Source: Rhodanobacter sp. ANJX3 (GTDB lineage: Bacteria; Pseudomonadota; Gammaproteobacteria; Xanthomonadales; Rhodanobacteraceae). Taken from it: DNA of 64,000 nucleotides. Positions 1 to 64,000 of this stretch are shown one piece after another (position 1 is the stretch's first letter; each line of letters opens with the position of its first letter). The translations under genes and the position numbers were made by a program. The stretch is taken from NCBI RefSeq assembly GCF_014200755.1, contig NZ_JACHCM010000003.1, positions 558,001 to 622,000 on the forward strand. Direction: 5' to 3'. Below the pieces are notes generated by a model, which was not told the DNA's origin, made no database searches, and worked only from the letters and a program-made list of their open reading frames with translations.

Positions 1-1
1 T

Positions 2-1471
2 CAGCTCGGCAGTCTCCATTTTGCCGGTTACGTGGTCACGCTCTATCTGCTGTTCGCGCTGCTGTCGCTGGCGCTCAACCGCCGCAGCATGGGCTCTGTG
101 ACGCTGGCCGTGTCTGCCGCGCTGGTGGTCGACATCGCTGCGGCAGTGCTGGCCATTTCGGCGATGGACGACACGCGCATCGGCATCTCGATGATGCTGG
201 CGGTCAACTTGTGCGCCGGCGCACTGATTCTGCCACTGCGGCTATCCAGCTTCTTCGCGGCGCTGGCCACCGTGGGCATTCTCGGCCACACCTTTCTGCA
301 GGCCAGCCATGGCGGACCCGGCGATCGGGACCTGCTCGAATCGGCATTGTTTTGCCTGGCCTATTTCGCCGCCACCACCCTGTGCCACGTGCTGGGGCGC
401 CAGCTGCGCGCGACCGAGGCGCTGGCGGAGCAGCGCAGCACCGACCTGGCCAACATGGCCCAGGTCAACGAGCTGATCATCCGGCGCATGAAGACCGGCG
501 TGCTGCTGGTCGACGACGCCAATCGCATTCATCAAATCAACGAATCGGCCTGGATGCTGCTGGGCAACCCCGGCGCCGATCAGCGCGACCTGGGCCAGCT
601 GGCGCCCGAGCTGTCGCGGCGCCTGTATCACTGGATGACCTCGGGCAAGCTCGACGAAACCGCGACGCAACTGGCCGACGGCGTGCCCGAAGTGGTGCCG
701 CGCTTCAGCCGCCTGGCGCCGAACGACGATTCGCACGTGCTGATTTTTCTCGACGACACCTCGCTGCTGTCGCGCCGCGCCGAAGAGCTCACGCTGACCT
801 CGCTGGGCCGACTGTCTGCCTCGATCGCGCACGAGATCCGCAATCCGCTGGCGGCGATCCGCTACTCGGCACAGCTGCTGGCCGAGTCCAAGAGCATGGA
901 TCAGACCGACCAGCGCATGGTCGAGATCATCAACAACCACTGTATACGGCTCAACGAAATCATCGAAAACATCCTGCAGCTGTCGCGCCGCGAGCGCTCC
1001 CGACCGGAGACGCTGGATCTGGGCAACTGGGCGCAGCATTTCGTGGCCGAATACAGCGAAGGCAATGACCTCGGCGCCGACTCGCTGCGGGTGGTCGCCA
1101 CCACCGGCGCGCCGGTGACGGCGGTGGCCGACCCGCAGCAGCTGCAGCAGGTAGTGTGGAATCTGGTACAGAACGCGCTGCGCTACGGCCGCCTGCCGGG
1201 CGAACCGGCGCGGGTGATGGTGGTGGCGCGCGCGGGCGAGCATGGCGTGCCGATTCTGGAAGTGATCGATCGCGGCCCGGGCATCGTGCCCAAGGTCGCG
1301 GCGCAGATCTTCGAACCGTTCTACACCACCCACGAATACGGTACCGGTCTGGGCCTCTACCTCGCTCGGCAGATGAGCGAGGCGAACCAGGCCGCACTGG
1401 AATACGTGCGCGTCGCCGGCGGCGGCAGCTGCTTCCGACTGATTCTGACGCCGGCAACCGGCTCGAAGTGA
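2..1471 (+). CDS. pilS: PilS-type sensor histidine kinase, 5' end outside the window
   Basis: The reading frame is open to the first base of the window, so the N-terminus is missing and the GTG at 32 is probably internal. The visible part starts with hydrophobic membrane segments and continues with a PAS-like linker. A HisKA box follows (SIAHEIRNPL, phospho-acceptor His near codon 267 counted from base 32), then a HATPase domain with WNLVQNALRYG, the DRGPGI G1 box and GTGLGL G2 box. The C-terminal SEANQAALEY...GGGSCFRL pattern is typical of PilS, the membrane kinase that acts with PilR on type IV pilin transcription. The gene is followed after 36 bp by a convergent lacI-type gene and not by pilR, which lies about 16 kb downstream. 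The family call is firm; the physiological role is inferred. Confidence 0.85.
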   Translation, partial: QLGSLHFAGYVVTLYLLFALLSLALNRRSMGSVTLAVSAALVVDIAAAVLAISAMDDTRIGISMMLAVNLCAGALILPLRLSSFFAALATVGILGHTFLQASHGGPGDRDLLESALFCLAYFAATTLCHVLGRQLRATEALAEQRSTDLANMAQVNELIIRRMKTGVLLVDDANRIHQINESAWMLLGNPGADQRDLGQLAPELSRRLYHWMTSGKLDETATQLADGVPEVVPRFSRLAPNDDSHVLIFLDDTSLLSRRAEELTLTSLGRLSASIAHEIRNPLAAIRYSAQLLAESKSMDQTDQRMVEIINNHCIRLNEIIENILQLSRRERSRPETLDLGNWAQHFVAEYSEGNDLGADSLRVVATTGAPVTAVADPQQLQQVVWNLVQNALRYGRLPGEPARVMVVARAGEHGVPILEVIDRGPGIVPKVAAQIFEPFYTTHEYGTGLGLYLARQMSEANQAALEYVRVAGGGSCFRLILTPATGSK

Positions 1472-1507
1472 CTCAAGCCGCGCGCGGCACGTGCGGCGCA
1501 GATTGCG

Positions 1508-2521
1508 CTAGGTCGAACGCACGATCAAGGTGACCGGCAGGGTTTCCGAGCTGGTCGAGTGGCCGTTGATCAGGGCCAGCACCTTGCGCGCCAACAGTGT
1601 GCCGCCTTCCTGCCAGTCCTGCCGCACCGAGCTGAGCGGCGGCATGAAGCTCGCACCCACCGGCATGTCGTCATAGCCGACGACCGAGACATCGCCAGGC
1701 ACCGAATGACCCAACTCCATGGTCGCGCGGATCGCGCCCATCGCCAGCAGATCGCTACAGGCAAAAATCGCGTCGAAGGTCACGCCGCGCGCATGGAGCG
1801 AATGCACGGCGTCCATGCCCGAGTCGGGGGTGAACTCGTCGCGGCGCATCAGCAACGGCTTGATGCCGTGCAAGGCCAACGCATCGACGAACCCGTTCAA
1901 GCGCTCAAAGATTTCCGGATGGCTGGGGTTGCCGATAAATACCGGATGCCGCCGCCCCATCGCCACAAAATGATCGGCCACGATGGCCCCGCCCTGCCGG
2001 TTGTCGCCGCCGACCACGATCTGCGTATCGCCCTTGCCGCGCGAGCCCCACACCACCATCGGCAGGCCGAGCTTGTCGAAGCGGCGTACCGCATCCTGGT
2101 GCACACCCTGGCCCAACAGAATCAGCCCGTCGGCGGCCTGTACCGCCGCCGCCGAAGCGCCCTGGCGTGTGGTCAGCAGCACACTGTATCCGGCCGCCGT
2201 GAGCTCCTGCGAGATGCCGCCGAGCAGCACCAGCGGATACGGGTCGAACATCGTGCGATCGATCGACGGCTTCATTTCAACGATCACCGCCACCGTATGA
2301 CTGCGGCGCAAGCGCAGATTGCGTGCGCTGACGTTGAGCTTGTAGCCGTGCTCGCGCGCCAGCGCCTGAATCCGCTCTCGGGTTTTCAGGGTAACCAGCG
2401 GGCTGTCGCTGAGTGCGCGCGATACCGTGATCTTCGACACGCCGGCCAGCTGCGCCAGATCGGCCATGGTCAGGCTCATCGAACCCAGCGGGTCCGGCTG
2501 CTTCTTGCCCGTGCGACTCAA
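1508..2521 (-). CDS. LacI-family transcriptional regulator of the GH65 locus
   Basis: A 337-residue protein with an N-terminal LacI helix-turn-helix (MADLAQLAGVSKITVSRALS, about residues 19-38), a hinge helix region, and a periplasmic-binding-protein-like effector domain (VVGYDDMPVGASF near the C-terminus). The longest frame begins with TTG at 2521 behind a purine-rich GGGGGCGGAAAC. An ATG at 2479, just before the HTH, is the alternative start. The gene is divergent from the GH65/phosphoglucomutase fusion, and the intervening region holds a double LacI-type operator. It is therefore inferred to be the local sugar-responsive repressor. The effector is unknown; a phosphorylase substrate or product is the obvious guess. 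Confidence 0.88.
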   Translation of the reverse strand: MSRTGKKQPDPLGSMSLTMADLAQLAGVSKITVSRALSDSPLVTLKTRERIQALAREHGYKLNVSARNLRLRRSHTVAVIVEMKPSIDRTMFDPYPLVLLGGISQELTAAGYSVLLTTRQGASAAAVQAADGLILLGQGVHQDAVRRFDKLGLPMVVWGSRGKGDTQIVVGGDNRQGGAIVADHFVAMGRRHPVFIGNPSHPEIFERLNGFVDALALHGIKPLLMRRDEFTPDSGMDAVHSLHARGVTFDAIFACSDLLAMGAIRATMELGHSVPGDVSVVGYDDMPVGASFMPPLSSVRQDWQEGGTLLARKVLALINGHSTSSETLPVTLIVRST

Positions 2522-2878
2522 GTTTCCGCCCCCTGACCTGTGCTCGGCATCGTCGTATCGTCGCCCGTTTTCTCAACTGCTGGTTTGCCTGCGCCATTCG
2601 CCCATCCGATGGCGCGACGCAACAATGCCTTGCAGTTTGGCTACTTGCGACGCATTCGTCCATCACAGGCGGCCACAGCAGGTACCTGCGCTCAGCCCTT
2701 GCCTGCCACGGCATCTATTCCTCCGGCCGCCAGCCCATGTGCCGCAACGCCTGAGCAAATGATAACGATATCTTGATAACGATATCATTTACTGGCAAGC
2801 TCGCCGCCATTCGGCGAAAAGCCCTGCGTCTTCGCCATAAGTTGCGCCTCCATCGAAAGTCAGCACGAGCTTGTCTAC
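2522..2878. other. Intergenic region between divergent lacI and GH65 genes
   Basis: This 357-bp non-coding stretch separates the divergent regulator and the fusion enzyme. Apart from the double operator at 2757-2790 I see no convincing additional gene. Several short frames cross it, but none has a recognisable ribosome binding site or plausible protein composition. The operator sits about 90 bp upstream of the GH65 start, so a promoter and 5' leader probably lie between them. Confidence 0.6.
2757..2790. promoter_or_regulatory. Tandem LacI-type operator
   Basis: The 12-mer GATAACGATATC occurs twice, at 2761-2772 and 2775-2786, with a 14-bp period. Each copy is a near-palindrome around a central CG, the signature of LacI-family operators. 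The flanks AAAT and ATTT make the full 34 bp close to symmetric. The location between a divergent lacI gene and the first enzyme gene suggests autoregulation and operon control by that regulator. Confidence 0.7.
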
Positions 2879-5800
2879 ATGCAAGTAGCAACACAGGGGA
2901 AACCATCCGAACTGGCCGATTTCAACGGATCATCCGTCGATCCCTGGCAGCTCGTGCGCCGTGGCACAAACCCTGCGGACTTCGCGCAGGAGGAAAGCCT
3001 GTTCGCATTGGCCAACGGCGCGCTCGGCGTGCGCGGCGGAATCGAGGAGTATCCGAGCGCGAGCCAGGGCAGCTTTCTGGCCGCCGTGTGGGAGCGTTCG
3101 CCGATCGACTATCACGAGCGCTTTACCGGCTATGCCCGCACCACCGATACGCGCGTGCCCGTTGCCGACGCCACCGGCATTCGCCTGCAGCTGGGCAATG
3201 CGCCAGTGCGGCTCGGCGAGGGCGAGTGGCTGGGCTTCGAGCGCGCGCTCGATCTGCGCAGCGGCTGCTACCGGCGCGAACTGAGCTGGCGTTCGCCCAC
3301 CGGCGCGACGCTGGAAATCACCGCCCAGCGCATCGTGGCACTGGACGAGCCCGGCCTGTTGGCCATGCGCTACCAGGTGAGGTCGGTCGACTACACCGGG
3401 CCGATCAGCCTGGAGTCGACCATAAACACCGCACACGGCGCCGCCCGACAGGGCGACGACCCGCGCATCGGCGCGCAGCTGCACGGCGGCCTGCAGACGA
3501 TCGACGCGCAGGCCGGCGATACGCACAGCTGGGTTCGCCAGCAGACGGCGAACAGCCGCATCCGCCTGGCCTGCGGACAACAGCATCGACTGACCGACGA
3601 CGGCCTGCGCTTTCAGCACGCTTCCTCGGCTGCCGACGGCGTGTCGCAGACGTTCACCGGCATGCTGCTGCCGGGCCAGAGCGTGACGCTGGAAAAATAC
3701 GTCGCCTATGCCTGGTCGCTGCCGGACGATGACAAGCCGAACACCGATCTAACCGGTGAAGTCGAGCGTACGCTGTCGACCAGCGTGGCGCAGGGCTACG
3801 TTGCGCTGCTGGCCCGGCAGACCCGCACGCTGGAACAGTTCTGGCGCGACGCCGATCTGGCCGTCAGCGATGCCGAGATCGAACAGGCGCTGCGCTTCAA
3901 TCTGTTCCACCTGTATCAGTCCAGCGGGCGCGACGGCCACAGCAGCACGGCAGCCAAGGGCCTCACAGGCGAAGGCTATGAGGGCCACTATTTCTGGGAC
4001 GCCGAAGCCTTCATGCTGCCCGCACTGGTATCCACCGCGCCGCGCCTGGCGCGCAGCCTGCTGACTTACCGCTACGAAACGCTCGACCGCGCCCGTCTGC
4101 ATGCGCGCGAACTGGATCATCCGCGCGGCGCGCTCTACGCCTGGCGCACCATCAGCGGCGACGAATGTTCATCGTACTTCCCCGGCGGTTCGGCGCAGTA
4201 CCACATCAATGCCGACATCGCTTGGGCGATTCGGCTCTACCTGGACGCCAGCGGCGACGAGGCGTTTCTGCTCACGCAGGGTGCGGAGATGCTGTTCGAA
4301 ACCGCGCGCATCTGGCTCGACATCGGCCATTTCAACGCGCGTCACGATGGCGCGTTCTGCATCCATGAGGTCACCGGCCCGGACGAGTATTCCGCCCTGG
4401 TCGACAACAACTACTACACCAACCGCATGGCGCAGCGGCACCTGCGCGATGCGGCAGCCGTCGCGGCGCAGCTGGCGGCATCGCATCCGACCGAGTACGC
4501 CGCGCTGGCCGGCCGCATCGAGCTGACCAGCGATGAGGCCGCGCTGTGGCAGCGCGCTGCCGACGCGATGTATCTGCCGGTGGATGCCCGACTGAACATC
4601 TTTCCACAGGACGACGGCTTTCTCGACAAGCCGCGTCTACCTACGGCGATTGCCGATGCGCCGAGCGATCAGCCGCTGCTGCTGCGCCTGCACCCGATGA
4701 GCATCTACCGCCACCAGGTATGCAAGCAGGCCGACACCGTGCTGGCGCTGATGCTGGCCGGCGACGGCATCGACACCGCGGCCAAGCGGCGCAACTTCGA
4801 CTACTACGAAGGCGTCACCGTACACGACTCGACACTGTCGGCCTCCACCTTCGCGGTGATGGCGACCGAGGTGGGCCTCGGCGAGAAGGCCTACCAGTAT
4901 TTTCTCGATACCTTGCGCGTCGACCTCGACGATCTGCACGGCAACGCCGCGCATGGCATCCATATGGCCGCGATGGCCGGCAGCTGGCTGGCGCTGGTCT
5001 GGGGCTTCGGCGGATTTCGGGTACGCGGCGGCGAGCCGTCGCTCGCACCGCAGCTGCCGCAGCCGTGGAGCAGCTATCGCTTCGGCCTGCGCTGGCGCGA
5101 TGCACACCTGCGCGTCGAGGTGGATCGCAACGGTGTGCATTATTCGCTCACCGATGGTGACAGCCTCACTTTTCTGCACAACGGCGTTCGGCAACAGCTG
5201 AACGCCGGACGGCCGCTGCATCTTGCCTGCGCAGACGCGTCGGCGACGAGCTATACGTTTCCACGACCGCTGAAAGCCGTGATCTTCGATCTCGATGGGG
5301 TGATCGCCGATACGGCGGTGGTGCATCACGCGGCCTGGAAGCAGTTGGCCGACGAGATCGGCATCGGCTTCGACGACAGCGTAGGCGAACGCTTGAAAGG
5401 CGTCGACCGGCTCGCCTCACTCGACATCGTTCTGGAACGCGCGACGCGCCAGTACAGCCTCGATGAAAAGCTCGAACTGGCCGCGCGTAAGAACGATTAC
5501 TACCGCGAGCAGGTTCAACATTTCGGACCGGAAAACCTGCTGCCTGGCGCGCGCGCAGCGATCGCCTCGGTAAAGAAAGCCGGACTGAAAACGGCGCTGG
5601 CTTCGGCAAGCAAGAACGCCCCGCTGCTGCTGGAGCGGTTGGGCATCGCCGACTTGTTCGACTACGTGGTCGATGCCAACCGGATCGCTCGTTCGAAACC
5701 CGATCCGGAAATTTTTATCGCTGCGGCAAGCGCTCTCGGTGTGATACCGAGCGAATGCCTCGGCGTGGAGGACGCTGCGGCTGGCATCGCCAGCATTCAT

Positions 5801-5911
5801 GCCGCGGGGATGGCGGCGGTGGGAATCGGACGCGCGGACGCGCTGCCCGAGGCGGATGTGGTGTTGCCCGACGTCGCTGCGTTCGACATCGGCCGTTTTG
5901 CAGAAATCTAA
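2879..5911 (+). CDS. GH65 disaccharide phosphorylase fused to beta-phosphoglucomutase
   Basis: A 1010-residue bifunctional protein. Residues 1 to about 770 form a GH65 glycoside phosphorylase of the maltose/kojibiose/trehalose type: YFWDAEAF around D374, the catalytic acid in GPDEY at 500-504 (E503), and KQAD at 616-619, a phosphate-site motif. Residues from about 799 form a HAD beta-phosphoglucomutase with FDLDG (nucleophile D804, acid/base D806), a SASK motif and KPDPEIF. Phosphorolysis would give glucose plus beta-glucose 1-phosphate, which the second domain converts to glucose 6-phosphate. There is no signal peptide, so it is cytoplasmic. The disaccharide linkage cannot be told from sequence by eye. 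The ATG lacks a strong Shine-Dalgarno. Confidence 0.9.
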   Translation: MQVATQGKPSELADFNGSSVDPWQLVRRGTNPADFAQEESLFALANGALGVRGGIEEYPSASQGSFLAAVWERSPIDYHERFTGYARTTDTRVPVADATGIRLQLGNAPVRLGEGEWLGFERALDLRSGCYRRELSWRSPTGATLEITAQRIVALDEPGLLAMRYQVRSVDYTGPISLESTINTAHGAARQGDDPRIGAQLHGGLQTIDAQAGDTHSWVRQQTANSRIRLACGQQHRLTDDGLRFQHASSAADGVSQTFTGMLLPGQSVTLEKYVAYAWSLPDDDKPNTDLTGEVERTLSTSVAQGYVALLARQTRTLEQFWRDADLAVSDAEIEQALRFNLFHLYQSSGRDGHSSTAAKGLTGEGYEGHYFWDAEAFMLPALVSTAPRLARSLLTYRYETLDRARLHARELDHPRGALYAWRTISGDECSSYFPGGSAQYHINADIAWAIRLYLDASGDEAFLLTQGAEMLFETARIWLDIGHFNARHDGAFCIHEVTGPDEYSALVDNNYYTNRMAQRHLRDAAAVAAQLAASHPTEYAALAGRIELTSDEAALWQRAADAMYLPVDARLNIFPQDDGFLDKPRLPTAIADAPSDQPLLLRLHPMSIYRHQVCKQADTVLALMLAGDGIDTAAKRRNFDYYEGVTVHDSTLSASTFAVMATEVGLGEKAYQYFLDTLRVDLDDLHGNAAHGIHMAAMAGSWLALVWGFGGFRVRGGEPSLAPQLPQPWSSYRFGLRWRDAHLRVEVDRNGVHYSLTDGDSLTFLHNGVRQQLNAGRPLHLACADASATSYTFPRPLKAVIFDLDGVIADTAVVHHAAWKQLADEIGIGFDDSVGERLKGVDRLASLDIVLERATRQYSLDEKLELAARKNDYYREQVQHFGPENLLPGARAAIASVKKAGLKTALASASKNAPLLLERLGIADLFDYVVDANRIARSKPDPEIFIAAASALGVIPSECLGVEDAAAGIASIHAAGMAAVGIGRADALPEADVVLPDVAAFDIGRFAEI

Positions 5912-5922
5912 AAGCAAGCTGG

Positions 5923-5950
5923 CGCGGCCCCTCACTGTCGAGGGGCCGCG
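5923..5950. terminator. Hairpin between GH65 fusion and TonB receptor genes
   Basis: An 11-bp perfect stem (CGCGGCCCCTC paired with GAGGGGCCGCG) encloses the loop ACTGTC. It starts 11 bp after the upstream stop codon and has no following T tract. It could be a weak terminator, an mRNA-stabilising hairpin, or a processing site that uncouples expression of the receptor from the enzyme. Confidence 0.5.
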
Positions 5951-5980
5951 ATCAAAACCAAAGTGATGGGGAGAGATGAA

Positions 5981-8545
5981 ATGACAAGCACCAAGCGCAA
6001 CCGGCCCATGGCCATGCTCGTACTGTCGGCGACCATTTCCGGCATTCTGATGTCAGCGGCCGCCAGCGCGCAGACCAGCGCGCCGGCGCAGAACGCCACC
6101 GCCACGCCACCGCCGGCGGCGGCAAAGAAAAATGCCGCCGGCACCGATGCGAAGACGACCAAGAACCTCGATCAGGTCGTGGTCACCGGCTCGGCTACCG
6201 GGGTCAAGAAAATCGACGCCAGCTACACGATCACCACGGCCAATGCCGAACAGATCCGGCAGGCCAATCCGAAGAGTACCGCCGATCTGCTGAAGATCTC
6301 GCCGGGACTCTGGCCCGAATCCACCGGCGGCCAGACCGGCGCCAATATCGAAATCGCCGGCTTTCCGGGCGGCGGCGATGCGCCGTTCAACACGGTGCAG
6401 CTGATGGGCTCACCGCTGTACGGCATGCCGTCGCTGTCGTTCTTCGAACAGACATCGATCTTCCGCCTCGATGACACCATCGAGCGTGTCGAAATCGTGC
6501 AGGGTGGCCCATCCGTCGTGTTCGCCGACGGCCAGATCGGCGCAACGGAAAACTTCATTCTCAAGCAGGGCACCGAAGTACCGTCGGGCAGCATCGGCGT
6601 GACCTACGGCTCGGAAGACCTCAAGCGCGTCGACGGCTTCTACGGCTTCAAGATCGCCGACAACTGGTACGGCAGCGTGGGCGGTTTCTATCGCGACTCC
6701 TCCGGCGTGCGCGATCCGCAGTTCGCCGCCGACAAGGGCGGCCAGCTCACCGGCACACTGACCCACGATTCGGACAACGGCTCGTTCACCCTGTACGCGC
6801 GCACACTGGACGACAAGAACCAGTTCATCACGCCGATCCCGCTGCTGCAGAGCGGCAGCGATCATTTCAGCGCCTACCCCGGCTTCGATCCGCTAACCGA
6901 CACCTACAACAGCAAGTACCTGCAGCATGTGTTCCTCGCCGCGTATCCCAACGGCGGCTCGAACGCGAACCTCGCCAACGGTCGCGGTGCCAAGATGAAT
7001 TTCTTCGGCGCGAACTTCGACTACGACCTCGGCAACGGCATCACGCTGAGCGACAAGTTTCTGTTCGACGAAGGCGACGTCAACACCAACGCGCTGTTCT
7101 CCGGCTCGAACCCGGCATCGCTCAACGACGAGCTCTACAACGTGCCCGCCAGCCAGAACGGCCTGCTGCTGCCGGCCGGCTCAACCTATACGGCGACCTA
7201 CGCCGGCCCCGGTGGTGGAGGTCCGGTAAGCGCGAATCAAAGCGTGATCCAGCAGGGCTGGTGGTACATCCACAAGCATTTGCGCAACATGAACAACGAT
7301 TTCCGCCTCAGCAAGGAAATCTTCGACGGCAATACCCTCACTGCCGGCGTCTACCTGGCGCATTACACCGACGACGACGCCTGGGCGCTGGGCAACCAGA
7401 TGCTGATGACCAATACGCCGAACGCGCGGCCGATCGCGGTGAGCTATCAGCTCAACGGTAAGACCTATTACGTGACCGATCCGCAGGGCTTCAGCAACCT
7501 CAACGGCAACTACGACATCACCGAGCAGGGCGTCTCGAACAACAAGGCGTTCTACCTGTCCGACTCCTGGCATCTGGACCGCTGGCTGTTCGACGCGTCG
7601 GCGCGTCTGGAGAACCAAGAATCCACGCTCAACGTCTGCAACATGACCAACGAGGATCTGGATAACAATCCCTACACCCTCTACAACAACGCCGTTCCCG
7701 TCTGCAATGGCACTTATGCGCATACGGCGTACAACAAAACGCATACCTCATGGACGGTCGGTGCGAACTACGAGCTGGCCGACAACATGAGCCTGTACGT
7801 GCGAGCCAACAAGGGCGTGCATTTCGGCGACTTCGACAATGCGCTGCGCGGCAACACCACCGGCAATACCGCGCCGCTGCAGAAAATCCAGAACTTCGAA
7901 GGCGGCTTCAAGTATCAGTCGCCCTTGTTCTACGCCGACATCAGTGTCTATCACAAGCAGTTCAACGGCCTGACCTATCAGCCGACGACCGCCTCGGGTA
8001 CGCCGATCGGTCCACAGGCGCTGTACGGCTCCGACTCGAAGGGTGTGAACTTTATCGGCTCGGTCACACCGGTCGAGAACCTGAAGCTGTCGCTCGTAGC
8101 CAACTATCTCGATGGGCATTACACGCACAACAATTCCTGCCTTTCGTTCACGAACACGGTAACGGGCGAGACCGGTTGCGCCTTTATCGACGGCGTGCAG
8201 CTGCAGCGTCAGCCGAAGGTGCACTATGCCTTTACGCCGAGCTACCGCATTCCGTTCGGCTGGGGCGACATCACCACCTTCGTCACCTACACGCATGTCG
8301 GCGCACACACGCAGGACGTTTCCGGCCTGCAGCAGCTGGGCAGCTACAACACGCTGGACTTCGGTATCGTCGCCAACGTCGAGCAGAACTGGCAGCTGCG
8401 CCTGCAGGGGACCAACATCACCAACGAGCTGGGCCTGACCGAGAGCAACTCGCGCATCTTCGGCACCGGCGTTTCCGGCGGTGTGATTCTCGCCCGTCCG
8501 CTGGAAGGTCGCGAGGTCAACTTCCAGGCGAAATACAGTTTCTGA
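5981..8545 (+). CDS. TonB-dependent outer-membrane receptor
   Basis: Start taken at ATG 5981 because GGGGAGA at 5968-5974 is a good ribosome binding site; the longer frame from GTG 5963 would cover it. The 854-residue product has a signal peptide (hydrophobic core AMLVLSATISGILMSAAASA), an Ala/Pro-rich linker, a TonB-box-like LDQVVVTGS at about 63-71, a plug domain, and a barrel ending in a terminal aromatic (FQAKYSF). This is the usual uptake protein for oligosaccharides or siderophores. Its position between an intracellular phosphorylase and an MFS permease points to an alpha-glucoside substrate. It imports across the outer membrane using TonB-ExbBD energy. Substrate is inferred from context only. 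Confidence 0.9.
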   Translation: MTSTKRNRPMAMLVLSATISGILMSAAASAQTSAPAQNATATPPPAAAKKNAAGTDAKTTKNLDQVVVTGSATGVKKIDASYTITTANAEQIRQANPKSTADLLKISPGLWPESTGGQTGANIEIAGFPGGGDAPFNTVQLMGSPLYGMPSLSFFEQTSIFRLDDTIERVEIVQGGPSVVFADGQIGATENFILKQGTEVPSGSIGVTYGSEDLKRVDGFYGFKIADNWYGSVGGFYRDSSGVRDPQFAADKGGQLTGTLTHDSDNGSFTLYARTLDDKNQFITPIPLLQSGSDHFSAYPGFDPLTDTYNSKYLQHVFLAAYPNGGSNANLANGRGAKMNFFGANFDYDLGNGITLSDKFLFDEGDVNTNALFSGSNPASLNDELYNVPASQNGLLLPAGSTYTATYAGPGGGGPVSANQSVIQQGWWYIHKHLRNMNNDFRLSKEIFDGNTLTAGVYLAHYTDDDAWALGNQMLMTNTPNARPIAVSYQLNGKTYYVTDPQGFSNLNGNYDITEQGVSNNKAFYLSDSWHLDRWLFDASARLENQESTLNVCNMTNEDLDNNPYTLYNNAVPVCNGTYAHTAYNKTHTSWTVGANYELADNMSLYVRANKGVHFGDFDNALRGNTTGNTAPLQKIQNFEGGFKYQSPLFYADISVYHKQFNGLTYQPTTASGTPIGPQALYGSDSKGVNFIGSVTPVENLKLSLVANYLDGHYTHNNSCLSFTNTVTGETGCAFIDGVQLQRQPKVHYAFTPSYRIPFGWGDITTFVTYTHVGAHTQDVSGLQQLGSYNTLDFGIVANVEQNWQLRLQGTNITNELGLTESNSRIFGTGVSGGVILARPLEGREVNFQAKYSF

Positions 8546-8600
8546 TCGATGCGCCCGGCGTTGACAAGGCTGCAATAACAGAGCTGAGTTAGTGCGAAAA

Positions 8601-8640
8601 GCGTGGTCCGACTCTCGCCCCAAGACGGGTCGGACCACGC
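8601..8640. terminator. Hairpin after the TonB receptor gene
   Basis: A 12-bp perfect stem, GCGTGGTCCGAC with GTCGGACCACGC, surrounds a 16-nt loop. It begins about 55 bp after the receptor stop and lies upstream of the MFS start chosen here. No T tract follows, so rho-independent termination would be inefficient. It argues against starting the next gene at the in-frame codon at 8603. Confidence 0.5.
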
Positions 8641-8677
8641 CATTACTACGCTGCCGAAAACGAACCAAGAGAATGCC

Positions 8678-9946
8678 GTGAACCGATACCGCATGATCGC
8701 CGCGCTGGTACTGATCTACATGATCTTCGCGATCCTGCTCAACAGCGTAGGCACGGTGATCCTGCAGTCGATCGCTACGTTCGGCATCGACAAGCCCGAA
8801 GCCAGCGCGCTGGAGCGCTACAAAGATTTGTCGATCGCGCTCACCTCGTTTCTGGTCGCCTCGTTCATTCCGCTGGCCGGCTACAAGCGGTCGATGATGC
8901 TGGCATTGGCCATCGTCGGCGGCGCCTGCCTGCTGATGCCGATCTACCCTACTTTCCTGACTACGCGGTTGCTGTTTGCCTGCGTGGGCATTTCGTTTGC
9001 GCTGGCCAAGGTCGGCGTGTATTCATCGATCGGCCTGCTCACCGCCGACAAGACCGCGCATTCGCGACTGACCAATTTCGTCGAAGGCATGTTCATGGTC
9101 GGCGTGCTCGCCGGCAACTGGATCTTCAGCGGCTTTGTCGATCGCGCGCATCCGGGCAACCCGGTATGGTTCAACGTCTACTGGGTGCTGGCGACGCTGT
9201 GCGCTCTGGTGATCGTATTGCTGGCCAGCAGCCGCTTGGACGAGAGCGCAGCGCACTCGCACGGGCACAACAATTCGTTCGGCGACTCGCTGATGGAAAT
9301 GTTCCGGCTGTTCGTACGGCCGCTGGTGTACGTGTTTCTGGCATCCGCCTTTCTCTACGTGTTGATCGAGCAGAGCTTCGGCACCTGGCTGCCGACGTTC
9401 AACAACGAAATACTGAAACTGCCCAATGCCATGAGCATCCAGTTCGCCAGCATCCTGGCCGGCATGACCGCGCTTGGGCGCATCGCCGCCGGCATCGTGC
9501 TGAAGCGCGTGCGCTGGTACACCCTGCTCAACGTCTGCGTGATCGGCATGGGCGTGCTCGTGATCATCGTGCTGCCACTGGCCCGTGGCGTGGTGGCGCG
9601 AGCGGACGTGGGCTGGTTCAACGCACCGACCGCGGCCTATCTGATTCCCCTGCTCGGTCTACTGATGGCGCCGATCTATCCGGTGATCAATTCGGTGGCG
9701 CTGAGCTCCCTGCCCAAGCCCATGCACGCGGCCATGACCGGGCTGATCGTGGTTTTCTCGGCGCTCGGCGGCACCTTGGGCTCGTACATCACGGCGCGGG
9801 TATTCGCCAGCTTCGACGGCATCCACGCCTTTTATTTTTCGCTGGTGCCGATGGTCTTGGTACTGGTCACGCTGTTCTTTTTCAAACGCGAGACCGACCG
9901 CGCCGGCGGCGCCGCACCGACCGCATTGAACCTGGCCGGCAAATAA
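8678..9946 (+). CDS. MFS sugar permease of the GH65 locus
   Basis: About 422 residues and roughly 12 hydrophobic segments, typical of a major facilitator. The frame is open from 8603, but that region is the preceding hairpin. GTG 8678 (VNRYRMIAAL, purine-rich AAGAGAA just upstream) is preferred, with ATG 8693 as an alternative. A charged loop with His residues (AAHSHGHNN) separates the two six-helix halves. The permease is inferred to bring the disaccharide released into the periplasm to the cytoplasmic GH65 phosphorylase. I cannot place it firmly in one MFS subfamily; it resembles sugar:proton symporters more than drug exporters. Confidence 0.78.
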   Translation: MNRYRMIAALVLIYMIFAILLNSVGTVILQSIATFGIDKPEASALERYKDLSIALTSFLVASFIPLAGYKRSMMLALAIVGGACLLMPIYPTFLTTRLLFACVGISFALAKVGVYSSIGLLTADKTAHSRLTNFVEGMFMVGVLAGNWIFSGFVDRAHPGNPVWFNVYWVLATLCALVIVLLASSRLDESAAHSHGHNNSFGDSLMEMFRLFVRPLVYVFLASAFLYVLIEQSFGTWLPTFNNEILKLPNAMSIQFASILAGMTALGRIAAGIVLKRVRWYTLLNVCVIGMGVLVIIVLPLARGVVARADVGWFNAPTAAYLIPLLGLLMAPIYPVINSVALSSLPKPMHAAMTGLIVVFSALGGTLGSYITARVFASFDGIHAFYFSLVPMVLVLVTLFFFKRETDRAGGAAPTALNLAGK

Positions 9947-10012
9947 GCGTGCGATTGCCTGCACGCATCCACACCGGGCCAGTCACGCCGGCCCCATCCA
10001 TACGGAAATAAC

Positions 10013-12280
10013 ATGACGCTAGCTCATCGACTGTTATCCCCTCTCTTCGTGGCGCTGGCTCTGGCCGCACCGGCAGCGCACGCCGCGACGGACCCAAGCT
10101 TCGTCATGAGCGCCACGTCGAAGAATTTCGACAACTACTTTCCCAGCTATCTGGCCAACGGCTATTTCTCGACCATGACCTCGGTGCGTGGCACCGAAGG
10201 CAATCTTGCGTACATGGTCGCGTTCATGGATTACGCCAAGGACGATATCGCTCGCCCGGCGGCCATCCCCGGCTGGAGCGGCATCGACTACAGCACGGGC
10301 AAATCGACCGCCGGCGAGTTCTGGCTCAACCGCACCTTGCTCAGCGAGAAAGCCTTCGGCGACTACCAGCAGACGCTGGACATGCACGACGGCACCTTGA
10401 CCACGCGCTACCGCTATACCGACGACGGCGGCAAATCCACGCGCATCGCCGTCACCACCTTCGTCAGCCAGGCGGATACGCATCTGGCGGCGACGCGCAT
10501 CAGCGTCACGCCGGAATTCGACGGCACCGTGCAGCTGTCGTTTCCGTTGAATATCTGGGCACCGCACCAGCCGCGCTTCCCGATCGGCAAGATGACCGGC
10601 GACGAGATGCTGGCCGCGGTCGCCGCCAACAATATGTCGGTGACCGAGCCGGTCAACTATCGCACCGCCGACCGCGCACCGGTCTGGTACCACGGCGACA
10701 CCGGCGTCTCGAACGAGAACGGCAGCACGACGGATCTCACCCTGCAGCTCGACGGCAAGGCCGAGCAGGGTTTGCGCATGGCCGAGGCGGCTGCGATCGA
10801 ATTGCCCAAGGGCATCGAGCCTAGCGCCATCACTCTCGACAAAAGCACCTATCAGCTGGCGCTGAATCTGAAGGTGCCTGTAAAGAAGGGCCAGACCTAT
10901 ACCTTCACCAAATACGTGGCAATGTCCCGCGAAACCTGGGGTGGCGATGCAGAAGCCACCGCCACGTTAGCGAAAAAAGCGCGCGGCACCGGCTTCGACA
11001 AGCTGCTCGCCGACCATCAGGCCGCCTGGCATACGCTGTGGCAGTCGGACATCGCGATCGATGGCGACGCGAAGGTGCAGCAGGCCGTGCATTCGGATCT
11101 CTATTATCTCTTGTCCAACTCCACCACCGGCACGGCATGGCCGATGGGCGCGTGCGCGCTGACCCCGAACTACGCCGGACATGCGTTCTGGGATTCCGAT
11201 TCATGGGTATTCCCCGCGCTGCTGCTGCTGCACCCGGAGCGGGCCAAGCCGATCGTGATGTTCCGCCATCGCACCATGCAGCCGGCGCGTGAGCGCGCTG
11301 CGCAGTACGGCGTCAAGGGCACGATGTATCCGTGGGAGGCCGATCCGGAAACCGGCATCGACTACACGCCGCACTTTGCTTATGGTGTGTTCCGCGAGGT
11401 GCACGTCAACGCCGACATCGCCATCGCGCAATGGCAGTACTACCTGGCCAGCGGCGATAGCGCCTGGCTGAAGGCGAACGGCTGGCCGGTGATCAAGGAG
11501 ATCGCCGATTTCTGGGTCAGCCGCGTCAGTTACGACAAGACCGACGACCGCTACGAAATTCTGCACGTCACGTCGCCCGACGAGGCCTACGACGACGTGC
11601 CGAACGACTCGTTCACTAACGCCGCCGCGCGCAAGGCGCTGGACATCGCGACCGCCGCCGCGCTCAAGGTCGGTGCCACGCCCGATCCGCAGTGGGCCGC
11701 TATCGCCAGGAAGATGTATATCCCGTTCGATGCCAAGGCGCAGCGTCATCTCGACTTCGATGCCTCGGTGCCGCACGACAAGATCACCTGGATGGGCTCG
11801 TCGCTGGCGTGGCTGATGTATCCCAATCTCGATCTGCCGATGTCGCCGGAAATCCGTCGGAACGACTTCGCCTTCCAGCTGGAAGAGCTGAAAGTGCACG
11901 GCAACGACCCCAACGAAATGATGATGGTGATGCTGGCCACTGCCGCCGCCGAAGTGGGCGATGGCAAGACGGCCGGCGAGTGGTTGCAGCGCAACCTGGT
12001 CGGCTTTCTGAAAGCGCCCTACAACGTACGCAGCGAAACCGCCTCGAACAACGCCGGCTATATTCTCGCCACCTCGGCAGGCTTTGTGCAGAGTCTGGTG
12101 TACGGACTGAGCGGCCTGCGCATCGACGATAGCGGCCTCAGCGAAGCCTATGCCCCTGCGCTCCCACCGACCTGGCGATCGATGACGCTGAAGCACATCA
12201 GCTTTCGCGGCAAGCTGTACGACATCACGGTCGATCGCGATGCGGCAGGCAAGGCCCGGCTGACGCGCAAGTCGCTATGA
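10013..12280 (+). CDS. Secreted GH65-family glycoside hydrolase, first paralogue
   Basis: 755 residues with a clear signal peptide (LLSPLFVALALAAPAAHA). The mature region has the GH65 (alpha/alpha)6-barrel features seen in acid trehalases and related exo-glucosidases: GHAFWDSDSWVFPALLLL, VHVNADIAIAQWQYY, and LHVTSPDEAYDDVPNDSFTN. The last motif corresponds to the GPDEY region, with candidate catalytic E524. It presumably hydrolyses an alpha-glucoside in the periplasm or at the cell surface. It is about the same length as, and strongly similar to, the gene at 14199. It follows the MFS gene by 66 bp and is probably in the same operon. Trehalase is one possibility, but specificity is not decidable here. 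Confidence 0.85.
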   Translation: MTLAHRLLSPLFVALALAAPAAHAATDPSFVMSATSKNFDNYFPSYLANGYFSTMTSVRGTEGNLAYMVAFMDYAKDDIARPAAIPGWSGIDYSTGKSTAGEFWLNRTLLSEKAFGDYQQTLDMHDGTLTTRYRYTDDGGKSTRIAVTTFVSQADTHLAATRISVTPEFDGTVQLSFPLNIWAPHQPRFPIGKMTGDEMLAAVAANNMSVTEPVNYRTADRAPVWYHGDTGVSNENGSTTDLTLQLDGKAEQGLRMAEAAAIELPKGIEPSAITLDKSTYQLALNLKVPVKKGQTYTFTKYVAMSRETWGGDAEATATLAKKARGTGFDKLLADHQAAWHTLWQSDIAIDGDAKVQQAVHSDLYYLLSNSTTGTAWPMGACALTPNYAGHAFWDSDSWVFPALLLLHPERAKPIVMFRHRTMQPARERAAQYGVKGTMYPWEADPETGIDYTPHFAYGVFREVHVNADIAIAQWQYYLASGDSAWLKANGWPVIKEIADFWVSRVSYDKTDDRYEILHVTSPDEAYDDVPNDSFTNAAARKALDIATAAALKVGATPDPQWAAIARKMYIPFDAKAQRHLDFDASVPHDKITWMGSSLAWLMYPNLDLPMSPEIRRNDFAFQLEELKVHGNDPNEMMMVMLATAAAEVGDGKTAGEWLQRNLVGFLKAPYNVRSETASNNAGYILATSAGFVQSLVYGLSGLRIDDSGLSEAYAPALPPTWRSMTLKHISFRGKLYDITVDRDAAGKARLTRKSL

Positions 12281-12372
12281 CGGCGATGGATATCTTCACC
12301 ATCGCTCACGCTGGCCGTTCGCGTTTCGCCGGTGCGACGGGTTCGCATGGGTATCCAAACAACGGCATTTGA

Positions 12373-14202
12373 ATGGATACCTTGCCGCACGCCTTGCTCG
12401 AATCCATGCGCCGCGTCGGCGCCCTGTTGCAATCGGGCGACCTGCGCGACGCGCACGATCGACTCGCCGAGCTGGTCGCGCAGCATCCCGAGGCGGTCGA
12501 GCCGCTGCGTCTGCTGGCCGGGACCAAGCAGGCCCTGGGCGACATCGACGCCGCCGAAGCCCTGCTGCGCCAGGCGCTGGCCAAGGATACGCACTGGGCG
12601 CCGACGCTGGCGACGCTGGGCGAACTGCTGCTCAGTCGCGGCCGCGGCGATGAGGCCGAACCGCTGCTGCGCCGTGCAGCACAGCGTTTGCCGCACGCCG
12701 CGCTGGCACTGGCGCGCTATTACAACGACGCGCAGCGCGCGAGCGAAGCCCTCGCCATAGTCGCACCGCTTTGCGCGGTGGAAAACGCCGAGGTCGAACT
12801 GGTCACGCAGCACGTGACGGCACTGGCGGCGCTGGGTCGCCACGAGGAAGCGATCGCGATCTACCGTCGACGCGCCGAACGATCTCCCGCCGACCCTGCC
12901 GCTGCGCACGCGCTGGCCATCGCGCTCGATGCCGCGAACCGGCATGCGGAGGCCGAGCGAGTAGCCCAATCGGCAATAGCGAGCGGACACCGGACCGCCG
13001 CCGCCTATTTCACGCACGCGCGCAGCCTGATCGGTCTGGGCAAGTTCGATCGCGCCGAGGCGGCGCTGCACGATTGCCTGCGACAGAACCCGCGTCTCGT
13101 CGATGCGCAAAACCATCTGGCCCGGCTGGTGTGGATGCGCACTGGCGACATCGGCCAGACCACCGCGATGCTCGATCGGGCGCTGCAGACGTTTGCCGAC
13201 GACGACACGCTGCGCGCCACGAAAGCGGCGATTCTGCAGGGCGCCGGCGACGCGCGTGGCGCGTACGCCTGCCTGGCCGAGCAGGCCGGCAAACCGCAGG
13301 CGACGCCCGCGCTCTTGGTGCGTGCAGGCCTGGCAGCATTGGAATTCGACCCGGCGGCATCGCTGGCGCTCGCCGAGCGAGCGCTGCGCACGTCGCCAGC
13401 CAACGAGCCCGCAAAAAATCTTCGCGTAGCGTCGCTGCTCGGCGTGGGTGAGGCAGGCGAAGCGCTGGCGCAGACCGAAGAGCTTTTGTCGCGCACGCCG
13501 GACGACCAGTATCTCATCGCGCTGCAAACGACGGCGTGGCGCCTGCTCGACGATCCCCGCTACGACGAGCTGTGCGACTACGCGCAGCTGGTCGTTCCCC
13601 AGCCATTGCAGGCGCCGGCACCATGGGCTGACATGGCCAGTTTTCTGACCGATGTCAAACGCAGCCTCGAACGGCTGCATCCGGCGAACGGACATCCGCT
13701 GCTGTTTCAGTCGCTGCGCCACGGCACCGAAACGACCGACGATCTGGCGCGCAGCAGCGACCCGACGATCCAGGCGCTGTTCGCAGCCTTCGACGCACCG
13801 ATACGTCAATACCTCGCACATATCGGCCAGGGCCACGACCCGATGCGCCGCCGCAACCGCGGCAGCTACCGATTCAACGGCGGCTGGTCGGTGCGGCTAC
13901 GCACGTCGGGCTTTCACAACAATCACGTGCATCCGCGTGGATGGATCTCGTCCGCCTGCTATATCGACATGCCCGACGGCATCGCCACGGCATCCACGCC
14001 GGAAGGCTGCCTGGCGTTCGGTGCACCGGGCATCGCGACGACTCCGGCGTTAGCCGCCGAACACGTACTGCGACCCGAGGTCGGCATGCTGGTGCTGTTC
14101 CCTTCCTACCTGTGGCACGGCACCGTACCGTTCACAGGCGATCGCACGCGTCTGACGGTGGCCTTCGACGTGTTGCCCGATGCGGCAGGAAACAGCGCAT
14201 GA
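12373..14202 (+). CDS. TPR protein with C-terminal 2OG-Fe(II) oxygenase domain
   Basis: 609 residues. The first 400 or so are a series of tetratricopeptide-like helical pairs (for example ALGDIDAAEALLRQALAKD). The C-terminal 200 residues match the 2OG-FeII_Oxy_5 type: FHNNHVHPRGW (H518, H520), an FPSYLWHGTVPF distal histidine (H582) and a GDRTRLTVAFD arginine segment that would bind 2-oxoglutarate. No signal peptide is visible, so it is likely cytoplasmic. The function is probably hydroxylation of a protein or small molecule recruited by the TPR part, but the substrate is unknown. Its stop overlaps the start of the next GH65 gene (ATGA), indicating translational coupling. Confidence 0.8.
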   Translation: MDTLPHALLESMRRVGALLQSGDLRDAHDRLAELVAQHPEAVEPLRLLAGTKQALGDIDAAEALLRQALAKDTHWAPTLATLGELLLSRGRGDEAEPLLRRAAQRLPHAALALARYYNDAQRASEALAIVAPLCAVENAEVELVTQHVTALAALGRHEEAIAIYRRRAERSPADPAAAHALAIALDAANRHAEAERVAQSAIASGHRTAAAYFTHARSLIGLGKFDRAEAALHDCLRQNPRLVDAQNHLARLVWMRTGDIGQTTAMLDRALQTFADDDTLRATKAAILQGAGDARGAYACLAEQAGKPQATPALLVRAGLAALEFDPAASLALAERALRTSPANEPAKNLRVASLLGVGEAGEALAQTEELLSRTPDDQYLIALQTTAWRLLDDPRYDELCDYAQLVVPQPLQAPAPWADMASFLTDVKRSLERLHPANGHPLLFQSLRHGTETTDDLARSSDPTIQALFAAFDAPIRQYLAHIGQGHDPMRRRNRGSYRFNGGWSVRLRTSGFHNNHVHPRGWISSACYIDMPDGIATASTPEGCLAFGAPGIATTPALAAEHVLRPEVGMLVLFPSYLWHGTVPFTGDRTRLTVAFDVLPDAAGNSA

Positions 14203-16469
14203 ATTCGTCACGGCCATGGCTCCGGCCGATCGTGCTGGCGCTGCTTCTCTCAGCGGTCGCGCCCTCGTTCGCCGCAACGGACCCCAGCTTTCTGCTGACC
14301 GCCAGCTCGAACGATTTCGCTACCTACTTTCCCGGCCAGCTGGCCAACGGCTATTTCTCGACCATGACCGCGCCGCGCGGCACCGAAGGCAACCTCGCCT
14401 ACATGGTCGCCTTGATGGATTACACCAGGGACGACTTTTCGCGGCCCGCCGCCATACCCGGCTGGACCGAGATCGACTACAGCACGGGCACCTCCAGCGC
14501 CGGCCACTTCTGGATGAATCAGGTCGCGCTGGCGCCGTCGGTATTCCAGAACTACCGGCAGGTGCTGAACCTGCACGACGCCACGCTGAGCACGCGCTAT
14601 CGCTATATCGATCACAGCCGTGCCACCGACGTCGCCGTGACGACCTTCGTCAGCCAGGCGTCGCCGCACCTGGCGGCCACGCAGCTGTCGATCACGCCGG
14701 ATTTCGACGGCATCGTCGAACTGTCCTTCGCACTCAATACCTGGGCGCCGTATCAACCGCGCATGCCGCTGGGAAAGCTGACCGGCGAGCAGATGCAGGA
14801 GGCGGTCGCCGCGCACAATATGAAGCTGGAGCCGATCGCGCCGGCCACCTCCGATCGCGCCGCATTCTGGTATCACGGTGATACCCACGTACTGACCAGC
14901 CACGGCGACGCGAAGGATCTGACGCTATCGCTCGATGGCCGCGCCGAACGAGGTCTGCGCATGGCCGAGGCCGCGGCGATCAGCCTGCCGGATCAGCTGA
15001 AGCCGATCGACGGCAAGTTCTACCGGAGCGACTATCGGCTCGCGTTGAACCTGCGCATCCCGGTGCGCAAGGGCCAGACCTATACCTTTACCAAATACGT
15101 CGCCGCCTCGCGCGAGAACTGGGGCGGCGACGCGCGCGACGACCTCGCTCTGGCGCGCACAGCCCGCACGCAGGGATTCGACGCGCTGCTGAGCGCGCAT
15201 CAGGCGGCGTGGCACGCGCTCTGGCAAACGGACGTCCAGATCGACGGCGATTCGAAGGCACAGCAGATCGTGCATTCGGATCTGTACTACCTGCTGTCGA
15301 ACTCCACCGCCGATACCGCGTGGCCGATCGGTGCCTGCGCGATGACGCCCGGTTACGCCGGTCATGCGTTCTGGGACAGCGATTCGTGGGTGTTCCCCGC
15401 GCTGTTGCTGCTGCATCCGTCGCGCGCCAAGTCGCTGGTGATGTTCCGCGACCGCACACTGCCCGCTGCGCAGCAGCGCGCGCGCGAACGCGGGCTGCCG
15501 GGTGCGATGTACCCATGGGAAGCCGATCCCGAGAACGGCACCGAACAGACGCCGTATTTCGCGCGCGTGCTGGGCGAGCGCGAGATCCACGTCAATGCCG
15601 ATATCGCCATCGCGCAGTGGCAGTACTACCTGGCCAGCGGTGACAAGATTTGGCTCAAACAGCATGGCTGGCCGGTGATCCGCGAGATCGCGAAATTCTG
15701 GACCGGCCGCGCAACCTTCAATGCCAAGAAACAGCGCTACGAAATCCTGCACGTCACCTCGGTCGACGAGGACTACAACGACGTGCCGAACGACACCTTC
15801 ACCAACGCCTCGGCCGCGAAAGCGCTGAACATCGCCACCGCGGCGGCGGCGATCGTCGGCGAGACACCCGACCCGCGCTGGTCGGATATCGCCGCACGCA
15901 TGCTGATTCCGTTCTCCGAAAAAGACGGCCATCACCTCGACTTCGACGAAAGCGTGCCGCACGACATGGATTCGTGGGGCGGCAGCTCACTGCCGATGCT
16001 GTCGTATCCCTCACTCGACTTTCCGATGACGCAGGCCCTGCGCCAACGCGATTACGACTTTGCGCTGAGTCCGATCACCGGCTCGCATCGCGACCCCAAC
16101 AGCATGGGTCTGGCGCCCACCTCGATCGCCGCCGCCACACTGGGCGATGCAGTCGGGGCGAGCGAGTGGTTTCGGCGAAACATCACGGCCGACGTGATCA
16201 AGCCGCCATTCAACGTGCGCACCGAAACCGCGACCAACAACACCGGCTATTTCCTGACCGCCAGCGCAGGGCTGCTGCAGAACATGGTGTATGGCTTCAC
16301 CGGCCTGCGCATCGAAGAAGCGGGCGTGGTCGAAGCGTATCCGCCGGTGCTGCCAGCCTCATGGAAATCGCTGACGCTGAAGCACGTTCGCTTTCGCGGC
16401 ATCGCCTACGACATCACCATCGATCGCGATGCCGCCGGCAAGACGCGGCTGACCCGCACCGCCCACTGA
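14199..16469 (+). CDS. Secreted GH65-family glycoside hydrolase, second paralogue
   Basis: Start chosen at ATG 14199, which overlaps the previous stop as ATGA, has GGCAGGAA upstream, and gives a good signal peptide (LRPIVLALLLSAVAPSFA). The 756-residue product is colinear with the paralogue at 10013 through GHAFWDSDSWVFPALLLL, IHVNADIAIAQWQYY and the active-site segment HVTSVDEDYNDVPNDTFTN. The candidate catalytic glutamate is E524, the same number as in the paralogue. The change from SPDEAY to SVDEDY beside the catalytic residue suggests altered specificity after duplication. It is presumably periplasmic or surface-exposed. Confidence 0.85.
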   Translation: MNSSRPWLRPIVLALLLSAVAPSFAATDPSFLLTASSNDFATYFPGQLANGYFSTMTAPRGTEGNLAYMVALMDYTRDDFSRPAAIPGWTEIDYSTGTSSAGHFWMNQVALAPSVFQNYRQVLNLHDATLSTRYRYIDHSRATDVAVTTFVSQASPHLAATQLSITPDFDGIVELSFALNTWAPYQPRMPLGKLTGEQMQEAVAAHNMKLEPIAPATSDRAAFWYHGDTHVLTSHGDAKDLTLSLDGRAERGLRMAEAAAISLPDQLKPIDGKFYRSDYRLALNLRIPVRKGQTYTFTKYVAASRENWGGDARDDLALARTARTQGFDALLSAHQAAWHALWQTDVQIDGDSKAQQIVHSDLYYLLSNSTADTAWPIGACAMTPGYAGHAFWDSDSWVFPALLLLHPSRAKSLVMFRDRTLPAAQQRARERGLPGAMYPWEADPENGTEQTPYFARVLGEREIHVNADIAIAQWQYYLASGDKIWLKQHGWPVIREIAKFWTGRATFNAKKQRYEILHVTSVDEDYNDVPNDTFTNASAAKALNIATAAAAIVGETPDPRWSDIAARMLIPFSEKDGHHLDFDESVPHDMDSWGGSSLPMLSYPSLDFPMTQALRQRDYDFALSPITGSHRDPNSMGLAPTSIAAATLGDAVGASEWFRRNITADVIKPPFNVRTETATNNTGYFLTASAGLLQNMVYGFTGLRIEEAGVVEAYPPVLPASWKSLTLKHVRFRGIAYDITIDRDAAGKTRLTRTAH

Positions 16470-16511
16470 CAAGACGATTTCGCATTCCACCCGACGTCGA
16501 GGAAATGCATC

Positions 16512-17579
16512 ATGCCAATGACCCGCCTGCGCACTTTGTCCATCGCTATTCTGGCCTTTCTGTCCGGTGCTCCGGTTCTCGCCGACACGCCACCGGCCAT
16601 CGACAAGAGCGGTACGGCGACAGGATCTGCGTTCTCCATTCCCTATTCGAGCTACGCCTCGCCCGAGGCGGCGGCGATGTTTCAGAAGGTATTGGCAGAC
16701 GGCAGGAAAACGCCATCGCTGGCGCTCGGCATCGAGCCGAGTCGCACATTTTACGACCGGATCAACAGCGATCGCGCCAGGCGCATGCAGACGATCTATC
16801 CGGTGACGACGCATGCGGAAACCATCGGCGGGGTGCCGACCGATGTCGTGCTGCCCGCCAACGGCGTATCCGCGGCGCAAAAAAAGCGCGTACTGATCAA
16901 TCTGCACGGCGGCGGCTTTCTGTGGGGGGCGCATAGCGGCGGACTGGTCGAGTCGATTCCGCTAGCAAGCCTTGGCCGCATCAAGGTCGTCACCGTCGAC
17001 TATCGCGAAGGCCCGGAGCACGTCTTTCCCGCCGCCAGCGAAGACGTCGCCGCGGTCTACCGCGCCCTGCTGAAGCAGTATCCGGCGAAGAACATCGGCA
17101 TCTACGGCTGTTCCGCCGGCGGCGTGCTGACCGCCGAGGCGGTGGCCTGGATCATCTCGAAAAAGCTGCCGGTACCTGGCGCGATCGGCACGTTCTGCGG
17201 GTCGGTGGCCGAGTTCAGCGGCGACTCCAGCTATGTGGCGCCGATCCTCAACGGTCAGGCCATACCGAGCGCACCGCTCAAGCTTGCCAGCCTGCCCTAC
17301 TTCGCCCATGCCAAAGCGGACGATCCGCTGGTCTTTCCGGCCAACTCGCCGGCGCTATTGGCGAAATTCCCGCCAACCCTGCTGATCACCGGCACCCGCG
17401 ACTTCGCCATGAGCACCGAAATGCAGAGCCAGCGTCTGCTCAGTGCAGCGGGCGTCGACGCCGAGCTGCACGTGTGGGACGGCATGTGGCACTCGTTCTT
17501 CTCCGATCCGCAGATGCCCGAGTCGAAGGAGGCCTATGCCGTGATGGTGAGCTTCTTCGATCGCCATCTGGGCCGCTAG
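16512..17579 (+). CDS. Secreted alpha/beta-hydrolase (HSL-type esterase)
   Basis: 355 residues with a signal peptide (IAILAFLSGAPVLA). The HSL/acetyl-esterase layout is clear: oxyanion HGGGF at 132-136, nucleophile elbow GCSAGG with S201, acid D297 in TGTRDF, and H327 in MWHSFF. Cys precedes the serine where most HSL enzymes have Asp (GDSAG). The gene follows the second GH65 gene by 42 bp and is probably the last gene of the locus. It may de-esterify (for example deacetylate) the carbohydrate substrate before hydrolysis, but this rests on context alone. Confidence 0.82.
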   Translation: MPMTRLRTLSIAILAFLSGAPVLADTPPAIDKSGTATGSAFSIPYSSYASPEAAAMFQKVLADGRKTPSLALGIEPSRTFYDRINSDRARRMQTIYPVTTHAETIGGVPTDVVLPANGVSAAQKKRVLINLHGGGFLWGAHSGGLVESIPLASLGRIKVVTVDYREGPEHVFPAASEDVAAVYRALLKQYPAKNIGIYGCSAGGVLTAEAVAWIISKKLPVPGAIGTFCGSVAEFSGDSSYVAPILNGQAIPSAPLKLASLPYFAHAKADDPLVFPANSPALLAKFPPTLLITGTRDFAMSTEMQSQRLLSAAGVDAELHVWDGMWHSFFSDPQMPESKEAYAVMVSFFDRHLGR

Positions 17580-17646
17580 ATGGTTGGCCAGAGCCTTTGC
17601 CGATGGCGACATGCGTCACGGAAACCGCACGCCTGGGTTGCGATCT

Positions 17647-17675
17647 TTGCCCCGCTCGGCCTGGACGGGTATTCT
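17647..17675 (+). promoter_or_regulatory. Candidate sigma70 promoter of pilR
   Basis: TTGCCC at 17647-17652 and TATTCT at 17670-17675 are separated by exactly 17 bp, and the -10 box lies about 30 bp before the pilR ATG. The match is partial, but it would explain expression of pilR away from pilS. Confidence 0.35.
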
Positions 17676-17704
17676 CTGACCAACCTATCGCAACACGGCG
17701 CACC

Positions 17705-19090
17705 ATGAGCTTACAGACCGTTCTGGTCATTGATGACGAGCGCGACATCCGCGAACTGTTGACCATCACGCTGGGCCGGATGGATTTGCAAGTCGATGCT
17801 GTAGGCACAGTGGCGGAGGCGCGTCGCGCCCTTTCCGAAAAAACCTATGACCTGTGCTTCACCGACATGCGCCTGCCTGACGGTGACGGACAGGAAATCA
17901 TCGAACTGATCTCCAGCACGGCGCCGGATACGCCGGTGGCGATGATCACTGCCTACGGCAACGTGGACGCCGCGGTGAACGCGCTGAAGGCCGGTGCGTT
18001 CGATTTCGTTTCCAAGCCGGTCGATATCCAGATGCTGCGTGGCCTCGTGCGCACCGCGCTCAAGCTTGCCGAAGAAAAGCGCAACGGCGTCGGCGCGGCC
18101 AAACCCGGCGACTCCAGCGAACGCCTGATCGGCGACTCGCCGGCGATGCAGCAGGTGCGCGCCACCATCGGCAAATTGGCGCGCAATCAGGCGCCGGTCT
18201 ATATCGCCGGCGAATCCGGCGTGGGCAAGGAGCTGGTCGCGCGGTTGATCCACGAGCAGGGGCCGCGCGCCAGCGGTCCGTTCGTGCCGGTCAACTGCGG
18301 CGCGATTCCATCCGAGCTGATGGAAAGCGAATTCTTCGGCCATCGCAAGGGCAGCTTTACCGGCGCCAGCAGCGACAAGGAAGGCCTGTTCCAGGCCGCG
18401 CAGGGCGGCACGCTGTTTCTCGATGAAGTGGCCGAACTGCCGCTACACATGCAAGTGAAGCTGCTGCGCGCGATCCAGGAGAAAGCCGTGCGCCCGATCG
18501 GCGGCCGCGACGAGATTCCGGTCGACGCACGCATTCTTTCGGCCACGCACAAGAACCTCAGCCAGTTGGTCGAGCAGGGTCAGTTTCGCCAGGATCTGTT
18601 CTATCGCATCAACGTGATCGAACTGCGCGTACCGCCGTTGCGCGAGCGCCGCGGCGACGTACCGCTGCTGTCGGCCTTTATTCTCAAAGCGCTCGCCGGC
18701 AAGAGCGGCGAACCCGTCGGTCAGCTGCTGCCGGCGGCCAGGCAGGCGCTGGAGGCCTACGAGTTCCCCGGCAACGTGCGCGAGCTGGAAAACATTCTCG
18801 AGCGCGCGATGGCGATGTGCGACGGCAACAGCATCGACGCCGACGACCTGATGCTGCCGCAGCGCGCGCCGCGCTCCTCCTTTCAGGAAAGCATGCCGAC
18901 GATGGGCGGCCATGCGCCGCCGCCAGCCGCCGATAACGGTGGGCTGGACGACTACATCAGCAACCTCGAGCGCACCGCCATCATCAAGGCGCTGGAAGAG
19001 TCGCGCTACAACAAGACCGCCGCGGCCAGAAAACTCGGCATCACCTTTCGCGCGCTGCGTTACAAGCTGAAAAAGCTCGGCATCGACTGA
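17705..19090 (+). CDS. pilR: PilR-type sigma54-dependent response regulator
   Basis: 461 residues with ATG 17705; the longer in-frame upstream extension has no receiver-like sequence. An N-terminal receiver carries phospho-acceptor D54 (LCFTDMRLPD). The central AAA+ domain has Walker A GESGVGKE and a GSFTGA loop, a variant of the sigma54-contacting GAFTGA. The C-terminal Fis-type HTH (NKTAAARKLGITFRALRYKL) ends in KKLGID as in PilR proteins. It would activate pilin genes with RpoN. The usual partner pilS is separated from it by the whole GH65 locus. A convergent two-component gene follows. Confidence 0.88.
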   Translation: MSLQTVLVIDDERDIRELLTITLGRMDLQVDAVGTVAEARRALSEKTYDLCFTDMRLPDGDGQEIIELISSTAPDTPVAMITAYGNVDAAVNALKAGAFDFVSKPVDIQMLRGLVRTALKLAEEKRNGVGAAKPGDSSERLIGDSPAMQQVRATIGKLARNQAPVYIAGESGVGKELVARLIHEQGPRASGPFVPVNCGAIPSELMESEFFGHRKGSFTGASSDKEGLFQAAQGGTLFLDEVAELPLHMQVKLLRAIQEKAVRPIGGRDEIPVDARILSATHKNLSQLVEQGQFRQDLFYRINVIELRVPPLRERRGDVPLLSAFILKALAGKSGEPVGQLLPAARQALEAYEFPGNVRELENILERAMAMCDGNSIDADDLMLPQRAPRSSFQESMPTMGGHAPPPAADNGGLDDYISNLERTAIIKALEESRYNKTAAARKLGITFRALRYKLKKLGID

Positions 19091-19126
19091 TACGGTTCCA
19101 GCACCCGTCGGTGCGGGAACCGTATC
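19089..19126. terminator. Bidirectional hairpin between convergent pilR and hybrid kinase genes
   Basis: An 11-bp outer stem (GATACGGTTCC with GGAACCGTATC) encloses a second stem (GCACC-CGTC-GGTGC). It begins at the pilR stop codon and ends 10 bp before the end of the opposing gene. There is no T run, but the position and strength fit a shared terminator. Confidence 0.65.
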
Positions 19127-19136
19127 AGATCAGTGG

Positions 19137-20699
19137 CTACTGTTCGCCGCTTGCCGCCAGCAGGGCCTTGCGCAAGGTCTTCAGCAGCAGCGGCGTGGTG
19201 ATCGGCTTGTTCATCACATACAGGTGATCGAACGGCGGCAGCTCGTGCAGATCCGGCGGTGCCTCGGGGCGACCGAGCAGGATGACGGCACCGTTGTACC
19301 CATGTTCGGTCAATGCCGCCAAGGTGCGCACGCCGGTGTACAGGTTCATGTCGGCATCGAGCACGACCAGATCGGGCAGACCGCAGGCTTCGATCCACTG
19401 CAAAGCCGCGGTACCGCTCTGGCTGGCATGCGCTTCGTAACCGTAGGAGTCGAGCGTGTCGACCATCAGGGAGAGCTGCCCGGCCTCTTCCACCACCACC
19501 AGTACACGCTCGCCGGAACCTTCCAGGCTGTCCTTGCTGCCACTGTGTTCGCTGTCGGCCGCCAGCTCCTCCAGCGGGATATACAGATCGAACCGCGTGC
19601 CTTTGCCTGGCTCGCTGTTCACGCGCATCACGCCACCGTGGGTGCTGATGATGCGCTTGCACGACAGCAGGCCAAGGCCGGTACCGGTTTCCTTGGTCGT
19701 GAAAAACGGTTCGAACAGTCGCTCCAGCACATCCTGGCTCATGCCCGCGCCGCTGTCGATCACGCTCATGCGCAGGTAGCGGCCCTGACGCGGGTGCTCT
19801 TCGGGCAGAAAGAAATCCAGCGGCAGATGGATCTGCGCCGTTTCGATGCGCAGGTTGCCACCGTCGGGCATGGCCTGAATCGCGTTGAGGCAGAGATTGA
19901 GCAGGCACTGCTGCAGCTCGGTGTGATTGCCTTCGAAGGACAGCTCGGGGTCTTCGATCGCCAGCTCCATCGCCACCGAACGCGGAATGCTGCCCTGCAG
20001 GAGCAGGTCGAGCGCGTTGAGCAGCGCCCCCAGACGCACCTCTTCCGCCCGCCGCGCACCGCGTGCGAACGATAGCATCGACTGCACCATGTCCAGCCCG
20101 CGCTTGCCGCAGTCGCGCACCAGCTTGCCCAGCCGGGCCAGCCGCGGATCGTCCTGGTAATCCTGCAGGCTGTCGCCGGCCAGCAGCAGCGGCTGCAGCA
20201 GGTTGCGCAAGTCGTGGCTGAGGCCGCCGGCCAGCATGGCCAGGCTCTCGAAGCGCTGCGCGCGGATCAGCTCGGCTTCGGCACGGCGGCTGGCGCGGCG
20301 CGCGTCGGCCTCGGCCAGCGCGCGGCGCACGGCGCTGGCCAGTCGGGCCGGATTCTGCTTGAGAATGTAATCGGTGGCGCCGTTGCGCAACGCCTCGATG
20401 GCCGCCTCTTCGCCGAGCGTGGCGGAGACGAAGATAAACGGCAGGTCCTCGTCGCGTTGGCGCAGCAACTCCAGCGCGTGCTGGCCTGAAAAGCCCGGCA
20501 TGCTCAGATCGGAGAGCACGATGTCCGGCTTGAACTCCTCCAGAGCCGCCAGGAAGCGCGGCGCGTCGTCGACCAGACGCACCTCGTAGGCGATGCCGTC
20601 TTCATCGAGCTGCGCCAGTACGAGCTCGGCATCGAGTGCACTGTCCTCGACCTGCAGCACGCGAATGCTTGGCGGTAATTGAGTCTGCCGATGTGGCAT
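19137..20699 (-). CDS. Receiver-histidine kinase-receiver hybrid protein
   Basis: The frame opens at 20774, but M at 20699 (MPHRQTQL) directly precedes the conserved region and is preferred, giving 520 residues. The N-terminal receiver (VLQVEDSALDAE; D in IVLSDLSMPGF; TDYIL) is followed by a kinase core with H-box LSHDLRNLLQPLL, N box LNLCLNAIQAMPDGG, and DSGAGM and GTGLGL boxes. A C-terminal receiver-like domain keeps LVVLDADM and the MNKPIT lysine but has VVEEAG in place of the usual acidic DD pair, so it may be degenerate. No membrane segments: a soluble relay protein. Probably the last member of the cluster starting at 23159. Confidence 0.82.
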   Translation of the reverse strand: MPHRQTQLPPSIRVLQVEDSALDAELVLAQLDEDGIAYEVRLVDDAPRFLAALEEFKPDIVLSDLSMPGFSGQHALELLRQRDEDLPFIFVSATLGEEAAIEALRNGATDYILKQNPARLASAVRRALAEADARRASRRAEAELIRAQRFESLAMLAGGLSHDLRNLLQPLLLAGDSLQDYQDDPRLARLGKLVRDCGKRGLDMVQSMLSFARGARRAEEVRLGALLNALDLLLQGSIPRSVAMELAIEDPELSFEGNHTELQQCLLNLCLNAIQAMPDGGNLRIETAQIHLPLDFFLPEEHPRQGRYLRMSVIDSGAGMSQDVLERLFEPFFTTKETGTGLGLLSCKRIISTHGGVMRVNSEPGKGTRFDLYIPLEELAADSEHSGSKDSLEGSGERVLVVVEEAGQLSLMVDTLDSYGYEAHASQSGTAALQWIEACGLPDLVVLDADMNLYTGVRTLAALTEHGYNGAVILLGRPEAPPDLHELPPFDHLYVMNKPITTPLLLKTLRKALLAASGEQ

Positions 20700-20869
20700 G
20701 GATGGGTTCCAGGGAAACGAATTCAGCGTGACCGGAAACTGTGCGGCCGGGCGGCATGAAAACCGGCGCGACAATGTTCTGGGCCTTTCGGAAAAATCTC
20801 TGCCAGCGACCTGCTCTCCTCGATGCGGTTTTACAAGCCTTTCGTTTGCACATCTTGCCGGGTTTGCAG

Positions 20870-20887
20870 CGGGGCTTTCACGCCCCG
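20870..20887 (-). terminator. Weak hairpin after the single-domain response regulator
   Basis: A 6-bp GC stem (CGGGGC with GCCCCG, loop of 6 nt) lies 15 bp downstream of the response-regulator stop on the minus strand. There is no T tract. It may reduce read-through into the hybrid kinase gene. Confidence 0.3.
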
Positions 20888-20901
20888 GTTATCGCTGACT
20901 A

Positions 20902-21348
20902 TCACTCTTTTTCCGGGGGCTGATTCAATACCGCCCAGAACTGGCCGAGGGTACGCACCGCGTCGAAAAACTGGTCGACGTCGACCGGCTTGATCACATA
21001 GGCATTGGCGCCGAGATCCCAACTGCGGGCCAGGTCGCTCTCTTCGCGCGAGGACGAGAGAATCACCACCGGGATGCGCCGCATGCGCTCGTCGGCGCGC
21101 ATCTGGGTGAGCACGTCCAGCCCGTTCATGCGCGGCATCTTGATGTCCAGCAGCACGACGGCCGGGTCGCCGTCCTGGCGTCCGGCGAACGCGCCGCGGC
21201 AATGCAGGTAGTCGAGGCATTCCACGCCGTCCTCGACGTGTACCACAGGGTTGGCCAGATGCGCGCCATTGAGCGCATCGAGCGCCATCTCGGCATCGGC
21301 GGGACTGTCTTCAACCAGCAGGATGGTACGCAGGTCACGCTTATTCAT
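20902..21348 (-). CDS. Single-domain response regulator (CheY/Rcp1-like)
   Basis: 148 residues made of one receiver domain with no output domain. It shows the acidic pair LVEDSPADAE, phospho-acceptor D68 (VVLLDIKMPRMNG), the switch residues VILSSSREE, and the KPVD lysine motif. The length and PADAEMALDAL pattern match Rcp1-type regulators that partner phytochrome-like kinases. Its start overlaps the stop of the CHASE3 kinase by four bases (ATGA at 21345-21348), so the two are translationally coupled and probably a cognate pair. Confidence 0.87.
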   Translation of the reverse strand: MNKRDLRTILLVEDSPADAEMALDALNGAHLANPVVHVEDGVECLDYLHCRGAFAGRQDGDPAVVLLDIKMPRMNGLDVLTQMRADERMRRIPVVILSSSREESDLARSWDLGANAYVIKPVDVDQFFDAVRTLGQFWAVLNQPPEKE

Positions 21349-23159
21349 ACGCGAGTCTCATTCGTTGAAGCCGAAGCCCCAGCCAGATCGGTGGCCGGTA
21401 GCGAAAAATGGAAGTTGGCGCCCTTGCCCAGCTCGGCATCAGCCCAGACCCGGCCACCGTGACGGCTGATGATGCGCCGCACATTGGCCAAACCGATGCC
21501 GTTGCCGGCGAATTCGGACGCGCGATGCAGGCGCTGGAACACGCCGAACAGCTTGTCCGCATATTGCATATCGAAGCCCGCGCCATTGTCGGCCACGGTA
21601 AATTCGTAATCCCCGTTGGCGCCTTGCTGCACCGTCACCTTGATGGTGGCGATGTCGCGCTGCGCAGTGTACTTCACCGCGTTGCCGAGCAGATTCTGCC
21701 AGACCGTGCGCAGCATGTTCTCATCGCCGATCACCATCGGCAATGGCTCCAGATCCCACACGATGCGCCGATCCTGCGCGCCGGACTCGACAATCGCGCG
21801 CGACTCCTCAACCACGGTCTGCATATCCACCGCCTGCAGCCGTAGCGCACCTCGCCCCAGCCGCGAAAAAACCAGCAGGTCGTCGATCAGCAGCGCCATG
21901 CGCTGCGCCGAGCTGGAGATGACCTCGATATAGTGCGCGGCCTTCTCGTCGACATGCTCGCCCAGATGATGTTCGAGCTTGCGCGCAAAGCCCGCAATGT
22001 GTCGCAGCGGTGCGCGCAGATCGTGCGATACCGAGTAGCTGAAGGCCTCCAGCTCGCGGTTGACGTCGGAGATCTGGCTGACCTTGCCCTCGAGCTGGCG
22101 GTTGAGCTCGCTGACCTTCTGCTCGACCATCGCGCGCGCCGTGATGTCGCTGACCGTCAGCAGCAGCGTGGGCGCATCGCTCTCCTGCTGCTGCAGCCGG
22201 CGCGCATTGACCACGACGTGCCGGTCCTCACCGTCGATCGTGCGCTGGGTCATGTCGTAATCCCACAGCTCGCGGTCGCGCAGCAGCACGTCGCGCAGCC
22301 GCTGCTGCAGCACGCTGTCGTTCCAGGCGCCGTGACCGATCTCGGCCAGCGGCTGCGCCTGCTCGTCGGCGTCCATCTGATACAGCTCGCTGAAAGCGGT
22401 GTTGACCAACAGCGCATTCAGCTTGTCGTCGAACAGCGCGATGGGTTCGCGAACGGCATGCAGGATCTGCTGAGAACGCTTCACCGCACTGCTCTCGCGC
22501 GTCTCGGCGACAAGCCGCCGACCGACCTGACGCTCCGACGCCACCACGATGATGGCCAGAAGCAGCAGCTGCGCCAGCGCGGTTACCGCGAGCACCAGCT
22601 TGCCCGTGCTCGCCTCATGGCTGGCCGCCGCCTGCCGCGAGGCGAGCAGGGCGTCCTCGTTTTTCACGATGGACACGACCGTCGAGTTGATCTTGAACAG
22701 ATCGCCGGCGTCGCGCAGCGATTGCCGCCCTCCCGCGATATCGGCGTGCTCGATCCGTGCGGTCGCCTGATTCATCAGGGTAATGCGGCCGTTGACGCTG
22801 CTGTCTAGCGTGCCGATCAGGATCTGCTGATCGGGATTGTCCCGGGTCATGTCGCGCAGCTGCGCCAGCAGGCCTTTCACATCGCTACCGGCGCGATCCA
22901 CGCGCATCTGCGTGACGTTGCTACCGTCGCCGGCCAGCATGCGATAAGCCGCCGCTTCGCTGTCGCGAACCAGATAGGCGATCTCGTAAGTCACCGCCTT
23001 GACGGCGTTCGAGTGGGCCACCCAAGCCGTGGTTTGCTCGGTCTGGCGCAGATTGTTCAGCGTGACGAGGTACGGCAGCCCGACGATGATGAAGATGGCC
23101 ACCAGCAGGCCGGCAATACGCCAGCTCACCATGTCTCTGGCTTTCATTTCTGTCGCCAT
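21345..23159 (-). CDS. CHASE3-domain membrane sensor histidine kinase
   Basis: 604 residues. An N-terminal membrane helix (IAGLLVAIFIIVGLPYLVTL) precedes a periplasmic CHASE3-type helical domain (YLVRDSEAAAYRMLAGD). A second membrane helix (LAVTALAQLLLLAIIVVA), a PAS-like domain (REPIALFDDKLNALLVN), a coiled-coil and a HisKA box (FSYSVSHDLRAPLRHI) follow. The HATPase domain has WQNLLGNAVKY and ADNGAGFDM. The HisKA box and the Rcp1-like partner resemble phytochrome-class kinases, but there is no GAF/PHY chromophore region. The signal is unknown. It is first in a minus-strand cluster with the response regulator and the hybrid protein. Confidence 0.86.
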   Translation of the reverse strand: MATEMKARDMVSWRIAGLLVAIFIIVGLPYLVTLNNLRQTEQTTAWVAHSNAVKAVTYEIAYLVRDSEAAAYRMLAGDGSNVTQMRVDRAGSDVKGLLAQLRDMTRDNPDQQILIGTLDSSVNGRITLMNQATARIEHADIAGGRQSLRDAGDLFKINSTVVSIVKNEDALLASRQAAASHEASTGKLVLAVTALAQLLLLAIIVVASERQVGRRLVAETRESSAVKRSQQILHAVREPIALFDDKLNALLVNTAFSELYQMDADEQAQPLAEIGHGAWNDSVLQQRLRDVLLRDRELWDYDMTQRTIDGEDRHVVVNARRLQQQESDAPTLLLTVSDITARAMVEQKVSELNRQLEGKVSQISDVNRELEAFSYSVSHDLRAPLRHIAGFARKLEHHLGEHVDEKAAHYIEVISSSAQRMALLIDDLLVFSRLGRGALRLQAVDMQTVVEESRAIVESGAQDRRIVWDLEPLPMVIGDENMLRTVWQNLLGNAVKYTAQRDIATIKVTVQQGANGDYEFTVADNGAGFDMQYADKLFGVFQRLHRASEFAGNGIGLANVRRIISRHGGRVWADAELGKGANFHFSLPATDLAGASASTNETRV

Positions 23160-23247
23160 CGTCGGTCTTTTCGCGTCGGTCTTGAAGGTCGGGCTGCCGG
23201 GTTCAACAGCCGCGGCATTCTTGCATGTTTCACGGAATGCTGAACGT

Positions 23248-23288
23248 CACGGCAGGCTGGATGCCTGCGGGGGCGTCCGCCTGCCGTG
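23248..23288 (-). terminator. Hairpin downstream of the GH92 gene
   Basis: A 9-bp perfect stem, CACGGCAGG with CCTGCCGTG, encloses a 23-nt loop and lies just after the minus-strand GH92 stop codon. No T tract is present. A terminator or stabilising role is plausible. Confidence 0.4.
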
Positions 23289-23294
23289 GCGGGA

Positions 23295-25655
23295 TCAGCG
23301 GCCGTAGGCGCTGGTGGACGACGGTCGTACCGAGCGCGCCGTTCCCCAGGTCGTGTTCGGCTGCGCCTGCATGCTGAAATGCAGCTCGCCGCCGGCCAGC
23401 AGCTCGGCGTGATGCAGGTACACGCGATTGAGCGGCTTGCCGTTGAGGGTCACCGCGCCGACGTAGGGGTGCGCGTCATCCAGCGGATCGGCGCTCACTG
23501 TAAAGGTATGCCCGTTGCCGAGATGGATGGCCGCCCGCGCCACGAATGGGCGCCCGATCGCATACTCGTCGCTGGCCGGCGTCACCGGGTAAAAGCCCAG
23601 CGCGGTGAAGATGTACCAGGCCGACATCTGGCCCAGGTCGTCGTTGCCGGCCAGGCCGTCGGGCCGCGGCGCGTACTGGGTATCCATGATCTGCTTGAGC
23701 CGTTGCTGGGTTTTCCAGGGCTGGCCGGCGTAGTCGTAGAGATAGGCGATGTGATGGCTGGGCTCGTTGCCGTGCGCGTACCAGCCGATCAGCCCGGTGA
23801 TGTCCTCCACGTCCTTGAACTGCGCCGGATCGACCTTGGCGTCGAATACCTGGTCGAGTTTGGCGGTGAACTTTGCGTCGCCGCCGAAGGCATGGATCAA
23901 CCCGGCCACATCCTGCGGCACGTACCAGGAGTACTGCCAGGCATTGGCTTCGGTGTAGTCGCTGCCGTAGCCGGCGAAGTTGGGATCGAACGGCTCGCGG
24001 AACTGGCCGTTGCTCAAGCGCGCACGCATAAAGCTGGTTTTCGGGTCCCACACGTGGCGCCAGTTGCCGGCGCGCTGCTCGAACGTCGCCGCGATGTCGG
24101 TCTTGCCCATCGCCTTGGCCATCTGCGCCAGCGACCAGTCGTCGTAGGCATATTCCTGGGTCTTGGACGCACCCTCGGCTTCCTTGTCGATGGGCACGTA
24201 GCCGAGCTTCATGTAGTCGCCCAGATCGCCGTACGGCGCATAGGTCGCACTGGCGACCATGGCGCGCATCGCCGCCTCGGCGTCGAAGCCGCGCACGCCC
24301 TTGATGTAGGCATCGGCGATGATCGGCAGCGCGTGGTAGCCGGTCATGCACCAGGTTTCCAGCCCCTGATACGCCCACACGGGCAGGATGCCGAACGGGC
24401 TAGCAACACGTGCGGCGATCAGCGAACGGATGAACAGCGTGCTGAGGTCCGGCCGCAGCAGCACCATCAGCGGTTCCTCGGCGCGGTAGACATCCCACAT
24501 CGACCAAGTCGAATAGAAGTTGAAGTCGCCATTGGCATCGTGCGCGCTATGCACGGCGTGGTCGGGTCCGCGGAACTCGCCGTTGACGTCCGTGCTCAGC
24601 GTCGGCGCCAGCATCACGTGATAGAGCGCGGTGTAGAAGCTCGTCGTTTCGGCCTTGGAGCCTTCCACGTCGATCGCCGCCAGCGCCTTGTTCCAGGCCG
24701 CCGTGGCCTCGGCCCGGCGGGCGTCGAAATCCCAGCCCTGGCCGTCCTGGTCCAGCGAGGCCACCGCGTTGACCTCGCTGACCGTCGAAATCGCCACTTT
24801 CACTTCCAGTGGCTGCTTGAGCTGACCGAAATCGAACGAGGCGACCAACGCGCGGCCGTTCTGCGCGTCCTTGTCCTGCGGCTGGTTGCCGGGTCCGGCG
24901 AAGCCCTTGTAGACGGTGTCGGTCTCGCGGTTGTACAGCTCGCGCGAGGTCATCGGCTGCGAAAAACGCATGGCGAAACACAGCTCGCGTCCGGGCGCCC
25001 AGCCGCGCGTGGTGCGGCAGCCGGTGACGGTGCCGTCGGCCTGCACGCGCAGGTGCGCCCACAGCACCTTGCCGGGGTAGTCGTAAATGCTCGGGCGCAG
25101 GTCGAGCAATACATGCGCCAGCTTGCCCTGCGGGAAGGTGTAGCGATGCCAGCCGATCCGCTGGCCGGCGGTCAGCTCGGCGCGCACGCCGTAATCGGCC
25201 AGGGTCACGGCGTAGTAACCGGCCTGCTCGACTTCGGTGTCGTGGGAAAAGCGCGAGCGGTAGCCGCTGCCGGGTTTGGCCGCGTCGCCCGGGTCCAGCT
25301 TCACGTCGCCGGCGATCGGCATCACCAGCACGTCGCCCAGATCCGAGTGACCCGAGCCGGAGAAGTGCGTGTGCGAAAAACCCATGATGGTCGGGTCGTT
25401 GTACTGGTAACCGGCCGCCCATTTGTAGGCGTGCTTGAAGTCCGGCATCGCCGTATCCGGGCTCAGCTGGATCATGCCGAACGGCACCGTGGCGCCCGGA
25501 AAGGTGTGGCCGTCGCCGCCGGTACCGATGCGCGGATCGACCTCGGCGGCATGCCCGCCCTGCGGGCTCTGGGCTTGGGCCGGAAGCACGGCTGCCGCCG
25601 AAACGAGCGCGCAACAGATCAACCGGGATAACGCACGACGCGAACAGAGCACCAT
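23295..25655 (-). CDS. Secreted GH92 alpha-mannosidase
   Basis: The frame opens at 25694, but ATG 25655 has GAGG six bases upstream and yields a signal peptide (LICCALVSAAAVLPAQAQ), giving 786 residues. GH92 hallmarks are present in order: VDPRIGTGGDGHTFPGA at the mature N-terminus, FSHTHFSGSGHSDLGD, ETWCMTGYHALPII, NAWQYSWYVPQDV, and GNDDLGQMSAWYIFTALGFYP near the C-terminus. GH92 enzymes are calcium-dependent exo-alpha-mannosidases, often alpha-1,2. It would release mannose from glycans in the periplasm or at the surface. It is divergent from a LacI regulator and a mannose-type catabolic operon, which supports the assignment. Confidence 0.92.
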   Translation of the reverse strand: MVLCSRRALSRLICCALVSAAAVLPAQAQSPQGGHAAEVDPRIGTGGDGHTFPGATVPFGMIQLSPDTAMPDFKHAYKWAAGYQYNDPTIMGFSHTHFSGSGHSDLGDVLVMPIAGDVKLDPGDAAKPGSGYRSRFSHDTEVEQAGYYAVTLADYGVRAELTAGQRIGWHRYTFPQGKLAHVLLDLRPSIYDYPGKVLWAHLRVQADGTVTGCRTTRGWAPGRELCFAMRFSQPMTSRELYNRETDTVYKGFAGPGNQPQDKDAQNGRALVASFDFGQLKQPLEVKVAISTVSEVNAVASLDQDGQGWDFDARRAEATAAWNKALAAIDVEGSKAETTSFYTALYHVMLAPTLSTDVNGEFRGPDHAVHSAHDANGDFNFYSTWSMWDVYRAEEPLMVLLRPDLSTLFIRSLIAARVASPFGILPVWAYQGLETWCMTGYHALPIIADAYIKGVRGFDAEAAMRAMVASATYAPYGDLGDYMKLGYVPIDKEAEGASKTQEYAYDDWSLAQMAKAMGKTDIAATFEQRAGNWRHVWDPKTSFMRARLSNGQFREPFDPNFAGYGSDYTEANAWQYSWYVPQDVAGLIHAFGGDAKFTAKLDQVFDAKVDPAQFKDVEDITGLIGWYAHGNEPSHHIAYLYDYAGQPWKTQQRLKQIMDTQYAPRPDGLAGNDDLGQMSAWYIFTALGFYPVTPASDEYAIGRPFVARAAIHLGNGHTFTVSADPLDDAHPYVGAVTLNGKPLNRVYLHHAELLAGGELHFSMQAQPNTTWGTARSVRPSSTSAYGR

Positions 25656-25765
25656 TTCAACCTCGAACAGGGGAGTCGGAACATCAACAGGCATCGCACG
25701 CTAGCATCCTGCACCGGGCCGGCGCATGCTGCGTCGCGGCGTGTTTAACTGCGCCGATAAGTTAC

Positions 25766-25783
25766 ATTTGGATCGTTCCAAAT
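25766..25783. promoter_or_regulatory. LacI-type operator between GH92 and the mannose operon
   Basis: ATTTGGATCGTTCCAAAT is an 18-bp palindrome around a central CG with one mismatched pair. It lies in the 155-bp region between the divergent GH92 gene and the lacI gene, about 28 bp before the latter's start. It could control both directions. Confidence 0.68.
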
Positions 25784-25810
25784 CTGCATCGCCGCCATTC
25801 GCAGAGTACC

Positions 25811-26863
25811 GTGTCCAGCCACCCGCCGACCCATCGCAAAGTCACGCTTAACGATATTGCCGCCGGTTGCGCCCTGTCGCGCGCCACGGTATCGCTGGTG
25901 CTGCGCGGCAGTCCCCTGGTCAATCGTGAGACGCGCACACGGGTCGAACAGGAACTGCGACGACAGGGCTACGTCTACAACCGCGCTGCCGCCAATCTGC
26001 GCCGGCGCACCTCGACCAGCATCGCGCTGGTACTGAACGACCTGGCCAACCCCTTCTTCGCGGAATTTGCCGCCGGCGTGGACGAAGCGCTGGCCGCGGC
26101 CGGTTACGTCACCCTGCTCGGTTGCACCGGCGAGTCGGCCAGCCGCGAGCAGGCCGTGCTCAGCTCGCTGCTGGAACACGGCCCGGCCGGCATCATCCTG
26201 TCGCCGGCCGAGCACAGCAATGCGCAGGACGTGCTCGCGGCCATCGGTCCGCTGTCGCCGCTGCTGCTGTTCAATCGCGAGCTCGGCGGCGCGGCGCCCG
26301 ACATCGCGCGCTGGGATCAGCTGGCGCTGGACAACCAGCGCGGCGCCCGGCTGGCGACCGAGCACCTGATCGAGCGCGGCCATCGGCGTATCGCCTTTTT
26401 TGGCGGTCACCACGACTCCAGCTCGTGCAGCCAACGGCGCGCCGGCTTCGTCGAGGCGATGCAGGCGGCGGGCCTACCGGTCGAGCCGGCGTGGCAGATC
26501 GAATGCGCGCCGACCCGCCTCGACGCAGCGCACCGCACGGCCGCGCTGTTTGCCGGTGACGCCGCGCCTACGGCCGCCGTGTGCTACAACGATGCGGTCG
26601 CCCTGGGCCTGATGCTCGGCCTCAACCAGCGCGGCTTGCGCCCGGGAAGGGACTTCGCCTTGACCGGTTTCGACGATATTGCCGAGGCCGCGCTGGGCAT
26701 GCCGCCACTCACCACCTTGTCCACCGCGCCGCACGAGCGCGGCATGCAGGCTGCGCAGCTGATGCTGCAGCGCCTGCACGAACCGCGTACACCCAATCGC
26801 CAAACTGTTGCGCCGGTAAAACTGGTGATCCGCGCCAGTAGCTGCCCACCACCTGCTTTCTGA
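25811..26863 (+). CDS. LacI-family regulator of the mannoside unit
   Basis: 350 residues starting at GTG 25811. The HTH (VTLNDIAAGCALSRATVSLV, about residues 9-30) is followed by a periplasmic-binding-like domain with NDLANPFFAEF, LLLFNREL, RGHRRIAFFGG and the C-terminal TGFDDIAEAALGMPPLTT, all characteristic of LacI/PurR proteins. It is upstream of a sugar permease, kinase and isomerase and opposite a GH92 mannosidase. It is inferred to sense mannose or a derivative, in the manner of ManR-type regulators of other gammaproteobacteria. The palindrome at 25766-25783 is the likely binding site. Confidence 0.88.
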   Translation: MSSHPPTHRKVTLNDIAAGCALSRATVSLVLRGSPLVNRETRTRVEQELRRQGYVYNRAAANLRRRTSTSIALVLNDLANPFFAEFAAGVDEALAAAGYVTLLGCTGESASREQAVLSSLLEHGPAGIILSPAEHSNAQDVLAAIGPLSPLLLFNRELGGAAPDIARWDQLALDNQRGARLATEHLIERGHRRIAFFGGHHDSSSCSQRRAGFVEAMQAAGLPVEPAWQIECAPTRLDAAHRTAALFAGDAAPTAAVCYNDAVALGLMLGLNQRGLRPGRDFALTGFDDIAEAALGMPPLTTLSTAPHERGMQAAQLMLQRLHEPRTPNRQTVAPVKLVIRASSCPPPAF

Positions 26864-26906
26864 CTCTCCCAGATCGACTCACGCAAAACCCACTCAAGGA
26901 CTTCCC

Positions 26907-28214
26907 ATGGCTCCAAACATCCCGCCCACGGCCGCCGCGTCAGGCCCGAGCAAGGGCAATCGCTACACCGATTACCCGATGGCGCTCGGCGTGCTCACCA
27001 CGATCTTTTTCATGTGGGGCTTCCTGACCTGCCTCAACGACATTCTGATCCCGCATCTGAAGTCCATTTTCCAGCTCAACTATGCGCAGGCGATCCTGGT
27101 CCAGTTCACCTTTTTCGGCGCGTACTTCTTGATGGCGCTGCCCTCCGGCAAGCTCGTCGCCGCGCTGGGCTACAAAAAAGGCATCGTTGCCGGCCTGGCC
27201 ATCGCCGGCATCGGCGCGCTGGGCTTCTGGCCCGCGGCAGCGCTGCATTCCTATAACGCCTTTCTTGGCGCGTTGTTCGTGCTGGCGACCGGCATCACCG
27301 TGCTGCAGGTGGCAGCCAACCCCTACGTGGCCCTGCTCGGCCCGGAGCGAACCAGCTCCAGCCGCCTGACCCTGGCGCAGGCGCTGAACTCGCTGGGCAC
27401 CACGCTGGCGCCGCTGTTCGGCGGACTGCTGATTCTGTCCAACGTGGTCAAGACGCCGGATGAGCTGGCCAAGCTCGCGCCGGCGCAGCAGCTGATCTAC
27501 CAGACCCAACAGGCGCAGGCCGTGCAGATGCCGTACGTCGGCCTGGCGATCGTGCTGTTTCTGCTGGCCGTCTTCGTCTGGCTGTTCCGCCTGCCCACGC
27601 TGGAAGAAACCACGGAAAAGCCGGGCGCCACCACCAAGCACACGCTGATGGAAGCGCTGCGTCATCCGCACGTGCTGTTCGGCGTGCTGGGCATCTTTTT
27701 CTACGTGGGCGCCGAAGTTTCCATCGGCAGCTTCCTGGTCAACTATCTGGCGATGCCGGATATCGGTCACATGAGCGAGCAGCAGGCCACGCATTACGTG
27801 TCGCTATACTGGGGCGGCGCGATGGTCGGCCGCTTCATCGGCTCAGCGCTGATGGCGAAAGTGCTGCCGCGCACGCTGCTGTCGATCTTCGCGGCGATCA
27901 ATGCCCTGCTCGTGCTCACCACCATGCTCACCAGCGGCGACATGGCGGTTTACAGCATCGTGGCAATCGGCCTGTTCAACTCGATCATGTTCCCCACCAT
28001 CTTCGCGCTCGGCATCGAGCGTCTCGGCACGCTGACCAGCAAGGCGTCCAGCCTGCTGATCATGGCCATCGTCGGCGGCGCGCTGATTCCCTACGTGCAG
28101 GGCGTGTTCGCCGACCATATCGGCCTGCAGCACGCGTTTTTCCTGCCGCTGCTGTGCTACGCCTATATCCTGTTTTACGGCGTCAGCGGTTCGAAGGTTC
28201 GCACCATCAAGTAA
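26907..28214 (+). CDS. FHS-family sugar:proton symporter (FucP/GluP-like)
   Basis: 435 residues, 12 predicted membrane helices. The FHS signature is clear: TTIFFMWGFLTCLNDILIPHLK at the first helix, FTFFGAYFLMALPSGKL, VLQVAANPYVALLGPE, and SRLTLAQALNSLGTTLAPL. Members transport fucose, glucose, galactose or mannose with protons. Placed after the LacI gene by 43 bp and before fructokinase and mannose isomerase, the likely substrate is D-mannose released by the GH92 enzyme. It acts in the inner membrane. A strong terminator follows immediately. Confidence 0.9.
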   Translation: MAPNIPPTAAASGPSKGNRYTDYPMALGVLTTIFFMWGFLTCLNDILIPHLKSIFQLNYAQAILVQFTFFGAYFLMALPSGKLVAALGYKKGIVAGLAIAGIGALGFWPAAALHSYNAFLGALFVLATGITVLQVAANPYVALLGPERTSSSRLTLAQALNSLGTTLAPLFGGLLILSNVVKTPDELAKLAPAQQLIYQTQQAQAVQMPYVGLAIVLFLLAVFVWLFRLPTLEETTEKPGATTKHTLMEALRHPHVLFGVLGIFFYVGAEVSIGSFLVNYLAMPDIGHMSEQQATHYVSLYWGGAMVGRFIGSALMAKVLPRTLLSIFAAINALLVLTTMLTSGDMAVYSIVAIGLFNSIMFPTIFALGIERLGTLTSKASSLLIMAIVGGALIPYVQGVFADHIGLQHAFFLPLLCYAYILFYGVSGSKVRTIK

Positions 28215-28226
28215 ATGGCCCATCCC

Positions 28227-28258
28227 AACGAGGCGCCCCGGCGCCTCGTTTTTTTTCG
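28227..28258 (+). terminator. Strong rho-independent terminator after the FHS permease
   Basis: A 10-bp stem, AACGAGGCGC with GCGCCTCGTT, is followed by an uninterrupted T run of six or more. It is the best terminator on the plus strand in this window. It lies between the permease and the kinase genes and so divides what would otherwise be a single operon. Confidence 0.85.
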
Positions 28259-28298
28259 CCCCGTTTTTTTTCAAACTCAAAAATTCAAGACCGTGACC

Positions 28299-29276
28299 AT
28301 GCAACCCATTCTCTGTTTCGGCGAGGCGCTGATCGACTTTCATGCGCAGGGCAGCGACGAACGCGGATTCGCGCAGCAGTTCGTACCCTTTGCCGGCGGC
28401 GCCCCGGCCAACGTGGCGGTCGCCGTGGCGCGGCTCGGCGGCGACGCGCGCTTCGCCGGCATGCTGGGCAAGGATCGCTTCGGCGACTTTCTGCTCGACC
28501 GCCTGCAGCACGAGGGCGTCGGCACCCAGGACGTGGCGCGTACTGGCGAAGCGAATACCGCGCTCGCCTTCGTGACGCACGATGCCAAGGGCGAGCGCAG
28601 CTTCAGCTTTTACCGTCCGCCGTCGGCCGACCTGCTGTTTCGCGCCCAGCATTTCAGTAACGAAACGTTTGCCGACGTAGCGATCTTCCACGTCTGCTCC
28701 AACAGCCTGACCGATCCCGCGCTGGCCGAGGCCACCTACGCCGGCATGCGCCGTGCACGCGAGGCCGGTGCGCTGATAAGTTTCGACATGAATCTTCGCC
28801 CCGCGCTGTGGCCGCACGGCAGCGAGCCGCACGCCGCGCTGTGGGAGGCCCTGCATCTGGCCGACGTGGTCAAACTCAGCAAGGAAGAATTTGCCTACAT
28901 TGCCGTCGACGGCGAAGACGCGGCGCTCGATGCGCTGTGGAAGGGCCGCGCCACTTTGCTGATCGTGACCGACGGCAATCAGCCGATGCGCTGGTTTCAT
29001 CCGGACATGGACGGCGAGCTGCCGTGCTATTCGGTGCCGATGGTCGATGCCACGGCGGCGGGCGACGCCTTTGTCGGTGGCCTACTGTATCAACTCGCCA
29101 CACTCGAAGGTCGCGGCGTCGAACGCCTGCAACCGCTGCTCACCTCGCTGCCGCATCTGCATGCGGTATTGCGCTACGCCGCCGCCTGCGGCGCGATCGC
29201 CGTTGGTCGCCAGGGCTCGTTTACCGCGATGCCGACCGATGCCGAAACCCGACATTTCATGGAGACCCACGCATGA
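28299..29276 (+). CDS. PfkB-family fructokinase
   Basis: 325 residues from ATG 28299; the frame is open further upstream but runs into the terminator, and a GTG two codons earlier is a minor alternative. Ribokinase-fold motifs are present: FAGGAPANVAVAVARLG near the N-terminus and DATAAGDAF near the C-terminus, with the catalytic base at D256. It phosphorylates a ketohexose with ATP, most probably fructose to fructose 6-phosphate, closing the mannose-to-fructose route made by the coupled AGE-family isomerase. The stop overlaps the next start (ATGA, 29273-29276). Mannokinase activity is not excluded. Confidence 0.86.
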   Translation: MQPILCFGEALIDFHAQGSDERGFAQQFVPFAGGAPANVAVAVARLGGDARFAGMLGKDRFGDFLLDRLQHEGVGTQDVARTGEANTALAFVTHDAKGERSFSFYRPPSADLLFRAQHFSNETFADVAIFHVCSNSLTDPALAEATYAGMRRAREAGALISFDMNLRPALWPHGSEPHAALWEALHLADVVKLSKEEFAYIAVDGEDAALDALWKGRATLLIVTDGNQPMRWFHPDMDGELPCYSVPMVDATAAGDAFVGGLLYQLATLEGRGVERLQPLLTSLPHLHAVLRYAAACGAIAVGRQGSFTAMPTDAETRHFMETHA

Positions 29277-30514
29277 GTTCCGACGCCACCCGCGGCACGC
29301 CCGATTTCCGCTCCGCCGATTTTCTGCGCAAGCACATCGCCCACACCATGGCGTTCTACCATCCGCACGCGATCGATCCGGCCGGCGGCTTTTTTCAGTA
29401 CTTCAAAGATGACGGCACGATCTACGATCGCAGCCACCGCCATCTGGTCAGCAGCACGCGCTTCGTCTTCAACTACGCGATGGCCGCGATGGAGTTCGCC
29501 GAAGACGCTGCGCTGGCGAAGGAGTACATGGATGCCACCCATCACGGCCTGCGCTACCTGCGCGACGTGCATCGCAACCCGAAAACCGGCGGTTACACCT
29601 GGACCATCCGCAACGGTCAGCCGGAGGATCGCACCAATCACGCCTACGGCGTGGCCTTCGTGCTGCTGGCCTACTCGACGGCGCTAAAGGCAGGCATCGG
29701 CGAGGCCGCCGCGTGGATGGACGAAACCTGGCAGCTGCTCGAGCAGCGCTTCTGGGATGCCGAAGCCGGCCTCTATCGCGACGAGGCCGATGTAGATTGG
29801 AACTTCAGCAGCTATCGCGGCCAAAACGCCAACATGCACATGTGCGAAGCGATGCTCGCGGCGTACCAGGCCAGCGACGATCCGCGCTATCTCGAGCGCG
29901 CGCTCACGCTAGCCGATCACATGACGCGCCGGCAGGCGGCCAAGGCCGATGGCCTGGTGTGGGAGCATTACGACAGCGAGTGGAACATCGACTGGGATTA
30001 CCACCGCGACAATCCGAAGGACCTTTTCCGTCCCTGGGGCTATCAGCCCGGCCATCAGACCGAATGGGCCAAGCTGCTGATGATCATGGAGCCGCTACTG
30101 CTCGAACGCGGCCGCGAGGAGAACTGGCTGCTGCCCACCGCCATGCATCTGTTCGACACCGCGCTGGCGCGCGCGTGGGATGAAACCAACGGCGGCATCG
30201 CCTACGGCTTCGCGCCGGACGGCAGCGTCTGCGACGGCGACAAATACTTCTGGGTGCAGGCCGAATCGCTGGCCGCCGCGGCCCTGCTGCACGCGCGCAC
30301 CGGCTTGCCCGTCTATGACGACTGGTACGGAAAAATCTGGGCCTACGCGTGGGAGCATTTCGTCGACCACCAATACGGCGCGTGGTATCGCATCCTCACC
30401 GTCGACAACCAAAAGATCGACGACGAAAAAAGCCCGGCCGGCAAGACCGACTATCACACCATGGGCGCGTGCTATGAAGTGCTAGCGCTCATCGAGTCCG
30501 GCGGCATTCCGTGA
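29273..30514 (+). CDS. AGE-family sugar isomerase, probably D-mannose isomerase
   Basis: 413 residues from ATG 29273, overlapping the kinase stop as ATGA. The (alpha/alpha)6-barrel AGE superfamily pattern is visible: RFVFNYAMA, RTNHAYGVAFVLLA, GQNANMHMCEAMLAA, PGHQTEWAKLLMIM and DYHTMGACYEVL. These histidine- and arginine-containing motifs build the active site of mannose isomerases and N-acylglucosamine 2-epimerases. With a mannosidase, sugar permease and fructokinase alongside, interconversion of D-mannose and D-fructose is the most coherent role, as in ManI pathways. Cellobiose or other 2-epimerase activity is the alternative. Cytoplasmic. Confidence 0.85.
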   Translation: MSSDATRGTPDFRSADFLRKHIAHTMAFYHPHAIDPAGGFFQYFKDDGTIYDRSHRHLVSSTRFVFNYAMAAMEFAEDAALAKEYMDATHHGLRYLRDVHRNPKTGGYTWTIRNGQPEDRTNHAYGVAFVLLAYSTALKAGIGEAAAWMDETWQLLEQRFWDAEAGLYRDEADVDWNFSSYRGQNANMHMCEAMLAAYQASDDPRYLERALTLADHMTRRQAAKADGLVWEHYDSEWNIDWDYHRDNPKDLFRPWGYQPGHQTEWAKLLMIMEPLLLERGREENWLLPTAMHLFDTALARAWDETNGGIAYGFAPDGSVCDGDKYFWVQAESLAAAALLHARTGLPVYDDWYGKIWAYAWEHFVDHQYGAWYRILTVDNQKIDDEKSPAGKTDYHTMGACYEVLALIESGGIP

Positions 30515-32529
30515 ACCAGGCTATGCACAAACCCCTCATAGTTACGTTAAACCCAAGGCTACTCGCTACTGGCTTCGCTCTGCTGATGCTGACCACGATC
30601 GGCGCATCAACTGCGGCGGCAGCCGATAAATCATCCGCCTCACGGTTCGATCCGTCGCAAACGTTCGCCCCCTACGCCTACCCGCAGCCGGCCAACGCCT
30701 TTCGCTCCGCCAGCGGCATGCCGGGGCCGCTGTTCTGGCAGAACCGCACAGACTATACGATCCAGGCCGCGCTCGATCCCGTCAGTCGAAAACTCAGCGG
30801 CAGCGAAGTCATTACCTACACCAACCATAGCCCCGACGCGCTCGACGTGCTGTGGCTGCAGGTGGAGCAGAACCGCTATCGCAAGGACGCGCGCGGCGCC
30901 TTCAGCGACAAGTTCCCGAACCAATTCACCGATGGCGAACATATCGAGTCGGTGCAGGTCGAAGACGGCACCGGCAAGCTGCAGGACGCGACCTGGGTGA
31001 TTTCCGATACGCGCATGCAGGTGCGTTTGCCGACGGCACTGAAAGCCAAGGACGGCCGGCTTCGACTGCACATTCGCTGGAACTACACCGTGCCCGGCGA
31101 ATTCGGCGGACGCACGGATTTTAATGCCAGCAAGAACGGCGATATCTTCGAAATGGCGCAGTGGTATCCGCGGCTCTGCGTCTACGATGACCTGCGCGGA
31201 TGGGACACCGCGCCTTACCTCAACAGCGAGTTCTACCTGGAATACGGCGACTTCGATTATTCGGTCACCGTGCCGTGGGACATGATTGTCACGGGCTCGG
31301 GCGAACTGCTCAATCCCGCCGACGTGCTCACCGCCACCGAACAGCAGCGGCTGGAGCAGGCGCGGCATAGCGATACCACGGTGATGATACGCACGCCCGA
31401 GGAAGTGACCCAGCCGTCCAGCCGTCCAAAGCGCAGCGGCACGCTGACCTGGCATTTCCGCATGCAGAACAGCCGCGACGTGGCGTTCGGCGCATCAAAG
31501 GCGTATGTTTGGGACGCCACGCGCATCAACCTGCCGGCCGGAAAGACCGCGCTGGCGATGTCGCTGTATCCCGTGGAAAGCGCCGGCGATAAAGGCTGGC
31601 GCCGCGCCACCGAATACCTGAAAGCCGCTACCGAATATTTTTCGGCACAGTGGTTCCCCTACCCGTGGCCGGTGGCCGTCAACGAAGCCGGCACCGCCGG
31701 CGGCATGGAATATCCCGGCATCACCTTCGACGACAAAACCACCACGGGCAGCGACCTGCACGCGCTGATCGCGCACGAGATCGGCCACAGCTGGTTCCCG
31801 ATGATCGTGGGCAGCAACGAGCGCCGCGATGCGTGGATGGATGAAGGCTTCAATACCTTCATCGACGTCTACGAATCCGACCATTTCAACCACGGCGAAT
31901 TCGCACCCAAGCGCGACGGCGAATACGCCCCCGGCAAAGGTACGCCGGCCGACCAGATGGCTGCCGTGCTGGCCGATACGAACGCGCCGCCGCTGTTGAT
32001 CGGGGCCGATATGGTGCCCGAGAAGTACCGCCATCCAATCACCTATTTCAAAGGCGCCTTCGGCCTCACCTTGTTGCGCGAACAGATCATCGGGCCGGAG
32101 CGTTTCGACCCTGCGTTCCGGCGCTATATCGCTACCTGGGCTTATAAGCATCCCAGTCCGTCGGACTTCTTCCGTTTCATGGAAAGCGAAACCGGCGAAG
32201 ATCTGGGCTGGTTCTGGAACGCCTGGTACCAGCACAACTGGCAGCTCGATCTGGCGGTGCAAAAAGCCGCCTATACCGGCGGCGATTTCCGCAAGGGGCT
32301 CGACGTCACCATCGCCAACCTCGATCAGCTGGTGCTGCCGGCCACGCTCGAAGTGATCTACGACGACGGCAGCGAGCAGGACGTTCGCGTGCCGTGGGAA
32401 ACCTGGCAGCAGCACCGCACATACGTTGTCCACGTCGATGGCGCGCGCAAGGTGAAATCGGTCACCATCGACCCCACGCATGCACTGCCGGATCGCAATC
32501 GGGCCAACGACAGCGCGCTGGTGAAATAG
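30511..32529 (+). CDS. Secreted M1-family metallopeptidase
   Basis: 672 residues. GTG 30511 overlaps the preceding TGA; ATG 30523 is an alternative. A signal peptide (LLATGFALLMLTTIGASTAAAA) precedes the catalytic domain. The zinc site is H422-E423-x-x-H426 (AHEIGHSWFP) with the third ligand E445 eighteen residues later (WMDEGFNTF). The exopeptidase loop GGMEYPG replaces the classical GAMEN. It probably trims peptides in the periplasm. Its coupling to the mannose isomerase is unexpected; release of amino acids from mannosylated glycoproteins would link the two, but that is speculation. Confidence 0.88.
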   Translation: MNQAMHKPLIVTLNPRLLATGFALLMLTTIGASTAAAADKSSASRFDPSQTFAPYAYPQPANAFRSASGMPGPLFWQNRTDYTIQAALDPVSRKLSGSEVITYTNHSPDALDVLWLQVEQNRYRKDARGAFSDKFPNQFTDGEHIESVQVEDGTGKLQDATWVISDTRMQVRLPTALKAKDGRLRLHIRWNYTVPGEFGGRTDFNASKNGDIFEMAQWYPRLCVYDDLRGWDTAPYLNSEFYLEYGDFDYSVTVPWDMIVTGSGELLNPADVLTATEQQRLEQARHSDTTVMIRTPEEVTQPSSRPKRSGTLTWHFRMQNSRDVAFGASKAYVWDATRINLPAGKTALAMSLYPVESAGDKGWRRATEYLKAATEYFSAQWFPYPWPVAVNEAGTAGGMEYPGITFDDKTTTGSDLHALIAHEIGHSWFPMIVGSNERRDAWMDEGFNTFIDVYESDHFNHGEFAPKRDGEYAPGKGTPADQMAAVLADTNAPPLLIGADMVPEKYRHPITYFKGAFGLTLLREQIIGPERFDPAFRRYIATWAYKHPSPSDFFRFMESETGEDLGWFWNAWYQHNWQLDLAVQKAAYTGGDFRKGLDVTIANLDQLVLPATLEVIYDDGSEQDVRVPWETWQQHRTYVVHVDGARKVKSVTIDPTHALPDRNRANDSALVK

Positions 32530-32572
32530 CGTTGTAGTTTAGATGGCCATCTCCCGCCGCGGAGAGGCCCTC

Positions 32573-32599
32573 AAAAAAAGCCCGCCGATCGGCGGGCTT
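32573..32599 (-). terminator. Rho-independent terminator of ssb
   Basis: Read on the minus strand, a 9-bp stem AAGCCCGCC-GATC-GGCGGGCTT is followed by a run of T. It lies 36 bp after the ssb stop and also faces the convergent peptidase gene. Confidence 0.88.
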
Positions 32600-32634
32600 G
32601 GTTCAATCCATGACAAATGGTGTTCTGGTAGGTT

Positions 32635-33159
32635 TCAGAACGGGATATCGTCGTCGTCGAAGCTGTTGTTGCCGGCCGGAGCCGACGGGGCCGGTGCGCG
32701 CTGGCCGTAGTCGTCGCCGCCGCGATCGCCGCCACGCGAGGAACCGCCGCCGCTGCTGCGCTGACCGCCCGAGCTCTGCGGACGCTCGCGCTGACCGCCG
32801 CCGCTGCTACCACCGCCGCCTTCCATGCCGCCGAGCATCTGCATTTCGCTGGCGATCACGTCGGTGCTGTAGCGCTCGACGCCAGCCTTGTCGGTGTATT
32901 TGTCGGTGCGCAGCGAACCTTCGATATAGACCTGACGGCCCTTTTTCAGATAGTCACCGGCAATTTCGGCCAAGCGGCCGAACAGCTTCACCCGGTGCCA
33001 CTCGGTGCGCTCCTGCTTTTCACCCGACTGCTTGTCGGTCCACGACTCGGAAGTGGCAATGTTGATCGTGGTGATCGCGGTGCCGCTGCCGGTGTGACGC
33101 ATTTCCGGATCGCCGCCGAGGTTGCCGACCAGAATGACTTTGTTGACGCCACGTGCCAT
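32635..33159 (-). CDS. ssb: Single-stranded DNA-binding protein
   Basis: 174 residues from ATG 33159 ([19 protein letters not shown]), which has GAGG upstream; the frame is open further but lacks SSB sequence. The OB-fold spans about residues 4-110 ([42 protein letters not shown]). A long Gly/Ser/Arg-rich linker with repeated GGG and RGG follows, and the acidic tip DDDDIPF recruits replication and repair partners. It coats single-stranded DNA as a tetramer. Standalone gene with its own terminator. Confidence 0.96.
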
Positions 33160-33403
33160 ATCACTAACCTCGCTGTGCTTGGCCGAAGCCGTAGCCTCGA
33201 CCCTGTCGATAATTGCCGGTCGCGCACGATTTTCACGCCTCCGACGGCCTCCCATCATAGCCGGCTGCGGCCGTTTTCGACATTCAGCATGCGCGGCCGA
33301 TGCATCCATCCGCCGCAACGCCCCGTAATTAAGTCCTGCGACTCACGACGGCAGGCACGCATACCTTTCGGCCGCAAACCCCCTAACTGACGGGAGATAC
33401 CTC

Positions 33404-34213
33404 TTGACGATGCCTCTCCATCGCCGCGCTTGTGCGCTTGGACTGACACTGAGCCTGGGCGCTACGGCGGTTGCCGCAAGCGCCAGCCCTACCGGATCCG
33501 ATGCGATCCGCTACGTCGAAGGCAAGGCTTACGCCTCGGACGGCCACGTGATGTACACCGAATCGCACTGGATCTATGACGATGGCGACGACCCGTCGCG
33601 GCTGGTGCTGTATCGCTGTCCCGACGGCAAACCGTTCGCCCGCAAGACCCTGCACGACGACGGCGGCGCGCAGGCGCCCGATTTCACGCTGGACGACGGC
33701 CGAACCGGCTACCGGGAGGGCGTTCGCAACGCCGGCGGCAAGCGCGAGGTATTCGTACGCGACAGCACAAATGCCAGGGAGCGCACGGCCACGCTGGATA
33801 CCTCGCCCATGCCGGTGATCGACGCCGGCTTCGATGCCTATATCCGCGTGCATTGGGACACGCTGAGCAAGGACGGCGACACGTTGCCGTTTCTGGTGCC
33901 CAGCCGCCTTGGCACGCTCAGCTTTCGGGTCAAGCGCCAGGCCGATGCCCAGATCGAAGGCCGCGCCGCGCGCCAGTACCGTTTGAGCCTGGACAGCATG
34001 ATCGGCTTCGCCCTGCCCCATCTGGACGTAGCCTACGACGCCAAGACGCATGAACTGCTGAGCTTCGACGGTATTGCCAATATCCGCAGCAGCAGCGGCA
34101 AAAACGTCAGCGCCAAAATCCTGTTCGATCCGTCGAAAAACAAGGACGTTGCCCGTGCCGATCTGGATGCGGCCACGAAGGAGCCGCTGGGCGGGCAGTG
34201 CAAGATTCCGTAA
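33404..34213 (+). CDS. Exported protein of unknown function
   Basis: 269 residues, not recognised. It has a signal peptide (LGLTLSLGATAVAASA) and a mature part rich in beta-strand-like segments with VLYRCPDGKPFARKTL, DTLPFLVPSRLGTLSFRVKR and a C-terminal GGQCKIP. There are two candidate starts: TTG 33404 lies 7 nt after GGGAG (33392-33396), while ATG 33410 lies 13 nt after it, so the TTG is spatially better. It may be a periplasmic protein. There is no operon partner; a repeat element follows within 25 bp. Confidence 0.75.
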   Translation: MTMPLHRRACALGLTLSLGATAVAASASPTGSDAIRYVEGKAYASDGHVMYTESHWIYDDGDDPSRLVLYRCPDGKPFARKTLHDDGGAQAPDFTLDDGRTGYREGVRNAGGKREVFVRDSTNARERTATLDTSPMPVIDAGFDAYIRVHWDTLSKDGDTLPFLVPSRLGTLSFRVKRQADAQIEGRAARQYRLSLDSMIGFALPHLDVAYDAKTHELLSFDGIANIRSSSGKNVSAKILFDPSKNKDVARADLDAATKEPLGGQCKIP

Positions 34214-34235
34214 GCTAAGCGCAGGAACGTTGAGT

Positions 34236-34401
34236 GTAGGTTGGGCTGAGCGCAAGCGACTCAAGCGACTGTGGAGGCATGGATGCCGGAACGAACATTC
34301 GCGTAGCGAATGGACCAAAGGGCGGCTCGCTGGAGCGAGCCGTATGCCCAACGTCAGCTGGTAATCCATGTTGGGCTTCGCTCGCGCTCAGCCCAACCTA
34401 C
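34236..34401. repeat. Composite REP-like element, copy 1
   Basis: 166 bp bounded by inverted ends GTAGGTTGGGCTGAGCGC and its exact complement. The right end is a complete REP palindrome beginning (on the minus strand) with the tetranucleotide GTAG, typical of RAYT-mobilised REPs. The core holds three hairpins: GGCA/TGCC near 34276, ATTCGC-GTA-GCGAAT (34297-34311) and CGGCTCGC-TGGA-GCGAGCCG (34323-34342). It also carries a duplicated CAAGCGACT. It is clearly related to the copy at 44121. Confidence 0.85.
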
Positions 34402-34419
34402 CTCCTACATTTCGCCACT

Positions 34420-35316
34420 TCAGCTCCAGCTATCGTCGCCGCTGTCGTCAAACGAGCCGCCGTCGCTGTTGTCGTCCCAGCCGTCGTCGTTATTTCCCAT
34501 ATCGATCGGCTGGTTGCGCAGCTGGTCAAAGGCCTGATCCTGCGGATCGGGCGCGTTCGGCGCGAAGTTGTTGCCGGACTGGAAATCGCCACGCTGCTCT
34601 TCTTCGCGACGCTCATGATTTTCGTACGCGTTGACCGCAGCCGCACCCAGCACGCCGCCGGCGAGCCCGCCGAGAATGCTGCCGCCGATCCCCGATCCGC
34701 CCTGCGGACCCGGCTGATAGCCCGGCGGCGGGTACGGCCCGTTGCCGTACGGGTTCTGCGGGCCGGGCGCGCCATAACCCTGCTGGCCATAGCCCTGATT
34801 GCCGTAACCGGAGTTATTCATCGCGCCCTGCTGGCGGCGACGGAACCAGCCGAACAGCAGCACCACGATCACCGCGCCGATCACCCACGGCCAGATGCTG
34901 CCGCTGGAGCGCGGCTGGGCTGCCACAGGCTGCTCGACCGCCGCGTAAGGCACTTCGCGTGCGCTCGCTGCCGGACGGCGTACGCCGGTCGACGGCGCCA
35001 GGGCCTGATTCAACTCGGCCTCGAAACGGTTGAACTTTGCAGGGTCGGTAAAGCTGATCTTCGGATCGATCGTCTTGGCCTGACTGGCCTCCTTCTGCGC
35101 GTCGCCGATATTGCCCTCATGGGCGAGCACCTGGGCCAGCAAGTAGTGCGCCTTGGCGCTCTGCGGATGCTCGGTGATCGCCTGGCGCAGCTCCTGCTCG
35201 GCCAGGGTGTAATTGCCCTGCTGGATGGCCGCCTGCACTTCCTTCGGGCCGTCGGCGGCGAAGGCCGATCCGCTGACCAGAAGCACCCATAGTCCCGTCA
35301 ACAAAAGCTTTTTCAC
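34420..35316 (-). CDS. TPR-containing membrane-anchored protein of unknown function
   Basis: 298 residues. The start is GTG 35316 (VKKLLLTGLWVLL), six bases after GGAG; the longer upstream frame is not protein-like. A signal peptide (VLLVSGSAFA) is followed by a TPR-like region (NYTLAEQELRQAITEHPQSAKAHYL), a single membrane helix (IWPWVIGAVIVVLLFGWF), then a low-complexity Gly/Pro/Tyr/Asn/Gln tail, a Gly-rich hydrophobic stretch (GGSILGGLAGGVLGAAA) and an acidic Asp/Ser/Trp-rich C-terminus. Possibly an envelope scaffold. No function can be assigned from sequence. Confidence 0.78.
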   Translation of the reverse strand: MKKLLLTGLWVLLVSGSAFAADGPKEVQAAIQQGNYTLAEQELRQAITEHPQSAKAHYLLAQVLAHEGNIGDAQKEASQAKTIDPKISFTDPAKFNRFEAELNQALAPSTGVRRPAASAREVPYAAVEQPVAAQPRSSGSIWPWVIGAVIVVLLFGWFRRRQQGAMNNSGYGNQGYGQQGYGAPGPQNPYGNGPYPPPGYQPGPQGGSGIGGSILGGLAGGVLGAAAVNAYENHERREEEQRGDFQSGNNFAPNAPDPQDQAFDQLRNQPIDMGNNDDGWDDNSDGGSFDDSGDDSWS

Positions 35317-35670
35317 GCGTTTCTCCGATGGCACGACCTGGCGGTCGACTGGTGATAAATCGGGCCGATTGGGCCGGAGCGCAAGGCTAGCATTGCGCCG
35401 TGGTTTCGCCGTTAAGGCAACGAGACGTCCTGCGCCGCGGTTCACACTCGCGTTAACCTTCGAAGCATCGACCGCCAGTGGGCGCAGAGACCTATCTGCG
35501 ACACGAAGATATCGACGTACCCCGCACTGCAGCCACCAGGCGGGTGCCGACATCGCGGCATATAAAAGTTGCCCCAGGCGGGCGGCAGCAAGGCGGCACA
35601 GCGCTCTGGCAATGCACCGCCGGCTGGCTTACATTCTTGCCCTAAGCCATAAACATCCCGAGGACCAGCC
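35317..35670. other. Intergenic region with no recognised gene
   Basis: 354 bp between the divergent TPR-protein gene and a 59-codon frame. No hairpin-plus-T terminator, clear operator or RNA gene was seen. It presumably contains the two divergent promoters. Confidence 0.5.
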
Positions 35671-35850
35671 ATGGGCGCGACCGGACCCGTCAATCCCGAC
35701 TTCGTCAACACCCCGCCCGACGTCAGCCACTCGCCCACGGGCATGCACCGTCCGCTGCATGGCGAATTCGATAGCGAAGAAACCGCCTATCAGGATGAAG
35801 TCCAGCACGACACCGCGCTACGCGAATCCGTGCTGCGCACGCCGCGATAG
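35671..35850 (+). CDS. Small hypothetical protein (59 aa)
   Basis: A 59-codon frame from ATG 35671 to TAG, preceded by GAGGA at the right distance. The product is hydrophilic (MGATGPVNPDFVNTPP... ending in RESVLRTPR), with no cysteine and no hydrophobic stretch. It could be a small cytoplasmic stress or regulatory protein. The support is the ribosome binding site and the protein-like composition. The long overlapping frame that crosses this region from 35213 is considered a shadow. Confidence 0.55.
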   Translation: MGATGPVNPDFVNTPPDVSHSPTGMHRPLHGEFDSEETAYQDEVQHDTALRESVLRTPR

Positions 35851-35917
35851 GCTCGGCAACCTGTAGCTCTGTGCTCGCCGCTTGCAAGGCCGCTACACGC
35901 ACTCTGCGTGACGATGG

Positions 35918-36658
35918 CTAAGCGTCGATAGGCAGCACGGCGATCGGACGCTTGGTCACAGGCGACATGATCGCGGTGTAGGTCGTGTCCTCGCGCTGGA
36001 GCGGCAGCGCCAGCAGCGTCTGCGAAGGTTCCGACGCCTGCAAACGACGAAGATAAGCCCGTTGGGAATCCGTGGCGTTCTTGAGCGATGCCAAGGGCCT
36101 GGCATGTTTCATCACCGCATCGATTGCCTGATCGTAAGTCACATAATATTGGGGCAGCCGATCGATATCCTTGCCGGTCTGCATGACCTTGAGTGCAAAA
36201 TCGCCGAGCGATACGTCTTTTGGCGTGAGCGCGCCCACCAGCACGGGACCGTTCAACGAACGCTTGCGGAACTCGGGCCTGTCGCCCTTGGCCAGATCCG
36301 CATCGCTGAGCTGCTGGGCCGAGACCATCACCAGTCTATCCACTTCGGCGACGATGAATACCGGCCGTGCATCGGTAATCACGTGCACGCCGTAGCTCAA
36401 GGCGGCGATCTGCAGTATGCCGATGACGGTGAGATCCAGCCGCAACAGTTTGCGCGCCTTATGACGATTCACCACCAGCAAGGTCAAGAGTGGCCCGATG
36501 CAGATGTCGACGCCCAGCAGCAGCAAGATCAGCCGGTTCGCCCCCGCCGCGGAAAAATACGGCGAAGGGAACCAGATGAAGTAGAGCCAGGCCAGCATCA
36601 ACACCGTCAACACGATGCTTATCGACAGATGAACGGCAGCGGCTTTCCAGCGATTCAT
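35918..36658 (-). CDS. TfpX/TfpZ-like type IV pilin accessory protein
   Basis: 246 residues from ATG 36658 (MNRWKAAAVHLSISIVLTVL); an upstream extension to 36754 is open but lacks family similarity. The N-terminus has two or three membrane helices with the family pattern WLYFIWFPSPYFSAAGANRLILLLLGVDICIGPLLTLLVV, then a helix around GILQIAALSYGVHVI. The C-terminal half is soluble (RPVFIVAEVDRLVMV). TfpX/TfpZ proteins assist assembly or modification of particular type IV pilins and usually sit next to the pilin gene. No pilin gene is adjacent here. Assignment is by recalled pattern, fairly confident. Confidence 0.75.
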   Translation of the reverse strand: MNRWKAAAVHLSISIVLTVLMLAWLYFIWFPSPYFSAAGANRLILLLLGVDICIGPLLTLLVVNRHKARKLLRLDLTVIGILQIAALSYGVHVITDARPVFIVAEVDRLVMVSAQQLSDADLAKGDRPEFRKRSLNGPVLVGALTPKDVSLGDFALKVMQTGKDIDRLPQYYVTYDQAIDAVMKHARPLASLKNATDSQRAYLRRLQASEPSQTLLALPLQREDTTYTAIMSPVTKRPIAVLPIDA

Positions 36659-36752
36659 AGGGCGAAAAGGACTCGAAGCGGGCGCACGAAATATACGACG
36701 CCTGATCAAGAATTGCTTGCACCTCATCCAGCTGAGCAGGCGGTTTGCCGAC

Positions 36753-36783
36753 AAAAAACGCCGGCGCGAAGCCGGCGTTTTCT
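36753..36783 (-). terminator. Terminator of the galactose operon
   Basis: A stem CGCCGGC-GCGAA-GCCGGCG is flanked by A6 and T4. Read on the minus strand it ends in a run of six T, and it lies about 30 bp after the permease stop codon. It marks the 3' end of the galactose cluster. Confidence 0.85.
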
Positions 36784-36810
36784 AACCGTTGGTGTAGGGC
36801 GGATAGAAGA

Positions 36811-38196
36811 TTACCGCCCAATCGCACGCAACGGCTTGCCGGCCATCAGCCTGGTTTCGATCTGTTCCAGCGTCACGCCTTTGGTCTCAGGCACGAGCCA
36901 AAAGGTGAGGCCGATGAAGATCACGTTGAGCGCGGCGTAGAGCCAGAACGTGTTGGCATTGCCGATGCCGTTGAGCAGGCTGAGGAAGGTCAGGCCGACG
37001 ATGTAGTTGCCGACCCAGTTGGTGAAAGTGGACGCGCCGATGCCAAAGTCGCGGCCTTTGAGCGGCTGCACTTCCGAGCATAGCGTCCAGATCAGCGGAC
37101 CCGCCGACATCGCGAAGCCGACAATAAAGAGCAGCAACATGCCCACGGTAAAGTACTGCTCGCCTTTGCCGTTGATGCCCATATGCATCATCGCGCCAAC
37201 CACGCCCAAGCCAAGCGCCATCACCACAAAACCCGCGTAGAGCATCGGCTTGCGCCCGAGACGATCGACAAAGCCGATCGCAATGAAAGTAGCCAGCACG
37301 TTGGTGAGACCGACGATGGCGGTAAACCACAGCTGCGCGTGGGTGTCGTAGCCCATCGTCTGGAAGATCTTCGGCGCGTAGTACATCACCACGTTCATGC
37401 CGGTGAACTGCTGCATCAGCTGCAGCAGTACGCCCAAGCCGACCGAGCGACGAAAATTCTTGTTCTGCTGAAACAGATGCCAGCCGAGCTGTGGCTGCTT
37501 CAACTGTTCTTCGATGTCGGCGATCTCGTGCTCGACGATACCGTCGTCACCGCGCAGACGCTTGAGCACCTTGATCGCGTCGGGTTTGCGACCGCGCATC
37601 ATCAGCCAACGCGGGCTATCGGGCAGAAAGAACACGCCGAACAGAAACAGCACGCCTGGGATGGCAATGATGCCAAGCATCCAGCGCCAAGCGCCTGCGG
37701 CGCTGAAAGCCAGATCGGAAAGGAACGCCACCAGAATACCGGTGGTGATCATCAGCTGATAAAGCGAAATCATCGAACCGCGAATTTTCTCCGGCGCCAC
37801 TTCCGCCAGATACAGCGGCGCCGTAAAGGTTGCTATACCGATCGCCAGGCCGAGCACGATGCGCGCCAGAATCAAGGTGATCGGCGACCAGGCGAACGCG
37901 CACAGCAGCGAGCCGAGGACGAACAACACCGCGCCGGCGATAAGCGATTTTTTTCGGCCAAGTGCCGAGGACATCCACGCGGCACCGAGCGCGCCGATGG
38001 CCGCACCGAGCATCATGGCGCTGACGATCCACTCCACGGTGTGGTCGTCGATATTGAAATCTTTCTGGATGAACTGGGTGGCGCCGGAAATCACGCCGAT
38101 ATCCAGACCGAACATCAGGCCGGCCAGCGCCGCCAGGATGCAGGTAAAAATAACCGTCGTTCGGGCGACGGCTTGCGGTGACTCAGAAGTGTTCAT
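36811..38196 (-). CDS. Sugar:proton symporter of the SP family (GalP/XylE-like)
   Basis: 461 residues from ATG 38196 (MNTSESPQAVARTTV), with AGGA upstream. Twelve membrane helices and the sugar-porter signatures are present: GLMFGLDIGVISGA in helix 1, the GRKK loop between helices 2 and 3, PLYLAEVAPEKIRGSM, the PDSPRWLM motif before the central loop, QQFTGMNVVMYYAPKIF in helix 7, and VPETKGVTLEQIE at the C-terminal end. As the last gene of the dgo-type cluster it is inferred to import D-galactose. Arabinose or glucose are possible alternatives. Confidence 0.88.
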   Translation of the reverse strand: MNTSESPQAVARTTVIFTCILAALAGLMFGLDIGVISGATQFIQKDFNIDDHTVEWIVSAMMLGAAIGALGAAWMSSALGRKKSLIAGAVLFVLGSLLCAFAWSPITLILARIVLGLAIGIATFTAPLYLAEVAPEKIRGSMISLYQLMITTGILVAFLSDLAFSAAGAWRWMLGIIAIPGVLFLFGVFFLPDSPRWLMMRGRKPDAIKVLKRLRGDDGIVEHEIADIEEQLKQPQLGWHLFQQNKNFRRSVGLGVLLQLMQQFTGMNVVMYYAPKIFQTMGYDTHAQLWFTAIVGLTNVLATFIAIGFVDRLGRKPMLYAGFVVMALGLGVVGAMMHMGINGKGEQYFTVGMLLLFIVGFAMSAGPLIWTLCSEVQPLKGRDFGIGASTFTNWVGNYIVGLTFLSLLNGIGNANTFWLYAALNVIFIGLTFWLVPETKGVTLEQIETRLMAGKPLRAIGR

Positions 38197-38266
38197 GGTT
38201 TTATTCCTGAAGAGGAAAGCGGATGGGGACGCCGGATCGGATGACCGCAAAGCGCATCATCCGGCG

Positions 38267-39163
38267 TCATCCGTCACGATTCGGTGTACCGGCAAAGCGC
38301 GACTCGCGCAGGCCGGTCATGCCGACGTCGACGGTGAAGAGGTAGCCGGCCTGAGGATCGGTGGCGAGTTGTTCGGCCGTGAGGTCTTCGCTGGCGCTGG
38401 TGACGAATAGCGTGTCGAGTTTTGCGCCGCCAAACGCCGGCTTGGTCGTCTGCGCGGCCGGCAGCGCGATGATGCGATCCTCGCTGCCGTCGGCCAGGTA
38501 ACGCACCACCCGGCCCATGCCCCATTGCGCGTTCCACAGCGCGCCCTCGGCATCGACCGTGGAGCCGTCGGGCACGCCGCTCATACCGGTGAGGTCGACG
38601 AACAGGCGTGGCTCGCCCAGCGTGTCGCCGTAATCGCAACAGTAGATCTTGCGCGTCGGCGAATCGCAGAAATACATGCGATCGCCGGCCGGGCTGAAGG
38701 CGATGCTGTTGCTGATCGCCACGTCGGGCAGCGGCAGCCGCTGCAGGCTCAGATCGCGGTTGAGCCGATAGAAGCCGCCCACGGCCTGCTTGTCGCCCTG
38801 CGCCGGCTCGTGCAGCGTGCCGAACACGAAGCGACCCTGCCGATCGCAGACGCCGTCGTTGCTGCGCGTCGGCAGTTCTTTTTCCACCGCGTGCAGCTCA
38901 ATCAGTTCACGCGTGTCGGGATGGAAGAAAGCCAGCCGCGAGGCCAGCGCCAGCAGCAGCCAGCCATCGGCTTCGCACAACGCGAACGAGGCGAGCCGCT
39001 CGGGCATGTCCCAGTGCAGCACGCGGCCATCGTCAGGATGCAAACGCCACAGCTTGCGCCCGCCGATATCGGTCCACCACAGCGTCTGCAGGCGGTCGTC
39101 CCACAGCACGCCTTCGCCCAGCTCGTGCGGCACGGCGTGTGCAACGGTCGGCGCTGCGCTCAT
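38267..39163 (-). CDS. SMP-30/gluconolactonase-type sugar lactonase
   Basis: 298 residues from ATG 39163, overlapping the dehydrogenase stop as ATGA. The six-bladed beta-propeller lactonase pattern is clear: HELGEGVLWDDRLQTLWWTDI with the metal-binding Glu, RSNDGVCDRQGRFVFGTL, SNSIAFSPAGDRMYFCDS, and VPDGSTVDAEGALWNAQWG. These supply the divalent-metal ligands. It would hydrolyse the galactono-lactone formed by the neighbouring dehydrogenase to D-galactonate. Close relatives act on arabino- or gluconolactone, so sugar specificity is taken from the operon. Confidence 0.87.
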   Translation of the reverse strand: MSAAPTVAHAVPHELGEGVLWDDRLQTLWWTDIGGRKLWRLHPDDGRVLHWDMPERLASFALCEADGWLLLALASRLAFFHPDTRELIELHAVEKELPTRSNDGVCDRQGRFVFGTLHEPAQGDKQAVGGFYRLNRDLSLQRLPLPDVAISNSIAFSPAGDRMYFCDSPTRKIYCCDYGDTLGEPRLFVDLTGMSGVPDGSTVDAEGALWNAQWGMGRVVRYLADGSEDRIIALPAAQTTKPAFGGAKLDTLFVTSASEDLTAEQLATDPQAGYLFTVDVGMTGLRESRFAGTPNRDG

Positions 39164-39927
39164 ACCCAACCTCCATCGACAATGAAATCCTGGCCGGTGC
39201 ACATACGGCTGTCGTCGGCCGCGAGAAACAGCGCCGCGCGCGCCACATCGGAAGGCTCCAGATGTCCGGACAGGCACTGGCCGCGCTTGATCGAGGCTTC
39301 GCCCTCGGCATCGAGCCACAGCGTGCGCTGCTTCTCGGTGATAACCCAGCCGGGCACCAGGCAGTTGATGCGGATGTGCTGCGCGCCGAGCTCACGCGCC
39401 ATGCCGTTGACGAAACCGCGCACCGCGGCCTTGGCCATCGCATACAGCGGGAAGGCGCCATTTTTCCTGATCCAGCTGATGGAACCCATGCAGATGATCG
39501 AGCCACCGCCCAGCCGTTGCATATCCGCCATCACCGCCTTGGTGACAAAGACCTGGTGGCGCAGATTGACGGCAATATTGCGCTCGAAGAACGCCTCATC
39601 CACGTCGTCCAGGGCATGGCGGCCGTCATTCGCCGCATTGTTGATGAGCACCGAGAACGGACCCACCGCGCTACGCAAGGTGTCGATGCTCCGTGCCAGC
39701 GCATCGAGGTCGGTGATATCGCCATGCTGGTACGTCGGCGTGTGCGCCACGTCTGCGAGCGACTCGATCAGCGCGGCTGCCGATGCATCGTCGATATCGA
39801 TGAAGCCGACGCGCGCACCCTGCCGCGCGAAGTGTTCTACCAACGAGGCGCCGATGCCGCTGGCGCCGCCGGTAATGAGCACGCTGCGATCGACAAGGCT
39901 GGGGTAATTGGCAAAACGTGCCGTCAT
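39160..39927 (-). CDS. SDR-family sugar 1-dehydrogenase (probable D-galactose dehydrogenase)
   Basis: 255 residues. Classical SDR features: the cofactor loop LITGGASGIGASL, the acidic residue in GFIDIDD that favours NAD, NNAAN, the catalytic S149 in MGSISW, and Y162/K166 in YAMAK, with IRINCLVPGWV following. It would oxidise D-galactose (or L-arabinose) at C1 to the lactone. It couples to the lactonase through a four-base overlap and follows dgoD after 46 bp. The role depends on the complete galactonate pathway next to it. Confidence 0.82.
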   Translation of the reverse strand: MTARFANYPSLVDRSVLITGGASGIGASLVEHFARQGARVGFIDIDDASAAALIESLADVAHTPTYQHGDITDLDALARSIDTLRSAVGPFSVLINNAANDGRHALDDVDEAFFERNIAVNLRHQVFVTKAVMADMQRLGGGSIICMGSISWIRKNGAFPLYAMAKAAVRGFVNGMARELGAQHIRINCLVPGWVITEKQRTLWLDAEGEASIKRGQCLSGHLEPSDVARAALFLAADDSRMCTGQDFIVDGGWV

Positions 39928-39973
39928 GATGGGTTTTCCATAAAACGAAGAGGGCGTAAGGCGCAGGCGATGC

Positions 39974-41122
39974 TTACCACTCCGCGACGCTACCGTCGGC
40001 GTGCCGCCAGATCGGGTTGCGCCAGCGATGGCCGACCGCCGCGCGCTCGATCACATAGGCCTCGTTGACCTCGATACCGAGGCCGGGGCCACCGGGAATG
40101 GTGACGTAGCCGTTCTCGTAGGCGAACACGCTGCGATCGGCCACGTAGTCGAGCAGATCGTTGGCGGCGTTGTAGTGGATGCCGAGGCTCTGTTCTTGGA
40201 TAAAGGCGTTGTGACAGACGGCGTCGAGCTGCAGGTTCGCCGCCAGCGCGATCGGGCCGAGCGGACAATGCAACGCCAGCGCCACGTCGTAGGCTTCGGC
40301 CATCGCGGCGATCTTGCGCGTTTCGGTGATGCCGCCGGCATGCGAGGGGTCGGGCTGGATGATGTCGACGCCACCGCGATCCAGCACGCGCTTGAAATCC
40401 CAGCGCGAATACAGCCGTTCGCCGAGCGCGATCGGCGCTGGCGAAATAGCGGCCAGCTCGGGGATGCATTCGAGGTATTCCGACAGCACCGGCTCCTCGA
40501 TAAACATCAGCTTGTACGGCGCCAGCTCGCGCATGAGCACTTTGGCCATCGGCTTGTGCACGCGGCCGTGGAAGTCGACGCCCAGGCCGATGTTCGGGCC
40601 CACCGCATCGCGCACCGCCTGGACGTTGGCCAGCACCTTGTCGACCTTGTCGTGCGAGTCGATGTACTGCATTTCCTCGGTGCCATTCATCTTGACCGCG
40701 GTGAACCCCCGGCCTACCGCATCACTGGCCGCGCGCGCGGTGTCGGCCGGACGATCACCGCCGATCCACGAATACACGCGGATGCGATCGCGTACCGGAC
40801 CACCCAGCAAGGTATGCACCGGCACACCGAGATGCTTGCCCTTGATGTCCCACAGTGCCTGGTCGATGCCGGCGATCGCGCTCATCAGAATCGGACCGCC
40901 GCGATAAAAACCGCCGCGATACATCACGCTCCACAGATCCTCGATGCGGCCGGGGTCCTTGCCGATCAGGTAATCGGACAGCTCTTCCACGGCGGCGGCG
41001 ACCGTTTGCGCGCGCCCTTCCACCACCGGCTCGCCCCAGCCGACGATGCCACTGTCCGTTTCGATTTTCAGAAACAGCCAGCGCGGCGGCACGAGATACG
41101 TTTTCAGGCCGGTGATTTTCAT
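39974..41122 (-). CDS. dgoD: D-galactonate dehydratase
   Basis: 382 residues from ATG 41122, overlapping the dgoA stop as ATGA. An enolase-superfamily (mandelate racemase) protein: capping domain [20 protein letters not shown], then the barrel with GFTAVKMNG, the metal-ligand Asp in [16 protein letters not shown], the GER motif ([13 protein letters not shown]), [13 protein letters not shown], and the catalytic histidine region [14 protein letters not shown]. This matches DgoD, which converts D-galactonate to 2-dehydro-3-deoxygalactonate using magnesium. Confidence 0.9.
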
Positions 41123-41751
41123 GCCGCGTACGTCTTCGCCTCGGCCCATGCCTGGGCGAACTTCTTCGCGCGCTCACCGGTTTCCGCCGCGCTGCGACCG
41201 GGCGCATACAGCGCCGAGCCGATGCCGAAGCCGCGTACGCCGGCGGCCACGTATGGCCCCATGTTTTCCGGCGTGATGCCGCCGACAGGCAGCAAGGCCA
41301 GATCCTTCGGCAGCACCGCACGCCAGGCCTTCACCACGGCGGGGCTGATGTGCTCGGCGGCAAAGATTTTCAGCGCGTCGGCACCGGCATGGATGGCGGC
41401 AAACGCTTCTGTCGGCGTGGCGATACCGGGAATGCAGAACAGGCCGTGACGCTTGGCTTCGGCAATCACCTCCACATCGCCATGCGGCATCACGATGAGC
41501 TGGCCGCCGGCGGCCACCACCTGGCCCACCTGCGCCTTGCTCAAGACGGTGCCTGCACCGACCAGCGCGCGATGGCCAAAGGCCTCAGCCATCAATCCGA
41601 TGCTGCGCATCGGGTCGGGGGAATTGAGCGGCACCTCGAGGATGCGAAAGCCCGCATCGAGCACGGCATTGCCGACGTCGACAGCCTCGTCCGGGGTGAG
41701 GCCGCGCAGTATCGCCACCAGCGGCAGCGGTTCGAACCAGGGATCGATCAT
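41119..41751 (-). CDS. dgoA: 2-dehydro-3-deoxy-6-phosphogalactonate aldolase
   Basis: 210 residues from ATG 41751 ([20 protein letters not shown]), overlapping the dgoK stop as ATGA. A class I aldolase of the KDPG/KDPGal type: AILRG at the N-terminus, [18 protein letters not shown], a [10 protein letters not shown] loop, and the Schiff-base lysine in ALKIFAAEH, with [12 protein letters not shown] at the phosphate site. It cleaves KDPGal to pyruvate and glyceraldehyde 3-phosphate. EVPLNSP rather than EVTLRTP is the galactonate-type variant. Confidence 0.9.
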
Positions 41752-42677
41752 CGGGAAACTCCTGCAGAAGAATGAGACGTAGTGGCTCCCGGCAGACCCG
41801 CCGCGCGTGCCAGCCACCAAAGCCCGGCGGCAGCGGTATCGTCGACGGCGGGAGCCAGCGCGATGGAACATTCGGCCGCGGCCAGGCGGTAGCGCGCGCA
41901 CAGCGCCGCGTCACCGATCAACCACAGCGGCTGGTCGGTGGGCATGCGCCGGTCGGCTCGCATCGAGCGAAACTCCTCTCCGATCAGCAGGCCGGAGAGA
42001 TAGTCGGGAATGGAGGCCGGTTGCAGATCGCCGTCGAGCATGCGTGCGCGCGTGGCAAATAGACGGCTCAAGACACCGGCGGCACCGCTATCGCGCGCCT
42101 GCCGCACGCCGTCGAGAAAAGCGTCGCCGTCATCGAACACGGCTCCGGCATCGACACCGGCCGCAAGAATGGAATGCTGACGCAATAATGCAAACAGCTC
42201 GCCGGTCATCAGCGTGCAGAAATCGACCACCCTGCCCTGGCGCAGCGATACCCACTTGCTGTGGGTGCCGGGCAGCAGCACCGTGGCGTCGGCGGCGGTC
42301 GGATGAAGCGCCATCAGGCCCACAATCTGGGTTTCCTCACCGCGCATCACGTCCGGTCCGCGCGGATTGCGCAGGCCCGGCACAATCGTCAGGCCGTCGG
42401 CGGTCTCCAGCGCGCCGGCCAGGTCGTCCCCGCCGGCGGGCAGATCAAGATAGGCGACCTCGCGCCAACCGCTGCGGCTGCCGATCATGCCGGACGCAAT
42501 GCGGGTCAGCGCCGGCCAGCCCTGGGTTACGGCCTCGAGCGCCCCGGCAAAGCCGCTGTCCGGCAGCTGCCGGATACCCCAGGGCTGTCGGCGCGTCTCC
42601 AAGACCGTGCCGTCGGCATCCATCCGTATGGCGCGCAGGCTCGACGTGCCCCAGTCCAATGCGATCAACCCGCTCAT
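41748..42677 (-). CDS. dgoK: 2-dehydro-3-deoxygalactonate kinase
   Basis: 309 residues. The ASKHA-type DgoK signature is present: LIALDWGTSSLRAIRMD at the N-terminus, ASGMIGSRSGW, MRGEETQIVGL, LLPGTHSKWVSL, and FCTLMTGELFALL. It phosphorylates 2-dehydro-3-deoxygalactonate with ATP to the 6-phosphate used by the aldolase. Both ends overlap neighbours by four bases (dgoR upstream, dgoA downstream), so stoichiometric translation is likely. Confidence 0.92.
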   Translation of the reverse strand: MSGLIALDWGTSSLRAIRMDADGTVLETRRQPWGIRQLPDSGFAGALEAVTQGWPALTRIASGMIGSRSGWREVAYLDLPAGGDDLAGALETADGLTIVPGLRNPRGPDVMRGEETQIVGLMALHPTAADATVLLPGTHSKWVSLRQGRVVDFCTLMTGELFALLRQHSILAAGVDAGAVFDDGDAFLDGVRQARDSGAAGVLSRLFATRARMLDGDLQPASIPDYLSGLLIGEEFRSMRADRRMPTDQPLWLIGDAALCARYRLAAAECSIALAPAVDDTAAAGLWWLARAAGLPGATTSHSSAGVSR

Positions 42678-43381
42678 GCCACTCCTCCCGTGTGTTGAAG
42701 ATGGCGCCGTGAATCGTCGACCATTTTCTGCATGGCCATGCGGGCTTGCGGGGCGCTGCGCTTGCGAATCGCGTCGTAGACGTTGAAATGGTGCGGCAGC
42801 GAATATTTGAAATCGTCCGACGCGCGCGCGGAGAGCAGAAAGAATCCGTGCAGCGCCGTGGCAATGACGTTGAAGAGCGAGCTCATCAGCTCATTATTCG
42901 CCGCGTTCAGTACGGCACTGTGAAATTCTGCGTCGGCTTTGGCCCATGCATCCCGATCGCCAGCCGCCGCCATGGCCTGATAGGCCGCGGCGATGGCGGC
43001 GAGCTGATCACGATCGCGCTTTTTGGCGGCGGCAGCGGCAGCGGCGGGCTCGATGATCTCGCGCATCTCGACCAGCTCGGCAATAAAGGCCTGGGTCGGC
43101 ATGGTGGCGAAGCGCCAGCCCAGCACGTCGGCATCGAGCTGATGCCAGAACCGTCGCTCGCGCACGCGCGCCCCGGTTTTCTGGCGGCTTTCGATCAGGC
43201 CTTTGGCGCCGATCACCTTCATCGCCTCACGCAGCGCGGAACGGCTGACAACGAGCTGGCCGGCCAGCAGCTCCTCGCTCGGCAGCGCGTCACCCGGCGC
43301 CAGCGAACCGCCTACGATCAACCGACCCAACTGGTCGACGACCTGCCGGTGAACGTTGGGTTGCGAAGCATCGGGAGGCAT
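42674..43381 (-). CDS. dgoR: GntR/FadR-family regulator of galactonate catabolism
   Basis: 235 residues from ATG 43381 (MPPDASQPNVHRQVVDQLGR); the open frame to 43555 is not conserved-looking. A winged HTH (LPSEELLAGQLVVSRSALREAMKVIGAKGLI) is followed by an all-helical FCD effector domain (VEMREIIEPAAA, ADAEFHSAVLNAANN, HHFNVYDAI). DgoR of enterics is a galactonate-responsive repressor, and this protein is first in the equivalent operon. The candidate operator TTGTACGACAA lies 20 bp upstream of its start. Confidence 0.87.
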   Translation of the reverse strand: MPPDASQPNVHRQVVDQLGRLIVGGSLAPGDALPSEELLAGQLVVSRSALREAMKVIGAKGLIESRQKTGARVRERRFWHQLDADVLGWRFATMPTQAFIAELVEMREIIEPAAAAAAAKKRDRDQLAAIAAAYQAMAAAGDRDAWAKADAEFHSAVLNAANNELMSSLFNVIATALHGFFLLSARASDDFKYSLPHHFNVYDAIRKRSAPQARMAMQKMVDDSRRHLQHTGGVA

Positions 43382-43400
43382 GGCGCTGGCTCGAATCCAT

Positions 43401-43411
43401 TTGTACGACAA
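43401..43411 (-). promoter_or_regulatory. Candidate GntR/FadR-type operator of the galactose operon
   Basis: TTGTACGACAA fits the FadR-subfamily half-site arrangement TNGT-N3-ACNA and lies just upstream of dgoR. Autoregulation of the operon by DgoR is the simplest reading. Confidence 0.55.
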
Positions 43412-43598
43412 TATAGTTTTAGCACAATCGACAGCCCAAAAGCTTGCGGCCGCGGCCATCGCCGTAAGACAAACCGCTCGGTGCGCGGGATGGATAAGCG
43501 CATCCCGGCCGACCGATGCGTCCACTTTTCCCCGCAGAATATTCCATCGCGGCATCCGCCGCTTGACAGCGAGCCCATGTAGGACGATGATCCAAATA

Positions 43599-43614
43599 AC
43601 AAGTTTAACTTTGT
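43599..43614 (+). promoter_or_regulatory. Candidate MarR operator
   Basis: ACAAGTTTAACTTTGT is an imperfect 16-bp palindrome (12 of 16 positions symmetric) in an AT-rich stretch about 30 bp upstream of the marR start. MarR proteins typically bind such sites overlapping their own promoter. Confidence 0.5.
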
Positions 43615-43642
43615 AGTTTTTCTTTTAATCCGAGGCAAACGC

Positions 43643-44095
43643 ATGGGCGATCCGCAGCACACGGACGAGGCCGCCAGCGCACTGGCGTTGGCCAGCGAGA
43701 TGCGCGTCGTGATCGGCCGCCTGAATCGGCGCCTGCGTGAACTGGCACACTCCAGCGATCTCACCGCCTCGCAAAAATCGGTGCTGCTGCATCTGGAACG
43801 CGAGGGCTCGGCGTCGATCACGGCGCTGGCGAAGGCCGACGGGGTGCGCCCGCAGTCGATGGGCGCCACGGTCTCGTCGCTGCAGGCCGCGGGCCTGATC
43901 GCCAGCGCACCGCATCCCACCGACGGCCGGCAAACGGTTCTTTCGCTGACCGCGAACTGCCGAAAATTGATGAAGGCCGGTCGCGCGGCACGGGAGGACT
44001 GGCTCTGCCGCGCCATCAGCAGCAAGCTCACCGCAAAGGAGCAGGTGAAGCTCGCTCAAGGCATCGCGTTGCTCAAAAGGTTGAGCGAGGAATAG
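43643..44095 (+). CDS. MarR-family transcriptional regulator
   Basis: 150 residues with CGAGG upstream of the ATG. The winged-helix core is visible: LTASQKSVLLHLEREGSASI, ALAKADGVRPQSMGATVSSL as the recognition helix region, then the wing AAGLIASAPHPTDGRQTVLSLT, which has the conserved Asp-x-Arg of MarR wings. Flanking helices would form the dimer. It is upstream of an isochorismatase-like gene, a small membrane protein and an MFS exporter, separated from them by a repeat element, and likely represses them in response to an aromatic or toxic ligand. Confidence 0.87.
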   Translation: MGDPQHTDEAASALALASEMRVVIGRLNRRLRELAHSSDLTASQKSVLLHLEREGSASITALAKADGVRPQSMGATVSSLQAAGLIASAPHPTDGRQTVLSLTANCRKLMKAGRAAREDWLCRAISSKLTAKEQVKLAQGIALLKRLSEE

Positions 44096-44120
44096 GCGCA
44101 CATCTTCGCGCGCCCTATAT

Positions 44121-44270
44121 ATCGGGCTGAGCGCAGCGACTGTGGAGGCAGGATGCCGTAACGAACATTTGCGAAGCGAATGGCCCGAAGGGCGGCGCGC
44201 AGGAGCGCGCCGTATACGCAACGTGTCTGGCCCGGCGGTGTTGGGCATCGCTTTGCTCAGCCCAGCTTAC
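44121..44270. repeat. Composite REP-like element, copy 2
   Basis: 150 bp colinear with the element at 34236. It starts with GGGCTGAGCGCAGCGA and ends with the complement of a REP palindrome (GTTGGGC...GCTCAGCCC). The core hairpins are retained: ATTTGC-GAA-GCGAAT at 44167-44181, and CGGCGCGC-AGGA-GCGCGCCG at 44193-44212. Compared with copy 1, a T-A pair in the second stem is replaced by G-C, so pairing is preserved by a double change. It separates marR from its presumed operon. Confidence 0.82.
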
Positions 44271-44307
44271 GCCACATTCGCCATACAAGACTTCCAAGGA
44301 GAACCCC

Positions 44308-44868
44308 ATGCCGCTCACCACGCTGGACAAGCACACCGCGCTGATCGTGATCGATCTGCAAAAAGGCATCGTCGGCCTGCCCACCGCTCATCCCATCGAC
44401 GACGTGATCGGCAACGCTGGCCGCCTGATCGAGGCCTTCCGCCGGCACGATCTGCCGGTGGTACTGGTCAACGTAACAGGCGTGTCGCCGGGCCGCGTCG
44501 AGCAGTCGCGGCTGCGCGGCGAGTTCCCTGCCGGCTGGGCCGATCTCATTCCGCAACTGAATCCGCAGCCGCAGGATCACCTGGTGACCAAACAGACCCG
44601 CAGCGCATTCACCGGCACGGACCTCGATGCCTACCTCAAGCAGCGGGGCGTCACGCAAGTCGTGGTGGTCGGCGTCGCGACCAGTTCCGGCGTCGAATCG
44701 ACGGCTCGGCATGCCTACGAAAATGGCTTCAACGTCACGCTGGCGGTCGATGCCATGACGGATATGAGCCTCGACCATCACACCCACAGCATCACGCAAA
44801 TTTTCCCGAGAATCGCGGAAACCGGCACCACCCAAGATGTCATCGATCGACTGGAGAGGAGCGCCTGA
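44308..44868 (+). CDS. Isochorismatase-family hydrolase without the catalytic cysteine
   Basis: 186 residues with an excellent AAGGAGA ribosome binding site. The fold signatures are LIVIDLQKGIV with the catalytic Asp, the lysine in LVTKQTRSAF, and VVVGVATSSGVESTARHA. The position that is Cys in nicotinamidase-type members is Gly here, as in true isochorismatases such as EntB and PhzD, which need no nucleophilic cysteine. So an ester or vinyl-ether hydrolase is more likely than an amidase. It forms a tight cluster with the next two genes. Substrate unknown. Confidence 0.82.
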   Translation: MPLTTLDKHTALIVIDLQKGIVGLPTAHPIDDVIGNAGRLIEAFRRHDLPVVLVNVTGVSPGRVEQSRLRGEFPAGWADLIPQLNPQPQDHLVTKQTRSAFTGTDLDAYLKQRGVTQVVVVGVATSSGVESTARHAYENGFNVTLAVDAMTDMSLDHHTHSITQIFPRIAETGTTQDVIDRLERSA

Positions 44869-44870
44869 TC

Positions 44871-45200
44871 ATGCCATGGACCCACTATATCGCCTGGTTC
44901 TTCGGCGGCGCCTTTCTCGCCAACGCCATCCCGCATTTTGTCAGCGGCATGCTGGGCCGCGCCTTCCAGAGCCCGTTCGCCAAACCGCCCGGTCGCGGAC
45001 TGTCTTCGTCCACGGTCAACGTGCTGTGGGGATTCTTGAATCTGGTCTTCAGTTATCTATTGCTGTGTCACGTCGGCGAGTTCGACCTGCGCGCTGCCGA
45101 CGACGCCATGGCACTCGGCCTGGGCATGATCCTGATGGGCGTGATGATGGCGCGGCACTTCGGGCGCTTTCACGGCGGCAATGCGACGGTCGCCAAGTAA
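44871..45200 (+). CDS. Small integral membrane protein of unknown function
   Basis: 109 residues from ATG 44871, two bases after the hydrolase stop, with GGAGAGGAG upstream. It has about three hydrophobic helices (HYIAWFFGGAFLANAIPHFV, VNVLWGFLNLVFSYLLL, AMALGLGMILMGVMMA). Between them are a conserved-looking PFAKPPGRGLSSSTVNVLWG segment and a His/Arg-rich C-terminus (ARHFGRFHGG). The pattern recurs in uncharacterised inner-membrane proteins. It may assist the adjacent exporter, but nothing shows this directly. Confidence 0.72.
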   Translation: MPWTHYIAWFFGGAFLANAIPHFVSGMLGRAFQSPFAKPPGRGLSSSTVNVLWGFLNLVFSYLLLCHVGEFDLRAADDAMALGLGMILMGVMMARHFGRFHGGNATVAK

Positions 45201-45206
45201 ATCTGG

Positions 45207-46493
45207 ATGAAGGGTACGTTCCGTTCGCTGCACAATCCCAATTACCGGCTCTGGGCCGGGGGCGCGATCGTGTCCAATGTCGGCACCTGGATGCAGCGCA
45301 CCGCCCAGGACTGGATCGTGCTGACCCAGCTGACTCATCACAACGCGACGGCTGTCGGTATCGTGATGGGCCTGCAGTTCGGACCGCAGCTGCTGATGCT
45401 GCCCTTCAGCGGCTTTGCCGCCGACCATCTGGACCGACGCAAACTGCTGCTGGCCACCCAGGCATCGATGGGTTTGCTGGCGCTTTGCCTGGGCCTGTTG
45501 ACCGTCACGGGGCTGGTACAGCTGTGGCATGTATATGTATTCGCCTTCCTGCTCGGCTGCGCCGCCGCTTTCGACGCGCCGGCGCGACAAACCTTTGTCT
45601 CCGAACTGGTGGGCGAGGACGATCTATCCAACGCCGTGGGTTTGAACTCCACCTCGTTCAACGCGGCGAGGATGATCGGGCCCGCGGTTGCCGGCGTGCT
45701 TATCGCCGGCGTCGGCACGGGATGGGTCTTCTTGATCAATGCCGTTTCGTACGCCGCCGTGATCCTCTCGCTCTGCCTGATCCGGGTGGACACGCTGCAT
45801 CGCGGGGAGCGCGCCGTGCGCAAACGCGGCAGCCTGATCGAAGGCTTTCGCTATGTGTGGCAACGCCCCGATCTGAAATCCGTGCTGTGCATGCTGCTGT
45901 TCGTCGGCACCTTCGGCCTGAACTTTCCCATCTTTATTTCCACCATGTCGGTGACGGCATTTCACGCCGGTGCCGGCGAGTACGGATTGCTGACGTCGAC
46001 GATGGCGATCGGCTCCGTGGTCGGCGCGCTCCTGGCGGCCCAGCGCGCCAAAGCCCATGCCGCACTGCTTTTTTCGGCGGCCGCGGTATTCGCCTTCGGC
46101 CTGGCGTTCGCCGCGCTGATGCCAACGGTGTGGCTGTTCGGTGTGGCCCTGGTGATTGTCGGCATTGCTGCGCAAACCTTCACCACCACGGTGATCAGCA
46201 CCGTGCAACTGAGTACAGCGCCGGCGATGCGTGGCCGCGTGATGGCGATCGTCATGGCCATCGCCCTGGGCGGCACGCCGATCGGCGCCCCCATCGTCGG
46301 CTGGGTCGCGGATACGTTTGGCCCCCGCTGGGCCATGGCCGTCGGCGCCAGCGCAGGTTTGGCCGCAGCGTTGGTAGGGGTGCGCTATCTCACCAAGTAT
46401 CGGCAACTGCGCGTGCGCTTCAGCGAGCGGCGCATCCGTTTCAGCGTGGCCGATGCCAGCGCGTTGAACGATTCGCACTCGGCGATCACGTGA
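45207..46493 (+). CDS. MFS exporter of the DHA3/EntS type
   Basis: 428 residues, 12 helices. The N-terminal LHNPNYRLWAGGAIVSNVGTWMQRTAQDW, the ADHLDRRKLL loop after helix 2, and DAPARQTFVSELV are typical of the DHA3 group that includes enterobactin and macrolide exporters. It starts 6 bp after the small membrane protein and probably completes a MarR-controlled operon. It would expel a hydrophobic or aromatic compound, perhaps the substrate or product of the hydrolase. The last eight bases overlap the convergent lysR-type gene. Confidence 0.85.
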   Translation: MKGTFRSLHNPNYRLWAGGAIVSNVGTWMQRTAQDWIVLTQLTHHNATAVGIVMGLQFGPQLLMLPFSGFAADHLDRRKLLLATQASMGLLALCLGLLTVTGLVQLWHVYVFAFLLGCAAAFDAPARQTFVSELVGEDDLSNAVGLNSTSFNAARMIGPAVAGVLIAGVGTGWVFLINAVSYAAVILSLCLIRVDTLHRGERAVRKRGSLIEGFRYVWQRPDLKSVLCMLLFVGTFGLNFPIFISTMSVTAFHAGAGEYGLLTSTMAIGSVVGALLAAQRAKAHAALLFSAAAVFAFGLAFAALMPTVWLFGVALVIVGIAAQTFTTTVISTVQLSTAPAMRGRVMAIVMAIALGGTPIGAPIVGWVADTFGPRWAMAVGASAGLAAALVGVRYLTKYRQLRVRFSERRIRFSVADASALNDSHSAIT

Positions 46494-47409
46494 GCCGCGC
46501 CCCCTTGAAAAGCCGCGAAGAGACGAAATCGACAAAAACGCGAATCTTCGGCGACAGCTGACGGCTCGATGGCCAGATCACGGAAAACTGCCCCTCATCT
46601 TTCGGCAGGGGCAGCGATACCATTTCAAGCAGTCCTTCCGCGATGGCGTCGCTGGCGAGAAAGTCCGGCATGTAACCCAGACCGAGGCCTTCGATGGCCA
46701 GCGCGCGAATCGCTTCCATATTGCTGCAGGTGAGCATCGACAGCTGGCTTCGCTGCGGCGAAGCGGCGTTATCCGGAAACGGCCAGCCGCGAATTTTTCC
46801 GCTGGTGGGAAAACGAAACTGCAGACATGCGTGATCGGCCAGGTCCGCGATTTTTTTTGGCGCGCCATGTTGCGCAAGGTATTTCGGCGCCGCGCAAAGC
46901 ACGAAGCGAAATGGGCCGAGGTGCTTGGACATCAGTCGCGAATCCGGTAGATCGCCACTGCGGATCACCGCGTCGAAGCCATCCTCGATGATATCGACCA
47001 GCCGATCGCTGAAGTCGAGATCGAGTTCGATCTGCGGGTACAGCCGCTGAAACTCGGCCAGATGCGGCACCAGAAAGCGATAGCCGATGGTCGGCAGACT
47101 CACGCGTAACCGGCCACGCGGCAATTCGGCCGACTGCGAAAGCATCGATTCGGCGTCGTGCAACTCATCGAGCACTTTGCGGCAGCGCTCGTAGAAAAGC
47201 TCGCCCTCGGTGGTCAGTCTGACGGTTCGCGTGCTGCGCTGGAACAGCCGTACACCGAGCGCCTGCTCGAGCGCGGCGATGGTCTTGCCTACGGCAGAGG
47301 CCGACACACCGAGAATGCGGCTAGCGCCCACAAAACTGAGGCTTTCGGCGGCCTGCACAAACGTTGCGACGCGCCCCAGGCTTTCGATCGACTTATTCAA
47401 GCGATTCAT
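46486..47409 (-). CDS. LysR-family transcriptional regulator
   Basis: 307 residues. The N-terminal winged HTH (LGRVATFVQAAESLSFVGASRILGVSASAVGKTIAALE) and the linker RLFQRSTRTVRLTTEGELFYER are classical for the family. The C-terminal co-inducer domain (RLRVSLPTIGYRFLVPHLAEF, DLDFSDRLVDIIEDGFDAVIR) resembles the AphB/CrgA-like subgroup. It is divergent from a DHA2 efflux gene with 111 bp between them and is the likely regulator of that gene. No ligand can be deduced. Confidence 0.9.
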   Translation of the reverse strand: MNRLNKSIESLGRVATFVQAAESLSFVGASRILGVSASAVGKTIAALEQALGVRLFQRSTRTVRLTTEGELFYERCRKVLDELHDAESMLSQSAELPRGRLRVSLPTIGYRFLVPHLAEFQRLYPQIELDLDFSDRLVDIIEDGFDAVIRSGDLPDSRLMSKHLGPFRFVLCAAPKYLAQHGAPKKIADLADHACLQFRFPTSGKIRGWPFPDNAASPQRSQLSMLTCSNMEAIRALAIEGLGLGYMPDFLASDAIAEGLLEMVSLPLPKDEGQFSVIWPSSRQLSPKIRVFVDFVSSRLFKGARLT

Positions 47410-47520
47410 TCCGCAGTGTGAGGATATTTAGGCTGATTATTCTCGATTGACGCTTCTATAGCATGTATTGGGCACGCGCCGATCAACCAGCGCCGTCTTT
47501 TCATCGACCGGAATAACGTC

Positions 47521-49059
47521 ATGTCCAGCTCATTGAGTGTCGCTTCACCGAAAGCCTCACGGCTAATACTCGCCGCGGTCTGCCTCGCCGCCCTGATTCT
47601 GCCGTTGAGCTTTTCGGCCGGTGCAATAGCCACGCCGATCATCGGCAGACAGCTCGGCGGAAGCAGTACTAGCCTGATCTGGATTACCAATGCTTTCATG
47701 CTGGCTTTTGGTAGCACGCTGATGGCCGCCGGCGCTCTCGCCGACGCCTATGGCAGAAAGAAACTCTTTGCCATCGGCGTCGGTGCTTTTGCAGTGCTTT
47801 CGCTGCTGCTGGCCGCAGCCCCGTCCGTGTTATGGATCGACATGCTGCGCGCGCTGCAGGGGCTTGCCGCTGCAGCCGCGCTGTCGGGCGGATCTGCGGC
47901 GCTTGCCCAAGTGTTCGACGGCCATGCACGTACGCGAGCTTTCAGCATGCTGGGAACAAGTTTTGGCACGGGTCTCGCTTTTGGCCCGATATTGGCCGGT
48001 TTTCTTATCGCTCATGCGGGATGGCGTTCGATATTTTTATTCATTGCAGCGGTGGCTGTCGCCGCATTCGTTTTCGGCGTGCCGCGAATGCAAGAATCGC
48101 GCGACCCGCAGGCGGCCGGATTGGATATGCCGGGCGCGCTGACTTTCACCCTGACGCTGGTGCTGTTGACCAGCGGCATCGTCGAAGCCACCGATCATGC
48201 GTTGACGAGTCTCGCCGTGGTTGGCCCGCTGCTCGCATCGACGATTTTTGCGACGCTATTCGTGGCGATCGAACGGAGGGTGCCTCGTCCGATGCTCGAC
48301 CTGGCGCTTTTCCGCTATCCACGTTTCGTCGGCGTGCAGGTGCTGCCGATCGGCACCTGCTACTGCTATATCGTACTGCTGGTGCTGCTTCCGCTTCGAT
48401 TTATCGGCGTCAACGGTTTGCATGAAACGGATGCCGGCATGCTCATGCTCGCCTTGTCGGCGCCGATGCTGGTCGTGCCGACGTTCGCCTCATGGCTGAC
48501 TCGCTGGCTCTCGCCCGGCCTACTTTCCGGCACCGGCCTGCTGATCGCAGCGGCGGGTCTCTACCTGCTCAGCCGCGTCGCCATTCGCGAAACCAGTGGC
48601 GAGCTGGTGTTGCCGATGCTGCTGATCGGATGCGGCACCGGATTGCCCTGGGGACTCATGGATGGTTTGTCGATAAGCGTGGTGCCCAAAGAGCGTGCAG
48701 GCATGGCCACGGGAATTTTCAGCACGACCCGCGTCGCGGGAGAGAGCATTGCACTGGCGATCGTTACGGCGATTCTCAGCGTGTTGACGCAGTCCCGGCT
48801 CGCTCGTCTACTGCCCGATCGGCACGCGCACGATCGTTCGTCGATCCACGAGGCCGCTGCACGCCTGTCGTCCGGCGACCTTGCTCATGCTGTTCTGCGA
48901 TTACCCGATCTCGGCGCCGCGATGCTGGTTACGCAATACGGCGAGGCGTTCCGAATACTTCTCCATCTGCTGGTTGTCGTGACGCTGATTTCGTCGCTCG
49001 TCGTTTTTACCCTGCTGACCAGACCAAAAGTGCCGGACGTACGAGATTCGGTCGACTGA
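47521..49059 (+). CDS. DHA2-type MFS multidrug exporter
   Basis: 512 residues with about 14 hydrophobic helices, the size and layout of DHA2 (QacA/EmrB-like) transporters. Visible motifs: TSLIWITNAFMLAFGSTLMAAGALADAYGRKKLF (motif D1 and the A-type loop), and LGTSFGTGLAFGPILAGFLI with a GPILAGFL antiporter motif C. It exports cationic or lipophilic drugs against protons. It is a single gene divergent from the LysR regulator. Confidence 0.87.
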   Translation: MSSSLSVASPKASRLILAAVCLAALILPLSFSAGAIATPIIGRQLGGSSTSLIWITNAFMLAFGSTLMAAGALADAYGRKKLFAIGVGAFAVLSLLLAAAPSVLWIDMLRALQGLAAAAALSGGSAALAQVFDGHARTRAFSMLGTSFGTGLAFGPILAGFLIAHAGWRSIFLFIAAVAVAAFVFGVPRMQESRDPQAAGLDMPGALTFTLTLVLLTSGIVEATDHALTSLAVVGPLLASTIFATLFVAIERRVPRPMLDLALFRYPRFVGVQVLPIGTCYCYIVLLVLLPLRFIGVNGLHETDAGMLMLALSAPMLVVPTFASWLTRWLSPGLLSGTGLLIAAAGLYLLSRVAIRETSGELVLPMLLIGCGTGLPWGLMDGLSISVVPKERAGMATGIFSTTRVAGESIALAIVTAILSVLTQSRLARLLPDRHAHDRSSIHEAAARLSSGDLAHAVLRLPDLGAAMLVTQYGEAFRILLHLLVVVTLISSLVVFTLLTRPKVPDVRDSVD

Positions 49060-49145
49060 ACTCTTAAGATGTCAGGGTGAATTTGTGAAGATGGGAATCG
49101 ATGTACCCGAGCAGGTTGAGTGACGAAGAACGGACGGTGGCGGCA

Positions 49146-50267
49146 TCAACGATGTGCCGCCGCGAGGAAGTCGGTAAGGCTGAAGGGAGCGTGCGCGCCC
49201 AGGCAGAGGTCCAACATCCGGTGCGCGTCCACGGCCGCGACCTTGCTGCGGGGGAACATCGCTGTTTCGTATGCGGCTAATGCGGCCTCGACATCGTCAG
49301 AATGGGCAGCGATGGCCAGGCCGAGTTCGGCTCCGTCGAGCATGGCCAGGTTTGCGCCGTCGCCGGCTGGCGGTGACAGATGGGCAGCGTCGCCAAGCAG
49401 CGTCACGCCGGGGGTGCGATCCCATCGATGGCCGATCGGCAGTGTGTTGATCGGTCGCAGGACCGGCGAAGTGTCACTCCCGCTGATCAACGTGGTCAGC
49501 GGCGAGGCCCAGCCGTCGAACTCCGCTCCGATCCGCGCCTTAGCAGTCGCGGCGTCGCTGAAATCGATGTCGGCGAACCAGGAAACCGGGCGCATCAACT
49601 GAACGTAGGTGTGGAGTACGCCTCCCGGCTCCCGATGCGCGGTGATGCCCTTGCCGGGCTCCAACGCAAACATGCCCCCGGCGCCGACCGCCGCTGCGGA
49701 CGCGGGGAACCGCCGATCGACATCGTGCAGGTAAGTTTCGACCAAGGACACGCCGACGTAGGTGGGCTCGGCGTCCGAGAGCTGCGGCCGCACCTTCGAC
49801 CAAGCGCCATCGGCGCCGACCAGCAAGTCGGCCTCCACGCTTGAGCCGTCGGCGAACGTCAGTTCGTGGCTTCCCGCCCTCGTGGATATCAGTCTGTCGA
49901 GCTTGCATCCCCACCGGATCGTGCCCGCTGGCAAGGAGTCGACGAGGATTCGCCGTAGCTCCCCTCTGAGCACCTCGGGACGCCTGCCATCTTCCGGCTG
50001 GTCGAGCAGCACGTTGCCCATCCGGTCGAGCGCACGCATGGCGTCGCCGCCTTCATGGATAATCGCGCGGAACGCGTCCGTCAGACCGGCTGCAGCGAGC
50101 GCGCGCTGGCCGTCATGCTCGTGAATATCGAGCTGGCCACCTTGGGTGCGGGCTTGGGCCGAAGCCTCCGCTTCATAGACTGTGGCGCGGATACCGTGGA
50201 CGTGGAGCACGCGGGCCAGGACCAAACCACCTAGGCCTGCGCCGATGATTGCGATGGAATGGGTCAT
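49146..50267 (-). CDS. TetX-like FAD-dependent monooxygenase
   Basis: 373 residues, the normal length for class A flavoprotein monooxygenases of the TetX group. The FAD-binding GxGxxG is IIGAGLGGLVLARVL at the N-terminus. The DG segment is LLVGADGAWSKVRPQL, and the second FAD motif is LLGDAAHLSPPAGDGANLAMLDGAELG. The latter resembles the TetX motif GDAAHLMPP. It would hydroxylate an aromatic or polyketide with NAD(P)H and oxygen. It is divergent from a TetR-family gene across two identical palindromes, the layout of antibiotic-inactivating cassettes. Tetracycline as substrate is only a possibility. Confidence 0.87.
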   Translation of the reverse strand: MTHSIAIIGAGLGGLVLARVLHVHGIRATVYEAEASAQARTQGGQLDIHEHDGQRALAAAGLTDAFRAIIHEGGDAMRALDRMGNVLLDQPEDGRRPEVLRGELRRILVDSLPAGTIRWGCKLDRLISTRAGSHELTFADGSSVEADLLVGADGAWSKVRPQLSDAEPTYVGVSLVETYLHDVDRRFPASAAAVGAGGMFALEPGKGITAHREPGGVLHTYVQLMRPVSWFADIDFSDAATAKARIGAEFDGWASPLTTLISGSDTSPVLRPINTLPIGHRWDRTPGVTLLGDAAHLSPPAGDGANLAMLDGAELGLAIAAHSDDVEAALAAYETAMFPRSKVAAVDAHRMLDLCLGAHAPFSLTDFLAAAHR

Positions 50268-50288
50268 AACTTCGCCTCAAAGCACGAC

Positions 50289-50303
50289 TGGAACAGTGTT
50301 CCA
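50289..50303. promoter_or_regulatory. TetR-type operator 1
   Basis: TGGAACAGTGTTCCA is a perfect palindrome around a central base. An identical copy follows 29 bp later. The site lies in the 68-bp region between the divergent monooxygenase and tetR genes. Confidence 0.85.
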
Positions 50304-50317
50304 TTTATAGCACTGGT

Positions 50318-50332
50318 TGGAACAGTGTTCCA
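50318..50332. promoter_or_regulatory. TetR-type operator 2
   Basis: Second exact copy of TGGAACAGTGTTCCA, ending three bases before the tetR ATG. It occupies the place where the ribosome binding site of tetR would be, so tetR is either leaderless from this ATG or starts downstream at GTG 50351. Confidence 0.85.
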
Positions 50333-50335
50333 TAC

Positions 50336-51025
50336 ATGCCACGATACCGCGTGCCCAAACGACTCAAACAAACCGCGCATCGCGCTGAAGCACTTTCAAA
50401 AGCGCGGATTGTCCGGGCAGCGATCGAGATCCTCGATGCCGAGGGGGAAGCTGCACTGACTTTTCGGGGATTGGCCGCGCGGTTGGCGACAGGCAGCGGG
50501 GCGATCTATTGGCATATCGCTGATCGGAACGGCCTTCTTTCGGCCGCGACCGAGGATGTTCTCGCTCCCGCCTTGGTAGCGGTGGGCGAGGAAACAGATT
50601 CAAAAGCCACTATCCGAGCTATCGCGCTCGGGGTATTCGACACCATCGACGCCCATCCCTGGGCCGGTGCGCATCTTTCTCGCGAGCCGTGGCATCCCGC
50701 GATCGGCGAGATCTTCGAACACATCGGCGGACGACTGCAGGCGATCGGTGTCCCTGCCGACGCGCAATTCGACTGCGCCTCCGCGCTGACGAGCTATATC
50801 CTCGGCGTGGCCTGCCAGAATGCGGCCAACGCCCGCCTGCTTCCTCGCGAGACGGATCGAGGGGACTTCCTTACGGCCATGACCGCACGGTGGACGCAGG
50901 GCGACCCGGATTCACGGCCGTTTTTGCGGCAGGTGGCGGCGCAACTGCGCGACCATGACGATCGCCAGCAGTTCCTCGCCGGCGTGGACCTGATTTTGTT
51001 GGGGGCCTGCGTCAAGCCAGCTTGA
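50336..51025 (+). CDS. TetR-family transcriptional regulator
   Basis: 229 residues. The HTH is clear (SKARIVRAAIEILDAEGEAALTFRGLAARLATGSGAIYWHI, about residues 22-63), with YWH as in TetR/TetR_C-type repressors. The rest is an all-helical ligand-binding and dimer domain. It is divergent from the TetX-like monooxygenase and presumably represses it and itself through the two palindromes at 50289 and 50318. The ATG is three bases downstream of the second operator, leaving no Shine-Dalgarno. Confidence 0.88.
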   Translation: MPRYRVPKRLKQTAHRAEALSKARIVRAAIEILDAEGEAALTFRGLAARLATGSGAIYWHIADRNGLLSAATEDVLAPALVAVGEETDSKATIRAIALGVFDTIDAHPWAGAHLSREPWHPAIGEIFEHIGGRLQAIGVPADAQFDCASALTSYILGVACQNAANARLLPRETDRGDFLTAMTARWTQGDPDSRPFLRQVAAQLRDHDDRQQFLAGVDLILLGACVKPA

Positions 51026-51274
51026 CGGATTTGACCTCGCTGCCATCGTGTTCCCTTTGCGAGCGTTGCCGGCCAACTCGTTGTCGTCCAGTTCGCGTTC
51101 GGATGCCGCTCATCAGCACGAGTATTTTCGGATATTCATGACCGGACTCTTTCGAAACCGAAAAAAATTTGCAGCACCTTTCCGCAGATGGCAACCATGC
51201 ATATCGGAGGCGGGCCTTATAAAGCGCCGACAGCATAAGCTCGCAGCCCGCGAACCGCGTATTCGGATAAAGCC

Positions 51275-52012
51275 ATGAAGCCAGACAGCACGACCAGGGC
51301 AAGCCTTGCGCCTCATCACCGCCTACGCGCCTCGATCAATCTGGGCAATCCCATCCTTGCCGGCACCGATCCGGTCACGGGAAGACTACGCGGCGTTTCC
51401 ATCGACCTCGCGATGGAAATGGGGCGACGTCTGGGTGTCGACGTCGAACTGATTGCGTTCGACACGGCAGGCAAGTCGGTACAGGCAGTGGCCGAAGAGA
51501 ACGCCGACGTCGGTTTCTTCGCCATCGATCCAGCACGCGGTGCGAGCATCGCGTTCACCGCGGCCTATGTACTGATCGAGGGCTTTTATCTGGTCCGCGA
51601 AACGTCCCCCATAAAAACCAACGCCGACGTCGATCGACCGGAGCATCGTGTAGTCGTTGGACAGGGCAGCGCCTACGATCTTTTTCTGAGCCGTGAACTC
51701 AAGCATGCGCAGATCGTCCGCGCCCCGAGTTCACCGGCCGTCGTCAGGACATTTCTCGAGCAACAGCTCGAGGTCGCCGCCGGCGTCAAGCAGCAGCTGG
51801 AGCAGCAGGCCGCCGGAGAACCTGGACTGCATTTGTTGCCCGAGCGATTCATGGTGATCCAGCAAGCGATGGGTACGCCCAAGAGCCGCGGCGACGAGGC
51901 CGCGCTGTTTTTGCGGCAATTCGTCGAAGAGATGAAAGCCTCAGGCTTCGTGGCCGATGCGCTTGCCAGACACGGCATCAACGGCGCGTCGGTGGCGCCG
52001 CCCAAAGAGTAA
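51275..52012 (+). CDS. SBP_bac_3-like substrate-binding protein without signal peptide
   Basis: 245 residues resembling family 3 amino-acid-binding proteins: LRASINLGNPILAGTDPVTGRLRGVSIDLAMEMGRRLGVDVELI, then NADVGFFAIDPARGASIAFTAAYVLIEGFYLV and a C-terminal helix-rich lobe. The N-terminus (MKPDSTTRASLAPHH) is hydrophilic, with no signal peptide or lipobox, and no permease or ATPase genes are nearby. It may be a cytoplasmic ligand-binding protein, a mis-started exported one, or a domesticated enzyme-like paralogue. A REP-like repeat follows the stop after 15 bp. Confidence 0.75.
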   Translation: MKPDSTTRASLAPHHRLRASINLGNPILAGTDPVTGRLRGVSIDLAMEMGRRLGVDVELIAFDTAGKSVQAVAEENADVGFFAIDPARGASIAFTAAYVLIEGFYLVRETSPIKTNADVDRPEHRVVVGQGSAYDLFLSRELKHAQIVRAPSSPAVVRTFLEQQLEVAAGVKQQLEQQAAGEPGLHLLPERFMVIQQAMGTPKSRGDEAALFLRQFVEEMKASGFVADALARHGINGASVAPPKE

Positions 52013-52027
52013 GTGTCTCAGGCATTG

Positions 52028-52107
52028 GTAGGTTGGGATGAGCATTAGCGGATCCCAACATCGCGGCGCCAACATGTTGGGGGTCGCGTGCGCTCAGCCC
52101 AACCCAC
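52028..52107. repeat. REP doublet of the same family
   Basis: 80 bp made of two head-to-head palindromes. The left one starts with GTAGGTTGGGATGAGC and folds as TTGGGAT...ATCCCAA. The right one starts, on the minus strand, with GTGGGTTGGGCTGAGC. It lacks the structured core of the longer elements at 34236 and 44121 and so looks like the simple parental form. Confidence 0.75.
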
Positions 52108-52124
52108 GCCATCTGCGACGTTGC

Positions 52125-52820
52125 TCAGCCGACGCCGAGAAAGCGATAGCCGACTCCGGGTTCGGTTTTCAGCCAGCGCGGGGCGGCGGCATCGTCGCCG
52201 AGTTTCTGGCGCAGCTTGCCCAGCACGATGCGCAGGTAGTGAGTGTCCTGCACGTGGGTAGCGCCCCACAGTTCGCGCAGCAGCTGTTGCTGCGTGACGA
52301 CGCGGCCGGCATGGCGCAGCAGCAGCGCGAGCACGGCGTATTCCTTGCGCGTCAGCGATAGCAGCGCACCGTTCAGATGCACTTCGCGCCGCGCCAGGTC
52401 GATGATGAGATGGCCGTCGTCGTAACGCTGTTGGGTCGCAGGCTCTCCGGGGCGACTGCGTAGCAGCACGCGCAGTCGCGCCATCAGCTCCTGAATGCCG
52501 AAGGGCTTCGTCACATAATCGTTGGCACCGGCATCGAGCGCGCGCACTTTTTCCTTTTCCGCATCGCGCACGGTCAGCATCATCACCGGCACCTGCGTCC
52601 ACTGACGCAGCTCGGCCAGCACGTCGTGTCCCTCGCGATCGGGCAGGCCAATATCGAGAATCACCAGATCGGGCGACTGCGTCACCGCCAGCGCCAGCCC
52701 TTCCGCCGCGTTGGCCGCGAGAAACACCTCGTAACCTTCCGCGCGCAGGCCGATATCGAGGAAGCGCCGGATCTGCGCCTCGTCGTCGATCACAAGAATG
52801 CGTGGAGAAGCCGAGGTCAT
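52125..52820 (-). CDS. kdpE: KdpE response regulator
   Basis: 231 residues, OmpR family. The receiver has LVIDDEAQIRRFL, phospho-acceptor D56 (LVILDIGLPD), TVRDAEKEKV and the KPFG lysine. The C-terminal winged helix has LTRKEYAVLALLLRHAGRVVTQQQLLRELWG and LRIVLGKLRQKL. It activates kdpFABC when KdpD is phosphorylated under potassium limitation or osmotic stress. It follows kdpD by 63 bp and is the last gene in the system. A KdpE-like site is seen at 62508-62531. Confidence 0.95.
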   Translation of the reverse strand: MTSASPRILVIDDEAQIRRFLDIGLRAEGYEVFLAANAAEGLALAVTQSPDLVILDIGLPDREGHDVLAELRQWTQVPVMMLTVRDAEKEKVRALDAGANDYVTKPFGIQELMARLRVLLRSRPGEPATQQRYDDGHLIIDLARREVHLNGALLSLTRKEYAVLALLLRHAGRVVTQQQLLRELWGATHVQDTHYLRIVLGKLRQKLGDDAAAPRWLKTEPGVGYRFLGVG

Positions 52821-52883
52821 GGCAGATTGATCGTCATAAGGTCATGGCAAAGCATTTCGCGCGAATCCACTGGCGAGCCAGCG

Positions 52884-55565
52884 TCACGGCTCCGAACCCG
52901 GCGGCGCCGGCAGCGGCAGGCTGATACGGATGGTGGTGCCGATACCATCGCCTGGCAAGGCCTCGACGCTGCCGCCGTGCGCGCCGATCATGCCGCGGCA
53001 AATCGCCAGTCCAAGGCCGGTGCCCTGCGGTGCGCGATCGCCGCGCGACACGGAATAAAACATATCGAAGATCTGCGCGCGCTCGGCCTCGGGAATACCG
53101 GGGCCGCGGTCACTGACGTCGATCAGCAGGCGTTCGTCCTTCGTCTGCACGGTGACGCGCACGGCTTCATCGGCCGGCGAGAAGCGCGCCGCGTTCTCCA
53201 GAATGTTGAACAGCGCCTGCTCTATGAGCGCCGGGTGCACGTACAGCAGGATGGGCTCGTGCGGCGTCACTGTTTCCACGCGCAGATCGGGAAACAGCTT
53301 GCGCAGGCGCGTGATAGCGGCCGCGATGATCTCGCTGCTGTCGGTCCAGTCGCGGCTGAGCTTGAGCGTGCCATGGCCAAGCCGGGTCATGTCGAGCAGA
53401 TTCTGGATGTAACGATCCAGCCGCTGACCTTCGCCGAGAATCGATTGCAGCAGCTCGGTGCGTTCGGCCTGCGGCAGCTTGGCCTCATAGCTTATCAGCG
53501 TGCCGGCGGCGCCGATCATCGAGGCCAGCGGCGAGCGCAGATCGTGCGAAACGGACGACAGCAGCGCATTACGCAGGCGCTCGGTTTCGCCCTGCACGCG
53601 CGCACCCTCCAGCTCGTCAGACAGCCGCGCGCGCTCCAGCGCCTGACCGATGTCCTGCGCCATCGCCAGCGCCAGGCTGCGGCGGTCGGCGTCGGGTTCG
53701 CCCTCCTTCGGATCAAAACGCAGAGCCGCTACGCCGAGCGGGCGTGCCTCGGTGCCCAGCGGCAGGATCCAGCACGGCGCCGCATTCAAGGTGTCGGTAA
53801 AACGGCCGGCCTGTTCGCCGTGATGATCGCTCCAGTCGGACGCGGCCATATCCTGCGCGGTCAGCGCGTACTCCCGCGGTGCACTGGCCACGACACGCAG
53901 TACCTGGTCGGCGTCACGCGCAAGCATCGAGGCGTCGCAATGCAGCGCCTGAGCCAGTCCCTTGCTGCCCGCATCGCGGATGCCGCCGGCATCGGTACTG
54001 GTACTCAGCTGCTGACCCAGAGACAGCAATGCGCGGGTCTGCGCATGCGAGGCGCGCAGTGACTCCACCTGACTGGCCAGACGCGTGGCCAGACGGCTGC
54101 AGACCAGCGCGGCCACCAGGAACAGCGTAACGGCCAGCACATCGTCGAAATTGGCGATTTCCAGCGTATAACGCGGTGGCGCAAAGAAGAAGTTGTAGCC
54201 AAGAAAACACAAGATAGCCGTATAGACGGCTACCGTCATGCGGGTACGAACCGCCACCACCAGCACGGCAGTGAGAAAAATCAACGACAGATTGGCAACC
54301 GAAAGATAGCGATCGGCAATGAACGAAAGCCCGAATGCCACGAAGGTGGCCAGCGTCGCGTAGACATATTCGCTGCGGCTGCCGCGATCGCGCGGCAGCT
54401 TCAGGCGTCGGCGTGCCTTGGCCCGTTCGGCCGGCGTGGCGATGATCGTCAGCTCCATATGCGCGCCGCGACGCAATAGCATCTGGGTCAGCGAACGACC
54501 CAGCATGCGCGCGATCGGACGTTCGCGTGTACGGCCGAGAATGATCTGGCCCACGCCCTCGCGATCGGCATGGGCGAGCAACTCGTCCGCGATCGAATGG
54601 CCGCGCAGGATGATGGTTTCGCCACCGAGCCGACGCGCGAGCCGCATCGCCGCGTCCCGCTGCTCGCGTCTTGCGGGATCAAGCCGAGCACCCGTATCGA
54701 CGTAGGCCACGCTCCACGGCGCGCCGCGACGTTCGGCGATGCGCCGCGCCACACGGACGAGGTAATCGCTTTGTGCATGGCCATCGATGGCCGCGAGCAC
54801 CCGACGCCGCACGGTCATGGCGCTGCCGCGCGCCAGCATGTGCTCGCGCAGATCGCTGTCGACGTGATCGGCGATGGTGCTCAGGGCCAGCTCGCGCAGC
54901 GCGGCGAGGTTGGTGGGTGAGAAGAACGCATTGAGCGCGGCGGCCGCCGTCTCCGGCACGTAGACCTTGCCCTGCTTCAACCGCGCGATCAGCTCGCGCG
55001 GCGGCAGATCGATCAGCACGATGTCGCGCGCGTGATCGAGAAAGGCATCGGGCACGGTTTCGCGCACGGTGATGCCGGTGATGCGCTGCACCTGATCGTT
55101 GAGGCTTTCCAGGTGCTGCACGTTGAGCGCGGTGTAGACCTCGATGTCGGCGTCGATCAGCTCGGCGATATCCTGCCAGCGGCGCTCGTGCCGGCCGCCG
55201 GGCAGGTTGCGATGGGCCAGCTCGTCGACCAGCAGCACGGCCGGCTTGCGCGCCAGCGCGGCGTCCAGATCGAACTCGCTGAACTCGCGGTCGCCGCCGT
55301 TGAACGATTCGTAGCGCACGGCCCGACGCGGCAACACCTCCATGCCTTCGAGCAGAGCCGCCGTTTCGGCGCGGCCGTGCGTTTCCACCAGGCCGACCAC
55401 CACGTCGACGCCCTGCCGCTTCAGCTCACGCGCGGCGGAAAGCATGGCGTAGGTTTTGCCGACGCCGGGCGCGGCGCCGAGAAAAATCTTCAGCCGGCTG
55501 CCCTGCTCCTGCTGCGCGGTATTGAGCAGCGCATCGGCACGAGCGTCACGGGAGGATTCGTTCAT
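52884..55565 (-). CDS. kdpD: KdpD sensor histidine kinase
   Basis: 893 residues, full length. The N-terminal KdpD domain has Walker A AAPGVGKTYAML and Walker B LLVDELAHRN, then a USP-like domain (GRTRERPIARMLGRSL). Four membrane helices follow around residues 390-500, then a GAF-like linker and the kinase core with H674 (SSVSHDLRSPLASMIG), FNILENAARFSP, DRGPGIP and GTGLGLAICRGMI. It senses potassium or turgor and phosphorylates KdpE. Overlong frames on the opposite strand are shadows. Confidence 0.95.
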   Translation of the reverse strand: MNESSRDARADALLNTAQQEQGSRLKIFLGAAPGVGKTYAMLSAARELKRQGVDVVVGLVETHGRAETAALLEGMEVLPRRAVRYESFNGGDREFSEFDLDAALARKPAVLLVDELAHRNLPGGRHERRWQDIAELIDADIEVYTALNVQHLESLNDQVQRITGITVRETVPDAFLDHARDIVLIDLPPRELIARLKQGKVYVPETAAAALNAFFSPTNLAALRELALSTIADHVDSDLREHMLARGSAMTVRRRVLAAIDGHAQSDYLVRVARRIAERRGAPWSVAYVDTGARLDPARREQRDAAMRLARRLGGETIILRGHSIADELLAHADREGVGQIILGRTRERPIARMLGRSLTQMLLRRGAHMELTIIATPAERAKARRRLKLPRDRGSRSEYVYATLATFVAFGLSFIADRYLSVANLSLIFLTAVLVVAVRTRMTVAVYTAILCFLGYNFFFAPPRYTLEIANFDDVLAVTLFLVAALVCSRLATRLASQVESLRASHAQTRALLSLGQQLSTSTDAGGIRDAGSKGLAQALHCDASMLARDADQVLRVVASAPREYALTAQDMAASDWSDHHGEQAGRFTDTLNAAPCWILPLGTEARPLGVAALRFDPKEGEPDADRRSLALAMAQDIGQALERARLSDELEGARVQGETERLRNALLSSVSHDLRSPLASMIGAAGTLISYEAKLPQAERTELLQSILGEGQRLDRYIQNLLDMTRLGHGTLKLSRDWTDSSEIIAAAITRLRKLFPDLRVETVTPHEPILLYVHPALIEQALFNILENAARFSPADEAVRVTVQTKDERLLIDVSDRGPGIPEAERAQIFDMFYSVSRGDRAPQGTGLGLAICRGMIGAHGGSVEALPGDGIGTTIRISLPLPAPPGSEP

Positions 55566-55672
55566 GCGGTGCCACTCCGGTTAGAACACCCCTCGAACGT
55601 CGGGGTGTCCGCACATCTTCAGTATCAAGCATGCCAGCGTGCGCCGGATAAAACGAGGACGGCGAAAGGCTC

Positions 55673-55696
55673 AAAAAAACGCGGCAAGCCACCGCG
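55673..55696 (-). terminator. Terminator between kdpC and kdpD
   Basis: On the minus strand a 5-bp GC stem (CGCGG with CCGCG, 7-nt loop) is followed by seven T. It lies 76 bp after the kdpC stop and would make kdpDE a partly separate transcription unit. Confidence 0.65.
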
Positions 55697-55771
55697 ACAA
55701 CGCCGGATGGTCTCGCCTCGCGACGGCGGCCCGACAAACGCGTGCCACCGCCCATTCAACGACTCGATGCG

Positions 55772-56350
55772 TCAGCTGCCGTGCGGCGCGTCGAGCGCCA
55801 GGTTGAGCTTGAGCACGTTGACCCGCGGCTCGCCGAGGATGCCCAGCGTGCGACCGCTGGTGTACTCGGCGACGAGCGCCTGCACCTGCGACACGCTGAG
55901 CTTGCGCGCCTGCGCCACACGCGACACTTGATACTGTGCCGCTGCCGGCGAGATTTCCGGATCGAGGCCGCTGCCCGAGGCGGTGATCAAGTCCACCGGC
56001 ACCGGCGCCGTGTTGCCGGGATCGACCGCGTGCAACGCGTCGATGCGCTGTTTGATCGTGTCGATCAGCGCCGGATTGCTCGGGCCGGTGTTCGAACCGC
56101 TCGACGACGCCGAATTATTCGGGTTCGGCGACGTGGCCGATGGACGACCCCAGAAGTACCTGGCATCGGTGAACGATTGACCAATCAACGCGGAGCCGAC
56201 CGGTTTGCCGTTCTTCTCGATCAGGCTGCCGTTGGCCTGCCCGGGAAATATCACCTGCGCCAAGCCGGTGGCGAGCAGCGGATAAGCAATGCCGGTAATA
56301 ACCGTCATCAGCAGCAGCATGACAATGGATTGACGCAGTAATTTGCCCAT
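55772..56350 (-). CDS. kdpC: Potassium-transporting ATPase subunit KdpC
   Basis: 192 residues. A single N-terminal membrane helix ([24 protein letters not shown]) is followed by a periplasmic domain with the KdpC signatures [45 protein letters not shown] and [15 protein letters not shown]. It stabilises the KdpFABC complex and increases substrate affinity. It starts 8 bp after the barrel gene stop, so it belongs to the same transcript despite the two intervening non-kdp genes. Confidence 0.95.
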
Positions 56351-56358
56351 AATGTTTC

Positions 56359-57855
56359 TCAGTAGTGAATGATGGCGTCGAGCAGCGCCACGGTCTGGCT
56401 GCTCTTCTTGCCTTCGTCATAGGCCGGAAGATCGTAGGAGTGCTCGTAGCGAAGCTCCGGACGAATCTCCAGGTCCTGTGACACCCAATGAGTGACGCCT
56501 ACCGTGTGGCTGGTGTAGCGAGTGGCGAAACCGGTGCGCTGACCCTTCTGGTCGTTGTAGAACTCGTTGCGGAACGACAGCATGTTGCTCGGGCTCAGTT
56601 CGAAGTTCAGATAATTGACGATGCCGTATTCGCCCGCCTTGCCCGGCAGCGGCGAGGATCCCGTGATTCCCGGCGTTTCGCCCGGGCCGAAGCCGGGCAC
56701 GTTGCGGCCGTACATGTAGTAGGACTCGGTGAGCATATGGAAGCTCTGACTGAAGCGATGGCCCCAGGTCATCACGTACATCTGCACGTTGTTGTAGTTG
56801 TAGTCCGACTCGTTGAAATTATTGACGCAGGGGTAAAGCATGTCGTCGTTGCTTTTGGAAACCCAGCGTACGCAGGCCTGCAGCGACGGCCGCGCAGCCG
56901 AATTCCAGATTGCCGTATCGTTGCTGCCGTTGACGCCAAGCTGCACCGTCCACTGGTTATTGAGCTTGGTCGTCGTCATCACACCCATCTGGGTGTAGGG
57001 ATCGACGGTGTACAGAATCGAGTGCGTGACCAGATAGTTCTGCGGCGAAAACTGTGCTTCGATATCCGGCAGCGACAGCCAGCGGCCGAAACGTATCTCC
57101 ATGCCCTGCGCGACCGAAGGGATATACAGGTCGTAGTAAAAAAGCATCGGGTCGTCACCGTAGATCTTCCCCGTCAGCGGTTCGTTGGCGCCGGCCGGAT
57201 TGTTCAACAGCTGATTGCTGAAAACGCCCTTCATGGTGGTGAAGTGGTAGTCGTAACCGTACAGGTTGGAGATGTCGAAGCCCCAGTCGACATGATCGGT
57301 CTGCACCGTGTCGGGCACGCGCTCGATATTCAGCACCCACTGGTTGAACTCCAATCGGTTCGGCCGCGTGGCGTACGACAGCGGATAGTTGCTCGTGTTG
57401 GAGGTACTGGCGTTGGCCGACGGATTGATCCAGCCGAACACCTCGATGCGGTTGTTTTTCATCCACTGCCCGAAGGCCGTGCAGGACAGCGCTTTTTCCA
57501 GCGGATACTGCGAGTTCGTATCCGGCACACCGATCGGCGCGTCGACGCCGCCCAGCTGCCATTCGGAGTTGGGAAAAGGCGGCGAGTCCAGCGGCGCCGG
57601 CATGGCACGACGCGGCGTGGCAGGCGCGTTCGGATCGGCCGGCTCCGCGTCTTCGCGATAGGCCGCCGCAAAACGGCTCAAAAAGCCGACCGAACAATCG
57701 CCGCTCGATACCTTGGCCGTCGCCGGAGCGGACATGGCCGACTGCGAATCGGAGTTGAGCGCCGCGTCGGACGAGGCGTTGACCGTGGCCATCGCCTGAC
57801 CGACCGGCATCATCGCCACGAGAATCGCGCCGGAAAGAAGTTTTTTGTACTGCAT
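56359..57855 (-). CDS. Outer-membrane beta-barrel protein inside the kdp operon
   Basis: 498 residues from ATG 57855 (an upstream TTG at 57864 is less likely). A signal peptide ([18 protein letters not shown]) is followed by a Pro/Ala/Asp-rich linker. The barrel region has alternating aromatic strands ([53 protein letters not shown]) and ends in Tyr. The pattern fits OmpL-like porins (BBP2). It is placed between kdpB and kdpC with an 8-bp gap to kdpC, so it is co-expressed with the pump. It may pass potassium across the outer membrane, which is inference. Confidence 0.82.
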
Positions 57856-57956
57856 AAAAGTCAAAGCCCCTGCAACTGCGGTCCGTGCCGGACCAGACTG
57901 GTGGTGAAATAGGTGAAATAAGTGAGTGGTGAAGTGTGTCGCGGTAATTCTTTTGA

Positions 57957-58166
57957 TCAGATGCCGGCGTAACCGCCGAGCTCGTATTCGTCGTTGACCG
58001 CGCTCAGCGGGTTGACGCTGACGACCGCTGGCTTGGCCAGGTCGACGCGTGTGCCCGCGGGCAAGGCGATAACGACTTCGCAGTCCGAATCATTGGCCGA
58101 CAGGCGCAGCTCCATATCGGGATGGGTTGCGTCGGGTAGCGAGACAGAAAGCTTCAGGGTTTGCAT
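57957..58166 (-). CDS. Small protein of unknown function in the kdp operon (69 aa)
   Basis: 69 residues from ATG 58166 with GGAG upstream. It starts MQTLKLSVSLPDATHP and contains LPAGTRVDLAKPAVVSV and ELGGYAGI. It is acidic, without membrane segment or signal, and probably all-beta. It is located between kdpB and the barrel gene, in the same direction. I do not recognise the family; the codon use matches its neighbours. Confidence 0.65.
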   Translation of the reverse strand: MQTLKLSVSLPDATHPDMELRLSANDSDCEVVIALPAGTRVDLAKPAVVSVNPLSAVNDEYELGGYAGI

Positions 58167-58241
58167 CGACAGACTCCAGAGAGAAGTAAGTCGTCATGTC
58201 AACTCAGGCATGACGGTGAAAATGCATCAGGCCAGCTATGC

Positions 58242-60329
58242 TCAGGCGAATCCGCAAACGACGAGCAGCATGTCGATGATCTTGATGCCGATGAAAGGCA
58301 CCACGATGCCGCCCAGGCCGTAGACCAGCAGATTGCGCCGCAGCAGCGCGCCTGCGCCCAGCGCGCGATATTTCACGCCCTTCAGCGCCAGCGGGATCAG
58401 AAAAATGATGATCAGCGCGTTGAAGATCACCGCCGACAGAATCGCGCTCTGTGGCGTGGCCAGATGCATCACGTTCAGCGCGTTGAGCGCGGGATACGTG
58501 GTGGCAAATGCCGCCGGAATGATCGCGAAATACTTGGCGATATCGTTGGAGATCGAGAACGTGGTCAGCGCGCCGCGGGTGATCAGCATCTGCTTGCCGA
58601 TGGCCACCACTTCGATCAGCTTGGTCGGGTTCGAATCCAGGTCGACCATGTTGCCGGCTTCTTTCGCCGCCTGCGTACCGGTGTTCATCGCCACCGCCAC
58701 GTCGGCCTGCGCCAGCGCGGGAGCATCGTTGGTGCCGTCGCCGCACATCGCGACCAGGCGGTTTTCGGCCTGCATGTCGCGGATCAGCTTCAGCTTCGCT
58801 TCCGGCGTGGCTTCGGCGAGGAAATCATCGACGCCGGCTTCGGCCGCGATGGCCGCGGCCGTGAGCGGATTGTCGCCGGTGATCATGATGGTTTTGATGC
58901 CCATCTTGCGCATCTCGGCGAAGCGCTCCTTGATGCCGACCTTGACGATGTCCTTCAGCTCGATCACGCCGAGCGCGCGCGCGCCTTCGGTGACGATCAG
59001 CGGCGTGGCACCGCGACGGGCGATGTCCTCGGCCATGCGCTTGACCAGCGGCGGCAGGTGGCTGCTCTGTGCTTCCAGATGACGCTCGACCGCGTCCAGC
59101 GCACCTTTGCGGATCTGGCGCGAGCCGATATCGACGCCGCTCATACGCGTCTGCGCGGTGAACGGCACGAACTGCGCTTCACCCTCGGCCAGCTGCGGCT
59201 CGCTCAGACCATGCTTCTCCTTGGCCAGCACGATCACGCTGCGGCCTTCCGGCGTTTCGTCCGCCAGCGAAGCCAGCTGCGCGGCTTCGGCCACCACGTG
59301 ATCGGCAATGCCAGGCGCCGGATGAAACTGCACGGCCTGACGGTTGCCCAGCGTGATGGTGCCGGTCTTGTCCAGCAGCAGCACGTCGACGTCCCCGGCC
59401 GCCTCCACGGCGCGACCGGAGGTGGCGATGACATTGGCGCGGATCATCCGGTCCATGCCGGCGATGCCGATGGCCGACAGCAGCGCGCCAATGGTGGTGG
59501 GAATCAGGCACACCAGCAGCGCGATCAGCACGGTCAGCGTGATCGGATTGCCGGCGCCGGCCACTTTCACGCTGTAGATCGAATACGGCAGCAGCGTGGA
59601 GCACGCAAGCAGAAAGATCAGGGTGAACTTGGCCAGCAGAATCGTCAGCGCGATTTCGTTCGGCGTCTTGCGACGCTTGGAACCTTCCACCATCGCGATC
59701 ATGCGATCGAGAAAGCTCTCGCCCGGGTTACTGGTGATGCGCACCACCACCCAGTCGGACAGCACCTTGGTGCCGCCGGTGACGGCGCTGCGGTCGCCGC
59801 CGGATTCGCGGATCACCGGCGCAGACTCGCCGGTGATCGCGCTTTCGTCGACGCTGGCCGCGCCAACCACTACTTCACCGTCGCCGGGAATCTGATCGCC
59901 CGCCATCACCAGCACAAAGTTGCCGGTGCGCAGTTCGCTCGATGGCGTCATCGTGATCGCAGCGTTGCGATCGGCGCTGGCCAGCTTGTTGGCGATCACG
60001 TCCTTGCGCGAACTGCGCAGCGCGTCGGCCTGGGCCTTGCCGCGACCTTCGGCCAGCGCTTCGGCAAAGTTGGCAAACAGCAGGGTGAACCACAGCCACA
60101 GGCTGACCCAGAAGATGAAGGCCGTCGGCGCCTCGCCGTGACCGGCCAGCGCCTGCACCCACAGCAGGGTGGTCAGCACGCTGCAAACGAACACCACGAA
60201 CATCACCGGGTTGCGGAACTGCAGCCGCGGCGACAGCTTGCGGAATGAATCTCCGAGCGCGGCAATCACCAGCGCGCGGTTGAAGTTGCTGACGGGCGCA
60301 TTGCCCATCGTTTCAGTATGCGAAGTCAT
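58242..60329 (-). CDS. kdpB: Potassium-transporting ATPase ATP-binding subunit KdpB
   Basis: 695 residues, a full-length P-type ATPase. It shows the actuator TGES loop ([13 protein letters not shown]), phosphorylated D320 in DKTGTITLG, the nucleotide-binding region, the hinge [21 protein letters not shown], and membrane helices at both ends. It hydrolyses ATP to drive potassium uptake through KdpA. It begins 36 bp after kdpA. Confidence 0.97.
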
Positions 60330-60365
60330 GCAATCAGTGTCCCGATAAGATCGATGGCGAGTGCA

Positions 60366-62168
60366 TCAGTGGGCGGACATCAGGTATTCGGCGATCGGCC
60401 CCAGGGCCAGCGCCGGCAGAAAGGTCAGCGCGCCGATCACGATCACCACGCAAGCCAGCAGCGTGACGAACAGCGGCGTATGCGTCGGCAAGGTGCCGGC
60501 CGTGGCGGGCACATGACGCTTGGCCGCCAGCGCGCCGGCCATCGCCAGCATCGCGATGATCAGCGGGAACCGCGCGAGGAACATGCAGATGCCCAGCAGC
60601 ACGTTCCAGAACGGCGTGTTGGCCGACAAACCACCAAACGCGCTGCCGTTGTTGTTGGAGGCCGAACTCACCGCATAAAGCATTTCGGTGAAGCCGTGCG
60701 CGCCGGGGTTGGCCACACCGGCAAAGCCGGCCGGCACCATCACCGCGATCGCCGTGCCGATCACCACCAGGGCGCACGGCAGCAGCACGGCGAGGCTGGC
60801 CATTTTCATCTCGTAGGCTTCGATCTTCTTGCCGAGGTATTCCGGCGTACGGCCGACCATCAGTCCGGCAATGAACACGGCGACCACCGCGAAGGCGAGC
60901 ATGCCGTACAACCCACAGCCGACGCCGCCGAAGATCACCTCGCCCAACTGCATCAGCCACATCGGAATCAACCCGCCCAACGGCGTGAACGAGTCATGCA
61001 TCGCATTGACCGAGCCGTTCGACGCCGCGGTGGTCGCCGTCGCCCACAGGGTGGAATTGACGATACCGAAGCGCGTCTCCTTGCCTTCCATATTGCCGCC
61101 GGCCTGCAGCGCGGAGGCCGTCTGGTCGACATGCAGCGCGTTGAACGCGGGATTACCCGCCTGCTCGGCCACCGTGCAGGCGATCAGCAGCGGCACAAAG
61201 ATCACCAGCATCACCGCCAGCAGTGCCCAGCCCTGGCGCTTGTCCTTCACCAGCTCGCCGAAGGTATAGCAGAGCGCGGCGGGAATCAGCAGGATCGACA
61301 GCAGCTCGAGGAAATTGCTGAAAGGTGTGGGGTTCTCATACGGATGCGCCGAGTTGACGTTGAAGAAGCCGCCGCCGTTGGTACCGAGCTGCTTGATCGC
61401 GATCTGCGAGGCGGCCGGGCCCATCGGCAGGGTTTGCGTCGAGACTTCAGTCGGCTTCATTACCGGGTTGCCGGCCTTGTCTTTCACCGCCGCGCCGGAA
61501 GCATCCAGCACCGGTTCGCTAACCGTCGTGGTCTGCACCACCGGCACGTCGACGTAGGACTTGAAGTTCTGCACCACGCCCTGCGACACCAGCAGCAGCG
61601 TCAGGACCAGCGACAGCGGCATCAGGATGTAAAGCGTGCTGCGCGTCATGTCGACCCAGAAATTGCCCAGGCCCAACGCGCTGCGCCGGCTGAAGCCGCG
61701 GATGATCGCAATCAGCACCGCGATACCCGTGGCGGCCGAGAGGAAATTCTGCACCGCCAGTCCGAGCATCTGGGTGAAGTAGCTCATCGTCGACTCGCCG
61801 CCGTAGCCCTGCCAGTTGGTATTGCTGGCAAAACTGATCGCCGTGTTGAGCGCCGAGTCGGGCGACACGGCGGCAAAGTGCTGCGGGTTGAGCGGCAGCC
61901 ACTGCTGCAGGCGCTGCAGCGCATAGACCACCAGCAGGCCGAGGACATTGAACACCAGCACGGCCAGCGCATAGCGCTTCCAGCCCATGTCTTCGTCCTG
62001 GCGAATGCCGCAAAGTCGATAGATCAGCCGCTCCGCACCGCCGCCGAAACGCGTGAGGCGATTGGGGGTGTCGGAAAACACGCTGGCCATGTAGCCGCCC
62101 AGCGGCTTGACCAGCAGCAGCAGGATGACCAGGAAAAACCCGATCTGGACGAAGTCATTCGTGGTCAT
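60366..62168 (-). CDS. kdpA: Potassium-transporting ATPase potassium-binding subunit KdpA
   Basis: 600 residues from ATG 62168, eight bases after GGAG and overlapping the kdpF stop as ATGA. It has ten or so membrane helices and the selectivity-filter-like loops of the SKT family, including SFASNTNWQGYGGE, TNGGGFFNVNSAHPYENPTP and SSASNNNGSAFGGL. It is the channel-like subunit that binds potassium from the periplasm. Confidence 0.97.
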   Translation of the reverse strand: MTTNDFVQIGFFLVILLLLVKPLGGYMASVFSDTPNRLTRFGGGAERLIYRLCGIRQDEDMGWKRYALAVLVFNVLGLLVVYALQRLQQWLPLNPQHFAAVSPDSALNTAISFASNTNWQGYGGESTMSYFTQMLGLAVQNFLSAATGIAVLIAIIRGFSRRSALGLGNFWVDMTRSTLYILMPLSLVLTLLLVSQGVVQNFKSYVDVPVVQTTTVSEPVLDASGAAVKDKAGNPVMKPTEVSTQTLPMGPAASQIAIKQLGTNGGGFFNVNSAHPYENPTPFSNFLELLSILLIPAALCYTFGELVKDKRQGWALLAVMLVIFVPLLIACTVAEQAGNPAFNALHVDQTASALQAGGNMEGKETRFGIVNSTLWATATTAASNGSVNAMHDSFTPLGGLIPMWLMQLGEVIFGGVGCGLYGMLAFAVVAVFIAGLMVGRTPEYLGKKIEAYEMKMASLAVLLPCALVVIGTAIAVMVPAGFAGVANPGAHGFTEMLYAVSSASNNNGSAFGGLSANTPFWNVLLGICMFLARFPLIIAMLAMAGALAAKRHVPATAGTLPTHTPLFVTLLACVVIVIGALTFLPALALGPIAEYLMSAH

Positions 62169-62257
62169 TCGAACCACTCCGGCTTGAGAAGAGCTACGCA
62201 GAGGTAGCCGGTCAGCGCCACAGCGATCAGCCCGGCGAGGACATAGAGGACATTCAT
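62165..62257 (-). CDS. kdpF: KdpF stabilising peptide
   Basis: 30 residues, too short for standard gene finding: MNVLYVLAGLIAVALTGYLC continuing to the typical end ALLKPEWFE. One membrane helix followed by the LxKPExF motif is the KdpF hallmark. Its TGA overlaps the kdpA start (ATGA). It stabilises the KdpFABC complex in the lipid. Confidence 0.93.
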   Translation of the reverse strand: MNVLYVLAGLIAVALTGYLCVALLKPEWFE

Positions 62258-62344
62258 GAGAGGGAACTCAGTAACGTTGCTGAAGAAGCCGTGTCGATCG
62301 AGGCAACGGCGGAGGCGTTTCGGCGGGGTTTGTCCCGTTCACGA

Positions 62345-62437
62345 TTACTTGCGCGGACTGAGTCGGTCGCAGATCAGCAACAGACCCAGGGTGGCTGCGC
62401 ACAGCACGATCAGCAGCAGCAGGTAGACGAAATCCAT
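62345..62437 (-). CDS. 30-residue membrane peptide upstream of kdpF
   Basis: A second 30-codon frame, MDFVYLLLLIVLCAATLGLL continuing LICDRLSPRK, with one membrane helix and a charged C-terminal tail. It lies 87 bp before kdpF on the same strand. Similar short frames are, as I recall, often found ahead of kdpF in proteobacteria. No strong Shine-Dalgarno is visible. It could be a KdpF-like accessory peptide or a leader peptide. Confidence 0.6.
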   Translation of the reverse strand: MDFVYLLLLIVLCAATLGLLLICDRLSPRK

Positions 62438-62507
62438 CGGCGCAGGCTCGGTAAAGTAAGGAGCGCACTGTAGGAATTGGCGCATAAGAAAGGGGTATCG
62501 ATTCGGC

Positions 62508-62531
62508 GCCGGGGCGTAAACAAGCCGTAAA
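62508..62531 (-). promoter_or_regulatory. KdpE-like binding site in the kdp promoter region
   Basis: On the minus strand the hexamer TTTACG occurs twice with an 11-bp period and is followed by CCCCGGC. Direct repeats at one helical turn are typical for OmpR-family regulators, and the layout resembles the T-rich E. coli KdpE site as I recall it. It is about 75 bp upstream of the first short kdp frame and shares the intergenic region with divergent ispB. Confidence 0.55.
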
Positions 62532-62642
62532 GTTTTTCGCAAGAGCCTGCTGGGCGGGGCTCGCCGGTGCGCGCGGCGTCGTGTCTCGGCGTAATTACCT
62601 GTCGCACCCTATAATCGACGCACACGCCGATTTGAAGCCTTC

Positions 62643-63644
62643 ATGAACTCGATGCCAGCCGACGCCAGCCGCCCCGCCGACTTCTCCCAAGTGCGTGCTC
62701 TCGCCGCTGCCGACATGCAGCGCGTCGACGCGCTGATCCGCCAGCGTTTGTCGTCCGACGTGGTGCTGATTAACCAGATTGCCGACCACATCATCGCCAG
62801 CGGCGGCAAACGCTTGCGCCCGATGTTGCACGTGCTGGCCGCCGGTGCCTCCGGCTACCGCGGCGATCAGCACACCAAGCTGGCGGCGATCATCGAGTTC
62901 ATCCACACCTCGACCCTGCTGCACGACGACGTAGTCGACGAATCGGACCTGCGCCGCGGCCGCAAGACCGCCAACGCGCTGTGGGGCAATGCCGCCAGCG
63001 TGCTGGTCGGCGATTTTCTGTACTCGCGCTCGTTCCAGCTGATGGTGGAGCTGGACGACATGCGGATCATGCGCATCCTGGCCGACACCACCAACACCAT
63101 CGCCGAAGGCGAGGTGCTGCAGCTGCTGAACATCGGCAATGCCGACGTCGACGAGGCCGCCTACCTGGCCGTGATCGAACGCAAGACCGCGGTGCTGTTC
63201 GCCGCCGCCACCGAACTGGGCGGCATTCTCGGCGGCCTGCCGGAAAAACAGATCGCCGCGCTGCGCGAGTACGGCATGCAGCTCGGCTACGCCTTCCAGA
63301 TCGCCGACGACCTGCTCGACTACGTCTCCGATGCCGACACCTTGGGCAAAAACATCGGCGACGACCTGGCCGAAGGCAAGCCCACGCTGCCGGTCATCTA
63401 CGCGCTGGAAAAATCCACCCCCGAGCAGGCGCAATCGTTGCGCCATGCCATCGAACACGGCGGCCTGGATTCGCTGGACCGCATCATCGCCGCCATCCGC
63501 GACTCCGGTGCGCTGGAACGCACGCATCAGCGCGCCGTCTTTCATTCCGATGCGGCCGGCGCCGCGCTGCAGGTGCTACCGGATTCAGCACATCGCGATG
63601 CGCTGCTGGCATTGGCGGCTTATGCGGTAGAACGCAAGAGCTGA
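62643..63644 (+). CDS. ispB: Polyprenyl (octaprenyl) diphosphate synthase
   Basis: 333 residues from ATG 62643. Trans-prenyltransferase motifs: GGKRLRPML, the first Asp-rich motif DDVVD at residues 95-99, RRGRKTANALWGN, GDFLYSRSF, KTAVLFAAATELG, and the second Asp-rich motif in FQIADDLLDYV followed by GKNIGDDLAEGKPTLPVI. It makes the ubiquinone side chain from FPP and IPP in a magnesium-dependent reaction. Gene is divergent from the kdp operon. Length and motifs match IspB; the exact chain length made is not readable by eye. Confidence 0.93.
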   Translation: MNSMPADASRPADFSQVRALAAADMQRVDALIRQRLSSDVVLINQIADHIIASGGKRLRPMLHVLAAGASGYRGDQHTKLAAIIEFIHTSTLLHDDVVDESDLRRGRKTANALWGNAASVLVGDFLYSRSFQLMVELDDMRIMRILADTTNTIAEGEVLQLLNIGNADVDEAAYLAVIERKTAVLFAAATELGGILGGLPEKQIAALREYGMQLGYAFQIADDLLDYVSDADTLGKNIGDDLAEGKPTLPVIYALEKSTPEQAQSLRHAIEHGGLDSLDRIIAAIRDSGALERTHQRAVFHSDAAGAALQVLPDSAHRDALLALAAYAVERKS

Positions 63645-63650
63645 GGTTGC

Positions 63651-63685
63651 GGGGAACGAGGAACGGGGAACGGGGAACGGGGAAC
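63651..63685. repeat. Tandem GGGGAAC heptamer repeat
   Basis: Five consecutive 7-bp units (four GGGGAAC and one GAGGAAC) directly after the ispB stop codon. A partial inverted counterpart, CGTCCCCGTTCCCCG, is found at 63793-63807, so transcripts across the region could form a long stem. Confidence 0.8.
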
Positions 63686-63792
63686 GGTAAAGCGTTGCAC
63701 GATCACGTTCTTCGCTCATGCAGTGCAGACGAATGGCGAAAAAATCGGGTAGGCAACTCAGGCGCAGCCTATCCGTCTGCCGCGAACTCGCA

Positions 63793-63807
63793 CGTCCCCG
63801 TTCCCCG
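63793..63807. repeat. Inverted arm of the GGGGAAC repeat
   Basis: CGTCCCCGTTCCCCG pairs with the tandem repeat at 63651-63685, with about 107 bp between them. It lies 8 bp downstream of the stop codon of the minus-strand gene at the window end and may serve as a shared terminator for the two convergent genes. Confidence 0.6.
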
Positions 63808-63814
63808 CTCTCCA

Positions 63815-64000
63815 TCACCCCTGATCCAGCAACACATACTTGCGGCAATGCTCCAGGTATCCGCGCTCGTGTTCGGCGACCAGATCGACCACGCTGGACC
63901 ATAGCCACGAGGGCGCATCGAGGGTCTTGGAGCGGTTGCGCTGCAGCTCCTTGCGCCAGGCGCGGCGGGTTTTGGCATCCATCTGACGGCAGTGCGCGTG
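63815..64000 (-). CDS. C-terminal part of an unidentified protein, running off the window
   Basis: The minus-strand frame is open from the window edge to a TGA at 63815-63817 and gives 61 residues. It includes MDAKTRRAWRKELQRNRSKT, then a segment with SWLWSSVVDLVAEHERGYL and the ending CRKYVLLDQG. The composition is protein-like, with amphipathic charged helices. It is the only frame here that is not a shadow. The 5' part lies outside the window, and I do not recognise the family. Confidence 0.55.
   Translation of the reverse strand, partial: HAHCRQMDAKTRRAWRKELQRNRSKTLDAPSWLWSSVVDLVAEHERGYLEHCRKYVLLDQG

Follow-up and report, generated by a model that had tools for sequence, protein, structure and literature searches.

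The two elements described here, in the window (the whole stretch of DNA analysed, 64,000 nucleotides), are GTAG-type REP doublets. In each, a four-hairpin cassette of about 76 nt splits the left REP behind GCGA. The cassette, or core, is a precise insertion whose joined flanks exist elsewhere as an empty copy. We hold with moderate confidence the fuller reading that it is a non-autonomous cassette of the RtT family that interrupted the left REP, entered as single-stranded DNA, and is spread by RAYT.

A preliminary description of this DNA had proposed two REP-ended elements with a common hairpin core. Both are present, in the sequence and by two covariance models: R1, whose alignment includes both window copies, and R2, made from copies outside the window's order only (calibration was short, and E-values are rough). 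Copy 1 spans 34236-34401, with GTAG and GTTGGGCTGAGC at its left end and GCTCAGCCCAAC and CTAC at its right end. The part of its left GTAG REP that precedes the inserted core (34236-34268, plus strand) consists of GTAG GTTGGGCTGAGCGCAAGCGA and an extra CTCAAGCGA adjoining the core, and has a GTAG REP arm pattern match at G000:C3:592236. These extra 9 nt beside the core of copy 1 count against our preferred explanation. The core, CTGTGG...CCGTA with four hairpins, occupies 34269-34344 on the plus strand (R1 match 34267-34347, E 5e-20; R2 match 34269-34347, E 4.6e-6). It is followed by the remainder of the left REP, TGCCCAACGT (34345-34354, plus strand), and by the right, inverted GTAG REP (34370-34401, minus strand), which ends in GCCCAACCTAC and has a minus-strand pattern match at G000:C3:592386. 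Copy 2, at about 44123-44270, has worn tags, being without the left GTAG and having CTTACG at its right end. A worn left REP arm, CGGGCTGAGCGCAGCGA (44123-44139, plus strand), leads into the core, again CTGTGG...CCGTA with four hairpins (44140-44214, plus strand; R1 match 44138-44217, E 5.8e-23; R2 match 44139-44217, E 5.5e-13), and a worn right inverted REP, GTTGGGCATCGC...GCCCAGCTTAC, lies at 44240-44270 on the minus strand. The two copies are the top two R2 matches in the window, the next having an E-value of 0.0067. In both elements the core, about 75-76 nt long, lies inside the REP palindrome. Copy 1 has the tag, the palindromic stem and the two inverted copies of a GTAG REP doublet, and copy 2 has them in worn form only. 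As described before, a plain GTAG REP doublet at 52028-52108 (no strand assigned) is without the core, and R1 has no match there at E <= 1.

The core is not restricted to the window. In its own genome blastn gives 18 matches, of which 7 are core copies and 11 are REP-arm or fragment matches. R1 gives at least 12 matches there at E <= 1e-3, including 8 that score above 80 bits, with up to 15 candidates scored per genome. On the same scoring, matches occur in 76 genomes of a sample of 299 from the window's order. G251 and G270 carry near-identical composites, REP arms included, and one copy in the own genome (C5:42874, L259) adjoins a tRNA. A blastn comparison of the copy 1 core with phages and plasmids gave no match, nor did a pattern scan of viral contigs for the core. 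The copy set retains 107 of 131 distinct copies; the odd L145, L188, L038 and L028 were skipped, and the remaining dropped ones are more than 95.5% alike. Of the 107, 89 are in alignment A2, which leaves out 18, many with indels (L101, L110, L117:6398, L129, L135, L144, L157, L158, L173, L174, L179, L180, L185, L191, L198, L027, L032 and L041); a few of its rows are MAGs named to phylum or class only, and its L120 core is identical to that of L232, from outside the order. Alignment A3 comprises 29 copies, all of them from beyond the order, leaving out L232, L235, L238, L244, L249, L250, L256 (same order), L258, L279, L280, L282, L286 and L297, as well as the short loci L240, L241, L243, L248 and L251. 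Because the A3 rows were found with R1, R2 is not fully independent of it.

The evidence for insertion comes from the junctions. Joining the flanks gives a sequence that is present as an empty copy (2 or fewer mismatches in 24) for 66 of 169 junctions, compared with 8 of 169 when right flanks were dealt anew and 0 of 169 when the join was moved 6 nt out; for 103 of the 169 a close empty copy is absent from the DNA examined. The site is usually GA^A[T/C]CC and lies in GTAG REPs, CGTC-type REPs, or partial tRNA or tmRNA copies. Across 172 distinct junctions, from 218 full-length copies among 233 aligned, it has G at -2 (87%), A at -1 (91%), A at +1 (88%), T or C at +2 (78%), C at +3 (73%) and C at +4 (80%). 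Insertion has a single polarity, and there is no target duplication at most REP junctions examined. The junction set as a whole follows the IS200/IS605-type pattern, in which an element inserts 3' of a short fixed sequence and the target is not duplicated, except at tRNA sites, where longer stretches are tandemly duplicated. These duplications go beyond what simple insertion explains and thus count against our preferred explanation. A tRNA intron, considered as another reading of such sites, was rejected because the tRNA-Ser units are without a T-arm and an intact gene adjoins them. The nearest core from another locus shares its context in 116.9 of 142 cases, with 23.1 expected from shuffled labels, although the labels also follow host kinship (44 of the 218 copies, of unclassified context, were left out).

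The earlier proposal that the core is cargo inside a REP is borne out by the empty-site test and by the congener G026, which has REP doublets without the core at the orthologous sites of both window loci. At such orthologous sites core loss may have occurred in place of gain. At locus 1, the core in G041 is inverted relative to that in the own genome.

The core's stems are maintained as pairs. Where copy 1 has GGCTCGC/GCGAGCC in the longest stem, copy 2 has GGCGCGC/GCGCGCC, a compensatory T-A to G-C change, and a second stem stays paired where CATTCGC becomes CATTTGC opposite GCGAATG (C-G to T.G); both observations of the preliminary description hold. Selection on pairing had been suggested from these two copies, and in the wider set pairing in two stems is maintained through compensatory changes in excess of a tree-based null: of 2,926 column pairs 6 are significant, and all 6 are in the proposed structure (152 of 233 copies, after a 96% redundancy filter and with at most 6 gaps). 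RNA folding compared with shuffles gives z-scores of -8.1 for copy 1 and -3.5 for copy 2. H1, once drawn as a CTGC/GCAG hairpin, was redrawn as an outer stem that includes the column pair 7-26 (C-G 64, U-A 19, U-G 5, other 1); the matching pair in the covariation test, 6-24, is not significant alone (E 1.2). GNA triloops, which are unusually stable in DNA, are found at H2 in 137 of 152 copies and at H3 in 135 of 152. A CsrA/RsmA sponge, with GGA in the loops, was also considered and dropped because, by eye, the motif is lost in several copies.

Stem covariation could also arise without selection on a folded molecule, by template switching in palindromes that copies one arm onto the other and so leaves the stems paired. 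Variation in H4, the stem under the least constraint, is block-wise, and in L266 an inverted copy of H4 has been taken up by the right REP, as template switching would have it. When changes on the folded strand are counted as allele types, there are as many G.T as A.C (15 and 15), as expected without selection on folded RNA. However, the sequences of H2, H3 and the GNA loops are conserved between distant hosts, which requires some constraint. We consider a purely mutational origin of the covariation improbable; it would in any case be compatible with the insertion and spread of the cassette that we favor.

The preliminary description knew no name for this element, and here it needs correction: the core appears to be a distant relative of RtT RNA (RF00391), as judged from reciprocal models and from RtT matches on intermediates. 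R2 finds both window copies and MG1655 RtT; R1 finds the MG1655 RtT units (E 1.4e-8, 1.5e-8 and 6.3e-7) and the spacer that follows E. coli 5S rRNA. The core is homologous and keeps the same hairpin order, and the cassette and E. coli RtT RNA seem to belong to one family. The window copies lie in REPs, not in a repeat of a tRNA 3' end behind the gene itself, and they do not reach the RF00391 gathering cut-off. The likeness might instead be convergence of GC-rich hairpins, the Xanthomonadales core being a separate invention. Consistent with this, the Rfam RtT model has no match in the window at 34000-44600 or on L225, L222, L214, L259 and L299 (E <= 10), and the partial dependence of R2 on R1 and the short calibration also leave room for it. 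More broadly, searches for Rfam families for the core gave none on window positions 34000-44600 (E <= 10), on ten loci (gathering score) or on L202 (E <= 5), and a literature search found nothing linking RtT to REPs or insertion. The reciprocal R1 and R2 matches, the four hairpins in identical order, and the GA^A site common to T-loops, anticodon loops and REPs all speak against convergence, which we regard as very improbable.

Alternatively, the core might act as an RtT-like functional RNA, produced along with stable RNA genes or behind them, or forming the 3' end of other transcripts, with its stems kept for an RNA role and REPs only spreading it. In the MG1655 annotation RtT is an RNA that is released from the tyrT transcript by processing; this agrees with an RNA role and counts against our preferred explanation. 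RtT-family RNAs have been detected in Actinobacillus pleuropneumoniae, according to one report (PMC4986893). A tRNA or tmRNA lies in the fetched stretch at 22 of 27 loci (class and phylum draws). On the folded strand there is a weak excess of G.T over A.C when counted by cells (33 vs 18, p 0.049), but it disappears when counted by allele types. The inversion of the locus 1 core and the many unrelated contexts of REP-borne copies also argue against this alternative, and we think it unlikely.

We therefore return to the insertion of a mobile cassette. We postulate that the cassette inserts while its target is single-stranded and folded, and that an enzyme would join it 3' of a short fixed sequence in the HUH/Y1 manner, as enzymes of the IS200/IS605 and RAYT types do. 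Entry into REPs is probably as single-stranded DNA. The cassette's stems would be kept because recognition is of the folded strand. Once in a GTAG REP, the cassette would be carried whenever the doublet is moved by the RAYT belonging to that class of REP, and its spread with REPs is presumably through RAYT. A RAYT gene with matching REPs, which the preliminary description had suggested looking for, was found in congeners and not in the own genome. RAYT genes are flanked on both sides by matching REPs in G001, G026, G032, G043 and G041. In the own genome the matching RAYT group gave 0 matches at E <= 1e-8, and by eye no such REP lies within about 1.5 kb on either side of the three Y1 genes. A RAYT adjoins one composite in G041, the sole RAYT locus of L073-L084 with a core nearby (L074-L084 have none). 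No enzyme acting on the core was found. This counts against our preferred explanation, and so do the lack of the matching RAYT in the own genome and the single core-bearing RAYT locus.

Beyond the window, we see about even chances of a single superfamily of tiny site-specific mobile elements of about 70-90 nt, without a gene. They would insert in one orientation only, in folded hairpins and mostly at GA^A[T/C]CC, by a putative single-strand mechanism. Members would be E. coli RtT, the post-5S spacer, the REP-borne cores, and inserts in the anticodon loops and T-loops of partial tRNA or tmRNA copies. RtT, so far a puzzle of one tRNA operon, may then be one member of a dispersed family of tiny insertions, and a common insertion rule would give it and the spacer after E. 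coli 5S rRNA a testable origin. A cassette inside REPs would be a second layer of cargo, since REPs are themselves presumed to be cargo of RAYT. The mechanism can be tested directly on naturally occurring alleles of one locus that are empty, filled or inverted.

Several known systems resemble the window elements in part. E. coli RtT RNA (Rfam RF00391; tyrT operon) has four hairpins in the same order as the window core, and likewise has a TTCGA-like site ahead of its start and ATCC following its end. However, RtT lies in repeats behind tRNA-Tyr genes, whereas the window copies lie in REPs and fall below the report level of the RtT model. GTAG REPs, REP doublets and RAYT REPtrons share the GTAG tag, the palindromic stem and the head-to-head doublet with the window elements, and REPtrons with matching REPs on either side of RAYT genes are seen in congeners. 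A plain REP has a short loop; in the window REPs the loop is filled by about 76 nt of unrelated structured sequence. IS200/IS605 elements insert 3' of a short fixed sequence and have hairpins near both ends. The core is like them in both respects, and in the absence of duplication at REP junctions, but it has no linked transposase, uses a different target and is far smaller. The core also occurs in CGTC-type REPs, for which one report gives no dedicated transposase (PMC3733652). Lastly, gene-bearing IS elements are reported to use REPs as insertion sites (PMC1525189); the core does so too, but as a cassette without a gene that also uses tRNA-like targets.

Copy 1 in the window is a head-head REP doublet of the GTAG type (34236-34401) whose left REP is interrupted: GTAGGTTGGGCTGAGCGCAAGCGA is followed by an extra CTCAAGCGA, by the core (34269-34344) and then by TGCCCAACGT, and the inverted right REP runs to 34401. 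Copy 2 is built alike, though its ends are worn (core at 44140-44214), and a REP doublet at 52028-52108 has no core. Our reading of the sequence agrees with the preliminary description on the positions of both elements, on the two stem differences between the copies (a T-A pair replaced by G-C, and a T.G pair), and on the coreless doublet. Elsewhere in the window, the long ORF regions 10081-12269 and 14270-16458, separated by about 4.19 kb, are 71-81% alike in blocks and look, by sequence, like tandem paralogous genes.

The core has four hairpins: H1, an outer stem with a 3x3 purine loop and GGC/GCC; H2, CATNNGC with a GNA loop; H3, GCCC-GNA-GGGC; and H4, a 5-7 bp stem of freely variable sequence. 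Over 24 pairs and 89 sequences, pairing is kept in 93.9% of cells, and two-sided changes fill 213 cells versus 50.6 ± 5.9 in shuffles. Covariation, first noticed between the two window copies, is significant in two stems across 152 sequences under a tree-based null that put the same substitutions on random FastTree branches in 25 simulations. Of 2926 column pairs, 6 have E <= 0.05 and all six lie within the structure, two in H2 and four in H4, with no significant pair in H1 or H3. Template switching could instead cause the covariation. Another rival reading is that the core has a role as RNA; G.T mismatches number 33 versus 18 A.C by cells (p 0.049) but 15 versus 15 by allele types, so the folded molecule may be either RNA or DNA. 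GNA triloops, which are unusually stable in DNA, occur in H2 of 137 and H3 of 135 of the 152 copies.

The core is a precise insertion. Its site, from 172 distinct junctions, reads G (87%), A (91%) ^ A (88%), T or C (78%), C (73%), C (80%). When the core was removed and the flanking 12 + 12 nt were joined and searched in the collected DNA at <=2 mismatches, 66 of 169 joined junctions existed elsewhere, versus 8/169 with right flanks dealt anew and 0/169 with the join shifted 6 nt outward. These matches, together with coreless REPs at orthologous loci, bear out the earlier proposal that the core is REP cargo. The targets vary, and include GTAG REPs (GCGA^ACCCC, GCGA^TGCC), CGTC-type REPs (GCGGGA^ATCCAG), a Rhodanobacter repeat (TTGTCGA^ACC), a CGGA^ATCCTCATGTAC repeat, short GGGACTC-type repeats and the anticodon loop of partial tRNA-Ser copies. 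The core-bearing partial tRNA-Ser copies form arrays of ~161-bp units adjoining an intact tRNA-Ser(UGA); tandem arrays of this kind at loci L214, L191, L217 and L223 have a period of 160-165 bp. The core of L107 is set in a piece resembling a T-loop, directly behind an intact tmRNA; a similar piece occurs at L118, where no tmRNA was found. At L268 (G270:C19), a lone REP ending in ACCCCAACCTAC carries the core in its loop, and the second REP of the doublet is absent.

Orthologous sites occur with and without the core, and core and REP are therefore separable. At the site of copy 1, six of the seven matched congeners were compared (G019 left out): G041 has the core at the same place in the opposite orientation, which recombination between inverted REPs would do, G026 has a coreless REP doublet, and G018, G017, G024 and G023 have no REP. 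The spacer of the G026 doublet (L303) holds another palindrome, GATGCATCAATGACG...CGTCATTGATGCAT, perhaps another cargo. At the site of copy 2, in 6 of 15 matched congeners, G041 has a single coreless REP, G026 a coreless doublet, and G006, G025, G017 and G024 no REP. Similarly, a RAYT-adjacent site holds a core-bearing element in G041 and a plain REP in G026. The coreless sites are more simply read as never having gained the core, but core loss may also explain them.

A RAYT with matching flanking REPs, as the preliminary description had envisaged, is present in congeners but not in the source genome, G000. G041 encodes a 177-aa RAYT to which 13 of 45 genus genomes (G041 counted) hold a match and G000 holds none. 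Matching REPs lie on both sides of this RAYT and of its relatives in G001, G026, G032 and G043 (73-77% identity); the G025 copy (72%) contains a stop, and its REPs are worn. By eye, no GTAG REPs of this type lie within about 1.5 kb of the three Y1 genes found in G000, one of them decayed (L044, G000:C16:1056-1304, IS200-like, five in-frame stops). Among RAYT loci L073-L084, a core lies near the G041 place only. G251 and G270 contain many composites that are near-identical, REP arms included, and a core shares its context with the nearest core from another locus in 116.9 of 142 cases versus 23.1 with shuffled labels, labels that also track host kinship. These two observations suggest that a composite spreads as a whole, and that cores seldom change context.

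The analysis shows the site, polarity, separability, covariation and family of the core. From these, the core probably enters its target as folded single-stranded DNA and presumably spreads with the REP afterwards through RAYT. Against this stand the lack of a known enzyme for the core, the absence of a matching RAYT from G000, the tandem duplication of longer stretches where the core lies at tRNAs, and the annotation of RtT (Rfam RF00391, E. coli tyrT operon) as a processed RNA.

The core is a real, widespread feature. Copies occur in 10 of 45 genus genomes (blastn, E <= 1e-4), with seven in G000 by blastn and at least 12 there by R1, a covariance model built from 89 copies, mostly from Xanthomonadales. 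The covariance-model search found copies well beyond the window, and of 299 genomes sampled across the order 76 have R1 matches (35/85 genera); with <=15 candidates scored per genome, copy numbers per genome are lower bounds. At E <= 1e-3, matches occur in 55/321 genomes of a class draw and 41/349 of a phylum draw, G000 included in both, the weakest perhaps partly by chance. A pattern scan of named genomes matched at least 116 stretches; among the matches listed are Rhodanobacter, Dyella, Tahibacter, Rudaea, Luteimonas, Chiayiivirga and other Xanthomonadales (Lysobacterales), one Microbulbifer, and MAGs named only Proteobacteria or Gammaproteobacteria. In G000 the REP-arm pattern has 32 matches at <=1 mismatch (14 exact) versus 6 for the reversed control, and most REPs there thus lack the core. 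One GTAG REP (L263, G000:C4:348016-348073) seemingly keeps only H3 and H4 of the core, like a deletion derivative.

The preliminary description knew no name for the element; kinship with RtT now supplies one. In the class and phylum draws, a tRNA or tmRNA lies within the fetched stretch at 22 of 27 loci. Of 39 elements tested, most by far from other orders, 21 have an empty junction copy at the same locus: 18 in a T-loop, two at the end of 5S rRNA, and one (L256) that fits neither class clearly; inserts are 68-92 nt, L256 excluded. Rfam identifies RtT at L247 (111.5 bits) and, below its cut-off of 45, at L242 (42.8) and L233 (39.0). The cores of L225, L259 and L247 weakly match the Aggregatibacter sRNA AaHKsRNA22 (RF02902; 25.0-25.6 bits, cut-off 39.8), perhaps another relative. 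R1 matches the RtT units of MG1655 (E 1.4e-8, 1.5e-8 and 6.3e-7). It also matches E. coli ER1709, at a site that begins 82 nt beyond a 5S gene (E 1.4e-9). A sequence resembling this site occurs in 3914 of the 5426 E. coli genomes searched; it is the stretch that separates the rrnB terminators T1 and T2, which many vectors carry. Reciprocally, R2, a model of 29 copies all from outside the order, places the two window copies above every other match in the window (47.0 bits, E 5.5e-13, and 24.8 bits, E 4.6e-6, with the next match at 14.7 bits), although its rows were chosen with R1 and model calibration was short. Less probably, the likeness is convergent. The Rfam RtT model has no match in the window (34000-44600, E <= 10), in the tRNA-type Xanthomonadales loci L225, L222, L214 and L259, or in the E. 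coli 5S spacer. The window core falls outside RF00391 by Rfam's own cut-off and by its place, but is homologous to it by the reciprocal models, and is best filed as an RtT-type cassette living in REPs.
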